A stretch of 64,000 nt of DNA from Nicotiana tabacum (taxonomy: Eukaryota; Streptophyta; Magnoliopsida; Solanales; Solanaceae): positions 66,570,697 to 66,634,696 of the forward strand of contig NC_134089.1 in assembly GCF_000715075.1 (NCBI RefSeq). Direction: 5' to 3'. Position numbers and translations under genes: made by a program. Numbering within the stretch: position 1 is the stretch's first letter; each line of letters starts with the position of its first letter. The notes below the pieces were generated by a model. That model was not told the origin of the DNA and ran no database searches. It saw only the letters and a list, made by a program, of their open reading frames with translations. Below, piece after piece: positions 1 to 64,000 of the stretch.

Positions 1-2237
1 TATAAAAACAACCCAATATACAAAATGACTCAGACGAACATATTAAAGAGAGAATGACACAGTTACTCACAAAAACGAAACTATTTACCCTTGTTTACCC
101 ATTTGTTTTCCTACCCATCAAACTAATTATATTTCCTACCCATAGTAGTTTTTGTGGGGAGTTTTTCTTTTTTCTCCAATTCTTTTTTATTTCTATGTTT
201 ATTTTCTTTTTCCTTTTTTTCTTTCTTTTCTCCTTTTATTTTTTTTCTCCTTTTCTTCTTATTTTCTTCTTTTTTTCCCTTTTTAATTTCATTTAACTTC
301 TTTTTTTATATTCTTTTTCTCTTCATAATCTAATTTCATTTACTGTTTTCACTATTTTTATTATTCTTTTTTATACAATAAGAAAAAATAACTAATATTG
401 TAAATATTTGTTCATCTTTTTTTAATATAACTAGTACAATATACCTTCTTTTTTCTTTCTCATTTTCTAAATTCAATTATCAAACTGAAATAATATCAGT
501 TGTCACTTGATCTAATTCATTGAATATCACACTGACTGCTGCTAAGCACCATAAATTACATAATCAGATTCTAAGAATTAACACGTGATTGCTATGCAAA
601 CCTTGATCACCTTCCCTACAAATATCATTACACACTCTACCATTAGCAGTAATACAACCAATTATAGAGCAAGAAAACATAATCTACGGCAACCAAATCT
701 CCATATATACTAGTTAGAATAAAAATGATAAAAAAATATTGAAAATGCAATAAAAGTATAAGTAGCTAAAAAGACTTCTTGTACCATGTGATACCAATAT
801 GGTATATATGTATACCAACAGAGCATATGATTGCTCTAGAATATTGCTACAACTATACTACTGTGCCAAAACATTAACAGACGCAATAAAAGTATGAGAA
901 AATTACATGCTCATATTGCAAGCTAAATATTAGCAAAACAACTTGCTCATTCCATTATATATAGTTGTATGGGGTCGTTCCAACAATTGCCTATAATTAT
1001 AAAACTATTACATAATACACATAATTTATGTCCATCGGTACACAAATTTCAGCACTACAAATCATGTTCATATAAATAATTTCATAATAGAATTCACTTA
1101 AAATACAGCTAAAACAATCAAAACAATGTTCAAACTACCATATGATACCAATATGACATATAACTATACCAACATGGTATACAACTTTACTGGTTAATTC
1201 CTGGCAACTATATTACTATACTACTATTACATAATACACATGCATAAAGAGAAAAATAAAGAAAATAGTGTACCACATATTAATATAATAAAGTATTTCA
1301 AAAAATTGTACTATATTACTATTATTTAAAATAAAATCAAATATTGTACCAATTAAATGCAGCTAATACAACCAAAAAATGATTCAACTAGCATATGATA
1401 CCCATATAGTATATAACTATACTAATATGGTATATAGTTGGAATAAATTATATACCAAAATGGTATATTTGTATACTATTTGGGTATACAATACAAATTC
1501 ATCATCTTCTCTGGTTCAACTATATTTCAACCCAAATTTCTAAAATCTACTACAAAATCTCCATCAAATTGATTAAAACTTTAGCTACAACCTCCAATCA
1601 ACTTTCCAAACAAACCCATATGGGATCATATCAAAATAATTAAAAACTCAAACAAACCAAGTTATGAGTTTCAAGTTTCAAGATCCTTCAATGATGGATT
1701 TAATTTTCTCACAATAAAATCTTTGAAAATTAGCATTAACATCATAATCAAAGAACAATACCCAATAAATTCCAACAGCAAATACTTCAACACACATGAA
1801 AATTCAAATTTTAGTTAGATAGTACATATTACTTTTTGTTTTACTTTTAAAAGATAAAACAAACTATGGAGCACAAAAAAGGGGTGATGATAGCAGAAAA
1901 AAGTACAATACTAACAACACTGCCCACTATTGAGAAAAGCTAAATATTCTTTGGCTTCTTTTTTGGATTCACACTTTGCTGCTTAAATTAGATATGTCCA
2001 TCGCACGCGAGAATTGGGTTGGGCGGGTAATTAGTTGTAATAGAATAGGTATTGATGTAATTACATTTAAAATAGGTAATTACGGGTAATTACTTTTGAT
2101 TAGGTAGGTATATAGGGTAGTTTTCCCAATAAAATATTTAAGGTACCTAATTATAGAAAACTGAAGACGAGTGAAAAAACACCCAACTAAAGAAACCAAC
2201 TAAAATTTGCCCAAGAAATGATGATGATGATGATGAT
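1..2237. other. AT-rich non-coding flank
   Basis: No reading frame here looks like a protein. A pyrimidine-rich tract (about 140-300) gives a spurious Phe-rich frame. A palindrome cluster at about 785-1490 is listed separately. Around 2030-2100 GTAATTAC words recur. This is probably intergenic DNA or very old transposon debris. Confidence 0.6.
785..1490. repeat. Clustered ATACC/GGTAT palindromes in 21-bp-spaced pairs
   Basis: A 15-bp palindromic word close to ATACCAATATGGTAT occurs at 791-805, 1166-1180, 1419-1433 and 1452-1466. Degenerate partners lie at 812, 1145, 1398 and 1473. The pairs 791/812, 1145/1166, 1398/1419 and 1452/1473 are each exactly 21 bp apart. The sequence upstream of the 1145 and 1398 copies (a stretch like TTCAACTAGCATATGATACC) is also related, so a larger unit of about 250 bp may be duplicated. 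Function is unknown. Confidence 0.6.
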
Positions 2238-2942
2238 AATGATGGAGGGCACCAGGGCGAGGCTTAGTGAGAATATCAGCCAGCTGTTGAGAAGTAAGCA
2301 CATGAGAAATGTGAATCAGACCATCATGAAGCTAGGTCCGGATGAAATGGCAATCCACTTCGATGTGCTTGGTTCGTTCATGAAAAATAGGGTTCCTAGC
2401 AATGTGCAAAGCAACCTGATTATCACAAAAGATAGAAATGGCAAGAGAAACAGTGAGACCAAAATCAGACAACAGCCTGGAAAACTAAGTATGCTCAGCA
2501 CCTACTTTGCTAAGGGCCCTGTATTCAGCCTCAGCTAAAGATAGAGAAACAACTGGCTACTTTTTGGATTGCCAGCTGATGAGATAACCACCCAAAATAA
2601 CACAAAACCTTGTGACAGATTTGCGAGTGTCAGGGCAGGCAGCCTAGTCACTATCTGAATATGCATGGATAGAAAAGTCAGGAAAAGTGAGTAAAATAGT
2701 CATAAATATACAGTCCCTTTGAGATAGCTCAACACATAGAGTGCAGCGGTCATGTGCAAAACCCTAGGACTCTTCAAGAATTTACTCAAATGTTGTACAA
2801 CAAAGCATATATCAGGTTGTGTATGTGTAAGAAAAAGAAGCTTGCCCACCAAACTTTTATACTGATCAGGGAAAGGTAACAAGTCGCTCGCATCTGCATC
2901 TAACTTACAGTTGAGCTCTAAGGGGCATACAACAAGGGACAC
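2238..2942 (-). pseudogene. Copia RNase H domain, broken
   Basis: On the minus strand the 2700-2942 frame ends the RT/RNase H connection (LLFLTHTQPDICFVVQHLSKF). The following sequence encodes the copia RNase H signature with stops: SLAEAEYRAL, FCDNQVALHIA and FHERTKHIEVDCHFI. It ends near LADILTKPRPG, the usual copia pol C-terminus, at about 2245. In-frame stops interrupt it, for example before AACPDTRKS and within GAEHT. The ATG-repeat (CAT on the minus strand) at 2217-2240 lies just past the end. Confidence 0.85.
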
Positions 2943-2970
2943 AACAGTATAGTCAAATTGCTGAAGTAGA

Positions 2971-3690
2971 TCAGAAATAAACTTCTTCTGATTTAGAATA
3001 ACCCCACCAGGATAGTAAAAACCTCAATACCCAAGAAATAGTGTAAGGAGCCCAATCCTTTATTTTAAACTGAGCATCGACAAACTGCCTTAAGGTAGAA
3101 ATTTCAGTAGTGACATCCCCATTAATGATGATGTCATCCACATAAACTACCAATAGGACCAGGTTGCCAGAAGCACCCTTGATGAACAAGGAATAGTCAT
3201 TGAGTGAGTGAGTATATCCCTTGGAATAGAGAGTATGAGACAGCTTGACATACCACTGCTTTGATACCTGTCTTAACCCATAGAGAGACTTTCTCAATTT
3301 GCAAACAAGAGGGGCAGAACCAGAGGGAGCAGAAATATTCAAATCCTGGGGTAACTTCATGTAGACATCCTCTCTAGATATCTATGAAAGAAAGCATTAT
3401 TAATATCTAATTGGGAAAGAGACCAACTGTGCTTGATAGCCACAACTACTAAGCATTTAACAGTAGACATTTTGATGATAGGAGAAAAGGTTTCTGTGAA
3501 GTCAACTCCCTCAACCTGAGTATCGCCTCTAATGACAAGTCTAGCCTTGTACCTCTCCACACTCCCATCAACTTTGTACTTGATTTTGTAGACCTATTTG
3601 AAACCTATAGATTTTTTACCAGAAGGTAGTGGAACAATATCCCAAGTGTGATTAGCATCCAAGGCATCAAATTCCTTTCTCATGGCATTT
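2971..3690 (-). pseudogene. Copia reverse transcriptase, broken
   Basis: This is the RT domain of the copia remnant. The 3357-3560 frame carries [11 protein letters not shown] and [15 protein letters not shown], typical of the fingers region, and the DINNAF motif. The 2971-3360 frame carries LRKSLYGLRQ and the active-site box YVDDIIINGD. A frameshift near 3360 separates the two, where the VYMKLP motif is expected. Decayed conserved sequence ([16 protein letters not shown]) extends upstream to about 3690. It is not expressible as one protein. Confidence 0.9.
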
Positions 3691-3971
3691 TGCCAAGCTG
3701 GAACTGAGGCAACTTGAGAGTAACTGAAACGTTCAGTTTCCACAGGTGGTAAAGAGGAAGAACTAGAAAAGGAAGAAAGCTAACAAATATAATCCTTCAA
3801 GTAAGAAGGAGTAGTATGCTGCTTGGATGATTTTCTAAGTGTTGGGGAAGGAGGAGGTATAGATGAAGGAGAAGACACATCAGGATGAAATGGTTGTAAG
3901 GGAGAATGCAAATGAGAGGTAGGAGAAAAAGGAGAAGAAGAAGGAACAGGAGGAGGAAAAGGCATAGGGTC

Positions 3972-4906
3972 CTAATAAAGGACAGAAGAAGGTAGAAGCG
4001 GTGGGAAAGAGGAAGGAACAGAAGAAGTAGGAGTAGCAAAAAGGAAACATGTTTCATGAAAAATAACATCCCTAGAGACAAAGCATTTCTTAATGTCTAA
4101 GTTGTATAGCTTGTATCCCTTTTTAGCAAAAGGATAACCTATGAAGACACATGGAATGTCCCTAGGTTGCAATTTATCTCTTTGAGGAATAGGAACAGAA
4201 GCATAAGCCAAGAAACCAAAGGTCTTTAAGTTAGAATAACTAGGAGGTTGCCCATATAGAATCTCATAAGGTGACTTTTTTCTAAGGAGTTTGGATGGAA
4301 TTCTGTTTAACAAGTATGTAGCAGTGAGAAGACAATCTCTCCAAAAGGTGACAGGTAATTTAGATTGAAACAATAAGGCTCTACAGGCTTCAAGAAGTGT
4401 TCTATGTTTCCTTTCAATAACCCCATTTTGCTGTGGCGTGTGAGGACAGGTAGTTTGGTGAATGCTACCAAGTTGACTGAAGAATGAAGAACCAGAATTG
4501 CTGGAACCTAGTTCCAAAGCATTTTCACTACTAATGACTTGGAATTTTGCATTGAACGGGGTTTGGACCATGGCTAAGAAAGCCTTGATCATAGAGAAAG
4601 TGTTGCTTTTTGAACCTAGTAAATGAGTCCAAGTAGCCCTGGAAAAGTCATCAACAATGGTAAGGAAGTACCTTGAACCAGATGAAGTAGGTATATGATA
4701 GAGTCCCATGTATCAATATGAATCAATTGAAAATGTCTAGTTGCACTAATTGAGCTATCAGGAAAAGGAAGTCTAGTTTGTCTAGCCATAAGACAAATAA
4801 AACAAGGAAAAGATTGCCTACAAGAAAGAGAAGAAGAAAAAACAGAAATATGTCTTATATTTGCAAAAGGGATGTGTGCCAATCTTTGATGCCCAATAAA
4901 GTTCAT
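3972..4906 (-). pseudogene. Copia integrase (GAG-pre-integrase finger and rve core), broken
   Basis: This region encoded the integrase that inserts copia cDNA. The 4616-4906 frame begins with the pre-integrase finger (HQRLAH, then two Cys in CFICL). The 3972-4709 frame is the core: VDDFSRATW with the first catalytic Asp, then HTPQQNGVIERKHRT with the catalytic Glu, and FIGYPFAKKGYKLY at the end. The second Asp position reads SSENALE, so Asp appears replaced by Glu. The two frames overlap out of phase, so at least one frameshift is present. A Pro/Ser-rich linker follows (about 3780-3970). Confidence 0.9.
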
Positions 4907-5548
4907 ATCATTCTATCACAACCCAAAATCCTAGCATGTCGTGATGGCGCCTAACGTGGTACTAGGCAAGCCGACACCTCAAAATATTTCTAACACTTTA
5001 AAATGAGAAACGAACTATAATAGGTTTAAATAATTAAATCTCTCATAAACTGGATAGAAACTCAAAACTCAAAACGAAAGTTCCCAAAACCTGGGTGTCA
5101 CAGAGTACATGAGCATCTATGCAACACAAGTTTGAAAATGCTGTCTATGAAAAACTAAAACTAAATACATAAAGCTGAAAGATAGGGAAGGAGAGTCAAG
5201 GTCTGCGAACGCCGGGCATCTACCTTGAAATCCCTAAATGATCAACCAGCTCAGATAATCAACGCCCACTGTGTCCGGAAACACCTAGATCTGCACATGA
5301 AGTGCAGGGTCTAGCGTGAGTACAACTAACTTAGTAAGTAACAAGGCTAACTATTGAACTAAAAGTAGTGATAAGCTTCACAAATAAAGTTCAATTATAG
5401 AAAATACAATACAGAAAAATAGGCATGCTTTCAAGTTCGACTGTTAAAGCCAAAATAGTTAATTCATGTCAAGTTCAATTGAAACATGATATAGTATCTC
5501 TCAGAAACTAAACGACAGTGATATATACCGGTTATATATTAATGACAA

Positions 5549-5763
5549 GAGGGGTTGCTCTGATGGTAAGGAACCTCCACTTCCAACCAAGAGGTTGTGA
5601 GTTCGAGTCACCCCAATAGAAATATGGGGAGTTCTTGAAGGGAAGGATGCCGAGGGTCTATTTGGAAACAACCTCTCTACCCCAGGGTAGGGGTAAGGTA
5701 TGCGTACACACTACCCTCCCCAGAACCCACTAGTGAGATTATACTGGGTTGTTGTTGTTGTTG
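5549..5763 (+). mobile_element. TS-type SINE (tRNA-derived)
   Basis: The start has a tRNA-like pol III promoter: an A-box-like stretch in GGTTGCTCTGATGGTAAG and a B-box-like stretch in GGTTGTGAGTTCGAGTC. The body continues with GGAAGGATGCCGAGGGTC and CTACCCCAGGGTAGGGG, and the tail is (GTT/TTG)n. This is the layout of the TS SINE family of tobacco and other Solanaceae. A clean target-site duplication could not be defined. It lies inside the minus-strand LTR and is read on the plus strand. Confidence 0.9.
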
Positions 5764-5901
5764 TAGTAGTGATGAAATCAAGTGCATATTCTCAGAGTAA
5801 CAGTCACCAAGTCCTCCCATTCACTCCAACCTCACAGTCACTCATTTCTCACAGTCTCTCATTTCTCCCAATCGCTCGACACTCGTACTCAGTAGGTACC
5901 T

Positions 5902-5952
5902 GCACTCACTGAGGGTAAGCAGACTCCGGAGAGGCTCCTTCAGCCCAAGCGC
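5902..5952 (-). other. Cloverleaf-like inverted-repeat block in LTR
   Basis: Read on the minus strand it has a closing stem (GCGCT with AGTGC, one wobble), arm 1 GGGCT/AGCCT, arm 2 CTCC/GGAG and arm 3 CTG/CAG. It corresponds to the blocks at 15313, 28394, 29774, 41669 and 49590. Confidence 0.5.
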
Positions 5953-7024
5953 TATAATCAACCAATCAAGGAATTCATCAATAAAACATGCTGCAGGGCG
6001 CAACCCCATCTCATAAATATCCTCACATTCAGGCCCTCGGTCTCACTTAGTTATCAATCTCTCCAGCCTCTCGAGCTCTCAAAAATCATGATAATCAGCC
6101 TAAGCGATGATATAATGTATCAATAAAGAACAACAAAGACTGAGATATAATATGCAAGTTAAAAATATGACTGAGTACAAAATGGCAATTTAACAAATAA
6201 TTCAACACGTGACACGACCTCTATGGGTCCTTACAGTACTAGCCCATAGCCTAAACATGATTTATAACATGATTTGCAGCTTAATTTCTATAGCACATAG
6301 AAAATATACGGATAACAATAGATATTTCAACTATACAGTTCCATGGAATTGACCAAGTCAAAATTCCTATGTTGCACGCCCACACGCCCGTCATCTAGCT
6401 TATGCGTCACCTCAACGCCTATCACATAACACGTAATATGGGGTTTTATGCCCTCAGAACAAAATTTAGAAATGTTACTTACCTCAAACCGTGCAAATCC
6501 CTACTCCAACACGCCCTTGCCTCGCCAATCGGCCTTCAAATGCCTTGAATCTAGCTACAAATAGTTCGATACAATCAATACGAGCTAAAGAAATTAATTA
6601 CATAAGAAAATACTAAGTTGACTCAATTTACCAAAAGTTGACTAAAAAATCGGCCCTCGGGCCCACGTCTCAAAATCTGATAAAAGTCATAAAATATGAA
6701 GGCTCATTCAACCACGAGTCCAACCTTACCAAATTTACCAAAATCCAACACCAAATCAACACCCAAATTCCTAATTTAAACTCTCCAAATTCCTAGCCTC
6801 AACACCCGAAATTACACCTCAAACCCACATAATCTAGGTGGAAAAATCAATGGGGAAATATAATTATTGAATAAATTTAACCACAAGTGACTTACCTCAA
6901 GAAAATTGTCTAAAATTCTCCCAAAAATCGCCTAATCCCGAGATTGGAATGTTCAAAATTAAGAAAATTACGGAACCCTCCAATTTAAGGTTCTGTCCAG
7001 CCTTTTCGCTCCCCCAAAAACTTA

Positions 7025-7160
7025 ACCGTATCTGCGGTATCGTAGAAGTGACAATCCTTCTGCTTCTGCGGTGAACCACTGGCACTGGGTCTTTGCACCT
7101 GCGGACCATGCTCCGCTCCTGTGCAAACGCAGGTGCGACCCTCTTTCCCGCTCGTGCACT
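7025..7160 (-). repeat. Promoter-proximal CTGCGG word array (partial)
   Basis: Short CpG-rich words (CTGCGGT, CTTCTGCGG, CTGCGGACC) recur where related LTRs have their CpG word arrays. The array is cut by the element starting at 7171. Confidence 0.55.
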
Positions 7161-7170
7161 CCCCCCCCCC

Positions 7171-8611
7171 CACTACAATAAAAAGGGGATTTAGCGGTAA
7201 TTATTTAGCAGCAATAAACTAATTGTCGCTAATTTATTCATGAAAGGCAAATATTAGCGGTCAATAAATATTAACCAGTAATTAGTATATTTTTAGTGGC
7301 CATTCAAGAGAATAGACGTTAAAATTATTATTTTTACTTTTAGTATTGCCTCCAATTTTTATTTTTATTTTCTAAATCCTTCCCGCATAAATATATACCT
7401 TCTCAATTTAGCCTAAAGACTATTAAAAAAAAAATCAGAATTATCTTAATTGAAAAACCCCATATTACACAAATCTCTTCCACTAGCCTCTGCAACCAAA
7501 TTCGCCAGCCACCCTAACACCAAAAGTAAGTTTCAATCTCTATTTTTAGTGTTGTGTTGGGATGATTAAAAGTTTCTAAATGGTTGAGTCTATAGCTTTG
7601 ATGCTCGAAGATCTATTCATTGACTTTGTATCTTTTCTAGTTTGGAATTGGCGAATCTATAGCATGATTTTGAATTAAACAAACTATTAATTTTTTATAT
7701 GGCATTGTTCTTACAGTTATTTAACTTCATTGTTCCTATATTCTAGCTCTATAGTTGTTTATAGAAAAAGCCGGTTTGAGCAATTCAAGGTGAAATCAGG
7801 GTTGAGCCAGAATAAGTTTTATTTTTAAATTTTTTTTGTAATATATATTTTAGAATTTTACTTATCTGTCAAAGCTTGGGTTGTCTGCGTAAGGAGGAAG
7901 AGGTTGAACGTGAATAAATACTAGTTTATTTTTCAGAAAATCTAAAATTGAAAAAACAAATCATGTGTGTTGTGATAAAAAAAGTTTATCCAGTCAGCTT
8001 TGACATGGTTTTCTTAGTACTATTTTTATACTAGTACAATATCCTAGTTTTTGAAATTTTATAAACCTGCAATTGATCCATGTATTCTAAGTTAGTAGGG
8101 AATACAATTGATTGGAAAATTCATTAAAGTTAATTTTTTTGTTATAATCAATATTATTTACCCATCTTCTTTGATATTCCTTCTTTTCCGATTCAAATAA
8201 TAAAGTTGATGTAATTTTATTTTTGAGAAGTGCTTGGAATAAGTTTTGATTGATATATCTTAAATTTTTATGCTTTGAATTTATGCATTAAGAACAAGAT
8301 TTAGTTAGTATTTAAAGGCAATTTCTTAATGCAATTCCAATTTTGAGAAGATGATTTAGCTAGTATTTTATTAGCTAAGTATTTTTTTCCTTGAGAGTAC
8401 CTGATTAAAATTAGTTTAATTAGTTTATGCTTGTAGATTAAACTTATGAAACGCTGAAAATATAATGATATAAAGTTTTTGGTGCAGCGTACGTTGTTTA
8501 TTTCGTCATTTAAATTGACCAAGAAAACGTCGCGCTCTTATAGTACTTTCTTAGGATTGTTATTTCTTATAACTTAATAAGAAACTATCATGATTAGTGT
8601 CCATGTTCTAT
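7171..8611 (+). mobile_element. CACTA-like transposon terminus and attached sequence
   Basis: The left end reads CACTACAATAAAAAGGGG directly after a run of C. It is followed by subterminal TTAGCGG/TTAGC words (7189-7300), which is the look of plant CACTA (En/Spm-type) termini. A possible TATA-like stretch (CATAAATATATACC, about 7386) and AAAAGTAAGT, which resembles a splice donor, follow. No transposase domain and no matching right-hand TAGTG terminus was found before the chromovirus sequence begins at about 8612. The element is therefore truncated, or this interval contains more than one sequence. Confidence 0.55.
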
Positions 8612-9621
8612 TTTCATTCCTGTGTGTACTACTTATTCTTCAGAGCGGTTGGCAGGGATCTATATTCGGGAGATTGTTCGTTTGCATGGTGTCCCAATTT
8701 CCATCATTTCAGATAGGAGCACTCAGTTTACTTCTCAATTTTGGAGGTCTGTGCAGCGAGAGTTGGGTACTCAGGTTGAGTTGAGCACAGTTTTTCACCC
8801 TCAGACGGACGGGCAGTCCGAGCGCACTATTCAGATGTTGGAGGACATGTTGCGTGCTTGTGTCATTGATTTCGGAGGGTCATGGGATCAGTTTCTACCG
8901 CTCGCAGAGTTTGCTTATAACAACAACTACCAATCGAGTATTCAGATGGCTCCATATGAGGCTTTGTATGGGAGGCGGTGTAGATCTCCAGTTGGTTGGT
9001 TTGAGCCAGGTGAGGCTAGGCTATTGGGGACAAATTTGGTGTAGGATGCTTTAGAAAAGGTGAAGGTGATTCAGGAGAGGCTTCGTACAGCGCAGTCAAG
9101 ACAAAAGAGTTATGCTAACAGGAAGGTTCGGGATGTGTCCTACATGGTTGGTGAGAAGGTTTTGTTGAAGGTTTCAACCAAGAAGGGTGTTATGAGATTT
9201 GGGAAGAAGGATAAATTGAGTCCTCGGTTCATTGGGCCTTTTGAGGTGCTTCGGAGGATTGGGGAGGTGGCTTATGAGCTTGCTTTGCCACCTAGCTTGT
9301 CGAGTATGCATCCGGTATTTCATGTTTCTATGCTCCGAAAGTATATTGGGGATCCGTCTCATGTTCTGGATTTTAGCACGGTTTAGTTGAATGATAATTT
9401 GACTTATGATGTGGAGCCAACAGCTATTTTGGAGCGTCAAGTTCGAAAGTTGAGATCAAAAGATATAGTTTCAGTGAAAGTGCAGTGGAGAGGTCGGCCC
9501 ATAGAGGAGGCTATCTGGGAGACCGAGCTAGAAATGCAGAGTAGATATCCTCACCTGTTTGAGGCTTCAGGTATGTTTCTTGACTCGTTCGGGGACGAAC
9601 ATTTATTTAAAAGGGGGAGGA
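8612..9621 (+). pseudogene. Chromovirus pol 3' end: integrase core C-half plus chromodomain
   Basis: This is the tail of a Ty3/gypsy pol polyprotein. Homology to the other copies starts abruptly at about 8612, inside the integrase core (CTTYSSERLAGIYIREIV). Visible are ISDRSTQFTS with the second catalytic Asp, HPQTDGQSERTIQ with the catalytic Glu, the GPFEVLRRIGEVAYEL module, and a C-terminal chromodomain (YDVEPTAILERQVRKL, VQWRGRPIEEAIWE). Stops at 9042 and 9384 are TAG where other copies have CAG. A polypurine tract AAGGGGGAGGA (9611-9621) leads straight into an LTR. Gag, protease, RT and RNase H are absent. Confidence 0.9.
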
Positions 9622-11371
9622 TGTAACGACCCAGCCGGTCGTTTCATGAGTTACCGTTCTGTTTCCCCCATTTTTACTTCGTATTGCCTTGTTCAGCTGT
9701 ATTTTTGTTACCGGATTGGTTGGTTCGGGTTCGGAGAAGTTTTGGTAAGGTTTGAGATACTTAGTCTCTTTTGAGGAAGCTTAAGTTGGAAAAATCAACC
9801 GGATGTTGACTTATGTTTTAAAGGGATCGGATGTGAATTCCGATGGTTCGGATAGCTTCGGGAGGTGATTTGGGACTTAGGAGCGTGATCGGAATGTGTT
9901 TTGGAGGTCCGGAGTGGATTTAGGCTTGAATTGATGAAATTGGAATTTTGGCATTTTCTGGTTGATAGGTGAGATTTTGATATAGGGGTTGGAAGGGAAT
10001 TCCGGAAGTTGCAGTAGGTTGGTTGGGCTATTTGGGATGTGTGTGCAAAATTTTAGGTCATTCGGATGTAGTTTGATAGACTTTTTGATCGAAAGCGGAA
10101 TTTAGAAGATTTTGGAATTCTTAAGCTAGAATCCGATGCGAATTTGGTGTTGTTTTAAGCGTTGCGAAGGTTGGAACAAGTTTAAATGAGGTTATGGGAT
10201 ATGTTGGCATGTTTGGTTGAGGTCCGGGGGGCCTCGGGTGAGTTTCGAGTGGTCAAACGAACTATTTCATGTTGTGGGAAGTTGTAGAAAAATCTGCTGA
10301 AGTGTTGCAGATAGCAGTGCTTCGCGTTCGCGAGTGGACCCTCGCGTTCATGAAGGGTTAGTAGGTGAGGCTGAAGATTTAGCCTTCGCGTTCGTGAAGG
10401 AGGTCCTGCATTCGAGAAGGGCTGAGGTCTTTGAGCATCGCGTTCGCTAGGTATCAGACGCGTTCGCGATGGTTTGAGTTGTAGAGTCATCGCGTTCGCG
10501 AGGGAGTGCTCGTGTTTGCGTAAAGAGGAATTTGTGGTCAATGTCAGGTTGTGCTTCGTGAACGCGAGCCTTTGACCGCGTTCACGAAGAAGGTTTTAAA
10601 TGCTTGTGCAGAATGTTTAAATAACCATTGTCCGAGATTTTGGGTTTAACTTTCATTATTTTTGAGCGATTTTGGAGGTTTTTGAAGAGGATTGAAGAGG
10701 GAATCAAGGGGGAATACTTGGAGGTAAGATTTATGGACTTAATACTTGATCCTAATGTGAATTCTACCTAATTAATCATGGAATTTAAGCCTAATATTGA
10801 AGAACTAAGGCTTGTAATTGGAGACCTAGAATTTGGTATTTGAGGGGTCGTTTGTGGTTGGATTTTGATGGTTTTGATATGAATGAACTCGGGGAGTAAT
10901 AAGGAGTCTATTGATGTAATTTATATCGGAATTCGAGACGTGGGCTCGGGGGTCGGGTTTGGCCAATTTTGGAATTTGTGTTGTAATTTGATTTCTTTCG
11001 AGTGAGCTTTGTTTCCTTAGCATATTTTGATGGTTTTGCACTAATTTTGGTTAGATTTGGAGCATCCGAAGGCCGATTCGAGAGGCAAAGGCATCGCGGG
11101 CTAGAGATTTGGACCGGATAGAGGTGAGTAATGATTGTAAATGTTGTCCTGAGGGTATGAAACCCCAGATTACACATCATTGTGCTATATTGAGGTGACG
11201 CACATGCTAGATGACGAGCGTGAAGTCGTGCGGATTAAGACTTAGTCCATCTCGAATGACTGTTTTACTGCGTATTTGATTGTAAACGATTTGTTATCAT
11301 TATGTTTTGGGCTGAATGCCGTATTTGGGCCTCGTGCCAACTATTTGGACCCTTAGGGGATTTTTACTACT
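9622..11371 (+). repeat. Chromovirus LTR, 3' truncated
   Basis: It begins TGTAACGACC after a polypurine tract. It carries the CGCGTTCGCGA word array (10318-10600) and a TATA-like TTTAAATA at 10616-10623. It matches 13245-15000 closely until GGGGATTTTTACT (about 11357-11369), then switches to RNase H coding sequence. About 1.1 kb of its 3' end is missing. It acts as the 3' LTR of the fragment at 8612-9621. Confidence 0.85.
10318..10600 (+). repeat. CGCGTTCGCGA word array in LTR U3
   Basis: Variants of TTCGCGTTCGCGA and CGCGTTCGTGAAGG recur many times just upstream of the TATA-like site at 10616. The words are short imperfect palindromes rich in CpG. Confidence 0.75.
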
Positions 11372-13244
11372 ATGAAGAACTACCCTGTTCATGATTTGGA
11401 GTTGGCTGACATAGTTCACGCGTTGAAGATTTGAAGGCATTATTTGTATAGTGTGTCTTGTGAGGTGTTTACTGATCATCGTAGCCTTCAGCACTTGTTC
11501 AAGCAGAAGTATCTCAATTTGAGGAAGTGAAGGTGGTTGGAGTTGCTAAAGGATTATGATATTACTATTCTGTACCATCCGGGGAAGGCCAATGTGGTGG
11601 CCGATGCTTTAAGCCGAAAGGCAGTGAGTATGGGGAGTTTGGTATATATTCCAGTTGGGGAGAGACCTCTTGCAGTTGATGTTCAGACCTTGGCCAATCG
11701 GTTCATGAGGTTGGGTATTTCGGAGCCCAGCCGGGTATTGGCTTGCGTGATTTCCCGGTCTTCCTTATATGATCGCATTAGAGAACGCCAATATGATGAT
11801 CCTCATTTGCTCGGCCTTAAGGACAGAGTTCAGCACGATAATGCCAGAGATGTGACTATTGGTGATGATGGGGTGTTGAGGATGTAGGGCCGAATATGTG
11901 TGCCTCATGTAGATGGTCTTCGGGAGTTGATTATGGAGGAGGCCCGTAGCTCGCGGTATTCTATTCATCCGGGTGCCGCGAAGATGTATCAGGATCTGAG
12001 ACATCATTATTGGTGGAGGAGAATAAAGAAGGACATTGTGGGATTTGTAGCTCGATGTCTTAATTGTCAGTAGGTAAAATATGAGCATCAGAGACCGGGT
12101 GACTTCAGTAGATGGATATTCCAGAGTGGAAGTGGGAGGGGATCACCATGGACTTTGTAGTTTGAGCTCCTGTGGACTTTGAAGAAGTTCGATGCTATTT
12201 GGGTGATTGTGGATCGGTTGACCAAGTCCGCGCACTTCATTCATGTGTGTACTACTTATTCTTTAGAGCAGTTGGCAGGAATCTATATCCGGGAGATTGT
12301 TCGTTTGCATGGTGTCCCAGTTTCTATCATTTCAGATAGGGGCACTTAGTTTACTTCTCAATTTTGGAGGTTTGTGCAGCGAGAGTTTGGTACTCAGGTT
12401 GAGTTGAGCACAACTTTTCACCCTCATATGGACGGACAGTCCGAGCGCACTATTCAGATATTGGAGGACATGTTGTGTGCTTGTGTCATTGATTTCAGAG
12501 GGTCTTGAGATCAGTTTCTACCGCTCGCGGAGTTTGCTTATAACAACAGCTACCAGTCGAGTATTCAGATGGCTCCATATGAGGCTTTGTATGAGAGGCG
12601 GTGTAGATCTCCAGTTGGTTGGTTTGAGCCAGGTGAGGCTAGACTATTAGGGACAGACTTGGTGCAGGATGCTGTAGAAAAGGTGAAGGTGATTCAGGAA
12701 AGACTTCGTACAGCGCAGTCGAGACAAAAGAGTTATGCTGACAGGAAGGTTCGGGATGCGTCCTACATGGTTGGTGAGAAGGTTCTGTTGAAGGTTTCAC
12801 CCATGAAGGGTGTTACGAGATTTGGGAAGAAGGGTAAATTGAGTCCTTGGTTCATTGGGCCTTTTAAGGTGCTTCGGAGGATTGGGGAGGTAACTTATGA
12901 GCTTGCTTTGCCACCTAGCTTGTCGAGTGTGCATCCGATATTTCATGTTTCTATGCTCCGGAAGTATATTGGGGATCCATCTCATGTTCTAGATTTCAGC
13001 ACGGTTCAGTTGGATGATGATTTGACTTATGATGTGGAGCCAGTAGTTATTTTGGAGCGTCGGGTTTGAAAGTTGAGATCAAAGGATATAGCTTCAGTGA
13101 AAGTGTAGTGGAGAGGTCGGCCCATAGAGGAGGCTACTTGGGAGACCGATCGAGAAATGCGGAGCAGATATCCTCACCTGTTTGAGGTTTCAGGTATGTT
13201 TCTTGACTCATTCGAGGATGAACATTTGTTTAAGAGGGGGAGGA
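11372..13244 (+). pseudogene. Chromovirus pol fragment: RNase H end, integrase, chromodomain
   Basis: Homology begins at the RNase H motif [11 protein letters not shown] joined directly to a broken LTR. It continues with [25 protein letters not shown] (11540s), the integrase zinc-finger region (SIHPGAAKMYQDL and CLNCQ), ISDRG, HPHMDGQSERTIQ and the chromodomain (12569-13200). Stops lie at 11885, 12071, 12347, 12506, 13067 and 13106; four of them are CAG to TAG against aligned copies. The polypurine tract AAGAGGGGGAGGA precedes the LTR at 13245. The RT and gag parts are deleted. Confidence 0.9.
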
Positions 13245-13939
13245 TGTAATGACCCGACCGGTCGTTTCATGAGTTACCGCTCCGTTTCCCCCATTTCTGC
13301 TTCTTATTGCCTTGTTCAGCTGTGTTTTGTGTTACCAGTTTTGTTGGTTCGGGTTCGGAGAGGTTTTGGTAAGGTTTGAGACACTTAGTCTCTTTTGAGG
13401 AAGTTTAAGTTAGAAAAATCAACCGGATATTGACTTATGTGTTAAAGGGCCCGGAGGTGAGTTCCGATGGTTCGGATAACTTTGGGGGCTGATTTGGGAC
13501 TTAGGAGCATGATCGGAATGTTTTTTGGAGGTCCGGAGTGGATTTAGGCTTGAATTGGCAAAATTGAAATTTTGACGTTTTCCGGTTGATAGGTGAGATT
13601 TTGATATAGGGGTCAGAATGGAATTCCAGAAGTTGTAGTAGGTCCGTTGGGTCATTTGGGATATTGGTGCAAAATTTCAGGTCATTCGGACGTGGTTTGA
13701 TAGACTTTTTGATCGAAAGCGGAATATAGAAGATTTTGGAATTCTTAGGCTTGAATCCGATGCGAATTTGGTGTAGTTTTGAGCGTTGCGAAGGTTGGAA
13801 AAGGTTTGAATGATGTTATGGGATATGTTGGCATGTTTGGTTGAGGCCCCGAGGGCCTCAGGTGAGTTTCGAGTGGTCAAACGGACTATTTCATGTTGTG
13901 GGAAGTTGCAAAAAAATCTGCTGAAGTGTTGCAGATAGA

Positions 13940-14225
13940 GTGCTTCGCGTTCGCGAGTGGACCTCGCGTTCGTGAAGGGTTAGCAGGTGAGGCTAAAGAT
14001 TTAGCCTTCGCATTGCAAAGGAGGTCCCGCGTTCGCGAAGGGCTGGGGTCTTTGAGCATCGCGTTCGTGAGGTATTAGACGCGTTCGCGATGGTTTGAGT
14101 TGTGGAGTCATCGTGTTCGCGAGGGAGTGGTCGCATTTGCGTAAGAGGAATTTGTGGCCAACATCAGGTTGTGCTTCGCGAACATAAGGCTTTGACCGCA
14201 TTCGCGAAGAAGGTTTTGAATGCCT
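13940..14225 (+). repeat. CGCGTTCGCGA word array in LTR U3
   Basis: Same word family and position as in the LTR at 9622, with several words decayed by single C-to-T type changes. It ends just before the TATA-like site. Confidence 0.75.
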
Positions 14226-14235
14226 GGGCAGAATG

Positions 14236-14243
14236 TTTAAATA
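14236..14243 (+). promoter_or_regulatory. Putative LTR TATA box
   Basis: TTTAAATA lies directly after the CpG word array, in the position of TATA boxes in the other LTRs. The transcription start is not known from the sequence. Confidence 0.4.
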
Positions 14244-15312
14244 GCCATTGTCCGCGATTTTGGGTCTAACTTTCACTATTTTTGACCGCATTCACTATCT
14301 TTGACCGCATTCACTATTTTTGAAGAGGATTGAAGAGGGAATCAAGGGGGGACACTTGGAAGTAAGATTTATGGACTTAATACTCGATCCTAATGTGAAT
14401 TCTACCTAATTAATCATGGAATTTAAGCCTAATATTGAAGAACTAAGGCTTGTAATTGGAGACCTAGAATTTGGAATTTGAAGGGTCGTTTGTGGTTGGA
14501 TTTTGATGCTTTTGATATGAATGAACTCGGGGAGTGATAAGGAGTCTATTGATGTAATTTTTATCGGAATCTGAGACGTGGGCTCGGGGTCGGGTTTGGC
14601 TAATTTCGTAATTTGTGTTGTAATTTGATTTCTTTCGAGTGAGCTTTGTTTCCTTAGCATATTTTGATGGTTTTGCACTAACTTTGGTTAGATTTGGAGC
14701 ATCCGGATGCCAATTCGAGAGGCAAAGGCATCGCGGGCTAGAGATATAGACCGGATAGAGGTGAGTAATGATTGTAAATATTGCCCTGTGGGTATGAAAT
14801 CCCGGATTACACATCGTTGTGCTATATTGAGGTGATGCACAAGCTAGATGACGAGCGTGAGGTCGTGCACCGTCAGTTATTGTGACTTGGTCCATCCCGA
14901 ATGACTGTTTTACCTCGTATTTGATTGGAAACTATTTGCTATCATCATATTTTGGGCTGAATGCCATATTTGGGCCTCGTGCCAACTATTTGGAACCTTA
15001 AGAAATTTTTACTGCTATTTCCTCACTATTTTTACTCTATACTTGTACTCAGTTATACTATATTCTACTGTTTTCATAACTCGGCCATGTTTACTCTGTT
15101 TTAACATATTAAATTATATTTTAAATGATATTTTAGGCTGAGCATCATGTTTTAATATTGCCTGAGTGGCTTATGAGATCCTGACTAAGTAAGGCCGAGG
15201 GCATGTGTTGTGAGGATACTATTGGGTCAGGCTGCATGCCACAGCAGTGATACGCTGATTATAATTATAAGGTCGAGGGCCTTAGTTGTACGCCATGAGA
15301 TGGCTTGATATT

Positions 15313-15364
15313 GCGCTTGGGCCATAAGGGGCCCCTCTTGGAGTCTATACACTCCAGTGAGCGC
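15313..15364 (+). other. Cloverleaf-like inverted-repeat block in LTR
   Basis: Closing stem GCGCT/AGCGC, arm 1 GGGCC/GGCCC with loop ATAAG, arm 2 CTC/GAG, and a weak third arm (CT/AG). It is flanked by GAG-loop hairpins: GCCAT-GAG-ATGGC at 15292-15304 and GCCC-GAG-GGGC at 15391-15401. Confidence 0.5.
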
Positions 15365-15471
15365 GGGTATCCATTGTGATATGAGATATAGCCCGAGGGG
15401 CTAGTGTTGTTCCATATTGTCGCCCGAGGGGCTGATTCTGTTGGTATTGTGCCCGAGGGGTGGTTTTTATG

Positions 15472-15653
15472 TGTGAGCACCTAAATTTTGACAATTCTTG
15501 AATTTCTTACCACTTCTAGTATTTATATAGTTTTAAGTTTAATCTTTATATTTTAACTTTTGTTTCACATTTTTATAGGTTTTACTTAAGAAAATTGGAA
15601 ATAATAAAAAAGAGCCACATTTTTTAAGAATAAGTTTTGTCTTCATTTTTAAA

Positions 15654-15685
<32 letters not shown>

Positions 15686-16792
15686 GTTTCCAAAAATATA
15701 TGTTTTTAATCTAGAATTTGAAGTGATTAATATTTTACCTTGCGTTTTTTTAATTTATTTGTTTAATAGAAATAGATTCTATTTATTATCCTTTAAAAGA
15801 AAATCAAAAAAGAATAAGAAGAATTTAGAGCCAATGGTAAATCACACACTTGCAAGAAGGATTTAGCAATTTTGCTACAAGAATTTTGCCTAGTAACAAG
15901 AATAAGATTTTTTTTTCAATTTCAGTTGATTCCTCACGTGATTAACCCTTTCTTGCCCCCTAATTCACACACTTTACACCATCTAATACACACACATCAT
16001 ATAACACCTGACCCATATAGCACCTACAGGAGGAGACCTAGAAACCTTCCTTTTCCAAGTTTTTCCAGCGGTCGTAACTTCTTTTTTGGAGAGCTTAGTT
16101 TCTTTTTTCTCGATCCTAAAAAATACAGCAATGACCAGTCTTCCCTACACCATAAAATCAGCCGTTTGAGTCCAAAAAATTATCAAAAAATATCACCCTA
16201 AATACCATCTTCTTCCTTCTATTTCCAGCCATGTAGAACTCCAAATACTTAGCCACTTTTAGCTCAAATTTCTCACCATAATCCAGCAAAAACACAGCTA
16301 AAATTTTTCAAAAACGGAACTGAACCGACCCCGAAAAATCCCATTAAAAACACTTTAAAACAGTTTCCTTTTTCATAAAACAGTAGCACTCTTATGCCCG
16401 GTTTAGCGTCGAGGTCGTATGTGTAGTTTCGAGATCGGGTTGGCAAGGTCAGTCAAGTTTTCTGTTCGAGCTCCGGCGGAAGTACTTTGTTTCTTTCAAG
16501 TTTTAGATGTCGCTCTCATTCGAACAATACATTTGTCGTACAACTTTACGTAGAGATTTTACTGTTCAATCGAAATCTTTGGCTTTGGCTCTGTTTTGAG
16601 GTTCTCTTCTTACTTTGTCTATGATTTTTTCATTATCAGTCTATATTGCTTTATTGGATTTTTGTTTAGTTATTTTGAGTTGATTTTTATAGATTCTACA
16701 TAGTCTTCTGTTGATCTTAATTTCAAACGGACGTTTAAGTGTACGTGTGCGAAGTTCAAGCATTAATTATTATGTATTGTCCTTCGTCTTAT
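15472..16792 (+). repeat. 5' LTR of the pol-less Tat/Ogre-like element, left part
   Basis: It matches 52476-53800 almost base for base, apart from small indels. It includes A-rich stretches and a GAA microsatellite near 15660. It is interrupted at 16792/16793 by a minus solo LTR, with TSD CTTAT at 16788-16792. Confidence 0.9.
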
Positions 16793-18124
16793 TGTCACGA
16801 CCCTAAACCTGAACCCGATCGTGATGGAGCCTCTTGTGAAGACAAGGCGAGCCGACACTTCCTATTTTCCAATTTTTAACAGTTAAGCATGAAGAAACAG
16901 TCTAAACATGATTAAATAATCAAAGTAGCTGATAATAACATAAATATGCGGAAGAACAACCCAACAGCCCGATATCGGGGTGTTACTAGTCATGAGCATC
17001 TATAAAACCTAATACAAGTCTGAAGAGTTTACAAACTATTACAAATGTCTGATAAGAGATAGATATGATAAAGTGGGAGAAACACGGGACTGCGTACGTC
17101 AAGCAGCTAGCTCGTGGACTCTGATATCTGCCGGGAGCACTCAACTCGCACTGGCAGGATCCGCAATGCCTGAATTTGCACACAGGGGTGCAGGGAGTAA
17201 AGTGAGTACTCCAACTCAGTGAGTAACAAATGTAAATAAAGACTGAAAGCAAGAAATCACGTAAGGCACAAAGTATTCTATAATGAAGTAGTAAAACCAT
17301 TTAAAAACAGTAAATCAGTGAAAGATAGGTAAAATCCTTTAACTCAAATGCACTTTCATGAAAAGTCTTTTCCAATAATTAATCAGGTAATTGATAGTCA
17401 ATTATGAAAAGTTGTGACGACCCAAAGGGTCATCACCATAGTTCTTCCTTGTTCCGCGCTTCCGAGGCCTTGAAAACCTCGCTTTTAGTTGCCTCGATTT
17501 GCATGCGCAGTTTGGGCGTGTAGCCGGAAAGTTTTTATGTTAGAATATGTGAATTTTGTGAAACATTTGATGGATTTTGATATTAATATGCATAATATTG
17601 ACTTCGGTCAACATTTTGGGTAAACGGACCTGGACTTGTGATTCGATGGTCCCGGAGGGTCCGTAGAAAAATATGGAACTTGGGCGTGTGTCCGGAATTA
17701 AATTCCGAGGTCCCAAGCCCGAGAAATGAAATTTTGTGTGAAATTGTCTTCTGAAATTAATTAAGGAAAATGAAGAAGGAAATTGATCAGAAAACTGTGG
17801 TATCGGGCTCGTATTTTGGTTCCGACGCCCGGTACGATTCTTAAATATGTTTTAAGCACTATATGTAAAATTTGGCTAAAAACGGACATCATATGACGTG
17901 TTTCGGACTTAAAATGGGGAATTTGAGTTTTATGAAAGTTGAAAGAAAATCATGTGTTTTGAGGCTTGATTCTATGTATATGATGTTATTTTGGAATTTG
18001 ATCGCAAAAATGAGACCGTAAGATGTTTTTAAGATCATATGTATGTTTGGTTTGGAGCCCCGAGGGCTCGAGTGAGTTTTGAGTGGGGCCCGGGAGGCCT
18101 TAGACTTAAAAAAATGCAGGTTCA

Positions 18125-18360
18125 GCTGTTGCAGGCTCAGCGTGGCCGCGGCCGTTTCCACGCGGTCCGCGTTGGCAGCCACGCGGCCGCAGTGCTTTTC
18201 TATGCGGTCCGCGTGGTGGGGGTTCAGAGGGTCGGTAGCCAGGTCGACCAGCGCGGCCGCGTACCAAATCAGTACGGTCCGCCCTGGGTGGGTTCAGAGA
18301 GCCCACCTCTTCCCTCCCTCGGCGCAGCCGCAGTGCATTTCTGCACGGTCCGCGCCAGTC
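18125..18360 (+). repeat. GCGGCCGC/GCGGTCCGC word array in LTR U3
   Basis: Words such as CGCGGTCCGCGTTGG, ACGCGGCCGCAGTG and GCACGGTCCGCGCC recur at short intervals and end just before the TATA-like site. The position matches the arrays of other subfamilies, but the word is different. Confidence 0.75.
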
Positions 18361-18367
18361 CCCAACA

Positions 18368-18377
18368 TATATATAAA
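18368..18377 (+). promoter_or_regulatory. Putative LTR TATA box
   Basis: TATATATAAA follows directly on the CpG word array; the 3' LTR has the same site at about 26410. Confidence 0.5.
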
Positions 18378-19348
18378 TTCGGGATTTTCAGTCATTTTAT
18401 CCACTTTTCAAAAACCCAAAACCTAAGAGGCGATTTTCCAAACAACTTTTCTTCTCCAAAACGATTGGTAAGTGATTTCTAACTTAATTTCTTTATTCCT
18501 TGACATCATTTAACCTGATCTCAAATTCAAATCAAAGATTTTCATGGGGGAAATTGGGTGTTTTGGGTAGAACCTAGGTTTTCTACAAATTGAGAAGTTG
18601 GACCTCAATTTGAGGTCCGATTTCAAAACAAATCATATATTTGGATTCATGGGAGAATGGGTAACCAGGTTTTGGTTCGAACCTCGAGTTTTGACCACGT
18701 GGGTCCGGGGGGGGTGTTTTTGACCATTTTGGGAAAACCCTTGTAAAATTTTATTTTTCATGCATGGGGAGTGATTCATTTAGTAATTATTAATGTGATT
18801 AAGTAACTTATGACCAGATTCGAGCGGATTGGTGGTGGAATCAAGAGGTAAAGCTATACTAGAAACGTGAGTTGAGTTTGGAGCATTCGAGGTAAGTGTT
18901 TGCTCTAACTTTGGCTTGAGGGAATAGGATTAGGATGTTATTTGCTACTTGCTAATGTGGAGTACGGTGTATAGGCATGGTGACGGTTATCTATGCACCG
19001 GAGTCTAGCATGACCGTGAGTCTTAATTGCTTTTAATTCGAATAGCGTGACACAATCTCCTTGTTTATTTGATGAGTTTCATATAATGTGAACGGTTGAG
19101 GTAATATTGTGATTGGTGTACTTTTGGAGCGTTAGCTCGAACATGAATGTGTTAGTTGAGGAAGAAGGGATTTTAAAAAGAGAATGATTTGTGATTACTC
19201 CCTTGCCGGGATGTGTAGACCGATATATATACTCTCCCTTGTCGGGATATTTTGGGTTGTTAGTTGTACCCTTGTCGGGTTAGAGTGATATGTTGTTGAT
19301 ATCCCCTAATGGGACTCTCCTTACAAAATCAGATGTTTCGAATTATAT

Positions 19349-19560
19349 TATGGGATCGTGTGGCACGCCGTCCACTTTTATATATGATATTATGGGATCG
19401 TGTGGCACGCCGTCCACTTTTATATGATATTATGGGATCATGTGGCACGCCGTCCACTTATATAAGATATTATGGGATCGTGTGGCACGCCGTCCACTTT
19501 TATATATGATATTATGGGATCGTGTGGCACGTCGTCCACTTTTATATATATGATATTATG
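19349..19560 (+). repeat. Tandem repeat, five copies of about 42 bp
   Basis: The unit contains ATTATGGGATCGTGTGG and CACGCCGTCCACTT with a TATATA tail. The 3' LTR keeps about two and a half copies before a long AT microsatellite. Confidence 0.9.
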
Positions 19561-20233
19561 GGATATCATGGGAACCGGAGTTTCTTTTGATTATTTCTGA
19601 TATTTCATTTTTATCTGTTACTCCCCGATAGCATGTCCCCTCCTAGATTTACTTTGTATTATCTTGTTATTGTTTTCTTGCACTTGTATATATATCTGTA
19701 CAGGTTAATTATGGTAGGTCCTGTTTAGCCTCGTCACTACTTCGCCGGAGTTAGGCCAGGCACTTACCAGCACATGGGGTCGGTTGTGCTGATGCTACAC
19801 TCTGTGCATTTTTGTGCACAGCTCAGGAAGCAGCTTACAAACCATAGCAGTAGGACTTCGGGGAGCTATTTTCAGTCCAGGGACTCTCGAGGTAGCCTAG
19901 CTGGCATTCGCAGGCCGAAGCCCCTTTCCATGTTTTTCGTTTGTTCATCTTGTATCCGACAAACATGGTGTATTTCCTTTCAGACATTGTTTGTAGTATT
20001 CTGTAGTAGTCCGTGAGCTAGTGACACCAGACCTTAGGTAGTGATGTGTATTAAACTTCCGCACTTTTGGTTTTCAGTTGCTTTAGATTTAAAGTCTTCC
20101 GCTTAAATTTTGTCTCGTTTATTATATTGTTTGGAAGAAAGCAGGAAAGGTGTTTTAAATATTTGGCTTGCCTAGTTCCAATAGTAGGCGCCATCACGAC
20201 ACCCGATGGTGGGAAATCCGGGTCGTGACAAGT

Positions 20234-20250
20234 TGGTATTAGAGCCCTGG
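20234..20250 (+). other. Primer-binding site of element B (initiator Met tRNA)
   Basis: TGGTATTAGAGCCCTGG begins three bases after the LTR end. It is complementary to the 3' end of plant initiator tRNA-Met, with mismatches (ATT for ATC). Confidence 0.85.
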
Positions 20251-20425
20251 GTTACTTAGGTCTCACAACTCACGGACAGCTCGGTAGAGTCTGAGGGATC
20301 GGTACAGAGACGTCTGTGTTTATCCCGCAGAGGCTACTGAGTTAGGAAAACTTCACCTTGTTCATTCTTGTCGTGCGATTCTGTTTCTCAAGTACTGATT
20401 GTCTTTCCACTCTGTTCTTTCGCAG

Positions 20426-21912
20426 ATGGCGAGGACACGTGCTTCCTCTTCTACCGCGCAGTAGCCTGAGCCCCCAGCAGCAGCTCCTATCAGGGGTAGG
20501 GGGCGAGGCTGAGGCCGTGCCAAAGGCTGGGGCAGAGCTCAGCCCCAAGCGGCAGTCCCAGAGGTGGAGCCTCATGTTGACTACGACGAAGGGGTCCCAG
20601 CTCTAGCAGCTCCGGTGGGCCCAACTCAGGTCCCAGAGGGTTTCATAGCCACTCCAGTGCTTCAGGACGCTTTGGTCCGACTGGTAAGCTTTATGGAGGG
20701 CATTTCTAGAGCGGGTTTGCTTCACGTAGCTCCAGCCACATCTCAGGCTGGGGGAGGAGTTCAGACTCCCGATACTCGTACTCTAGAGCCGGTAGCTCCT
20801 CAGGCTCAGGTTCCAGCAGTTCAGCCAGCCGTGGTAGTTCAGCCAGCTGTGGCAGCCCAGCCAGGTATTGCGGCTCAGTCCAGCGATGGTGCGGTTATGT
20901 CCGCGGATGCTTTATGGAGGCTTGATCGTTTCCCAAGATCTTCACAACCACATATAGTGGCATCCCCTCATAGGATGCTCAAGATTTCATATTCAGTTGT
21001 CATGAGGTTCTACGGACTATGGGCATTGTAGAGACCAATGGGGTCGACTTTGCCACTTTTCGCCTGGCAGGATCTGTCAAGACTTGGTGGAGGAATTTCT
21101 GTTTAGCCAGGCTAGCAGGGTCGCCAGCATTGACCTGGGATCATTTTTAAAGTTATTTCTGGGGAAGTTTCTTCCAATTACTCAGCGAGATGTTCTTCGC
21201 AGACAGTTTGAGCATCTCCAATAGGGTCATATGACGGTCACCCAGTATGAGACCCGGTTCATTGATCTTGCTCGTCATGACATTGTGATACTCCCCACCG
21301 ATAGAGAGAGGGTGCGGAGGTTTATTGATGGGTTGGCCCAGCCGATCCGTGTTCAGATGGCCATGAGTGCTGGTAGTGAGATTTCATTTCAGGAGGCGGC
21401 AGATGGTGCCCACTGGATAGAGATGGCACTTGCTCAGGGAGGTGGTCATGGGTCTAATAAGAGGCCCCGTCATTCTGGTAGATTCAGTGGTACCTCATCT
21501 GGAGGTAGGGATTCTTATGGTAGAGGCCATCCTTCGAGGCCCTTTCAGTCAGCTCTTCAGGCTTCTCATGGTACACCAGGTGGTCGTGGTTCTCAGCTGC
21601 AGTATTCTGACCAGCAGTTCACCATCAGCACCTATCAGTGCACCACCACTTCGTTATTCTCAGCAGCCGAGGACTTGTTATACTTGCGGCGATGTGAGTC
21701 ACATTGCTAGATATTGCCCTCAAGCTTCCAGCAGCTCGCAGCAGCACGGTCCTTGCCCGATGATCCAGGCACCAGTTGCCCCACAGCTTGCCCAGCCAGC
21801 TAGAGGAGGGGGTAGAGGACATAGAGGTGGAGGTAGAGGTCTTAGAGGTGGAGATCAGACCGCTAGAGGTGGGAGTCAGCCAGCAGCAGATCGTCCCAGG
21901 GATATGATTTAG
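20426..21912 (+). pseudogene. Gag of element B, broken
   Basis: The start ATG is at 20426 (MARTRASSSTAQ), followed by TAG at 20462 and TGA at 20510, then an open stretch in the same frame from 20564. Frameshifts lie near 20940 and near 21640. The capsid part is recognised by FATFRLAGSVKTWW (about 21050) and MTVTQYETRFIDLARH (21231 on). The zinc knuckle CYTCGDVSHIARYC (21676-21717) fits CX2CX4HX4C. A Gly/Arg-rich tail follows. The protein would package the RNA in cytoplasmic particles. It ends at a TAG (21910) that probably replaced a CAG linking gag to protease. Confidence 0.9.
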
Positions 21913-24900
21913 GGAGGTGGGGCCCAGCCCCATTGTTATGCCTTGCCAGCCAGGCCAGAGGCTGAGTCATCAGATGCTGTGATTACAGGTACTATTCTGG
22001 TCTGTGATAGGGATACTTCTGTGCTATTTGATCCCGGATCTACATATTCATATGTGTCGTCCTATTTTGCACCCTATTTGGTTATGCCTAGTGAGGCCTT
22101 GAGTATTCCTGTATATGTGTCTACGCCAGTGGGAAATTCTATAGTGGTGGACCGGGATCATCGTTCATGTGTTGTGGTATTCAGGGGTCTTGAGACCCGT
22201 ATTGACTTGTTGCTCTTGGATATGGTGGATTTCGACGTCATATTAGGGATGGATTGGTTGTACCCGTATCATGCGATCTTGGATTGTCATGCCAAGACTG
22301 TGACCTTAGCCTTACCGGATTTTCCCCGTTTAGAATGGAGAGGGACTCCTGGTCATTCTTCTCACAGCGTTATTTCTTATGTGAAGGCTCGACGCATGGT
22401 CGAGAAGGGGTGTCTAGCTTATCTGGCTTATGTTCGCGACTCCAATGCTGAGGTCCCGTCTATTGATTCTGTTCCTATTGTTCGGGAGTTTCCCGAGGTC
22501 TTCCCTTTAGACCTGCCGGGCATGCCGCCCGACAGGGATATTGATTTTTGTATTGATCTGGCTCCGGGCACTCAGCCCATTTCCATTCCGCCGTATCATA
22601 TGGCGCCGCCAGAATTGAAAGAGTTAAAGGGTCAGCTTTAGGATTTGCTTGAGAAGGGTTTCATTAGACCCAGTGTTTCGCCTTGGGGCGCACCGGTGCT
22701 ATTTGTGAAGAAAAATGATGGTTTGATGAGGATGTGAATTGATTACCGACAATTGAACAAGGTGACGATTAAGAACAAGTACCCACTACCGAGGATCGAT
22801 GATTTATTCGACCAGCTTCAGGGTGCGAGGGTGTTTTCAAATATAGATTTGAGATCTGGTTACCACCAGCTGAGGATTAGGGCATCTGATGTCCCTAAGA
22901 CAGCATTTCGCACTCGGTATGGGCACTATGAGTTTTTGGTCATGTCATTTGGATTGACTAATGCTCCAGCAGCGTTCATGGAGTTGATGAACCGAGTGTT
23001 CAGACCTTATTTGGACTTGTTCGTGATAGTATTCATTGACGATATTCTTATATACTTCCGCAGTCAGGAGGAGCATGAGCAGCACCTTAGAGCGGTTCTT
23101 CAGACCCTGAAGGGTAGTCAATTGTATGCTAAGTTCTCGAAGTGCGAGTTTTGGCTGAGTTCGGTCGCATTCCTGGGTCATGTCGTATCAGCAGCAGGTA
23201 TTCAGGTAGACCCGAAGAAGATAGAGGCAGTCAAGAACTGGCCTCGACCAGCTTCAGCTACGGAGATTCGGAGTTTCCTGGGGTTAGCAGGTTACTACCG
23301 TCGGTTCGTTGAGGGGTTTTCATCCATTGCAGCCCCTATGACTAGATTGGCCCAGAAAGGTGCCCAGTTCAGATGGTCAGATGAGTGTGAGGCGAGCTTT
23401 CAGAGGCTCAAGGCAGCTCTGACCACGGCACCGGTGTTGGTTTTGCCCACAGGTTCAGGGTCCTATACAGTCTATTGTGATGCATCTCGTATTGGACTTG
23501 GTGCAGTGTTGATGCAGGATGGCAAGGTCATTGCCTATGCTTCGAGGCAGTTGAAGGGTCATGAGAAGAACTATCCAGTGCATGATTTGGAGTTGGCAAC
23601 CATTGTTCACGCATTGAAGATTTGGAGGCACTATCTGTATGGTGTGGCGTATGAGGTGTTCACGGATCATAAGAGTCTTCAGTATTTGAGGTAGAGGAGG
23701 TGGTTGGAATTGTTGAAAGATTATGACATCACTATCTTATATCACCCGGGAAAGGCCAATGTGGTGGCCGATGCCTTGAGTAGGAAGTCAGCCAGTATGG
23801 GCAGTCTTGCTTATATTCCGGTCGGTGAGAGACCGCTTGCTTTGGACGTTCAGGCTTTGGCCAATCAGTTTGTGAGGTTGGACATTTCTGAGCCTAGTCG
23901 AGTATTAGCTTGCACGGTCGCTCGTTCTTCGTTATTGGAGCGTATCCGTGATCGGCAATTCGATGATCCCCATTTGTGTGTCTTGAGAGACACGGTGCAG
24001 CGTGGAGGTGCCAAGAAAGTAACCTTAGATGATGATGGCATATTGAGATTGCAGGGGCGAGTTTGTGTGCCCAATATTGATGGGATTCGAGAGTTGATCT
24101 TAGCGGAGGCCCACAGTTCTCGGTATTCTATTCACCCGGGCGCCGCGAAGATGTATCAGGATCTGAGGCAGCACTATTGGTGGTGCAAGATGAAGAAAGA
24201 CATCGTTGCACATGTGCCTCGGTGTTTGAATTGTCAGCAGGTTAAGTACGAGCATCAAAGACCTGATAGTCTATTTCAGAGGATTGCACTTCCCGAGTGG
24301 AAGTGGGAGAGGATTACGTGGATTTCGTTACTGGGCTTCCGATGACTCGGAAGAAGTTTGATGCAGTTTGGGTCATTGTTGATAGGCTGACCAAGTTAGC
24401 GCATTTTGTTCCTATTGTAGCCACCTATTCGTCTGAAAGGTTAGCCGAGATTTATATCAGGGAGATTGTTCGCCTTCATGGGGTGCCGTTATCTATCATT
24501 TCGGATCGGGGTGCGCAGTTTACCTCGCATTTCTGGAGAGTGGTTCAGCGAGAGTTGGGCACCCAGGTTGAGTTGAGTACAACATTTCATCCCCAGACGG
24601 ACGGTCAGTCCGAGAGGACTATTCAGATTCTTGAGGACATGCTCCGAGCCTGTGTCATTGATTTTGGAGGCTCGTGGGACCAGTTTTTGCCTTTAGCAGA
24701 GTTCGCCTACAACAACAGCTACCAGTCCAGCATTCAGATGGCTCCGTATGAGGCGTTGTATGGTAGGCGATGTCGGTCTCCGGTTGGATGGTTTGAGCCG
24801 GGAGAGGCTCGATTATTGGGTACGGATCTGGTTCAGGAGGCCTTGGACAAGGTCAGGATTATTCAGGATAGACTTCGTACAGCTTAGTCCAGACAAAAGA

Positions 24901-25396
24901 GTTATGCAGACCGCATGGTCAGAGATGTTGCTTTCATGGTTGGGGAGCGGGTATTGCTTCGTGTATCGCCTATGAAGGGCGTGATGAGATTTGGGAAGAA
25001 GGGCAAGTTCAGCCCTAGGTTCATCGGTCCATTTGAGATTCTTGATCGTGTGGGAGAGATGGCTTATAGACTTGCCTTGCCACCTAGCTTGTCAGTTGTG
25101 CATCCCGTGTTTCATGTATCTATGCTCCGGAAGTATCGCGGAGATCCATCGCACGCATTAGATTTCAGCACTATCCAATTGGACAAGGATCTATCATATG
25201 AGGAGGAGCCGGTGGCTATTCTAGACCGGCAGGTTCGACAGTTGAGGTCGAAGAGTTTTCCTTCGGTGCGTGTTTAGTGGAGAGGTCAGCCTCCTGAGGC
25301 ATCGACCTGGGAGTCCGAGTCCGATATGCGGGGCCGTTATCCTCATCTATTTCCCGACTCAGGTACTTCTTTCTTTTGTCCGTTCGAGGACGAACG
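21913..25396 (+). pseudogene. Pol of element B (PR-RT-RNase H-IN-chromodomain), broken
   Basis: Protease: LFDPGSTYSYVS (Asp at 22030) and [46 protein letters not shown] and FIDDIL with the catalytic Asp pair near 23036-23042. RNase [38 protein letters not shown]. Integrase: zinc finger with CLNCQ, ISDRGAQFTS and HPQTDGQSERTIQ. The C-terminal chromodomain begins near EPVAILDRQVRQL. Stops lie at 22639, 22735, 23692, 24885 and 25275. A one-base deletion at about 24314 destroys the frame at the conserved MDF containing the first integrase Asp. Gag and pol share a frame, as expected for a single polyprotein. Confidence 0.93.
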
Positions 25397-26134
25397 GTTG
25401 TTTTAGAGGTGGAGAATGTGACGACCCAAAGGGTCATCACCGTAGTTCTTCCTTGTTCCGTGCTTCCGAGGCCTTGAAAACCTCGCTTTTAGTTGCCTCG
25501 ATTTGCATGCGCAGTTCGGGCGCGTAGCCGGAAAGTTTTTATGTTAGAATATGTGAATTTTGTGAAAAATTTGATGGATTTTGATATTAATATGCATAAT
25601 ATTGACTTCGGTCAACATTTTGGGTAAACGGATTCGGACCTATGATTCAACGGCCCCGGAGGGTCCGTAGAAAAATATGGGACTTGGGCGTGTGCCCGGA
25701 ATTAAATTCCGAGGTCCCAAGCCCGAGAAATGAAATTTTGTGGGAAATTGTCTTCTGAAATTAATTAAGGAAAATGAAGAAGGAAATTGATCAGAAAACT
25801 ATGGTATCGGGCTCGTAATTTGGTTCCGACGCTCGGTACGAGTCTTAAATATGTTTTAAGCACTATCTGTAAAGTTTGGCTAAAAACGGACGTCATATGA
25901 CGTGTTTCGGACTTAAAATGGGGAATTTGAGTTTTATAAAAGTTGAAAGAAAATCATGTTTTTTGAGGCTTGATTCTATGTATATGATGTTATTTTGGCA
26001 ATTTGATCGCACAAATGAGACCGTAAAATGAATTTAAGATCATATGTATGTTTGGTTTGGAGCCCCGAGGGCTCGAGTGAGTTTTGAGTGGGGCCCGGGA
26101 GGCCTTAGACTTAAAAAAAATGCAGGTTCAGCTA

Positions 26135-26400
26135 TTGCAGGCCCAGCGCGGCCATTTCCGCTCGGTTCGCGCTGGCAGCCACGCGGCCGCAGTGCTTTTT
26201 TGTTCGGTCCGCGTGGTGGGGGTTCAGAGGGTCGGTAGCCTGGTCGACCAGCGCGGCCTCGCACCAAATCAGTGTGGTCCACGCTGGGTGGGTTCAAAGA
26301 GCCCACCTCTTCCCTCCCTCAGCGCGGCCGCGGTACATTTCTGTGCGGTCCGCGCTGGCAGCCACGCAGCCGCGGTGCATTTCTGCACGATCCGCGCCAG
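26135..26400 (+). repeat. GCGGCCGC/GCGGTCCGC word array in LTR U3
   Basis: The counterpart of 18125-18360 in the 3' LTR. It has one extra word cluster (about 26345-26380) and several point changes, so the array length differs between the two LTRs of one element. Confidence 0.75.
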
Positions 26401-26409
26401 CCCCCAGAA

Positions 26410-26420
26410 TATATATAAAT
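26410..26420 (+). promoter_or_regulatory. Putative LTR TATA box
   Basis: TATATATAAAT directly after the word array, matching the 5' LTR site. Confidence 0.5.
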
Positions 26421-27485
26421 TCGGGATTTTCAGTCTTTTTATCCACTTTTCAAAAATCCAAAACCTAAGAGGCGATTTTCCAAATAACCTTTCTTCTCCA
26501 AAATGATTGGTAAGTGATTTCTAACTTAATTTCTTTATTCCTTGACATCTTTTAACCTGATCTCAAATTCAAATCAAAGATTTTCATGGGGGAAATTGGG
26601 TGTTTTGGGTAGAACCTAGGTTTTCTACAAATTGAGAAGTTGGACCTCAATTTGAGGTATGATTTCAAAACAAATCATATATTTGGATTCATGGGAGAAT
26701 GGGTAGCCGGGTTTTGGTCCGAACCTCGAGTTTCGACCACGTGGGTCCGGGGGGGTGTTTTTGACCATTTTGGGAAAAACCTAGTAAAACTTATTTTTCA
26801 TGCATGGGGAGTGATTCATTTAGTAATTATTAATGTGATTAAGTAACTTATGACTAGATTCGAGCGGATTGGTGGTGGAATCAAGAGGTAAAGCTATACT
26901 AGAAGCGTGAGTTGAGTTTGGAGCATTCGAGGTAAGTGTTTGCTCTAACTTTGGCTTGAGGGAATAGGATTAGGATGTTATTTGCTACTTGCTAATGTGG
27001 AGTACGGTGTATAGGCATGGTGACGGTTATCTATGCACCGGAGTCTAGCATGACCGTGAGTCTTAATTGCTTTTAATTCGAATAGCGTGACACAATCTCC
27101 TTGTTTATTTGATGAGTTTCATATAATGTGAACGGTTGAGGTAATATTGTGATTGGTGTACTTTTGGAGCGTTAGCTCGAACATGAATGTGTTAGTTGAG
27201 GAAGAAGGGATTTTAAAAAGAGAATGATTTGTGATTACTCCCTTGCCGGGATGTGTAGACCGATATATATACTCTCCCTTGTCGGGATATTTTGGGCTGT
27301 TAGTTGTACCCTTGTCGGGTTAGAGTGATATGTTGTTGATTTCCCCTAATGGGACTCTCCTTACAAAATCAGATGTTTCGAATTATATTATGGGATCGTG
27401 TGGCACGCCGTCCACTTTTATATATGATATTATGGGATCGTGTGGCACGCCGTCCACTTTTATATATGATATTATGGTATCGTGT

Positions 27486-27644
<159 letters not shown>

Positions 27645-28276
27645 CGATATTTCATTTTTATCTGTTACTCCCCGATAGCATGTCCCCTCCTAGCTTTACT
27701 TTGTATTATCTTGTTATTGTTTTCTTGCACTTGTATATATATCTGTACAGGTTAATTGTGGTAGGTCCTGTCTAGCCTCGTCACTACTTCGCCGGGGTTA
27801 GGCCAGGCACTTACCAGCACATGGGGTCGGTTGTGCTGATGCTACACTCTATGCATTTTTGTGCACAGATCAGGGAGCATCTTACGGACCACAGCAATAG
27901 GACTTCTGGGAGCTATTTTCAGTCCAGGGACTCTCGAGGTAGCCTAGCTGGCGTTCGCAGGTCGAAGCCCTTTTCCATGTTTTTCGTTTGTTCATCTTGT
28001 ATCCGACAAACATGATGTATTTCCTTTCAGACATTGTTTGTAGTATTCTGTAGTAGTCCGTGAGCTAGTGACACCAGACCTTGGGTAGTGATATGTATTA
28101 AACTTCCGCACTTTTGGTTTTCAGTTGCTTTAGATTTAAAGTCTTCCGCTTAAATTTTGTCTCATTTATTATATTTTTGGAAGAAAGCAGGAAAGGTGTT
28201 TTAAATATTTGGCTTGCCTAGTTCCGATAGTAGGTGCCATCACGACACCCGATGGTGGGAAATCCAGATCGTGACA

Positions 28277-29010
28277 AAAGTAAATACATAAAGGCTCGCC
28301 CCTCGGGCACAATATCCACAAATCCGCCTCTTGAGAAACATCTCAGAATAGTACCAGCCTCTCGGACTCAATCTCACATCACAATGGATACTTGCGCTCA
28401 CTGGGGGTGTACAAACTCCTGGAGGGGCCCCTTACGACCCAAGCGCAATATCAAGCCACCTCGTGGCATCATCACTAGGCCCTCGGCCTCATATCAATCA
28501 AGCCACCTCGTGGCGTACATATCTCAGGCCCTCGGCCTCATAATCAGTATCAAATGTTTCCTCACAACATAGGCCCTCGGCCTTACTCAGTCAAAAATCC
28601 TCACAAGCCACTCGGCCAGTAGTAAAACATGTTTCTCAGCCCAAATATCATTTAAAAGATCATGTAAGTGTTAAAACAGAGTAAACATGGCTGAGTACGA
28701 AAAACAGTAAAATATAACATGACTGAGTTCAAGTATAAAGTCAAAACAGTGAGAGAATACCGGTAAAAATCCCGAAGGGTTCAAATAGTTGGCACAAGGC
28801 CCAAATATGGCATTCAGCCCAAATAATGATGATAACAAATAGATTTCAGTCAAATACGCGATAAAAATCATCAATCGGGACGGACCAAGTCACAATCCCA
28901 ATAGTGCACGACCTCACGCTCATCATCAAGTGTGTGCCTCACCTCAACATAGCACTACGATGTGCAAATCCAGGGTTTCAAACCCTTAGAGCATTATTTA
29001 CAATCATTAT
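28277..29010 (-). repeat. Middle piece of the minus solo LTR
   Basis: It continues the LTR broken at 17412 and starts with the TSD copy AAAGT. It carries GAG-loop hairpins in antisense (for example AGGCCCTCGGCC and GCCACCTCGTGGC) and a cloverleaf-like block (28394-28446). It ends at CAATCATTAT before the second nested LTR. Confidence 0.9.
28394..28446 (-). other. Cloverleaf-like inverted-repeat block in LTR
   Basis: On the minus strand: closing stem GCGCT/AGCGC, arm 1 GGGTC/GGCCC (one wobble) with loop GTAAG, arm 2 CTCC-A-GGAG, arm 3 TTG/CAG (one wobble). Confidence 0.5.
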
Positions 29011-29689
29011 TGTCACGACCCCAACCCCGGCCGTGATGGCGCCCAACACAATGCTAGGCAAGCCCGACCAACTAACATCTCACAATCTCTTTCTTTATAA
29101 TTCAATACCAATTTTCGATATTTAATACCAATTTAATATAAATAGAAGTATGAATTTAACAGATGAAATGTGCGGAAACCATAATCACGAAACATTTCTG
29201 TAAAACAGTCCACTGATCCGGTGTCACAAGTCTGAGCCTCTAATACAAGGTTTCAACAATCTAATACAGAAATATGCCTAAAATGCGGAATAATAAGTGG
29301 AGATAGAAGGAGAAATCGGGTCTGCGAACGCCATGCAGCTACCTCGATAACTCTGATGAAAACAGAACGGCAGGAAAGTTCGCTCTATGCCTCAGGAATA
29401 CCTGTACCTGCACACATGGTGCAGGGAGTAATGTGAGTACTCCGACCCAGTGAGTAATAACAATAAATAATGGCTGACAGTATGAAATCACGTAAAGGCA
29501 CTAAGCAGTTCTATATCAAAACAGTAAAATCATTTAAACATCAGTGAATAAGGAAATCATGTGAAATTCTTTTAACCAGGTAAAATAGATATAATCAGTA
29601 TAAATCAGCTCCTCAAGCATTTTAGTTCATCTATTCGTTCTTATCCTCAGTTCTCAATTCATATACTTCTCACGATAACCGAGTCAATA

Positions 29690-29950
29690 AATATATATAT
29701 ATCGCTGCGGCGTGCAGCCCGATCCGTATATCGCTGTGGCGTACAGCCCAATCCATAATAATAATAGTCGATTGCGCTCACTGGGGGTGTGCAGACTCCG
29801 GAGGGGCTCCTTCAGCCCAAGCGCTTTATAATTGATGCGGCGTGCAACCCGATCCATATAAGTAGTTGTTGCGGCGTGCAGCCCGATCCATAATGTATAT
29901 AATATATATATATATATATCTGCTGCGGCGCGCAACCCGATCCATATCAT
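29690..29950 (-). repeat. Tandem GCGGCGTGCAGCCCGATCC repeats
   Basis: About five copies of a word like CTGCGGCGTGCAGCCCGATC, separated by AT-rich or unrelated spacers. On the minus strand it reads GGATCGGGCTGCACGCCGC, related to the GGGATCGTGTGGCACGCCG unit of element B. Confidence 0.8.
29774..29824 (-). other. Cloverleaf-like inverted-repeat block in LTR
   Basis: On the minus strand: closing stem GCGCT/AGCGC, arm 1 GGGCT/AGCCC with loop GAAGG, arm 2 CTCC/GGAG, arm 3 CTG/CAG. Arm 1 differs from other copies on both sides (GGGCC/GGCCC elsewhere). Confidence 0.5.
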
Positions 29951-30908
29951 ATAAAATATCCTCACTATTGGGTCCTCGACCCCTCTCAGTCACTTAAGAA
30001 ACACAGCCTCTCGGGCATAATGTACGGTCGGGATCTCGGCCCTCATATCTCTTCCTATTTATGGTTAACATTTCAAAATTTTGGTTCATATCATTCTTAA
30101 ACAATTGGAAACATGACTGAGGATATAAATTCTTTAACAAAGTAAGTGAGGAAAACCAGTCAAAAATCCCCTAAGGGTTCTACAGGTCGGCACAAGGCCC
30201 CAAGCATGGCAACAAGCCCAATTCACAACAATAAAGTATATGTCTCAATCAAAAATGTAGTAAAATATCATTCGGGATGGACCAAGTCCCAATCCCCATA
30301 GCATTGAACCTCACGCTCGTCACACACCGTGTATCCCAACTTAGTATAGCACTACGTTGTGCAAATCCGGGGTTTCAAACCCTCAGGACATCATTTAAAA
30401 TCATTACTCACCTCAAATTGGCCAAAACTCAAGCTCGATATGCCCTTGCCTCTCAAATTGGCCTCCACGCTCATCGAATCTATCCAAAATCAGAACGAAT
30501 AGGTCACAATATGCTAAGGGAACAAAGCCCAAGCGAAAACATTCGAAAAAATATCAAAATCTCGAAATTAGCAAAACCCGAGCCCCGGGCCCACGTCTCG
30601 GAATCGGGTAAAATTTACATTTTCAGAATCCTCATACCCTCACGAGTTTAACCATACCAAAATTATCCAATTCCGATACCATTTGGTCCTTCAAATCATC
30701 ATTTTACATTTTTGAAAGGTTCCACAATTTTATTCCCAAATTCCATCTCAAATCACGAATTAAATGATGAATTCAGTGATAGATTCATGTATTCTAGCCA
30801 AATCTGAGTTAAAATCACTTACCCCGATGAATTTCTTGAAAAACCTTCGATAAATCACCAAACTTCGAGCTCTCTAGGTCAAAATATTAAATAAAATCCA
30901 AAACCTCG

Positions 30909-30916
30909 TATTTATA
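30909..30916 (-). promoter_or_regulatory. Putative LTR TATA box
   Basis: TATAAATA on the minus strand, a canonical plant TATA box, beside the CpG word array. Confidence 0.5.
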
Positions 30917-30934
30917 GGTACCCCTCAGGTATCA

Positions 30935-31320
30935 GCTAGTGCGGACCGCACCAAAACGCATGCGGTCCGCGCAAGCCAGTGCGGTCCGCGCAAAGGCAAC
31001 GTGCAGCCGCACATGCCTCCCTCTGCAGTAATAGGCTTTAGTATTTTGGCCATAACTTTTGCTACAAATGTCCAAATTGTGATACTTTTACCTTTCTGGA
31101 AACTAGACACGAAGGGCTACAACTTTCGTTTTTGAATCACCTCAAAGTTTCTTGTGGATCATAGGATATGAGCTTCCAAAGTAGGACCAGCGGATCATTC
31201 CCCACCGCGGCCGCACACCATTTTGTGTGGTCTGCATGACACCTACTGCGGCCGCACACCACTTTGTGCGGTCCGCACAGCACTCAACGTGGGCACACCT
31301 ATTTTTGTGCGGACCGCATG
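30935..31320 (-). repeat. GCGGTCCGC/GCGGCCGC word array in LTR U3
   Basis: Words such as GTGCGGACCGCAC, TGCGGTCCGCGC and CTGCGGCCGCACACC recur, interrupted by about 170 bp of ordinary sequence. It lies just upstream of the minus-strand TATA box. Confidence 0.7.
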
Positions 31321-31986
31321 GGTGAGTTCTGGGGCCTGCAACCCCTGTAGACCTGCTATAGCTATGATTTTTGCACTAAAACATCCCGGAACTCCCGGAA
31401 CTTCAAACCAATTGTACCAACACATCTCATGACATCGTTCAAACTTGCTCAAAACTTCGGAACGCTCAACATAGGATTCAGGCCTAAGAACTCCAAGAAC
31501 TCTTAAATTATGCTTTCGATCAAAAGATCTATCAAATCTCGTCCGAATGACCTGAAATTTTGCACACACATCCCAAATAACACAATGAAGCTACTACAAC
31601 TCTCAGAATTCCATTCCGACCCCTATATCAAAATCTTGCCTATCAACCGGAATTTGCCAAAATATCAATTTCGCCAATTCAAGCCTAAATCTTCTCTACA
31701 ACTCCAAAACCCATTCTGATCGCGCTCCTAACTCACAAATCACCTCCCGAAGTTAACCGAACCCTCAGAACTCACTTTCGAGCCTTCTAACACATAAGTC
31801 AACATCTGGTTGACTTTTCCAACTTAAGCCTTCTTAAAAGAGACTAAGTGTCTCATTTCTTACCAAATCCTCTCCGAACTCGAACTAATAAACTCGATCA
31901 CATAAAACACGGACAACGAAGCGTAAAGAAGCTGAAATGGGGGAAATGGAGCGGTAACTCATGAGACGACTGGCCGGGTCGTCACA

Positions 31987-33560
31987 ATTACTCACCTCGA
32001 ACTGGTCAAATCTCTATCTCGCGAAGACTTTGCCCTTCGAATCGGCCTCCACTCGCATCAAATCTATCCAAAATCAGAATGAGGACGTCAAAATATGCTA
32101 AGGGAACAAAGCCCAAGCGAAAACAATCAAAATATGACACAAATCCAGAAATTACCAAAACCCAACCCCCGGGCCCACGTCTCGGAATTCGATAATTTTT
32201 ACATCAATAGATTCCTTATCTCCCCACGAGTTCATAAATATCAAAAGTTCTAAAATCTGACCTCAAATGGTCCTTCAAATCCTCAATCAAAGGTCTAAAT
32301 TTTCAGCCCTAGTTCTTCAATTTTTGGCTTAATTCCCATGATTTTCTAGGTAGAATTCACATTAGAATCGAGTTTTAAGTCCAAGAATCTTACCTCCAAG
32401 TAATTCCCCTTGAATCCCCTTCAAAAAGCTCCAAAATTGACCAACAATGGAAGAAAATAACCCCACATTCGCGGATAAGACGACCTTTTAAACCTTCTGT
32501 CGTGGCCTAAATTCCTTCTTCGCGAACGCGGTCAAAGCCTCGTGTTCACGAAGCACAAAAATTCCGTTGACCAAAACTCTTCTTCGCGAATGCGATCACC
32601 CCATCGTGAACATGATGCTTTACCCAGACAGACATTCGCGAATGCGCTCCTCGCCTGCGAACGCGATGAACAAAATATCTCAAAACCCAGCTGGCCAATT
32701 TCTTCTATGCGATCGCAGAGCAGACCTCGCTAACGCGATGCATCATGTCCCAGTCCTTCGCGAATGCGAAGGCTCCATCGCGAACGCTAAGGCCAAAGTC
32801 TCAATCTTCTCCATCTAACCCTTCGCGATCGCGGCTCCCCTCTCGCGAACGCGAAGAGCATTTGTCTGCAACACTGAGCAGCAGATTTCTGCAATTCTAA
32901 ACTTTATGAAATGGTCTGATTGACAACCCGAAACTCTTCCGAGACCTCCGGAACCTCAACCAAACATGACAAGTATCCCATAACCTCATTCAAACTTGTT
33001 CCAACCTTCGGAACGCTCAAAACAACATCGAAACACCAAATTTGCATCAGATTCAAGCCTAAGAATTCCAAAATCTTCTAAATTACACTTTTGATAAAAA
33101 AAACCCAACCAAACCATGTCCGAATGACCTGAAATTTTGCACACACATCACAAATGACACAATGGAGCTACTGCAACTCTCAGAATTCCATTCCGACCCC
33201 TATATCAAAATCTCGCTACCAATCGGAAATCGCCAAAATATCAACTTCGCCAATTCAAGCCTAAATCTACTCTGGACCTCCAAAACTCATTCTGATCACG
33301 CTCCTAAGTCCCAAATCACCTCCAGATAACCGAACCATCGGAACTCACATCCGAGCCCTCTAACACATAAGTCAACATCTGGTTGACTTTTCCAACTTAA
33401 CCTTCCTTAAAAGAGACTAAGTGTCTCAAACCTTACCAAAATCATTCCGAATTAGATCCGACCAACCCGATACCACATAACACGAATAAACAAAGCATAA
33501 AAAAGCAGAAATGGGGAAAACAGAGCGGTAACTCATTAGACGACTAGCCGGGTCGTCACA
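31987..33560 (-). repeat. Last piece of the first minus solo LTR
   Basis: It resumes at ATTACTCACCTCGAACTGG and ends GGTCGTCACA, followed by the TSD copy CTTAT. It holds the TTCGCGAACGCG word array. Confidence 0.9.
32465..32880 (-). repeat. TTCGCGAACGCG word array in LTR U3
   Basis: Variants of CTTCGCGAACGCGGTCAAAG and TTCGCGAATGCG recur through about 400 bp. This is the reverse complement of the words at 10318 and 13940. Confidence 0.75.
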
Positions 33561-34298
33561 CTTATTTTATTGTTATTCCGTATCTTTGAAATTTTGATAG
33601 CTTTCGTAAAGAAAAAGAGGTGAGCTATTAAATGGTTTTGAGTGAATAAGTTTGTTAACAGAGGATATATATTTATTCATAAGCTAGCCGCTCTTCAATA
33701 ATTATGAACATGACAACATGCTTATAACGTTATTAATTAATCAAATCATCATGATTGTGTATACGTTCGCGTAACATAATTATGATTTTTCTAAAAATAA
33801 ATCAAGGTATGCGTTCGCGCAACTTCGGCCAAATTTTCTTAATAATAATAAAGCATGATGAATTGTGGACATGTACGCGAGACATGATTCTTGACGCGCC
33901 AAAAGAAATGAGTACATGTACGCATGACTTGTTTCAAGTTAATTTCGTAATTAAAAGCAGTAAGAGGTAAAAATGCATAGGTTTAAAAATAAGTAATTAA
34001 ACAATTTAATTAATCCAAGTATGATTAGAGCGACCGTGCTAAAACCACGGAACTCGAAAATGCCTAACACCTTCTCTCAGTTTAATAGAATTCCTTATCC
34101 AGATTTCCGTATTTCGCGGACCATAAATAAGAATCAACTTCCTCGATTCGAGATTTTAAACCGGTGACTTGGGATACCATAAATTATCCCAAGTGGCGAC
34201 TCTAAAAAATAAATAAACAATCCCAAATCGATTTATGTCACTTTAATTGGAAAAACTCTCTTATACCCTTTCGGGTGTAGTAAAAAGGAGGTGTGACA
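33561..34298 (+). repeat. 5' LTR of the pol-less Tat/Ogre-like element, right part
   Basis: It starts with the TSD copy CTTAT and matches 53788-54604. It includes a perfect 10-bp hairpin (34167-34194) and ends GGTGTGACA. Confidence 0.9.
34167..34194 (+). other. Perfect 10-bp LTR hairpin followed by a primer-site-like decamer
   Basis: ACTTGGGATA pairs with TATCCCAAGT across an 8-nt loop. The next bases are TGGCGACTCT (34194-34203), identical to the first ten bases of the true primer-binding site at 34303. The 3' LTR keeps the same stem (54474-54501). Confidence 0.8.
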
Positions 34299-34302
34299 GC
34301 TC

Positions 34303-34320
34303 TGGCGACTCTACTGGGGA
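34303..34320 (+). other. Primer-binding site of the pol-less Tat/Ogre-like element
   Basis: TGGCGACTCTACTGGGGA begins four bases after the LTR end. TGGCGA complements a UCGCCA tRNA 3' end, as in the tRNA-Arg site described for Ogre elements. Confidence 0.75.
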
Positions 34321-35964
34321 AAAGAACCTAGAATCTTTAGTTCAGGGTTCAGAATTTGAGCTTGTTAATATGATCTATGCTTGGCTTTATTGTTTGTTGA
34401 TAGTATTGTATTTGTGGACCTAATGTGCTAATTGCCGCTTATTTACCGTTTTAATATTATTTGAACTGTATTAAACTATCTTCTTACGCCTCCCTTCTGA
34501 GTCTTATAAAAAATGGTGCACACGTTCGTGTGACCCACTTTTCTGTTAGAAGTTATACCAAATAGAACGAGGTTGGGCCAGCAACAAGGCCGGGTAGACT
34601 TTCGTGCTCCTAGTACGTCGCCCCCACCTCGGCTCAAGTTGTCCGCTTGGGTAAGCCAGGTTTAGAACACAACCCCAGGTTTATACATAAAAAAACATAA
34701 CCTCATGCTTGATCTCTAGTAGGAACGTTTGTTTGCATCACATGCATTTGACTTTGGAGACTCAACACAGGGGTTGGGTCCGTCTAAGACAAGTGTACCC
34801 GAAATGAAAGACCATCCTGATGCATCTTACGTGATATTTGTACATTTATTTTCTTTGGCTTGTATGTTGAGGCTAAGGAAAGAAAAACAAAAAAAAACAA
34901 GAGTGAGGTAGGATAGAGAATTCACCCGGTTCTGAAAACCTCGATATTTGAAAATGCCTTGAAACTTTACCAAAATTTTGAAAAAAAAGAGGAAAAGAAA
35001 ATGTATTTCAAAAAAAATGAAAGTGAGTCAGTATCATGTTTTTCCAATTATGTGAAAACTGGCCGAACTACGCGGGTTTGATTCTCACTGGATGTGAGAT
35101 ACGTAGACAAACCTCATCGGTTCTGGCCCACAATTTTCAAAAAATGCAAAAATATTTTCCTTTATTTCATTCCTTAGAAAAGTCTTTCTTTGAGACCACA
35201 ATTTTTGAAAAACAAAAATCCAAAAAATATTTTCTATTACTTGCTTCTTTAGAAAGTCTTTCTTTTAGACCCACATTTTTTTAAGAAAAATACAAAAATA
35301 TTTTCTTTTAATTTCTTCTTAAAATCCAAAAATATTTTCATTCTTCTTTCAAAAATTGAAAAGAAAATCCAAGATTCAAAAATATTTTCTTTTTCTTTAG
35401 AAGCATTTCTTTCATAAATTCGAAATAAAATTCCAAAAATCCAAAAATATTTCATTTCTTCTTTAAAAGTTTTTCTTTTGAAATTCCACAAAACAAAAAA
35501 AGTAAAAAAAAAGTCGAAATTCAAAAAAAAATATTTTCTTTCTTCTTTAGAAGTCTTTCCTTTCAATTTTTTTTTTAAAAAAACAAACACACAAATCGAA
35601 ATCCAAAAATATTTTGTTTATTCTTTTTAAGTCTTTCTTTCGAAAAAAGTCCAAAATCCAAAAAAAAGAAGTTAGTTTATTTACTTTATTCCTAATCTTC
35701 CCGAACTACGCAAAGATTTGATTCATGCGGCGTCATGATACGTAGGCAACCCACATCAGGTTCGATCGAATTATTTTAAAAAAAAAAGAAACAAAAAAGA
35801 AGGGAGAAAAAAAAAAGAAAAGAGAAAAAAAAGAAAAGAAGTAAAAAATAGAAGAAGAGTGATCATTCTAACATGTTGTTTGTTTTGAATTGTGAAGAAA
35901 GTTTGAGGTGGTCGGTTTGTGGTAAGCTGGAAACACATCCATAATTCACAAGATCCAAGGGAAA
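34321..35964 (+). other. Leader of the pol-less element, non-coding
   Basis: No coherent protein is seen. It has two copies of a hairpin module (35065-35125 and 35703-35757). Between them (35150-35670) is a degenerate A/T-rich repeat built of AAAATATTTTCTTT and TTCTTTAGAAAGTCTTTC words. Purine-rich low-complexity DNA follows (35770-35860). Confidence 0.7.
35150..35670. repeat. Degenerate A/T-rich tandem repeat
   Basis: Units of about 70-80 bp combine CCAAAAATATTTTC, TTTCTTCTTTAGAAG and TCTTTCTTT. They are strongly diverged, with many small indels. Confidence 0.7.
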
Positions 35965-37779
35965 ATGCCAATGACAACTAACATCGAAGCTGTTACTAGT
36001 GCTCAAGAGACTCAACGTCAGAGGGTTCAACACTGTGATTGAGGAAAATAGGGTACTAAAGTAGCAAATGACTGAAATGTGTCAAGCATGGTCCAATGGC
36101 CAAGGATCGCCCTTTTCTTCTCATGGTTTCCCAGAGTTCACACCCATCTTGACTACTGTCATTCTGGTCTCATTGTCTGATCAATCCTATCCACATGGGT
36201 TCAGTTATTATCCTAAATGTACGACTATAGTTGGAACTTCTGTTGTGCGCTCCCAAAGTTTGCCATTGACAACCAATCAGACAACCACTACTATTATGCA
36301 CGTCTTCACCATCCCACAACCGACGGTCGTGCAGAAGAAAACTCACGAGTAACAATTTGCTACCCAGCAAGAGCAGTACCACTCTCTTGAGTACCACTCG
36401 TGCTTGTTTGATCTTCCTGCAAAGATTGAGGAGCCTGCCCGAAAGCTGGCACAAGAAGAAATGACCCAAAGAGTGAAAAGCTTAGAACAACAGTTGAAAA
36501 ACATGCAAGGGTTGGCAGGTCAGAATAGTATTGCCTTCAAGGATCTATGTATATTCCTCGATGTCCACTTGCCACCTAGCCCACCTGGAGAAGGTATTGC
36601 AATCAGCTAAGAGGTGCAGGACGAAGTGAAGAATTGCTAATAGCTTATTTTGGGGAAAGCCTTACGGGAGTAGCCTCCGAATGGTTTATGGATCAAGACA
36701 CATCTCGCTGGGATGTCTGGGATGACATGGCACAGGCCTTTATCAAACAGTTCCAATACAACATCGACATCGCCCCAAACCGCAATTCCCTTTCAAATCT
36801 GAAGAAAAAACCAACTGAAAATTTCAGGGAATATGCCATCAAATGGAGAGAATAAGCAGCCAGAGTTAAGCCACCCATGGACGACCACGAGCTAATTACT
36901 GTCTTTCTTCAGGCTCAAGAGACAGATTATTTTCAAAACATGATGTGCGCAGTGGGTAAATCCTTCTCAGAAGCAATCAAAATGGGGGAAATGGTTGAGA
37001 ATGGTCTTAAGACAAGCAAAATTATAAGTCAAGCAGTTCTCAAAGCCGCAACTCAGGTTGTCTAGATTGAATCTGATAATTTTAGTGACACGAACGAGAA
37101 GGTTGAAGAAATCATGATGACATCAGGGTTGAGAAGAGGTCCTAGGAGATCATCTTGAAGGTATGACCATCCTCGTCTGTTTTTTGATGATTTCCCTGAG
37201 CACTACTATCTACCTCAGAACCCACAATACTCTGTTGCTCCACTCAAGTATGTTGTCCAGCCACCAAGATACCCCAGAAGGCGAGCACCAACACCTCAAA
37301 ACCTCCAGCAGCCTCCACAAAATTTTCAAGTGCCCTATTACCCACATCCAAGCCAAGGGTATAGAGAAGAAAAAAGGTTGAAAGATAATTTTACGCCAAT
37401 AAGAGAGTCCTATGCAAGCTTATTTGAGAATTTAAAGTATCATGACATGATTGCACCCATTCCTCCAAATCATGTGGACCCACGTGCACGAAACTTTAAC
37501 CCTTCTAAAAGGTGTGAATACCATTCTAATGCCCAGGAGTACAATGTTAAAAGTTGTCGGGATTTGAAAAGAGAAATAGAAAGGATGATCCAGGAAAACC
37601 TGATTATGATCCAAGACAGTGACACCCAGAATATCGTGCAGAATCCTTTACCTGCACATGATGATGCACACTGTGTGGGGATGATGCCTGGTGACATGGA
37701 GTATGAAAATCCTCTCGGGAACTTGTCGACCAAAATTGGAGAAGGCCATGGTGATTCTGATGAGCAAATTTGTGGCTAA
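35965..37779 (+). pseudogene. Ogre-type gag of the pol-less element, broken
   Basis: The probable start is MPMTTNIEAV at 35965. The coiled N-terminal part shows EEMTQRVKSLEQQLKNMQGL (about 36460). The capsid core shows LIAYFGESLTGVASEWFMDQ, WDDMAQAFIKQFQYNIDIAP, ENFREYAIKWRE and MGEMVENGLKTSKIISQA. The C-terminal part has a decayed zinc-finger-like CEYHSNAQEYNVKSCRDLK. A piece between HLPPSPPGEG and the AYFGES block is missing compared with what I expect for this family. Stops occur near 36350, 36608, 36853 and 37063. After 37779 no protease or later pol domain is seen. Confidence 0.85.
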
Positions 37780-39641
37780 ATGTCATGCTTAACAATTGAA
37801 AAGTCATTCTCTCCTCACTAGGAAGGAATCTTGGTAGTTTGTTTTGATGTTTTTTCTATTATCTGGGTTATTTCAGGGTTGTGACCCAGATTCTATTTGT
37901 TTTATTGAGTCAAACCCTTCTATCCCTCCATTCTATTTGTGTGAGTCTTGTCTGTCTATAGTGTTGCTATTTTCATTATCCGGGTTATTTTAGGGCGGTA
38001 ACTCAGATTTTAGGCTGTTTATCTTGTTATCAAACCCTTTCATCCTTTACCCAATAAATATAGTTTGTCCTTTTGTGTCATTCTGTTCCTAGTTCTTTTC
38101 TCGCTAGTTCTAATGACATGACATGCATGCAGAAATTTTGGCCAGATCTTAGAAACTGATTTAATCTGGAATTGGATAATTGAAAAAAATACTTTGGAGG
38201 ATGAATAAAGAGTTGAAATACTTTGAAATTAAGGTCGAGTTAAAATTCACCTTCAAATCATTGTGAAAGTCGGGCTTGAGGATATTTAATCAATTGAAGT
38301 TTGTTGGAAAGTTTGACACTAAGGGATGGAAAGTGTCTTTTGACCATGACACACCAAGAAGACAGACATGTTCGTCAATGTTGTGATCGCAAAAAGATAC
38401 TATGTTTGCCATTCTCGAGGTTGGGAGGCCCTCTTTCTGCTACCTAAACACTTTATATCCTTTGTCACTCCTTTGAGCCTGTGTTATTTTCTTTGACCAC
38501 CCTCTTTTGGAATCAAGTTTAGAGTCAAAATTCAAAAAAAAAGAAATAACAATAAAAGTCCATGCCCCAAGAGTACAAACTGGGGCAGATTTTAGAAAGT
38601 TCTAAGTGGAAAGAAAGAAAAAAAAGAAAAGAATTGTCAAAGGTCCATGCCCCCAGAAAATAGAAGTTGGGACAACTTGTTTTGGAAACGAAAAATAATA
38701 GACAAAAGAAAAAAAAAGACAAAGAAAAAAAAGACAAAGAAAAAGAAAGAAAGATGAAAGAAAAATATAGTTAGGTCAGATGTTTGAACTACGTTCGACC
38801 TGATTCCTTAAAAAATAAGGATACGCAGGCAGTCTCACGGTTCGGTCCAACCAAATAAGAATTTAGAAGAAAAAGAAAAAAATAGAAAAATCCAAAAATC
38901 CCTAGTATCTGAAACTGGGGCGAAGATTTTATTTCATTTTTGAAAGAGTCGATTCCAAGAGTTGTAAGTCTACAACCCGTCATTTTGAGTTTACTTTGAG
39001 CCTTCATGGCGACCTTTCTTTCCAACCCTATCCAAAAACCTTCCAAATAAAGACCTCCCGATATGCCTTCAAGAATGTCAAGAAACGCATGTAATGAGCA
39101 ACAGTTGTCACACGACGTAGAACACCATCGACTTGTTCACAAAAAGAGGGAAAGAAAAAGAAAATGAAAAATGAGAGAGTCTTATTAGTGAAAACCCCCA
39201 CAGGCACTGTAAGACGACGGTAAGCAAAGATGAATAAATGATAGAGGCTTGTTGGTGAAAATCCCTCAGGCACTACTTGTCGAAAGTGAGTCGTGAAGTT
39301 GATGCAAAGGATTGGCATAAACAAGCCCGACTTCAAAGTCATAAGAATGGTAAAAGGTAAGATTTGGTCAGTTTGATAGATCGACTGTTAAGTCCAAAAT
39401 GCATGTCATGATCATTAAGGCTAGTTATTGAAAGAAGAAAAAGAAAAAAAAGAGAAAAAAAATTCTTCCTTCTGTCCTTCCGATAGGGGCATTTCTTGTT
39501 GATACTTGTTTCTTTGCATCATTCTATCCTTCACTCTGAGTCAGTCCTTGTCAAAACAAGCAAGAAAAGATTTCAAAATATGCTACCAGCTTTTAAGTTG
39601 CATAAAGTAAATTTGGCCAGCACACTCAGTGGTTACTATCA
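37780..39641 (+). other. Non-coding internal region after gag
   Basis: No pol domain is recognised. It has CTGGGTTATTTCAGGG / CCGGGTTATTTTAGGG repeats (37860-38010). Inverted words such as TGCCCC/GGGGCA lie around 38567-38586. A third hairpin module is at about 38786-38845. Purine-rich low-complexity DNA is present at 38590-38760 and 39430-39460. It ends at 39641, where element C inserted. Confidence 0.7.
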
Positions 39642-40309
39642 TGTGGCGACCCGGTCAGTCGTCTCATGAGTTACCGCTTCGTTTTTCCCATTTCTGCTTC
39701 TTTATGCTTTGTTTATCCGTGTTATATAGTATCGGGTTGGTCGGATCGAATCTGGAATGATTTTGGTAAGGTTTGAAACACTTAGTCTCTTTTAAGGAAG
39801 TTTAAGTTGGAAAAGTCAAACGGATGTTGACTTATGTGTTAGAGGGCTCGGATGTGAGTTCTGATGTTTCGGTTAGCTTCGAGAGGTGATTTGGGACTTA
39901 GGAGCGCGATCGGAATGAGTTTTGGAGGTTTGGAGTAGATTTAGGCTTGAATTGGTGAAGTTGATATTTTGGCGATTTCCAGTTGATAGGCAGGATTTTG
40001 ATATAGGGATCGAAATGGAATTCCAGGAGTTGTAGCAGTTTCGTTGTGTCATTTGGGATGTGTGTGCAAAATTTTATATCATTTGGACGTGGTTTGGTTG
40101 GATTTTTTATCAAAAGCGGAATTTGGAAGATTTTAGAAAATTTGGCTTGAATCCGATGTGTTTTGGTTTATTTGATGTTGTTTGAGGTATTTTGAAGATT
40201 GGTACAAGTTTGAATAAGGTATTAGGATATGTTTGTGTTTTTGGTTGAGGTCCCCGAGGCCTCGGGATGATTTCGGATGGTTAACGGAGAAGTTTAGACT
40301 TTATTGCAG

Positions 40310-40575
40310 ATGCCGAATTTGTTGCCTCTGGTATTTCTGCACTTGCGGATTGAGGACCGCAGGTGCGGTGCCGCATAAGCAGAGGAATTGATCGCAGAAG
40401 CGAAAATGGCCTGATGAGCAGCGACCGCAGAAGCGGCTAAGGTGACGTCGCAGATGCGGAAGTTTGATCGCAGATGCAATATGCCGGATAAGTGATTTCC
40501 GTAGAAGCAGATGAAGAACCACAAATGCGGTACGACAGAAGTGGTTAAAGAGCCGCAGATGCAAAAATGTTTGGG
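40310..40575 (+). repeat. GCAGATGCGG/GCAGAAGCGG word array in LTR U3
   Basis: Words such as CGCAGATGCGG, CGCAGAAGCGG and CGCATAAGCAG recur every 15-25 bp, directly upstream of the TATA box. Confidence 0.75.
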
Positions 40576-40582
40576 CAGAAGG

Positions 40583-40589
40583 TATAAAT
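40583..40589 (+). promoter_or_regulatory. Putative LTR TATA box
   Basis: TATAAAT in AGAAGGTATAAATTGTAGCC, conserved in the 3' LTR at 48507. Confidence 0.55.
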
Positions 40590-41668
40590 TGTAGCCTTCG
40601 CAAATTTTAGCTAATTTCAACATTTTTTATCTCGGCTTGAGAGCTTTATGGACGATTTGAAAGAGAGATTTCAAGGGAACTTCATTGAGGTAAGGAATTT
40701 GGACCTAAAACTCGTTCCTATGCTATTATTACACGGATTAGAGCTAGAAATCATGGAAATTAAGGGTGAAAATTGGGGAAACTAGGGCTGGGAAACTTAG
40801 ACCTTTAATTAGGTATTTGAAGGACCATTTGGGGTCGGATTTGAGAACTTTTGATATGTATGAACTCGTGGGGAGATAAGGAATCTATTGATGTAAAAAT
40901 TATTGAATTCCGAGACGTGGGCCCAAGGGTCGGGTTTTGGTAATTTTGGGAATTGTGTCGTATTTTGATTATTTTCGATTGAGCTTCGTTCCCTTAGCAT
41001 ATTTTGACGTCCTCGTTCTGATTTTGGATAGATTCGACGCGAGTGGAGGCCGATTTGAGGGGCAAAAGCATCGCAAGCTAGAGATTTGACCGGTTTGAGG
41101 TGAGTAATGATTGTAAATGATGTTCTAAGGGTTTGAAACCCCGGATTTTCACATCGTAGTGCAATATTGAGGTGAGACACATGCTTGATGACGAGCGTGG
41201 TGTCGTGCACTGTTGGGGATTATATCTTAGTCCATCCCGAATGACTATTTTACTGTGTATTTGACTGAAACCTATTTGCTATCATCATGATTTGGGTTGA
41301 ATGCCATATTTGGGCCTTGTGCCAACTATTTGAACCCTTCGGGGATTTTTACTGGTATTTCCTCACTGTTTTGACTTTATACTTGAACTCATTCATGTTA
41401 AATTTCACTGTTTTTCGTACTAAGCCATGTTTACTCTATTTTAACACTAACATGATCTTTTAAATGATATTTTAGGCTAAGAAACATGTTTTACTACTGC
41501 CCGAGTGGCTTGTGAGGATTTTGACTGAGTAAGGCCGAGGGCCTATGTTGTGAGGAAATATTTGATACTGATTATGAGGCCAAGGGCCTGAGATGTGTAC
41601 GCCACGAGGTAGCTTGATTGATATGAGGTCGGGGGCCTAGTGATGATGCCACGAGGTGGCTTGATATT

Positions 41669-41721
41669 GCGCTTGGGCTGTAAGGGGCCCCTCTAGGAGT
41701 CTGTACATCCCCAGTGAGCGC
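41669..41721 (+). other. Cloverleaf-like inverted-repeat block in LTR
   Basis: Closing stem GCGCT/AGCGC, arm 1 GGGCT/GGCCC (one wobble) with loop GTAAG, arm 2 CTCT/GGAG (one wobble), arm 3 CTG/CAG. It is embedded among GAG-loop hairpins: GGCC-GAG-GGCC at 41533-41543, GCCAC-GAG-GTGGC near 41648, and GCCC-GAG-GGGC at 41748-41758. Confidence 0.55.
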
Positions 41722-42460
41722 GGGTACCCATTGTGATGTGAGATTGAGCCCGAGGGGCTGGTATTGTTCTATGTGATTTCCCGAGGGGCTGGTACTATTC
41801 TGAGATGTTGCCCGAGGGGCGAACCTTTATGTGTTTATTTTTCATAATTGATTGTCAACTAACTACTTAATCATTGAAAAGGCTTTTCATGAAACTACAT
41901 TTGAGTTAAAGAATTTTACCTATCTTTCACTAATTTACTATTTTTAAGTGGTTTTACTGCTTCATTATAGATGTTTTGTGCCTTACGTGATTTCTTGCTT
42001 TCAGTCTTTATTTACATTTGTTACTCACTGAGTTGGAGTACTCACTTTACTCCCTCCACCCCTGTGTGTAGATTCAGGCGTTGTGAATCCTGCCAGTGCA
42101 GGTTGAGAGCTCCCGGCAAATATCGGAGTCCACGAGGTAGCTGCTTGATGTCCGCAGTCCCATGTTTCTCCCTCTTTATCATTTTTATCTCTTATCAGAC
42201 ATTTGTAGCAGTTTGTAAACTCTTCAGACTTGTATTAGGTTTTATAGATGCTCATGACTAGTGACACCCCGATATCGGGCTATGTTGGGTTATTTTCTGT
42301 GAATTATGCTATTATTTGTTAACTTTGGATTATTTTATCATGCTTTAGATTTATTTCTTATGGTTTAACTATTAATGATTGGATATGGGAAGTGTCGGCT
42401 GGCCTTGTCTTTACGAGAGGCGCCATCACGATCGGGTTCGGGTTTAGGGTCGTGACAAGT

Positions 42461-42477
42461 TGGTATCAGAGCCTAGG
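42461..42477 (+). other. Primer-binding site of element C (initiator Met tRNA)
   Basis: TGGTATCAGAGCCTAGG, three bases after the LTR. The first 12 bases match the complement of the plant initiator tRNA-Met 3' end exactly. Confidence 0.9.
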
Positions 42478-42657
42478 TTACATAGGTCTCACGAGTCATG
42501 AGCAGGTTTAGTAGAGTCTTACGGATCGGTATAGAGATGTCTGTATTTATCCTCGAAAGGCTGCAGAACCTTTAGAAAAACTTCATATTTTTGAAATTCT
42601 TGTCGTGCAAATTTGTTGATCCGAGTACTAAACTTCGGTTGTTCTATTCTCTCATAG

Positions 42658-44110
42658 ATGGTGAGGACACGCGCTACCGGTTAAGATGGATGACCACCAG
42701 TACCACCGGTTGTTGCCGCTAGAGTCTAAGGACGCGACTGTGGTTGTGGTAGGGGCAGAGCAGCTAGGGCAGCACCTGTAGATCCACCAGCTGCCCCTGT
42801 TCAGGATCAGGTCCCAATTATGGACGCTCCAGTAGCACCAACTCAGGCATCAGCTGTGCCCATTGTAATTTCGGGTTTTTAGGAGGCCTTGGCTCAAATC
42901 TTATCAGTTTGCACTGGCCTAGCTCAGGCGGTTTCAGCCACTACAGCTGCAGCTACTTCTCAGGCCGAGGGAGGCAATCAGACTCCTGCCGCTCGCATGC
43001 CTGAGCAGGTCGTGCAGGGACTTCAGACGCCGGGGGCACATCTAGCCCAGCTAGTTACAGCTTCTCAGGACTATGTAGTTCCTGCTATGCCGGAGGATGA
43101 GCAGCGTAGGTTGGAGAGGTTTGGTAGACTGCAGCCTCCAACCTTCAGTGGCGCAAAGGGCAAGGATGCCGAGGGTTTCTTAGATAAGTGCCAGAGGATG
43201 CTTCGTATAACGGGTATTCTAGAGACCAGCGGGGTCGTTTTCACTACTTATCAGTTTTCTGGAGCTGCATTTACTTGGTGGGAGGTGTTTGAGAGGCGTA
43301 GGCCTATTGGTACAGCACCTCTTACCTAGCAGCAGTTCTCCGTTCTCTTTCTGGAGATGTATGTGCCACAGTCCCACAGAGAGGAGCTGCATAGGGAGTT
43401 TGAGTGGTTGCGTCAGGGAGAGATAACGATGACTCAGTACGAGATGAGGTTCTCCGAGTTAGCTCGTCATGCTATTTGTATGGTTCCGACAGATAGAGAG
43501 AGGATTAGGAGGTTTGTTGATGGCCTCACTTAGAGGGTGATTGGTGCTACTTTCGAGGAGGTTGCGGATATTGCCCGCGAGATTGAGTGTGTTCATCGCC
43601 AGGAGCGAGAGGAGAGGGAGGACAAGACGACTCAAGGATCTGGTAGTTACAGTTGTACTCCTTTAAGAGGTCATTTTCAGCACGACAGAGGCCGTCCATT
43701 CAGGCATGCTCAGCCAGCTTGCCCAGGTTATTTTGGGTCGTCGGGTCATGGTTCTCACAGTTCTCATCAGGGCCAGTCATCACTTAGTGCCCTTCCAGCT
43801 CAAAGTTCGTCCTGCGCTTCATCAGCTTAGGGCTCTTCTATGCCGAGTGCATCTGCTAGTCACTCCGGTGCGAGGGGTTCCCTTCAGTCTCCTTCTCCAG
43901 CACCTGGGAGTTGTTATGAGTGTGGTGAGATGGGTCACATGTGGAGGCAGTGCCCTCGTCATCTTACGAGCTCATCTCAGCAAAGGGGTTAGTCATCGGC
44001 TTCAGTGCCAATTATTTCACCACCACCCGCCCAGCCAGCTAGGGTGGAGGTCAGTCAGCTAGGGGTCACCCCAGAGGGGGAGGTCGATCAGGTGGCGGTC
44101 AAGCCCGTTT
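42658..44110 (+). pseudogene. Gag of element C, broken
   Basis: The ATG at 42658 (MVRTRATG) runs into TAA at 42682. The same frame is then open from 42889. Capsid motifs are RRLERFGRLQPPTFSGAKGK, GAAFTWWEVFERR and MTQYEMRFSELARHA. The zinc knuckle CYECGEMGHMWRQC (43912-43953) is intact as CX2CX4HX4C. A Gly/Arg-rich tail (PARGG, HPRGGGRSGGG) follows. Stops at 43327, 43531, 43828 and 43990 are all TAG in positions that fit an ancestral CAG. The frame is otherwise continuous for most of gag, so nonsense changes dominate here. Confidence 0.9.
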
Positions 44111-47100
44111 CTATGCACTTCCAGGCATACCCGATGCTATTGCTTTAGATGTTGTTATTACAGGTATTGTTTCAGTCTGCCACAGAGATGCCTCTGTATT
44201 ATTTGATCCGGTTCCACCTTTTCTTATGTGTCATCATACTTGCTTGTTATTTGGGTGCGCCCTATGAGTTTTTTGTTTCACCTGTTCATGTATCTAGCCC
44301 GGTGGGCGATACTATTTTTGTAGACCGTATGTACCGGTCATGTGTGGTGACTATTGGTGGTCTGGAGACCTGTGTGGATCTTTAAATTTTTGTGTATGGT
44401 GGATTTCGACATCATTTTAGGCATAGATTGGCTATCTCCATATCGTGCTATTCTGGACTGTCATGCTAAGACAGTCACATTGGCTATACCGGGTGTGCCA
44501 CGGATCGAGTGGCGAGGTATGACTGATTATGTTCCTAGTAGAGTGATCTCATTCTTGAAAGCCCAGCATATGGTTGGGAAGGGTTGTCTTTCGTATCTAG
44601 CCTATGTGAGGGATGTCGGTTCTGAGACTCCCAGTATTGATTCTATTCCAGTTGTGAGGGATTTTCCTGATGTGTTTCTTGCAGACCTGTTGGGCATGCC
44701 ACCGGACAGGGATATCGATTTTGATATTGACCTAGTGTTGGCACTCAACCCATTTCTATTCCGTCGTATCGTATGGCACCAGCGGAGTTGAAGGAATTAA
44801 AGGAGAAGCTTCAGGAACTCCTTGATAAAGGGTTCATTCGGCCTAGTGTGTCACCTTGGGGTGTGCCAGTTCTATTTTTAAAGAAGAAGGATGGCACTAT
44901 GAGAATGTGCATTGATTATAGGAAATTGAACAAAGTAACAATTAAGAACAAGTATCATTTGCCTCGCATTGATGATTTATTCGTCCTGTTTCAGGGATCG
45001 AGAGTGTTCTCCAAGATTGATCTCTATTCAGGTTATCACCAGTTGAAGATCAGGGACTCGGATATTCTCAAAACCGCTTTCAGGACCAGATATGGTCATT
45101 ACGAGTTCTTGGTGATGTCTTTTGGGCTGACTAATGCCCCAGCAACGTTCATGCATTTGATGAACAACGTGTTCTGGCCTTATCTTGACTCGTTTGTCAT
45201 AGTCTTCATTGATGACATTCTGGTATATTTGCGTAGTCAGGAGGAGCACGCGGAGCATTTTAGAGTTGTGTTGTAGAGATTGAGAGAGGAGAAGCTTTAT
45301 GCAAAATTCTCCAAGTGTGAGTTGTGGCTCAGTTCAGTGGCTTTCTTGGGGCACGTGGTGTCCAGTGAGAGTATTCAGGTTGATCCGAAGAAGATAGAGG
45401 CGTTTCAGAGTTGGCCCAGACCGTCATCAGCCATAGAGATTCGCAGCTTTCTTGGTTTAGCGGGTTATTATCGTCGTTTTGTTCAGGGATTCTCATCTAT
45501 CACATCGCCCTTGACCAAGTTGACTCAGAAGGGTGCTTCATTTGTATGGTCGGATGAGTGTGAGGAGAGATTTCAGAAGCTCAAGACAGCTTTGACCACA
45601 ACTCCAGTGTTAGTTTTGCCATCAGTTTCAGGTTCATTTACCATGTATTGTGATGCTTCGAGAGTTAGCATTGGTTGTGTTTTGAAGAAGGAGGGTAGAG
45701 TTATTGCTTATGCTTCTCGTCAGTTGAAGCCCCATGAGAAGAACTACCCCGTTCATGATCTAGAGTTGGTTTCCATAGTTCACGCGTTAAAGATTTGGAG
45801 ACATTACTAGTATGGTGTGTCTTGTGAGGTATTTATTGATTATCGTAGCCTCCAGCACTTATTCAAATAGAAGGATCTTAATTTGAGGCAGCGGAGATGG
45901 TTGGAGTTGCTTAAGGATTATGATATCACTATATTGTACCATTCGAGAAAGGCCAATATGGTGGCCGATGCTTTAAACCGAAAGGCGGTGAGTATGGGGA
46001 GTTTTGCATATATTCCAGTTATGGAGAGACCTCTTGCAGTTGATGTTCAGGCCTTGGCCAATCGGTTCATGTGGTTGGATATTTCGGAGCCCAGCCGGGT
46101 ATTGGCTTGTGTGGTTTCTCAGTTTTCCTTATATGATCGCATCAGAGAGCGCCAGTATGATGATCCGCATTTGCTTGCCTTAAGGACAGAGTTCAGCATA
46201 ATGATGCCAGAGATGTGACCATTGGTGATGATGGGGTGTTGAGGATGCAGGGACGGATTTGTATGCCCAATGTGGATGGGCTTCAGGAGTTGATCCTTGA
46301 AGAGGCCCATAACTCACGGTATTCCATTCATCCGAGTGCCGCAAAGATGTATTAGGATTTGAGGTAGCACTATTGGTGGAGAAGAATGAAGAAAGATATT
46401 GTGGGATTTGTGGCTAGGTATATCAATTGTCAACAGGTGAAATACGAGCATCAGAGACCGGGTGGCTTGCTTCAGCGGATAGATATTCCAGGGTGGAAGT
46501 GGGAGAGGATCACTATGGACTTTGTTGTTGGACTTCCATATACTTTGAGAAAGTTCGATGCTATTTGGGTGATTGTGGATCGACTGACCAAGTTCGTGCA
46601 CTTCATTCCTGTTTGTACTACTTATTCTTCAGAGCGGTTGGTAGAGATCTATATCTGGGAGATTGTTCGTTTGCATGGTGTCCCAGTTTCCATCATTTCA
46701 TATAGGGGCACTCAGTTTACTTCGCAGTTTTGGAGGTTTGTCCAGCGAGAGTTAGGTACTCAGGTTGAGTTGAGCATAGCTTTTCACCCTCAGATGAACG
46801 AGCAGTCCGAGCGCACTATTCAGATATTGGAGGACATGTTGCGTGCTTATGTCATTGATTTCGGAGGGTCATGGGATCAGTTTCTACCGCTTGTGGAGTT
46901 TGCTTATAACAACAGCTACCAGTCGAGTATTCAGATGGATCCATATAAGGCTTTGTATGGGAGGCAGTGTAGATCTCCAGTTAGATTGTTCGAGCCCAGT
47001 GAGGCTAGGCTATTGGGGATAGACTTGGTGCAAAATGCCTTAGACAAGGCAAAGGTGATTCAGGAGAGGCTTCGTACAGCGCAGTCGAGGCAAAAGAGTT

Positions 47101-47568
47101 ATGCTGACAAGAAAGTTCGAGATGTGTCCTACATAGTTGGTGAGAAGGTTCTGTTGAAGGTTTCGCCCATGAAGGGTGTTATGAGATTTGGGAAGAAAGG
47201 GAAATTGAGTCCGCAGTTCATTGAGTCTTTTGAGGTGCTTCGAAGGATTGGGGAGGTAGCTTATGAGCTTGCTTTGCCACCCAGCTTGTCTAATGTGCAT
47301 CCGATATTCCATGTTTCTATGTTCTGGAAGTATATTGGGGATCCATCTCATGTTTTGGATTTCAGCACGGTTCAGTTGGATGATGATTTGACCTATGACG
47401 TGGAGCCAGTAGCTATTTTGGGTCGTCAGGTTCGAAAGTTGAGGCCAAAGGATATAGCTTCAGGGAAAGTGCAGTGGAGAGGTCGGCCCATGGAGGAGGC
47501 TACCTAGGAGACCGAATGGGAGATGCGGAGCAGATATCCTCACCTGTTTGAGGCTTCAAGTATGTTTC
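44111..47568 (+). pseudogene. Pol of element C (PR-RT-RNase H-IN-chromodomain), broken
   Basis: Protease: VLFDP is followed by a one-base deletion at about 44211 in the active-site DPGST codons; ILGIDWL follows in another frame. [27 protein letters not shown] and FIDDIL (about 45205). RNase [28 protein letters not shown]. Integrase: CQQVKYEHQRPG, ERITMDFVVGLP with the first Asp, ISYRGTQFTS where the second Asp codon has become Tyr (46701-46703), and SERTIQ with the Glu. A chromodomain follows (YDVEPVAILGRQVRKL). Stops lie at 45274, 45808, 45868, 46353, 46365 and 47505. Frameshifts lie near 44760 and 46190. Confidence 0.93.
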
Positions 47569-47598
47569 TTGATTCATTCGCGGACAAACGTTTGTTTA

Positions 47599-47610
47599 AG
47601 TTGGGAAGGA
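47599..47610 (+). other. Polypurine tract of element C
   Basis: AGTTGGGAAGGA directly precedes the 3' LTR. Related copies read AAGAGGGGGAGGA, so this tract carries changes. Confidence 0.7.
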
Positions 47611-48234
47611 TGTGACGACCCGGTCAGTCGTCTCATGAGTTACCGCTTCGTTTTCCCCATTTCTGCTTCTTTATGCTTTGTTTATCCGTGTTATGAGGTA
47701 TCGGGTTCGTCGGATAGAATCCGAAATGATTTTGGTAAGGTTTGAGATACTTAGTCTCTTTTAAGGAAGTTTAAGTTGGAAAAGTCAACCGGATGTTGAC
47801 TTATGTGTTAGAGGTCTCAGATGTGAGTTCCGATGTTTCGGTTAGCTTCAGGAGGTGATTTGGGACTTAGGAGCATGATCGGAATGAGTTTTGGAGGTTT
47901 GGAGTAGATTTAGGCTTGAATTGGCGAAGTTGATATTTTGGCGATTTCCGGTTGGTAGGCGGGATTTTGATATAGGGGTCGGAATGGAATTCTAAGAGTT
48001 GCAGTAGTTCCGTTGTATCATTTGGGACGTGTGAGCAAAATTTCAGGTCATTCGGACGTGGTTTGGTTGGGTTTTTGATCAAAAGCGGAGGAATTTGGTT
48101 TTGAAGATTGGTACAAGTTTGAATAAGATATTAGGATGTATTTGTGTTTTTGGTTGAGGTCCCGGGGGCCTCGGGATGATTTCGAATGGTTAACAAAGAA
48201 GCTTGGACTTTGTTGCAGCTGCCGAATTTGCTGC

Positions 48235-48490
48235 TTCTGGTATTTCCGCACCTGCGGATTAGGGAACGCAGGTGCGGCGCCGCATAAGTGGAGGAATTGA
48301 ACGCAGAAGCAAAAATGGCCTGATGAGCAGCGACCGCATAAGCGGCTAAGGCGACCGCATCTGCGATATCGCAGATGCGGAAGTGTGATCGCAGATGCAA
48401 TATTTGGCCGAATAAGTGATTTCCGCAGAAGCGGATGAAGAACCAAAAATGCGGTACTGCAGAAGCGGTTAAAGAGCCGCAGATGCGAAA
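48235..48490 (+). repeat. GCAGATGCGG/GCAGAAGCGG word array in LTR U3
   Basis: Counterpart of 40310-40575. It contains an extra CGACCGCATCTGCGATATCGC stretch (first 20 bases shown in part: CGACCGCATCTGCGATATC), so array content differs between the two LTRs. Confidence 0.7.
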
Positions 48491-48506
48491 ATGTTTGGGG
48501 AGAAGG

Positions 48507-48513
48507 TATAAAT
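48507..48513 (+). promoter_or_regulatory. Putative LTR TATA box
   Basis: TATAAAT directly after the word array, as in the 5' LTR. Confidence 0.55.
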
Positions 48514-49589
48514 TGTAGCCTTCGCGAATTTTAGCTAATTTCACCATTTTTATCTTGGCTTGGGAGCTTTTTGGACGATTTGAAAGAGGGATTTCAAGGG
48601 AACTTCATTGAGGTAAGAAATTTGGACCTAAAACTCGTTCCTATGCTATTATTACACGGATTAGAGCTAGAAATCATGGAAATTAAGGGTGAAAATTGGG
48701 GAAACTAGCGCTTGAAAACTTAGACCTTTAATTGGGGATTTGAAGGACCATTTGGGGTCGGATTTGAGAACTTTGATATGTATGAACTTGTGGTCCGATA
48801 AGGAATCTATTGATGTAAAAATTATTGAATTTCGAGACGTGGGCCCAGGGTCGGGTTTTGGTAATTTCGGGAATTATGTCGTAGTTTGATTATTTTCGCT
48901 TGGGCTTCGTTCCCTTAGCATATTTTGACTTCCTCATTCTGATTTTGGATAGATTCGATACGAGTGGAGGCCAATTCGAAAGGCAAAGGCATCGCGAACT
49001 AGAGATTTGACCGATTCGAGGTGAGTAATGATTGTAAATGATATTCTGAGGGTTTAGAACCCCAGATTTGCACATCGTAGTGCTATATTGAGGTGAGGCA
49101 CATGCTTGATGACGAGCGTGGGGTCGTGCACTGTTGGAAATTGTGACTTAGTCCATCCTGAATGACTATTTTATCACGTATTTGACTGAAACCTATTTGC
49201 TATCATCATGATTTGGGCAGAATGCCATATTTTGGCCTTGTGCCAACTATTTGAACCCTTCGGGGATTTTTACTGGTATTTCCTCACTGTTTTGACTTTA
49301 TACTTGAACTCAGTCATGTTATATTTCACTATTTTTCGTACTCAGCCATGTTTACTCTATTTTAACACTTACATGATCTTTTAAATGATATTTTGGGCTG
49401 AGAAACATGTTTTACTACTGTCCGAGTGGCTTATGAGGATTTTGACTGAGTAAGGCTGAGGTCTTATGTTGTAAGGAAACATTTGATACCGATTATGAGG
49501 TCGAGGGCCTAAGATGTGTACGCCACGAGGTGGCTTGATTGATATGAGGCCGAGGGCCTAGTGATGATGCCACGAGGTGTCTTGATATT

Positions 49590-49642
49590 GCGCTTGGGCC
49601 GTAAGGGGCCCCTCCAGGAGTCTGTACACCCCCAGTGAGCGT
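49590..49642 (+). other. Cloverleaf-like inverted-repeat block in LTR
   Basis: Arm 1 GGGCC/GGCCC with loop GTAAG, arm 2 CTCC-A-GGAG, arm 3 CTG/CAG. The closing stem is GCGCT with AGCGT (last pair weakened). Flanking hairpins are GCCAC-GAG-GTGGC (49522-49534), GGCC-GAG-GGCC (49548-49558) and GCCC-GAG-GGGC (49700-49710). Confidence 0.55.
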
Positions 49643-50934
49643 GGGTACCCATTGTGATGTGAGATTGAGCCCGAGGGGCTAGTATTGTTCTATGTGATTG
49701 CCCGAGGGGCTAGTACTGTTCTGAGATGTTGCCCAAGGGGCAGATTTTTTGATATTGTGCCCAAGGGGCGAGCCTTTATGTGTTTATTTTTCATAATTGA
49801 CTGTCAATTACCTGCTTAATCATTGAAAAGGCTTTTCATGAAACTACATTTGAGTTAAAGAATTTTACCTATCTTTCACTGATTTACTGTTTTTAGTGGT
49901 TTTACTACTTCATTATAGATACTTTGTGCCTTACATTATTTTTTTCTTTCAGTCTTTATTTACATTTGTTACTCACTGAGTTGGAGTACTCACTTTACTC
50001 CCTGCACCCCTATGTGCAGATTCAGGCGTTGCGGATCCTGCCAGTGCGAGTTGAGAGCTCCCGACAGATAGAGGAGTTCACGAGCTTGCTGCTTGATGTC
50101 CGCAGTCCCGTGTTTCTCCCTCTTTATCATATCTATCTCTAATCAGACATTTGTAATAGTTTGTAAACTCTTCAGACTTGTATTAGGTTTTATAGATCCT
50201 CGTGACTAGTAACACCCTGGTATCGGGCTGTGTTGAGTTATTTTCCGCGAATTATGCTATTATTTGTTAATTTTGGATTATCTCATCATGTTTTAGATTT
50301 ATTTCTTATGGTTTAATTGTTAATGATTGGATATGGGAAGTGTCGGCTGGACTTGTCTTCACGAGAGGCGTCATCATGACCGGGTTCGGGTTTAGGGTCG
50401 TGACATGTCTACATGCCTTGAGGATTCATGCAAAGGCTCCCCCAAAATATTCTTGTCAGCCAACTTGGCGCAAGCAAAGATAACTGGTGATTCTCTCTGA
50501 CAGACAAATTGCTCAAAAAGCAGGAAGTCATTCCAGATATCGGAAAAGGTCACCTAAGAAAATATCTCTAGTTGGTATGAGGATGATTGAGCCACACATA
50601 CAAATAGTACTGGGTGTGAAACAATTAGGGTTGATGCAGAGAAAAAGAAACCGACTCCAGCTGATTGAGCAGAAGCCAAGCTGCCCATGACTCAAGGCCA
50701 CAGACCGACCACCATTTTCAAAACTAACAAATTTTTCTTTGTGTAAAACAGCAACAAATCAGTGCAAGGAAAGTGGTTCAAAAAAAAAGAAAAAAAATAA
50801 CAAAAAAAAAAATAAGACAAAGAAAAGAAGAGAAGAGCCAACAAAGGGAAGTTTCTCAAATCTTTGCCTTTATTTGTCTTGCTATTGTGCATTAAATCTT
50901 GCCATTGATCTTTCCATTTTTTCCTCTTAGGAAA

Positions 50935-51471
50935 GTCCTAGTCTGATGGATTTTCCTCCCAATAGAAATCTTAGTCTAATGAATTTTTCTCCTAAGATAG
51001 AAGACCTAGTCTGATAAACTTTCTCCTAGGATCAAAATCTTAGTCTGGTGAATTTTTCTCCTAAGATAGAAGACCTAGTCTGATGAACTTTCTCCTAGGA
51101 TAGAAATCTTAGTCTGATGAATCTTTCCCCTAAGATACTGAAAAAATGGACCTAGTCTGATGAATTTTCTCCTATGATCAAAATATTAGTCTGATGAATC
51201 TTTCTCCTAAGATAAGAAACCTAGTCTGATGAATCTTTCTCCTTGGATAGAAATCTTAGTCTGATGAATCTTTCTCCTAAGATAACAAATAAAACCCTAG
51301 TCTGATGAATCTTTCTCCTAGGATAGAAATCTTAGTCTAATGAATCTTTCTTCTAAGATACCAACAAAAAAAAGACCTAGTCTGATGAACTTTCTCCTAG
51401 GATCAAAATCTTAGTCTCATGAATCTTTTCCTAAGATAGAAAACCTAGTCCGATGAATATTATCCTAGGAT
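50935..51471 (+). repeat. Minisatellite of 15 alternating A and B monomers
   Basis: Monomer A has the form CCTAGTCTGATGAACTTTCT then CCTAGGAT; monomer B has CTTAGTCTGATGAATCTTTC then TCCTAAGAT. The two strictly alternate (eight A, seven B). In 11 of 15 monomers the first five bases are the perfect complement of the closing five: CCTAG/CTAGG in A, CTTAG/CTAAG in B. Confidence 0.9.
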
Positions 51472-51529
51472 AATAATTAAAAAAGGGTCAATTTTTAGTT
51501 TTCTTAAGTTATCAATCTTTAGTTGTCTT

Positions 51530-51640
51530 GAAATCAGGACCCTCCTGGATAATGGAATTTAATTTTAAAGTTTTTTAGGACCTTCCTAGATAATGGGATG
51601 TAGTTTTAAGTTTTCAGGACCCTCCTGGATAATGGGATTT
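51530..51640 (+). repeat. Three-copy repeat of about 47 bp with a triloop hairpin
   Basis: Each copy has a hairpin followed by GATAATGG: CAGGA-CCC-TCCTG in copies 1 and 3 and TAGGA-CCT-TCCTA in copy 2. Confidence 0.8.
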
Positions 51641-52460
51641 ATCTTTTAAATTCATAAAACTCTTTTGAATAACAGGACTCGATTAACACTCACAGATGTT
51701 CCCAGTACCAAACTGGGGTACAAAAGTTTCTTTTGTTTTGTCTGTTTTGTTGTAGTAGCAGGCGCCCAACTGGAGAACAAGGAAATTCGTTTCGAAATTA
51801 TTTTAAGTTTCAAGTCAGTAGCAGGTGCCCACCTGGAGAACAAGGGAAGTTATTTCAAAATTCAATTCAAGTTAGAAGTAGCAGAAGCTCATGGCAAGAA
51901 TGCTAGTCAACTATCCGAGATGACCAACAGAAGTAGTCTCAATCCAAAAAAATAAAAAAACGTGAATCCAAAATGCAGAAGCAGAAAAAAGATGTGAACT
52001 GCTCAAGACGTGGATGTGGTCACGAGTGCTACATGTCCGGTCTTGATACAAAAGGTGAAGAAGAATGAACTAGCACCTACAGCTAGCAAGCGCCAAGGTT
52101 CAAATCTAAAGTCTGCATGAAAAACCATTCAAGACTCAAGATCAAGCTTCAGAAAACTCATAGATATGAATCTTGTAACTCGTAGCTGATAGGCTTAGTT
52201 ACTCTATTAATTTTGATTTTGATGTGATAATAGGACCACGGACCGGAACCTCGCTCGACTTTCGAACTCATCATTCTATCAAAGCTCCTTGAACTACACG
52301 CGACCTGATTCCCTTATAACCGGGGATATGCAGGTTGTCCCAAACCAGGACTCGGTTGTGCCTTTTTCTTTTATTTTCTTCCTCTTTTGAATAATGATAT
52401 GGTCAAAAATTAGTCACACGGCTCACTTTGTCTTTTCCTGAAAACTTTTCATGCTTCCAA

Positions 52461-52475
52461 GCAAAAAGGGGCAAC
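52461..52475 (+). other. Polypurine tract of the pol-less Tat/Ogre-like element
   Basis: GCAAAAAGGGGCAAC lies directly before the LTR start TGTGAGCACC. It is the form usual for Tat/Ogre elements. Confidence 0.8.
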
Positions 52476-54604
52476 TGTGAGCACCTAAATTTTGACTATT
52501 CTTGAATTTCTTACCACTTTCTAGTATTTATATAGTTTTAAGTTAAATCTTTATACTTTAACTTTTGTTTCACATTTTTATAGGTTTTGCTTAAGAAAAT
52601 TGGAAATAATAAAAATGAGCCACATTTTTTTAGAATAAGTTTTGTCTTCATTTTAAAAAAAAAAAGAAGAAAAGAATAAGAAGAAAAGTTTCCAAAAATA
52701 TATGTTTTTAATCTAGAGATTTGAAGTGATTAATATTTTACCTTGCTTTTTTTAATTTATTTATTTAATAGAAATAGATTCTATTTATTATCCTTTAAAA
52801 GAAAATCAAAAAAGAATAAGAAGAATTTAGAGCCAATGGAAAATCACACACTTGCAAGAAGGATTTTCGCAATTTTGCTACAAGAATTTTGCATAGTAAC
52901 AAGAATAAGATTTTTTTTTTTCAATTTCGGTTGACTCCTCACGTGATTAACCCTTTCTTGCCCCCTAATTCACACACCTTATACCATCTAATACACACAC
53001 ATCATATAACACCTGACCCATATAGCACCTAGAGCAGGAGACTTAGAAACCTTTCTTTTCAAAAAATTTCCAGCGGCCGCAACTTCTTTTTTGGAGAGCT
53101 TAGTTTCTTTTTCCTCGATCCTAAAAAATACAGCAACGACCAGTCTTTCCTCCACCATAAATCAGCTATTAGAGTCCAAAAAATTGTCAAAAAATAGCAC
53201 CCCAAATACCATATTCTTCCCTCTATTTCCAACCATGTAGAACTCCAAAAACATAGCCACTTTCAGCTGAAATTTCTCACCATAATCCAGCAAAAACACA
53301 GTTGAAATTTTTCAAAAACGCAACTGAACCAACTCTGAAAAATCCCATTAAAAACACTGTAAAACAGTCTCCTTTTTCCATAAAATAGTAGCACTCTTAT
53401 GCCGGGTTTAGCGTCGAGGTCGTATGTGTAGTTTCGATATCGGGTCGGCAAGGTCAGTCGAGTTTTCTGTTCGAGCTCCGGCAGAAGTCCTTTGTTTCTT
53501 TCAAGTTTTAGATGTCGCTCTCATTCGAACAATACATTTGTCGTACAACTTTACGCAAAGATTTTATTGTTCAATCAAAATCTTTGGCTTTGGCTCTATT
53601 TTGAGGTTCTCGTCTTAGTTTGTCTCTTTTTTTTCATTATCAGTCTATATTGCTTTATTGGATTTTTGTTTAGTTATTTTGAGTTGATTTTTATTGATTC
53701 TACATAGTCTTCGATTAATCTTAATTTCAAACGGACGTTTAAGTGTACGTGTGCGAAGTCCAGGCTTTAATTAGTATGTATTGTCCTTCGTCTTATTTTA
53801 TTGTTATTCCATATCTTTGAAATTTTGATAGCTTTCGTAAAAAAAAAGAGTGAGCTATTAAATGGTTTTGAGTAAATAAGTTTGTTAATGGAAGTTGAGA
53901 TCTATTTGATTTCAATTTGATTTTTATCTTTCAGATGTAGTTGAATCTCGCTAATTTACTTGTTTGTTAACAGAGGATATATATTTATTCATAATCTAGC
54001 CCCTCTTCAATAATTATGAACATGACAACATGCTTATAACGTTATTAATTAATCAAATCATTGTGATTGTGTATACGTTCGCGTAATATAATTATGATTT
54101 TTCTAAAAATAAATCGATGTATGCATTCGCGCAACTTCGGCCAAATTTTCTTAATAATAATAAAGCGTGATGAATTGTGGATACGTACGCATGACATGAT
54201 TCTTGACGTGCCAAAAGAAATGAGTACACGTACGCGTGACTCGTTTCAGGTCATAATTAAAATAGGTAAGAGGTAAAAATGCACATAGGTTTAAAAATAA
54301 GTAATTAAACTATTTAATTAAGCCAAGTAAGATTAGAGTGGCCATGCTAAAATCACGAAACCCGAAAATTCCTAACACCTTCTCCCGGGTTAACAGAATT
54401 CCTTACCCAGATTTTTGTGTTCGCAGACCATAAATAAGAGTCAACTTCCTCGATTCGGGATTTTAAACTGGTGACTTGGGATACCATAAGTTATCCCAAG
54501 TGGTGACTCTGAATTTGAATAAATAATCCTGTTTCGGTTATTGTCACTTAAATTGGAAAAACTCCTTTATACCCTTCCGGGTGTAGTAAAAACAAGGTGT
54601 GATA
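52476..54604 (+). repeat. 3' LTR of the pol-less Tat/Ogre-like element
   Basis: 2129 bp without insertions. It supplies the empty-site sequence for the solo LTR at 16793. It also has a segment (about 53888-53970) not found in the 5' copy at the matching place (33655), so one of the two LTRs carries an indel. It ends TGTGATA, a change from TGTGACA, followed by the TSD TTATG. Confidence 0.93.
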
Positions 54605-55228
54605 TTATGTGTTTATCTTTTCTAGTTGCATGCCATTTACTTGTTTAACTGTTAAAAAGGTATTTTAAAGAAGTTTAAACTGAGCTAAGATGTTTTTAAG
54701 AGATTTCACTGTTTTACTGCACTTACTGGTTTTGCTCTGCCTCTGTATAGCATGTTGTTATGTTTTTACGTGATTTCTTATCGCTCAGTCTTCATTTATT
54801 ATTATTACTGACTTGGAGTAATCACTTTACTCCCTGAACCCTGTGTGCAGATTCAGGTGCTTCAGGTCCAGCTAGCGAGTGTTGATTCCTTCCAGCTCAA
54901 GTGGTTCGGAGATTTACTAGGTAACTGCTCGGTGCTCGCAGCCCAGTGCTTCTCCCTCTATCTCATTTTCTCCTGTTTTAGTTCTATAATAGACTACGTA
55001 GACTCTTCCTATTTTAATCGGTTAGTAGATGCTCATGACTGGTGACACCCCGATGTCGGGCTATGTCTATTTCGCAAATTGTATTATTCACTGCGTATTT
55101 TGGGATTATTATGTTAAAGACTTAATTTGTATTATTTTAATTGTTTAAAATTAATTGGGTGTGTGTCGGCTCGCCTTGTCTTCACGAGAGGCGCCATTAC
55201 TACCGGGTTTGAGTTTAGGGTCGTGACA
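54605..55228 (+). repeat. Chromovirus 3' LTR, right part
   Basis: It completes the LTR that began at 13245. It resumes at TTATGTGTTTATCTTTTC, carries the palindrome CCCGATGTCGGG and the ACGAGAGGCGCCAT block, and ends GGTCGTGACA. Confidence 0.9.
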
Positions 55229-55608
55229 TCTGCTCTCTAACTAAAATATTCTCCAGTGTCTTTCCTTTGATTTATTGCTTATATTTATTGTGCTCCATTG
55301 ATTGTTCTTAGTTTATAACCCATCATTGATCATAAAGAGCCATTATTGAGGCCCTTGAAACTGTTATTCCTTCATCAATCGTCCCATTCAATCTCATTAG
55401 CTCGACCTCCAGGCCCAGCGTAGGCCAGCTCGAGGCCCCGATTCTCGTCTATTCGATTTGCATAGCATATTACCTTCAAGCTCTTATCTCATTTTCTTAA
55501 TTCATACTTAGCATCTATTGCCTAACAACTAGCATTAAAATAAATCACACATTTTTAGAACCACCAAATCAAATCTAATTGTAATTACTATTTTTAAGGA
55601 AAACAGTT

Positions 55609-55625
55609 TGGCGCCCACTGTTGGG
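55609..55625 (+). other. Primer-binding site of the Tat-like element
   Basis: TGGCGCCCACTGTTGGG, three bases after the LTR-like end AAAACA at 55605. A TGGCGCCCAC site is common in plant Tat-type gypsy elements; the tRNA was not identified. Confidence 0.7.
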
Positions 55626-55723
55626 CTAAAAATAATAGTGATTGTTTTAGTGTTGGTCTACTGAAAAACGCAAGTTATTCTTCACACTTTTTCTTGTCCA
55701 AGAATCTTTGATTTCAGGTCAAA

Positions 55724-56934
55724 ATGTCTAACTCAGTAAATGCACATGAAAACAACGGTCCTGAGGACCATGGAGAGAATGGTGTAGTTGTCCCAGGCAT
55801 CTGTGTACCACTATGAAACCCTGAGGATGCACCAAAGCCAATCCTCGTGGATGTGGTTTCACGCAATACCCAACACATTGATATAAGCTCCCACACTAAC
55901 AGGAGTATAAGCCAAGAAAACCAACAAGAAGATCAGAAAACTCCAACTGGGGAGGAACGAGAGGTTAGCCTTCACGTCATTTTTGAAATGTTGCAGGCAC
56001 AACAGCTGGCAATTGCACAACTGCAAAGTTACTAAAAAACTCCAAGCACAGCAGCACCGGAAACGGCCTCTCAAGCCGAACAGGTGCCGAAAAAATCGAG
56101 CAACAATGGATCAGCAACCGACCCCGCTATTATGAAGGTGCTCGAGGACCTCACAAAGAGGATTGAATTAGGCGAAAAGAAGATAGAAGATAATGATAAA
56201 AAGGTGGAGACCTACAATTAAAGGGCCGATCAAATCCCGGACGCACCCCCGATCCTGAAGGGTGTTGGTTCAAAAAAATTCGTACAAAAGCCATTCCCAT
56301 CAAGTGTGGCTCCGAAGCCCATCCCGAAGAAATTTAGAATGCCCGATCTCCCGAAATACAACGGAACCTCAGATCCCAAGGAGCACGTCACTGCTTACAC
56401 TTGTGCTGTAAAGGAAAATAATCGGAAGGACGACGAAATTGAATCTGTCCTGTTGAAGAAATTCAGGGAAACACTTTCAAAAGGGGCCATGATGTGGTAT
56501 CATAACCTATCCCCGAATTTGATAGACTCATTCGCCATGTTGGCAGATTCTTTTATAAAGGCACATGTCAGTGCCATCAAGGTCGCTACAAGGAAGTCTG
56601 ACGTCTTCAAAATCAAATAGAGAGAAAACGAGATGTTGTGGGAGTTTGTATCTCGCTTCAAATGGAGCGAATAGAGTTACCACTAGTCTCCGATGACTGG
56701 GCAGTGTAGGACTTCACCCAAGGTTTGAATGAACGAAACTTGGTAGCTTCGAAGCAGCTAAAGCAGAACTTGGTTGAATATCCCGCCTTGACTTGGGCGG
56801 ATGTCCACAACCAATATCAATCAAAGATTAGGGTTGAGGACAACCAACTAGGAGCCCCCTCTGGCTCAGTATATCCTAGCAGGCTCCTGGTAAAGGAGCC
56901 AAAGCCAATCAAGGAAATGTAACAACCATACACT
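55724..56934 (+). pseudogene. Gag of the Tat-like element, broken
   Basis: The start is MSNSVNAHENNG at 55724, with a stop at 55814 and two more at 56033 and about 56218, in one frame. The coiled segment LEDLTKRIELGEKKIEDNDK precedes the capsid core: RMPDLPKYNGTSDPKEHVTA, LKKFRETLSKGAMMWYHNLS, DSFAMLADSFIKAHVSAIKV. A TAG at 56618 (probably from CAG) and a frameshift near 56660 follow. The rest (LKQNLVEYPALTWADVHN, YQSKIRVEDNQLGAPSGSVY) is in another phase. The family is Retrotrans_gag, which forms the particle around the RNA. Confidence 0.88.
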
Positions 56935-57051
56935 GAAGATCGAAGAAACGCCCCAAGGCGTAACATACCCCAAAACGACTGAAGGGCAGATCAAGGTCAG
57001 AATCCTCGGGGACTCGTAAGCAGAGCCGGATTCGACAGATACACAGGGCCG

Positions 57052-58031
57052 ATGGAGGCACCCCGGTTATTTGAGTACAACTTCAACGTTGATGTTTCGG
57101 ACATCGTATCAGCCGTAAGTAAAATTAAAGACACTTGGTGGCCAAAACCCATACTATCAAAGCCGTCGCAAAGAAATCCTAACCTGATGTGCGAATTTCA
57201 TGGCACACACAATCATAGGACCGAAGATTGCAGACAGCTCCGAGAAGAAGTAGCCCGACTACTTAACAAAGGTCACTTCCGAGAATTCCTCAGCGACGGA
57301 GCCAAAAATCAATTTCGGGAAAGAGAAACAAATAGGAAAAATGAAACAGAAGTGCCACAACATATCATCCACATGATCGTTAGAGGAATCGACATCCCAC
57401 AGGAACTCATTATCAAAAGAACAAAAATATCCATCACCAGGGAAAAGCAAACTCGAGGTTACATACCTGATGATGCTCTCACATTCAGCGAAGAAGACAT
57501 CGAGACCCTGTCTCAGCCTCATAAAGATGCATTGGTAATTTATTTTCTTGAGAATACATTTCAAATTAAACATGTACTTGTGGATCCAGGTAGCTCGGCC
57601 AATATTATCAGGTCGAGGATGGTAGAGCAGCTCAGATTGCTCAACCAGATCCTTCCCGCTTCTTGAGTCCTTAATGAATTCAACATGGCGAGCGAGACAA
57701 CAAAAGGGGAAATTACCCTCCCGGTCAACGTGGCCGGCACAACCCAAAATGTCAAGTTTCATGTCATCGAAGGAGACATGAGATACAATGCCTTGCTCGG
57801 AAGGCCATGGATACACTGCATGAGAGCAGTACCATCAACCCTTCATCAAATGATGATGTTTCCAACAAAGGACGGGATAAAAATGGTATACAGGGAACAG
57901 CATGCAGCAAGAGTGATGTTCGCAGTGCACGATGTGGCACCGGCATCAGCACCTTCAACATCGAAGGAGCCAAAGGATAGGCAAACAACGAAGTAGCAAT
58001 TGCAAGCTGCATTCTCGGCTGCATCCAAGTA
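57052..58031 (+). pseudogene. Gag C-terminus and aspartic protease of the Tat-like element
   Basis: The frame from 57052 has CEFHGTHNHRTEDCRQLREE, a CX2HX4HX4C-like finger, at about residue 48-70. It then has the protease with VDPGSSANI (Asp codon near 57583). The same frame, after a TGA at 57664, reads TLPVNVAGTTQNVKFHVIEG and YNALLGRPWIH, the flap and second conserved block of plant gypsy proteases. It ends at a TAG (57994) with decayed sequence to about 58031. No RT follows. Confidence 0.88.
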
Positions 58032-58679
58032 AATAAGCAAAGGATCGTACTGCGTCCCCGGAGAGAACTATTGAAGCATATCGAGGCTCGAGCACCATCA
58101 CAACTAAGGTATGACCGTCTCCCTTTTTTATTTATGTCTTACACTAACCTTTCTGCAGGTATCTGGTTAAGAATAATCGAAGCACACCTTCCAGCTCGAA
58201 GACCATAGGTTTTAAAGAATGCATTGCACTTTTTTCCTTCGATTGGATTTTAACCCAAGAAGGGTTTTACCAGCAAGGTTTTTAACGAGGCAACATCAAT
58301 ATGCTACCTAAGGAGAACTTAACAAGTATTCAAGGCTTCTCTTCGACCAACCTCGAATACTGGGGGGCATCCCCCCCGGAGATCATCTCCCCGAAAAAAT
58401 CAAGATGAGCCAAAGAGAGGCCCAGTAGAAAAATGATGTATCGGGCCAAACGGTCGAAAGAACCGTGTCCACATAGAATAATCAAACCCCCAACGGTGAA
58501 AACTATGTATACTTGTACCAAGTAATCAAGGAATATTTTTTGATTTTTGACATCAAAACACTTTGTGCTTCAAAGAAGTTTGTTATTTCCACAAGAAGCA
58601 GTTCTAGGTCCAGAAATTTCCCGAACTCTCGGGAACTAACGTCAAAAACTCGAAGCCATAAGACCTCCGGGTTGGAAAA

Positions 58680-59140
58680 TTCGAGCTCATAAGCCCTCAA
58701 TGAGGCAACATCAAGTTTACAAAGAATGGCTCCAAAGCCAAAAACTTTCAATGTCTCGGGGACTGTCGCTGACTGTCACCCCATTGAGCTACCAAAACCT
58801 CAAGGCCATAAGACCCCAAGCGAGAAACCTCGAGCCTGAAAGCCCTCCATGTGGCAAAACTAGAAAGTGTAAGACCTCCATGAGGCAACCTCGAGCTCAT
58901 AAGGCCTCCGTAAGGCAATACCAAAACTGTAAGACCTCAAGCAATGCATGAATTATACTTTTGCCAAGTAACAAACCTATAAGACCTCGAGCGAGGCTTG
59001 AATTATACTTGTACCAAGTAACCTATCTGTAAGACCTCAAGTAAGGCATGTTCAAATTTATAATACCTTACAAAAGGCATAATCTTGATCTTAAAGTCAA
59101 GGCTATATATTCGAACTTGTAAGACCCCTAAAAAGGCATA
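58680..59140 (+). repeat. Irregular tandem array of CCTC/GAGG hairpins
   Basis: Units resemble TAAGACCTC-loop-GAGGCA, often followed by TTATACTTGTACCAAGTA. Perfect small hairpins include CCTC-AAT-GAGG (58695-58705), CCTC-CAT-GAGG (58875-58885), GCCT/AGGC (58904-58916), CCTC/GAGG (58985-58996) and CCTT/AAGG (59066-59077). Confidence 0.7.
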
Positions 59141-59527
59141 CCCTCGATATGAACGCCGAGGCTACCTCACTTGGGGACTAAAAGGCTATGGCCAAACATA
59201 ATGACTATAGTCATAAGGCTCCGGCCAAACTAATGCGACTCGGGGACGCCCGACCATCGCCATAAAATCACAAGCCTTCAAATACTTTGAAAATACTTCA
59301 AAAAGAACTGGTTAACCAGGCTAACCTCAGCATAAGCAAAAGAGCTTCGATCATATCAGCTCCAAATAATAAGAAGGCTTCGAGACAATTCAGCCATCGA
59401 GTGAAACCTCCCGATGTGCTCATTTATCGTTAAATAATGGCTCACAATCGAGGTCCTTATCGAACCGACGAAGAGTCGGATGAACACAAAAATTTCAAAT
59501 AGTCTTTAATGAGGGAAAAATAAAGCC

Positions 59528-59740
59528 TATATTAGAGGTCGTACCGACCCAACGCATAAGAGCCTAAGCACCAGCTTATATTAGAGGTCGTACCGACCCA
59601 ACGCATAAGAGCCGAAGCGCCAGTCTATACTAAAGGTCGTACTGACCCAACGCGTAAGAGCCTAAGTGCCAGCCATATTAGAGGTCTTGCCGACCCAACG
59701 CATAAGATCTAAAGAGCCAGCTTTCAAAAAACTTAAGGGT
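59528..59740 (+). repeat. Four-copy tandem repeat of about 50 bp
   Basis: The unit contains TTAGAGGTCGTACCGACCC, AACGCATAAGAGCC and AAGCACCAGC. The hairpin GGTCG-TAC-CGACC is perfect in the first two copies and weaker in the last two. Confidence 0.9.
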
Positions 59741-60073
59741 CAATGAGCCCGAGTCAGAACCGACTCGAAGACTGAACCCAAAACAGTTAACTAAAAAGCA
59801 CCTAAGGGCAAATGCGTAAGAGCCTATGGGCCACCCTAGCAAGCCTCAAGGCCGATTTGTAAACCTAAGGGTTTTTACCTCGAAGGCCAATTCATCTGGC
59901 TAATCATCGACAAACGTCAAAACTGAAGACAAAGAAAGACGTACACAAGCAAAGAAAAATTCATGAAGGGGAAAACCGAAAGGCTTCTTTTTATATGTAT
60001 ATGTGAAAAAAATACAAAGCTTCATTTACTATGTTCTCTAAGAGCATTATACACAAAATCAGAAAGGAAAGGC

Positions 60074-60446
60074 CTAGGCTACGTTCCCCTCGGGGACTGC
60101 GGCCCCGTCGGACTGTTCCTCATTATCTTCGGCATCGGATGCGAGGAACTTGTCATCGTATTCATCTGCCATAGCCTGCTCTATCTCTTCCGAGAGATCA
60201 AAGCCCCTAGCTGGATCTCCTCAAGGTCCCTCCCCCTCCCCCCCCCCCCCCGGGATTTTCACCGAACATATTCATTGCTTCTGTTCTCCCGATCGAAAGC
60301 CCCTCTCAACTCAGCTCGAGCGTCGATAACATCTTTTAAATAGACGGCCACTTTCTTATCAGCCTTAGCTTGAATCTCTTCAGCTTCAGCCCGGGCGTCC
60401 ACAACCTTGACCTTCATCTTCAAAAGGTCAAACTCAAGCCGGTCCT
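60074..60446 (-). pseudogene. Antisense ORF remnant of the Tat-like element (coiled-coil type)
   Basis: On the minus strand the first part reads LEFDLLKMKVKVVDARAEAE then EEIQAKADKKVAVYLKDVID, Glu/Lys/Ala-rich and coiled-coil-like, and stops at TGA near 60260. After a run of 14 C on the plus strand (60238-60251) a second part reads ARGFDLSEEIEQAMADEYDD and ends in an acidic tail (ASDAEDNEEQSDG) at a TAG (60074-60076). It resembles the C-terminus of the extra antisense ORF known in Tat-type plant elements. Its N-terminus is missing beyond 60446. Confidence 0.7.
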
Positions 60447-61208
60447 AACAAAATAAGCATATAGCCTAAACAAGATTTCTAACATGGATTACCGCTCAAT
60501 TTCTCTAACATGTGGAGATTACATGAATAACAACAAGATTGGGTAACTACATAGTTCCACAGAAACAACTGAGTCATAATTACTACGGTGCAAGCCCACA
60601 CGCCCTCCACCTAGCATGTGCATCACCTCAACATCAACTACATAACACGTAGTTCGGGGATTCATACCCTCAGTATCAAGTTTAGAAGTGTTACTTACCT
60701 CAAAAATCACACAAATCCCTACTCCAACAAGCCCTAATTGCCTCGCAAATCGGCCTCTGAATGACTCGAATCTAGCCACAAGCAACTTAATACAATCAAT
60801 AAAAACTATAGGAGTTAATTCCATTCGATAAAGCTAAGTTCTTTAATCAAAGCCAAAAAATCCAAAAAGTCAACCCCGGGCCCACGTATCTGAATCCAAC
60901 AAAATTTAAAAAATCCGAACACACATTTATTAAAGAGGTCAACCATACCAAAATTACTCAATTTTGATCTCCACTCGACCTTCAAATCCTCAAATTATGG
61001 TCTATGAAGTTTCACAATTTTTCCCCAATTTTTCCAACCCAAAACACTAATTAAATGGTAAAAACAATGATAGATTCATGTATAACAACCAAAACCGAAT
61101 TAGAATCACTTACCCCAATCAACTCCTTGACAATACCTTCAAGAATCTCCCAAATCTGAGGTCACTAGCTCAAAATACAAAAAATGGGTTCAAACTCTCG
61201 ATTTGAAA

Positions 61209-61216
61209 TTTTTATA
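61209..61216 (-). promoter_or_regulatory. Putative LTR TATA box
   Basis: TATAAAAA on the minus strand, beside the word array at 61240-61580. Confidence 0.5.
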
Positions 61217-61239
61217 GCTGCTGCCCAGAGATTTCTCTT

Positions 61240-61580
61240 CGCAATCAGGGAAAGTCCCTCGCAATCGCGAAGAACAAAAGAATGCTTCCCTAAAAAATGA
61301 CCTTCACGAGCGTGGAACTCCAGCCGCGAATGCGATGATTAGGGACTCGAAGCTACGCGATCATGTACCTCCTCACACGATCGCGAAGAACAAACGTGTG
61401 GCTTCCAAGCCACCCCTTACTGCTTCACTAACGCAGTACAACCCTCGCGTTCGCGTAGTAACACTGACCAAAGCTTCGCGATCGCGGTCAAACTCTTGCG
61501 AATGCATAGAAAACTTTCACCAGTCGCCTAAAATAGACTTCTCGATCGCGAACCTTCCCACGCGATCGCGAATAAGAAAA
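61240..61580 (-). repeat. TTCGCGATCGCGA word array in LTR U3
   Basis: CGCGATCGCGAA and CTTCGCGATCGCGG variants recur, with CGATCG palindromes. It is a third word type at the same LTR position. Confidence 0.7.
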
Positions 61581-62275
61581 TCGAACCTGAACATCAGCAA
61601 TCCTATAAAGTCTAAAATGAAGCCGAACTTGATCCAAATCATACCCGAGGCCCCCGAGGCCCCATCCGAACATACCAAAAAGTCCTAAAATACGATACGA
61701 ACTTAGTGGAAGCCTCAAATCACATAAAACAACATCAAAAAACATGAATCTCACTTCAATTCCCGCCTAATGATCTAATGGATTTCCAACTTCTACAATC
61801 GATGTCGAAACCTATCAAACCAACTCTGGTTGACCTCAAATTTTTCATACAAATCATAAATGACACAACGGACCTATTCCAACTTCCAGAACCAATATCT
61901 GAGCTCGGTAATAACAAAGTCAACTCTCGGTCAAACTTCTCAACTTTTCAAACTTCTATTTTTCCAACTTTCGCCAATTCAAGCCAAAATGACCTACAGA
62001 CCTTCAAATCAATATACCGGACACACTCCTAAGTCTAAAATCACCATACGAAGCTATCGGAACCATCAAAACTCCATTCCGGTGTCATTTACACATAAGC
62101 CAATATCTAGTCAACTCTTTCAACTTAAGCTTCTACCCTTGGGACTAAGTGTCCCAACTCATTCCGAAATATCCCCGAAACTAAACCTACCCTGACAAGT
62201 CAAATAACAACAAATGAACATGATAAATGAGGGAGTGGGGGTATAATACTCAAAACGACTGGTCGGGTTGTTAGA

Positions 62276-64000
62276 GGCTATGACAATCATATAACTCAAT
62301 TTATCACAACAACTCAATAAACTATTCAACATGTTCTAGCTTAATAACATTATTATCATGAGTTAATTAGGCCATAAAAACCATCCAAATCATGGAGCAA
62401 ATAGGGAAAGTATATCACTAGGATCTATAATAAAGCTCGACATGGAAAAGTAGCCCTCATGTAAACTCAACAATTCATAACCCTAGGCATGCTCCTAAAT
62501 AATGAATATAAATTATCATGTAGTCATAAAATCAATTTGAACATGAATAGCAACTTCACATAATCCAATAAAGCCCAATTTAAGTCAAGAAATATCGGAT
62601 ATATTCCAAAACCTAGATACACATATATGCTTATCATCTCGTATATACATGGCTCTTAAATCATGAATCAAGTATCAATTATGTCGCCTATTATTTTCTC
62701 TTACGAGCATAGACAAGAAACTTACCACCGTCTAGCAACCTCAAATCAAGCAAAAATCTCCTAACCGTCCAAATTCAATTCCAAATGACCCAAATCTAGT
62801 CAAAAATAACCCAATAGCATCAAATAAAGCAATAAGAAAAAATCCCAACCAATAAAACTTCGATCTTCACATAAATCCCAAAAGTTAACAAAAGTCAACC
62901 CCTACTCATACGAGCAAAACCCAAGTCAAGGGGTAGATCCCGACAATCATAACCTCGCGAGTCCAAATATGTTAATAGAATTCAAATCCAAGTCCAAGTC
63001 GACCTTCAAATCCCCAAAATATACCCTCTTAAGTTGTAGACAAAAAATCCAAACTTTCCTTTAAAAATCCATATTTGAGGTGTAGAAATCCATGAGGAGT
63101 TAAGATATAAAGTCAAGTCCAAGTGAAAATTGCTTACCTCTAAAGTAATAATGAATTTTCTCTCCAAAATCTCCACCTCTCGAAGTCTAATGTTCAAAAT
63201 ATGAGAGAATGAGTGAAATCCTATGACATTAAATACTCTACCCTATTATACCCTTCGCGAATGTGGCCACTGCCTTGTTTTTACGAAGCACACACTGCCT
63301 CTGCCCAGAAATCCTCACACAAAGGCCAGCAGCATCTCCTCTACGCGAATGCAATCCACTCCCTCGCAAATGCGAAACTCTCCTTCCAGCTCAGCTCCTT
63401 CTTCGTGAACGCGGCTTCCCTTCAGCGAATACGAAGCACAACAACCCCCAGCCCATTAATCCTTCACCATGAACATTGTACTACCACTACCAGCGTGATG
63501 AACACCAGACACTACCAAAAACTTGTTGCCTCAAATTCATGGAAATGGTTCGCGACCACCCGGAAACACACCCGAGCCCCCATCCCCCGAGACCCCATCC
63601 AGTCACACCAACAAGTCCCAATACCTTTTGCGAACTTTTTAAAATGATCAAAACATCACGACTAACATCAAAAACAAGAGTCGACGATCAAAACACATGT
63701 TAAGCTTCTATTAAGTTCATCAAATTCCAAACTTTGAACCAAGCGTCTGATTCAAGCCTAACCAATCCGGATTACATCCAAACTTTGCACACAAGTCCCA
63801 AATGAAAAAATAAACCAATTCCAACTTTTGGAACAACAATATGAATCTGATAGCCTCAAAGTCAACCCTTGGTCAAACTCAAGAACTCTCAAAACCTCCA
63901 AATTGCCAAATTTCGACAAAACATCCTAGGAACCTCCAAATCCAATTACGAACATATGTTGAATTCCAAAATCACAATACAAATGTATTGGAACCCTCAA
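62276..64000 (-). repeat. Another minus-strand LTR-like sequence, incomplete
   Basis: No coding domain is seen. From about 62640 it follows the plan of the other minus LTRs: TTACCACC blocks, AAAAGTCAACCCC, a TATA-like stretch (about 63240), a CpG word array (63247-63450), then CCAAATTTCGACAAAACATC-type sequence. It runs off the window. The left limit (62276-62640) is not assigned. Confidence 0.55.
63247..63450 (-). repeat. TTCGCGAATGCG word array
   Basis: CTTCGCGAATGTGG, CTACGCGAATGC, CTCGCAAATGCGAA and CTTCGTGAACGCGG recur beside a TATA-like stretch (TATTATACCC on the plus strand). Confidence 0.6.

Follow-up and report, generated by a model that had tools for sequence, protein, structure and literature searches.

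The short palindromic motif arrays of Sirevirus LTRs, the RM boxes (Bousios 2010, PMC2829016), are the nearest known kind of sequence to the arrays that we describe here. In the excerpted text of that paper, RM boxes, like the present arrays, occur in plant LTRs as numerous palindromes whose arms vary from unit to unit, and are common to diverged elements. Sireviruses, however, are Copia elements whose units have a CGG-CCG core and lie upstream of the TATA box, whereas the present units have a constant loop and lie downstream of the TATA box in Gypsy-type LTRs; neither the Copia host nor the upstream position was thus found for them. The same excerpts mention no 53-nt block or splice-like borders. 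Plant LTR elements are generally without introns, according to excerpts of a 2025 review (PMC12786077), and the spliced plant retrotransposons named there and in PMC3735527 (also in excerpt) are BARE1, Ogre, CRR, Bagy2 and EVADE. The introns of BARE1, Ogre and CRR lie in or between coding regions, and the excerpts of these two sources mention no intron lying wholly within an LTR. Plant Gypsy LTRs were left unmodelled in a survey of LTRs owing to their length variation (PMC3601003, in excerpt), and the titles and abstract openings that our searches of open-licence PMC literature listed describe neither the block reported here nor, for the Gypsy elements of plants, a leader intron within an LTR.

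We analyzed a 64-kb stretch of DNA (hereafter, the window), in which the initial annotation had placed six copies of a block of about 53 nt. A blastn search recovered these six as the only full-length copies, all other matches being 10-16 nt long with E≥1.1. Two forward-strand copies belong to one element at 39.6-50.4 kb, the first in its 5' LTR (41669..41721) and the second in its 3' LTR (49590..49642; blastn match up to 49641). A third forward copy (15313..15364) lies in an LTR that, by blastn, is broken downstream by another insertion. The remaining three are on the reverse strand, at 28394..28446 in a truncated LTR (blastn), at 29774..29824 in a diverged LTR, and at 5902..5952 in the most diverged LTR among the six. 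A 1.3-kb insertion is present twice in the window (15472-16793 and 52476-53797, 93.5% identical), and one of its copies is what breaks the LTR around the 15313 block.

The element at 39.6-50.4 kb has a pair of LTRs with TG...CA ends on the forward strand, the 5' LTR (TGTGGCGACCC...GGGTCGTGACA) at about 39642..42457 and the 3' LTR at about 47611..50405, both delimited by blastn and LTR comparison. Beside the 5' LTR, the sequence shows a primer binding site, TGGTATCAGAGC (42461..42472, forward strand), which we take to be of the initiator tRNA-Met type. A reverse transcriptase domain (RVT_1, 44731-45276) is followed by an integrase region (46368-47507), in which SH3_Tf2-1 scored over the cut-off and rve and H2C2 under it. 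Because reverse transcriptase precedes integrase, we consider the element to be of Gypsy type; its place in the Tekay/Del chromovirus lineage is only presumed. That lineage has a chromodomain at the C-terminus of integrase, and Pfam gave none at E≤1 for three pieces of this region, which are broken and end at stops. A second element in the window, element B, has the Ty3/Gypsy order PR-RT-RNaseH-INT (RVP_2 21913-22641, RVT_1/RNaseH 22738-23694, Integrase_H2C2 23695-24345), and blastn found no block in its LTRs (about 17413-20231 and 25417-28277), as the annotation had noted. An ORF across the block gave no match in a protein search, and searches of viral contigs with two element proteins found no relative. 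The window also holds a Copia-type element fragment (2971-4712, reverse strand) with an SH3_retrovirus domain, a weak rve match and an RT-like ORF recognized by eye.

A TATAAA box at 40583..40588 (forward strand), with a matching box in the 3' LTR at 48507, is 1086 nt upstream of the 41669 block, and the LTR ends 736 nt downstream of the block. Based on the position of the box, the LTR from about 40.6 kb to its end should be transcribed and the block should therefore be in the predicted leader, in line with the earlier estimate of about 1 kb past the TATA box. A related TATA box is also found in an LTR near 61 kb.

The block is abundant in the host genome far beyond chance. Exact matches to the pattern GCGCTTGGGN{28,40}CAGTGAGYGC numbered 16,023 in 3,996 Mb (8,042 and 7,981 on the two strands), as opposed to 0 for the reversed pattern used as a control. 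In a sample of twenty 10-kb pieces evenly spaced along a single contig (C6; 200 kb), both blastn (E≤0.01) and nhmmer found nine copies, a density of ~45 per Mb that pertains to this one contig; if C6 is typical, there would be on the order of 180,000 copies genome-wide, most of them too decayed for the exact pattern. Due to this abundance, the block can serve as a sensitive tag for its LTR group. The pattern also matched at 2 loci of viral contigs and at 45 of prokaryote genomes, which we put down to chance, because the only blastn similarity to the block at these 47 loci was one 13-nt match with E=0.45.

We compared the block with its flanks at 46 loci: 32 of 100 copies from contig C1, which were the first matches listed, all from one contig and chosen by both block ends, together with the six window copies and eight of the nine C6 copies. 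Over the 1035 pairs, mean identity was 0.846 for the block, 0.53-0.59 for four 50-nt flank windows and 0.488 for shuffled sequence. Since 32 of the 46 loci were picked by their block ends, the informative part is the pairs with unlike flanks. In 386 of the 1035 pairs all four flank windows were at or below the shuffled 97.5th percentile (0.561), whereas the block averaged 0.841 with a minimum of 0.632, bearing out the claim that LTR surroundings are far more diverged than the block. Between unlike LTRs in the window, identity was 88.7% over the block (53 nt) versus 74-77% for other matches of at least 39 nt, and in a second comparison 79.7% (69 nt) versus 66-78%; some short LTR matches (16-24 nt, E 0.28-0.99) exceed the block in identity. 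Among the free columns (16 of each kind), conservation is 0.874 at unpaired and 0.885 at paired positions, and this similarity suggests that it is the sequence that is recognized. Another conserved island, TGACTGAGTRAGGCCGAGGGCCT..GTGAGGA, lies upstream of the block at 41472-41565 in the window and in several related loci (partly by eye), and is 69% identical to the 5.9-kb LTR.

Sites resembling splice borders flank the block. We checked 21 of the 46 loci for them (10 of 32 from C1, five of six from the window and six of eight from the C6 sample); the other 25 had no usable longer flank. Comparison of unlike LTRs revealed a donor-like island upstream of the block, GAG/GTRAGTAA (a slash marks the splice-like border). 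The donor-like 9-mer [GA]AGGT[AG]AGT occurs in 17 of the 21 upstream 600-nt pieces (it is missing from L098, L085, L079 and L074) and in none of the 21 on the other strand, compared to a mean of 0.21 and a maximum of 3 in 200 shuffles. Downstream of the block is an acceptor-like island, CTGCAC-N4-7-GTGCAG/ATNCAGG, found with no more than 4 mismatches in 18 positions at 15 of the 21 loci versus 1.4% of 420 shuffled trials; only this null comparison counts, because the consensus was derived from the same loci. The AG itself is lost in two of these 15 loci (L094 and L058). As for the six misses, a matching site is at the edge of the piece in L096, L095 and L074 are cut off within the island, the 15313 LTR is broken by the insertion, and L085 and L075 have none. 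In many copies the acceptor-like island (50003-50019 in the window) also makes up an inverted repeat, CTGCAC-N5-GTGCAG.

Conserved donor-like and acceptor-like sites are thus found in the order of a spliceosomal intron. The donor-like site is 386-608 nt before the block and the acceptor-like site roughly 320-610 nt after it, delimiting roughly 1 kb of sequence, which we refer to as the candidate leader intron. By the positions of its splice-like sites, it extends over 41100..42071 (forward strand; GAG/GTGAGTAAT ... CCTGTGTGTAG/ATTCAGG) in the 5' LTR and 49021..50019 (forward) in the 3' LTR, with counterparts in the diverged LTR (29408..30411, reverse) and in the 5.9-kb LTR (5291..6482, reverse). 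In a pattern search of the window, element B had neither splice-like site. Four of the nine donor-like sites in the window are without a block (11121 on the forward strand, and 31998, 60701 and 63140 on the reverse), as is an acceptor-like site at 54844 (forward), and the 28394 block has neither site; all this is in part because LTRs at these places are truncated. One LTR at 60461-61216 (reverse strand) has a TATA box (61216) and a donor-like site (60701) with no block downstream by nhmmer. No joined, intron-less copy was found in 319 kb of sequence. In plants, the U content of introns is higher than that of the exons (PMC3735527, in excerpt). This was not seen for the candidate intron: T content is 0.33 upstream, 0.36 within and 0.37 downstream, with no step at the borders (both LTRs of one element). 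ATGs number 25 in the 977 nt of the intron, 10 in 381 nt downstream and 6 in 486 nt upstream, and are no denser inside than downstream.

Short inverted repeats surround the block. On the forward strand, the 41669 copy is preceded by AGGCC-GAG-GGCCT (41532..41544), AGGCC-AAG-GGCCT (41577..41589) and GCCAC-GAG-GTGGC (41648..41660) and followed by AGCCC-GAG-GGGCT (41747..41759). With a perfect stem of at least 5, including at least 2 G or C, and a loop of 3-8, the flanks of the 46 loci contain 168 such repeats versus 70.2 ± 9.0 after shuffling (maximum 94 in 100 shuffles). Units with a GAG loop account for 68, with 11 different stems (chiefly AGGCC, AGCCC and GCCAC), and cluster near the block in the 5' as well as the 3' LTR of the element at 39.6-50.4 kb; other constant loops with varying stems are TGGATCT (6 units, 3 stems) and ACGCC (13 units, 4 stems). 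When units were anchored on CGAGG and pairing was not required, 61 of 137 paired at all four outer positions, compared to 15.1 with the 3' arms shuffled (maximum 25 in 500 shuffles). The random C6 sample gave 25 fully paired of 390, versus 2.1 shuffled (maximum 7). For CACGCCG-anchored units the excess was not significant (12 of 37 versus 8.5 shuffled, maximum 14). Downstream of the block, L058, L074 and L094 represent a separate LTR family with unit loops TGGATCT or TAGATCT, which have a palindromic core, on stems such as AGGGA, GGACA and TGGAGA; these loops would suit kissing-loop contacts. The C6 pieces L056-L075 (200 kb) contain, over both strands, 48 instances of a unit AGGC/GCCT centred on CAAGG, perhaps as a tandem array, and self-comparison showed a tandem array of related units at 50931-51482 in the window.

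The best explanation that we can offer starts from what is directly seen, namely the conservation of the block, its position, the splice-like sites and the inverted-repeat arrays. We propose, tentatively, that the block is a sequence-recognized cis-element of intron-retaining LTR transcripts, located in the candidate leader intron. It would be a conserved part of the transcribed leader (R/U5) in a very abundant Gypsy-type LTR group of many families. From a transcription start predicted by the TATA box, LTR transcripts may be partly spliced at the candidate intron of ~1 kb. Spliced RNA, minus this stretch, would go to translation, and intron-retaining RNA would keep the block and be the sole kind able to rebuild a complete LTR. 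In LTR replication, reverse transcription can restore the LTR from unspliced RNA only; as splicing would at the same time remove the block, a sequence in the intron is well placed to mark genomic RNA. A putative binding protein, either Gag or a host protein, could read the block by its sequence, perhaps together with its closing stem, and the RNA so sorted would be sent to packaging, dimerization or export. An LTR leader bordered by splice sites around a conserved core would offer a defined cis-element for the question of how plant LTR retrotransposons apportion a single transcript to translation and to replication. We put forward with greater reserve the general form of this proposal, in which a large plant Gypsy group has an LTR leader intron with constant-loop, hairpin-capable arrays and a near-invariant 53-nt core that marks unspliced genomic RNA while the spliced form is translated.

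It is also possible, though doubtful, and on present data nearly as likely as an RNA cis-element, that the block and the palindromic units act in DNA. They would then be protein-binding sites downstream of the promoter, in the capacity of an enhancer, a silencer or a chromatin mark, and the splice-like islands would be incidental or otherwise used. This is consistent with the conserved thing being sequence rather than structure and with the palindromic motif arrays known from Sirevirus LTRs (PMC2829016, in excerpt). Pairing in the sense RNA would be expected to give mismatches within the flanking units with more G-T than A-C, and these show no clear sense-strand bias: by hand sums there are 58 G-T and 83 A-C mismatches when the TGCCC class, whose instances mostly coincide with those of AGCCC, and the outermost AGCCC pair, mostly unpaired, are excluded, and 120 G-T and 97 A-C when everything is counted, with instances shared between classes. 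However, sites that are read by sequence do not usually combine a constant loop with stems that vary between units, the Sirevirus motifs are on the other side of the TATA box, and the donor-like site is confined to one strand (17 of 21 versus 0 of 21).

The donor-like site could function without splicing, by binding U1 snRNP and so suppressing premature polyadenylation in the 5' LTR, with the block as part of a poly(A)-control region. A strong donor-like LTR site in 17 of 21 loci and the precedent of foamy virus (PMC3694450, in excerpt) would fit, but the conserved acceptor-like island and the block are left unexplained, and we regard this possibility as unlikely. We find it improbable, too, that the arrays are functionless by-products, that is, inverted repeats that reverse transcriptase creates and perfects when it switches templates and that recombination between LTRs disseminates. 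By hand calculation, most single changes within unit classes do look independent, and double changes number 2 at ACGCC pair 2 (about 2.5 expected), 1 at AGGCC pair 5 (1.6 expected) and 2 at GCCAC pair 5 (1.4 expected). Yet ACGCC pair 1 has 3 double changes versus 0.4 expected, and the likeness of the block between LTRs with unlike flanks would have no explanation.

Two further readings concern RNA structure and are best judged against the cloverleaf drawn in the initial annotation, a closing stem GCGCT/AGCGC around three arms. The closing stem is present, with a single G-T wobble in the 49590 and 5902 copies, and arm 1 is as described: GGGCC/GGCCC in 49590 and 15313, GGGCT/AGCCC in 29774, and single wobbles in 28394, 41669 and 5902. 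Using family templates, we aligned 114 copies (100 from C1, six from the window and eight from C6), of which 101 are distinct; in 100 of the 114 rows the closing stem is fixed by the search pattern, one C/T position apart, so that the covariation results below bear on the other columns.

A structured antisense strand, whose three-way junction would form either in an antisense transcript or in the minus-strand cDNA that reverse transcription makes, finds some agreement in predicted folds. On this strand, all six family templates fold into the closing stem plus two hairpins, that of arm 1 and another (-20.2 to -25.5 kcal/mol), the pairs of the latter differing in templates d and e; antisense energy is lower than sense in 71 of the 101 copies, and mean pair probability is 0.83 for the closing stem and 0.51 for arm 1. 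Against it, the alternative arm shows no covariation, RNAalifold over the 101 rows is no better than column-permuted controls (0.365), five of the six window copies have energies near those of shuffles, the mismatch counts give no clear strand bias, and no antisense transcript is known. This makes the antisense reading very improbable.

The sense-strand cloverleaf itself, as an RNA kept by selection, fared worse. In its favor are a closing stem with a mean pair probability of 0.92 over the 101 copies, the 15313 copy, which alone folds better than shuffles (z=-2.66 sense, -2.97 antisense), and arm 1 in two of the six family templates, c (0.84) and d (0.94), although it reaches only 0.02-0.24 in the others. 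Arm 1 GGGC/GCCC is also kept in L058 and L093 despite their differing loops (TAGAGA, and a loop with GGATCC, respectively), which is kept sequence and not covariation. The change in arm 1 that had been read as compensatory is indeed two-sided, pair 11-18 being TA in 43 of the 101 copies, CG in 43, TG in 14 and AC in 1. For the most part it reflects a single division of the copies into two large groups, with 6 and 2 parsimony changes in its two columns. We tested covariation with our own code, not R-scape, using a G statistic with APC and 300 simulated alignments in which the parsimony changes were re-placed on a FastTree tree. No pair covaried at E≤0.05 among the 101 distinct copies. Pair 11-18 reached E=3.0, weaker than the non-pairs 15-18 (0.66) and 16-18 (0.77), so that the change, while real, is inseparable from shared descent. 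Mean sense pair probability was 0.25 for arm 1 and 0.03 for both arm 2 and arm 3, 87% of the column-permuted controls were more stable than the RNAalifold consensus of the 101 rows, and the other five window copies had shuffle-like folds (sense z between -1.12 and +0.26; antisense energies near shuffles). The annotation had named lack of covariation and shuffle-like fold energy as results that would count against it, and these are, entirely or nearly so, what we found. It is thus partly supported: the conserved block and its leader position stand, and the cloverleaf is rejected on covariation, common fold, pair probability and shuffled energies, leaving selection for it most unlikely. A tRNA, tRNA-like or known Rfam identity is ruled out, as the 64-kb window had no tRNA call by ARAGORN and no Rfam match at or above the gathering score. 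GC-rich LTR blocks that are read as a cloverleaf need a broad alignment, and the present one is a cautionary case.

The proposed cis-element of intron-retaining transcripts can be compared with systems in which splicing and genome sorting are linked. Retroviral packaging and dimerization signals lie near the major splice donor, as a conserved element of the 5' leader that is kept in unspliced RNA. The block is similarly a conserved 5' leader element downstream of a donor-like site; unlike those signals, it shows no covarying structure and lies in a much longer leader. In foamy virus, an animal virus unlike the present plant elements, the LTR splice donor presumably lies in the R region, and we know of no block of the present kind in it. 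What it shares with the present LTRs is a donor inside the LTR transcript (PMC3694450, in excerpt). Among plants, the spliced retrotransposons have intron-bearing transcripts, as proposed for the candidate leader intron, and BARE, in the excerpted accounts (PMC3735527, PMC12786077), keeps separate RNA pools for translation and replication, much like the scheme suggested here. If our proposal is correct, the block and its leader intron would constitute a plant counterpart of the retroviral arrangement of splice donor and packaging signal, present in at least 16,000 copies, and perhaps more than 100,000 by extrapolation from one contig, in a single genome.
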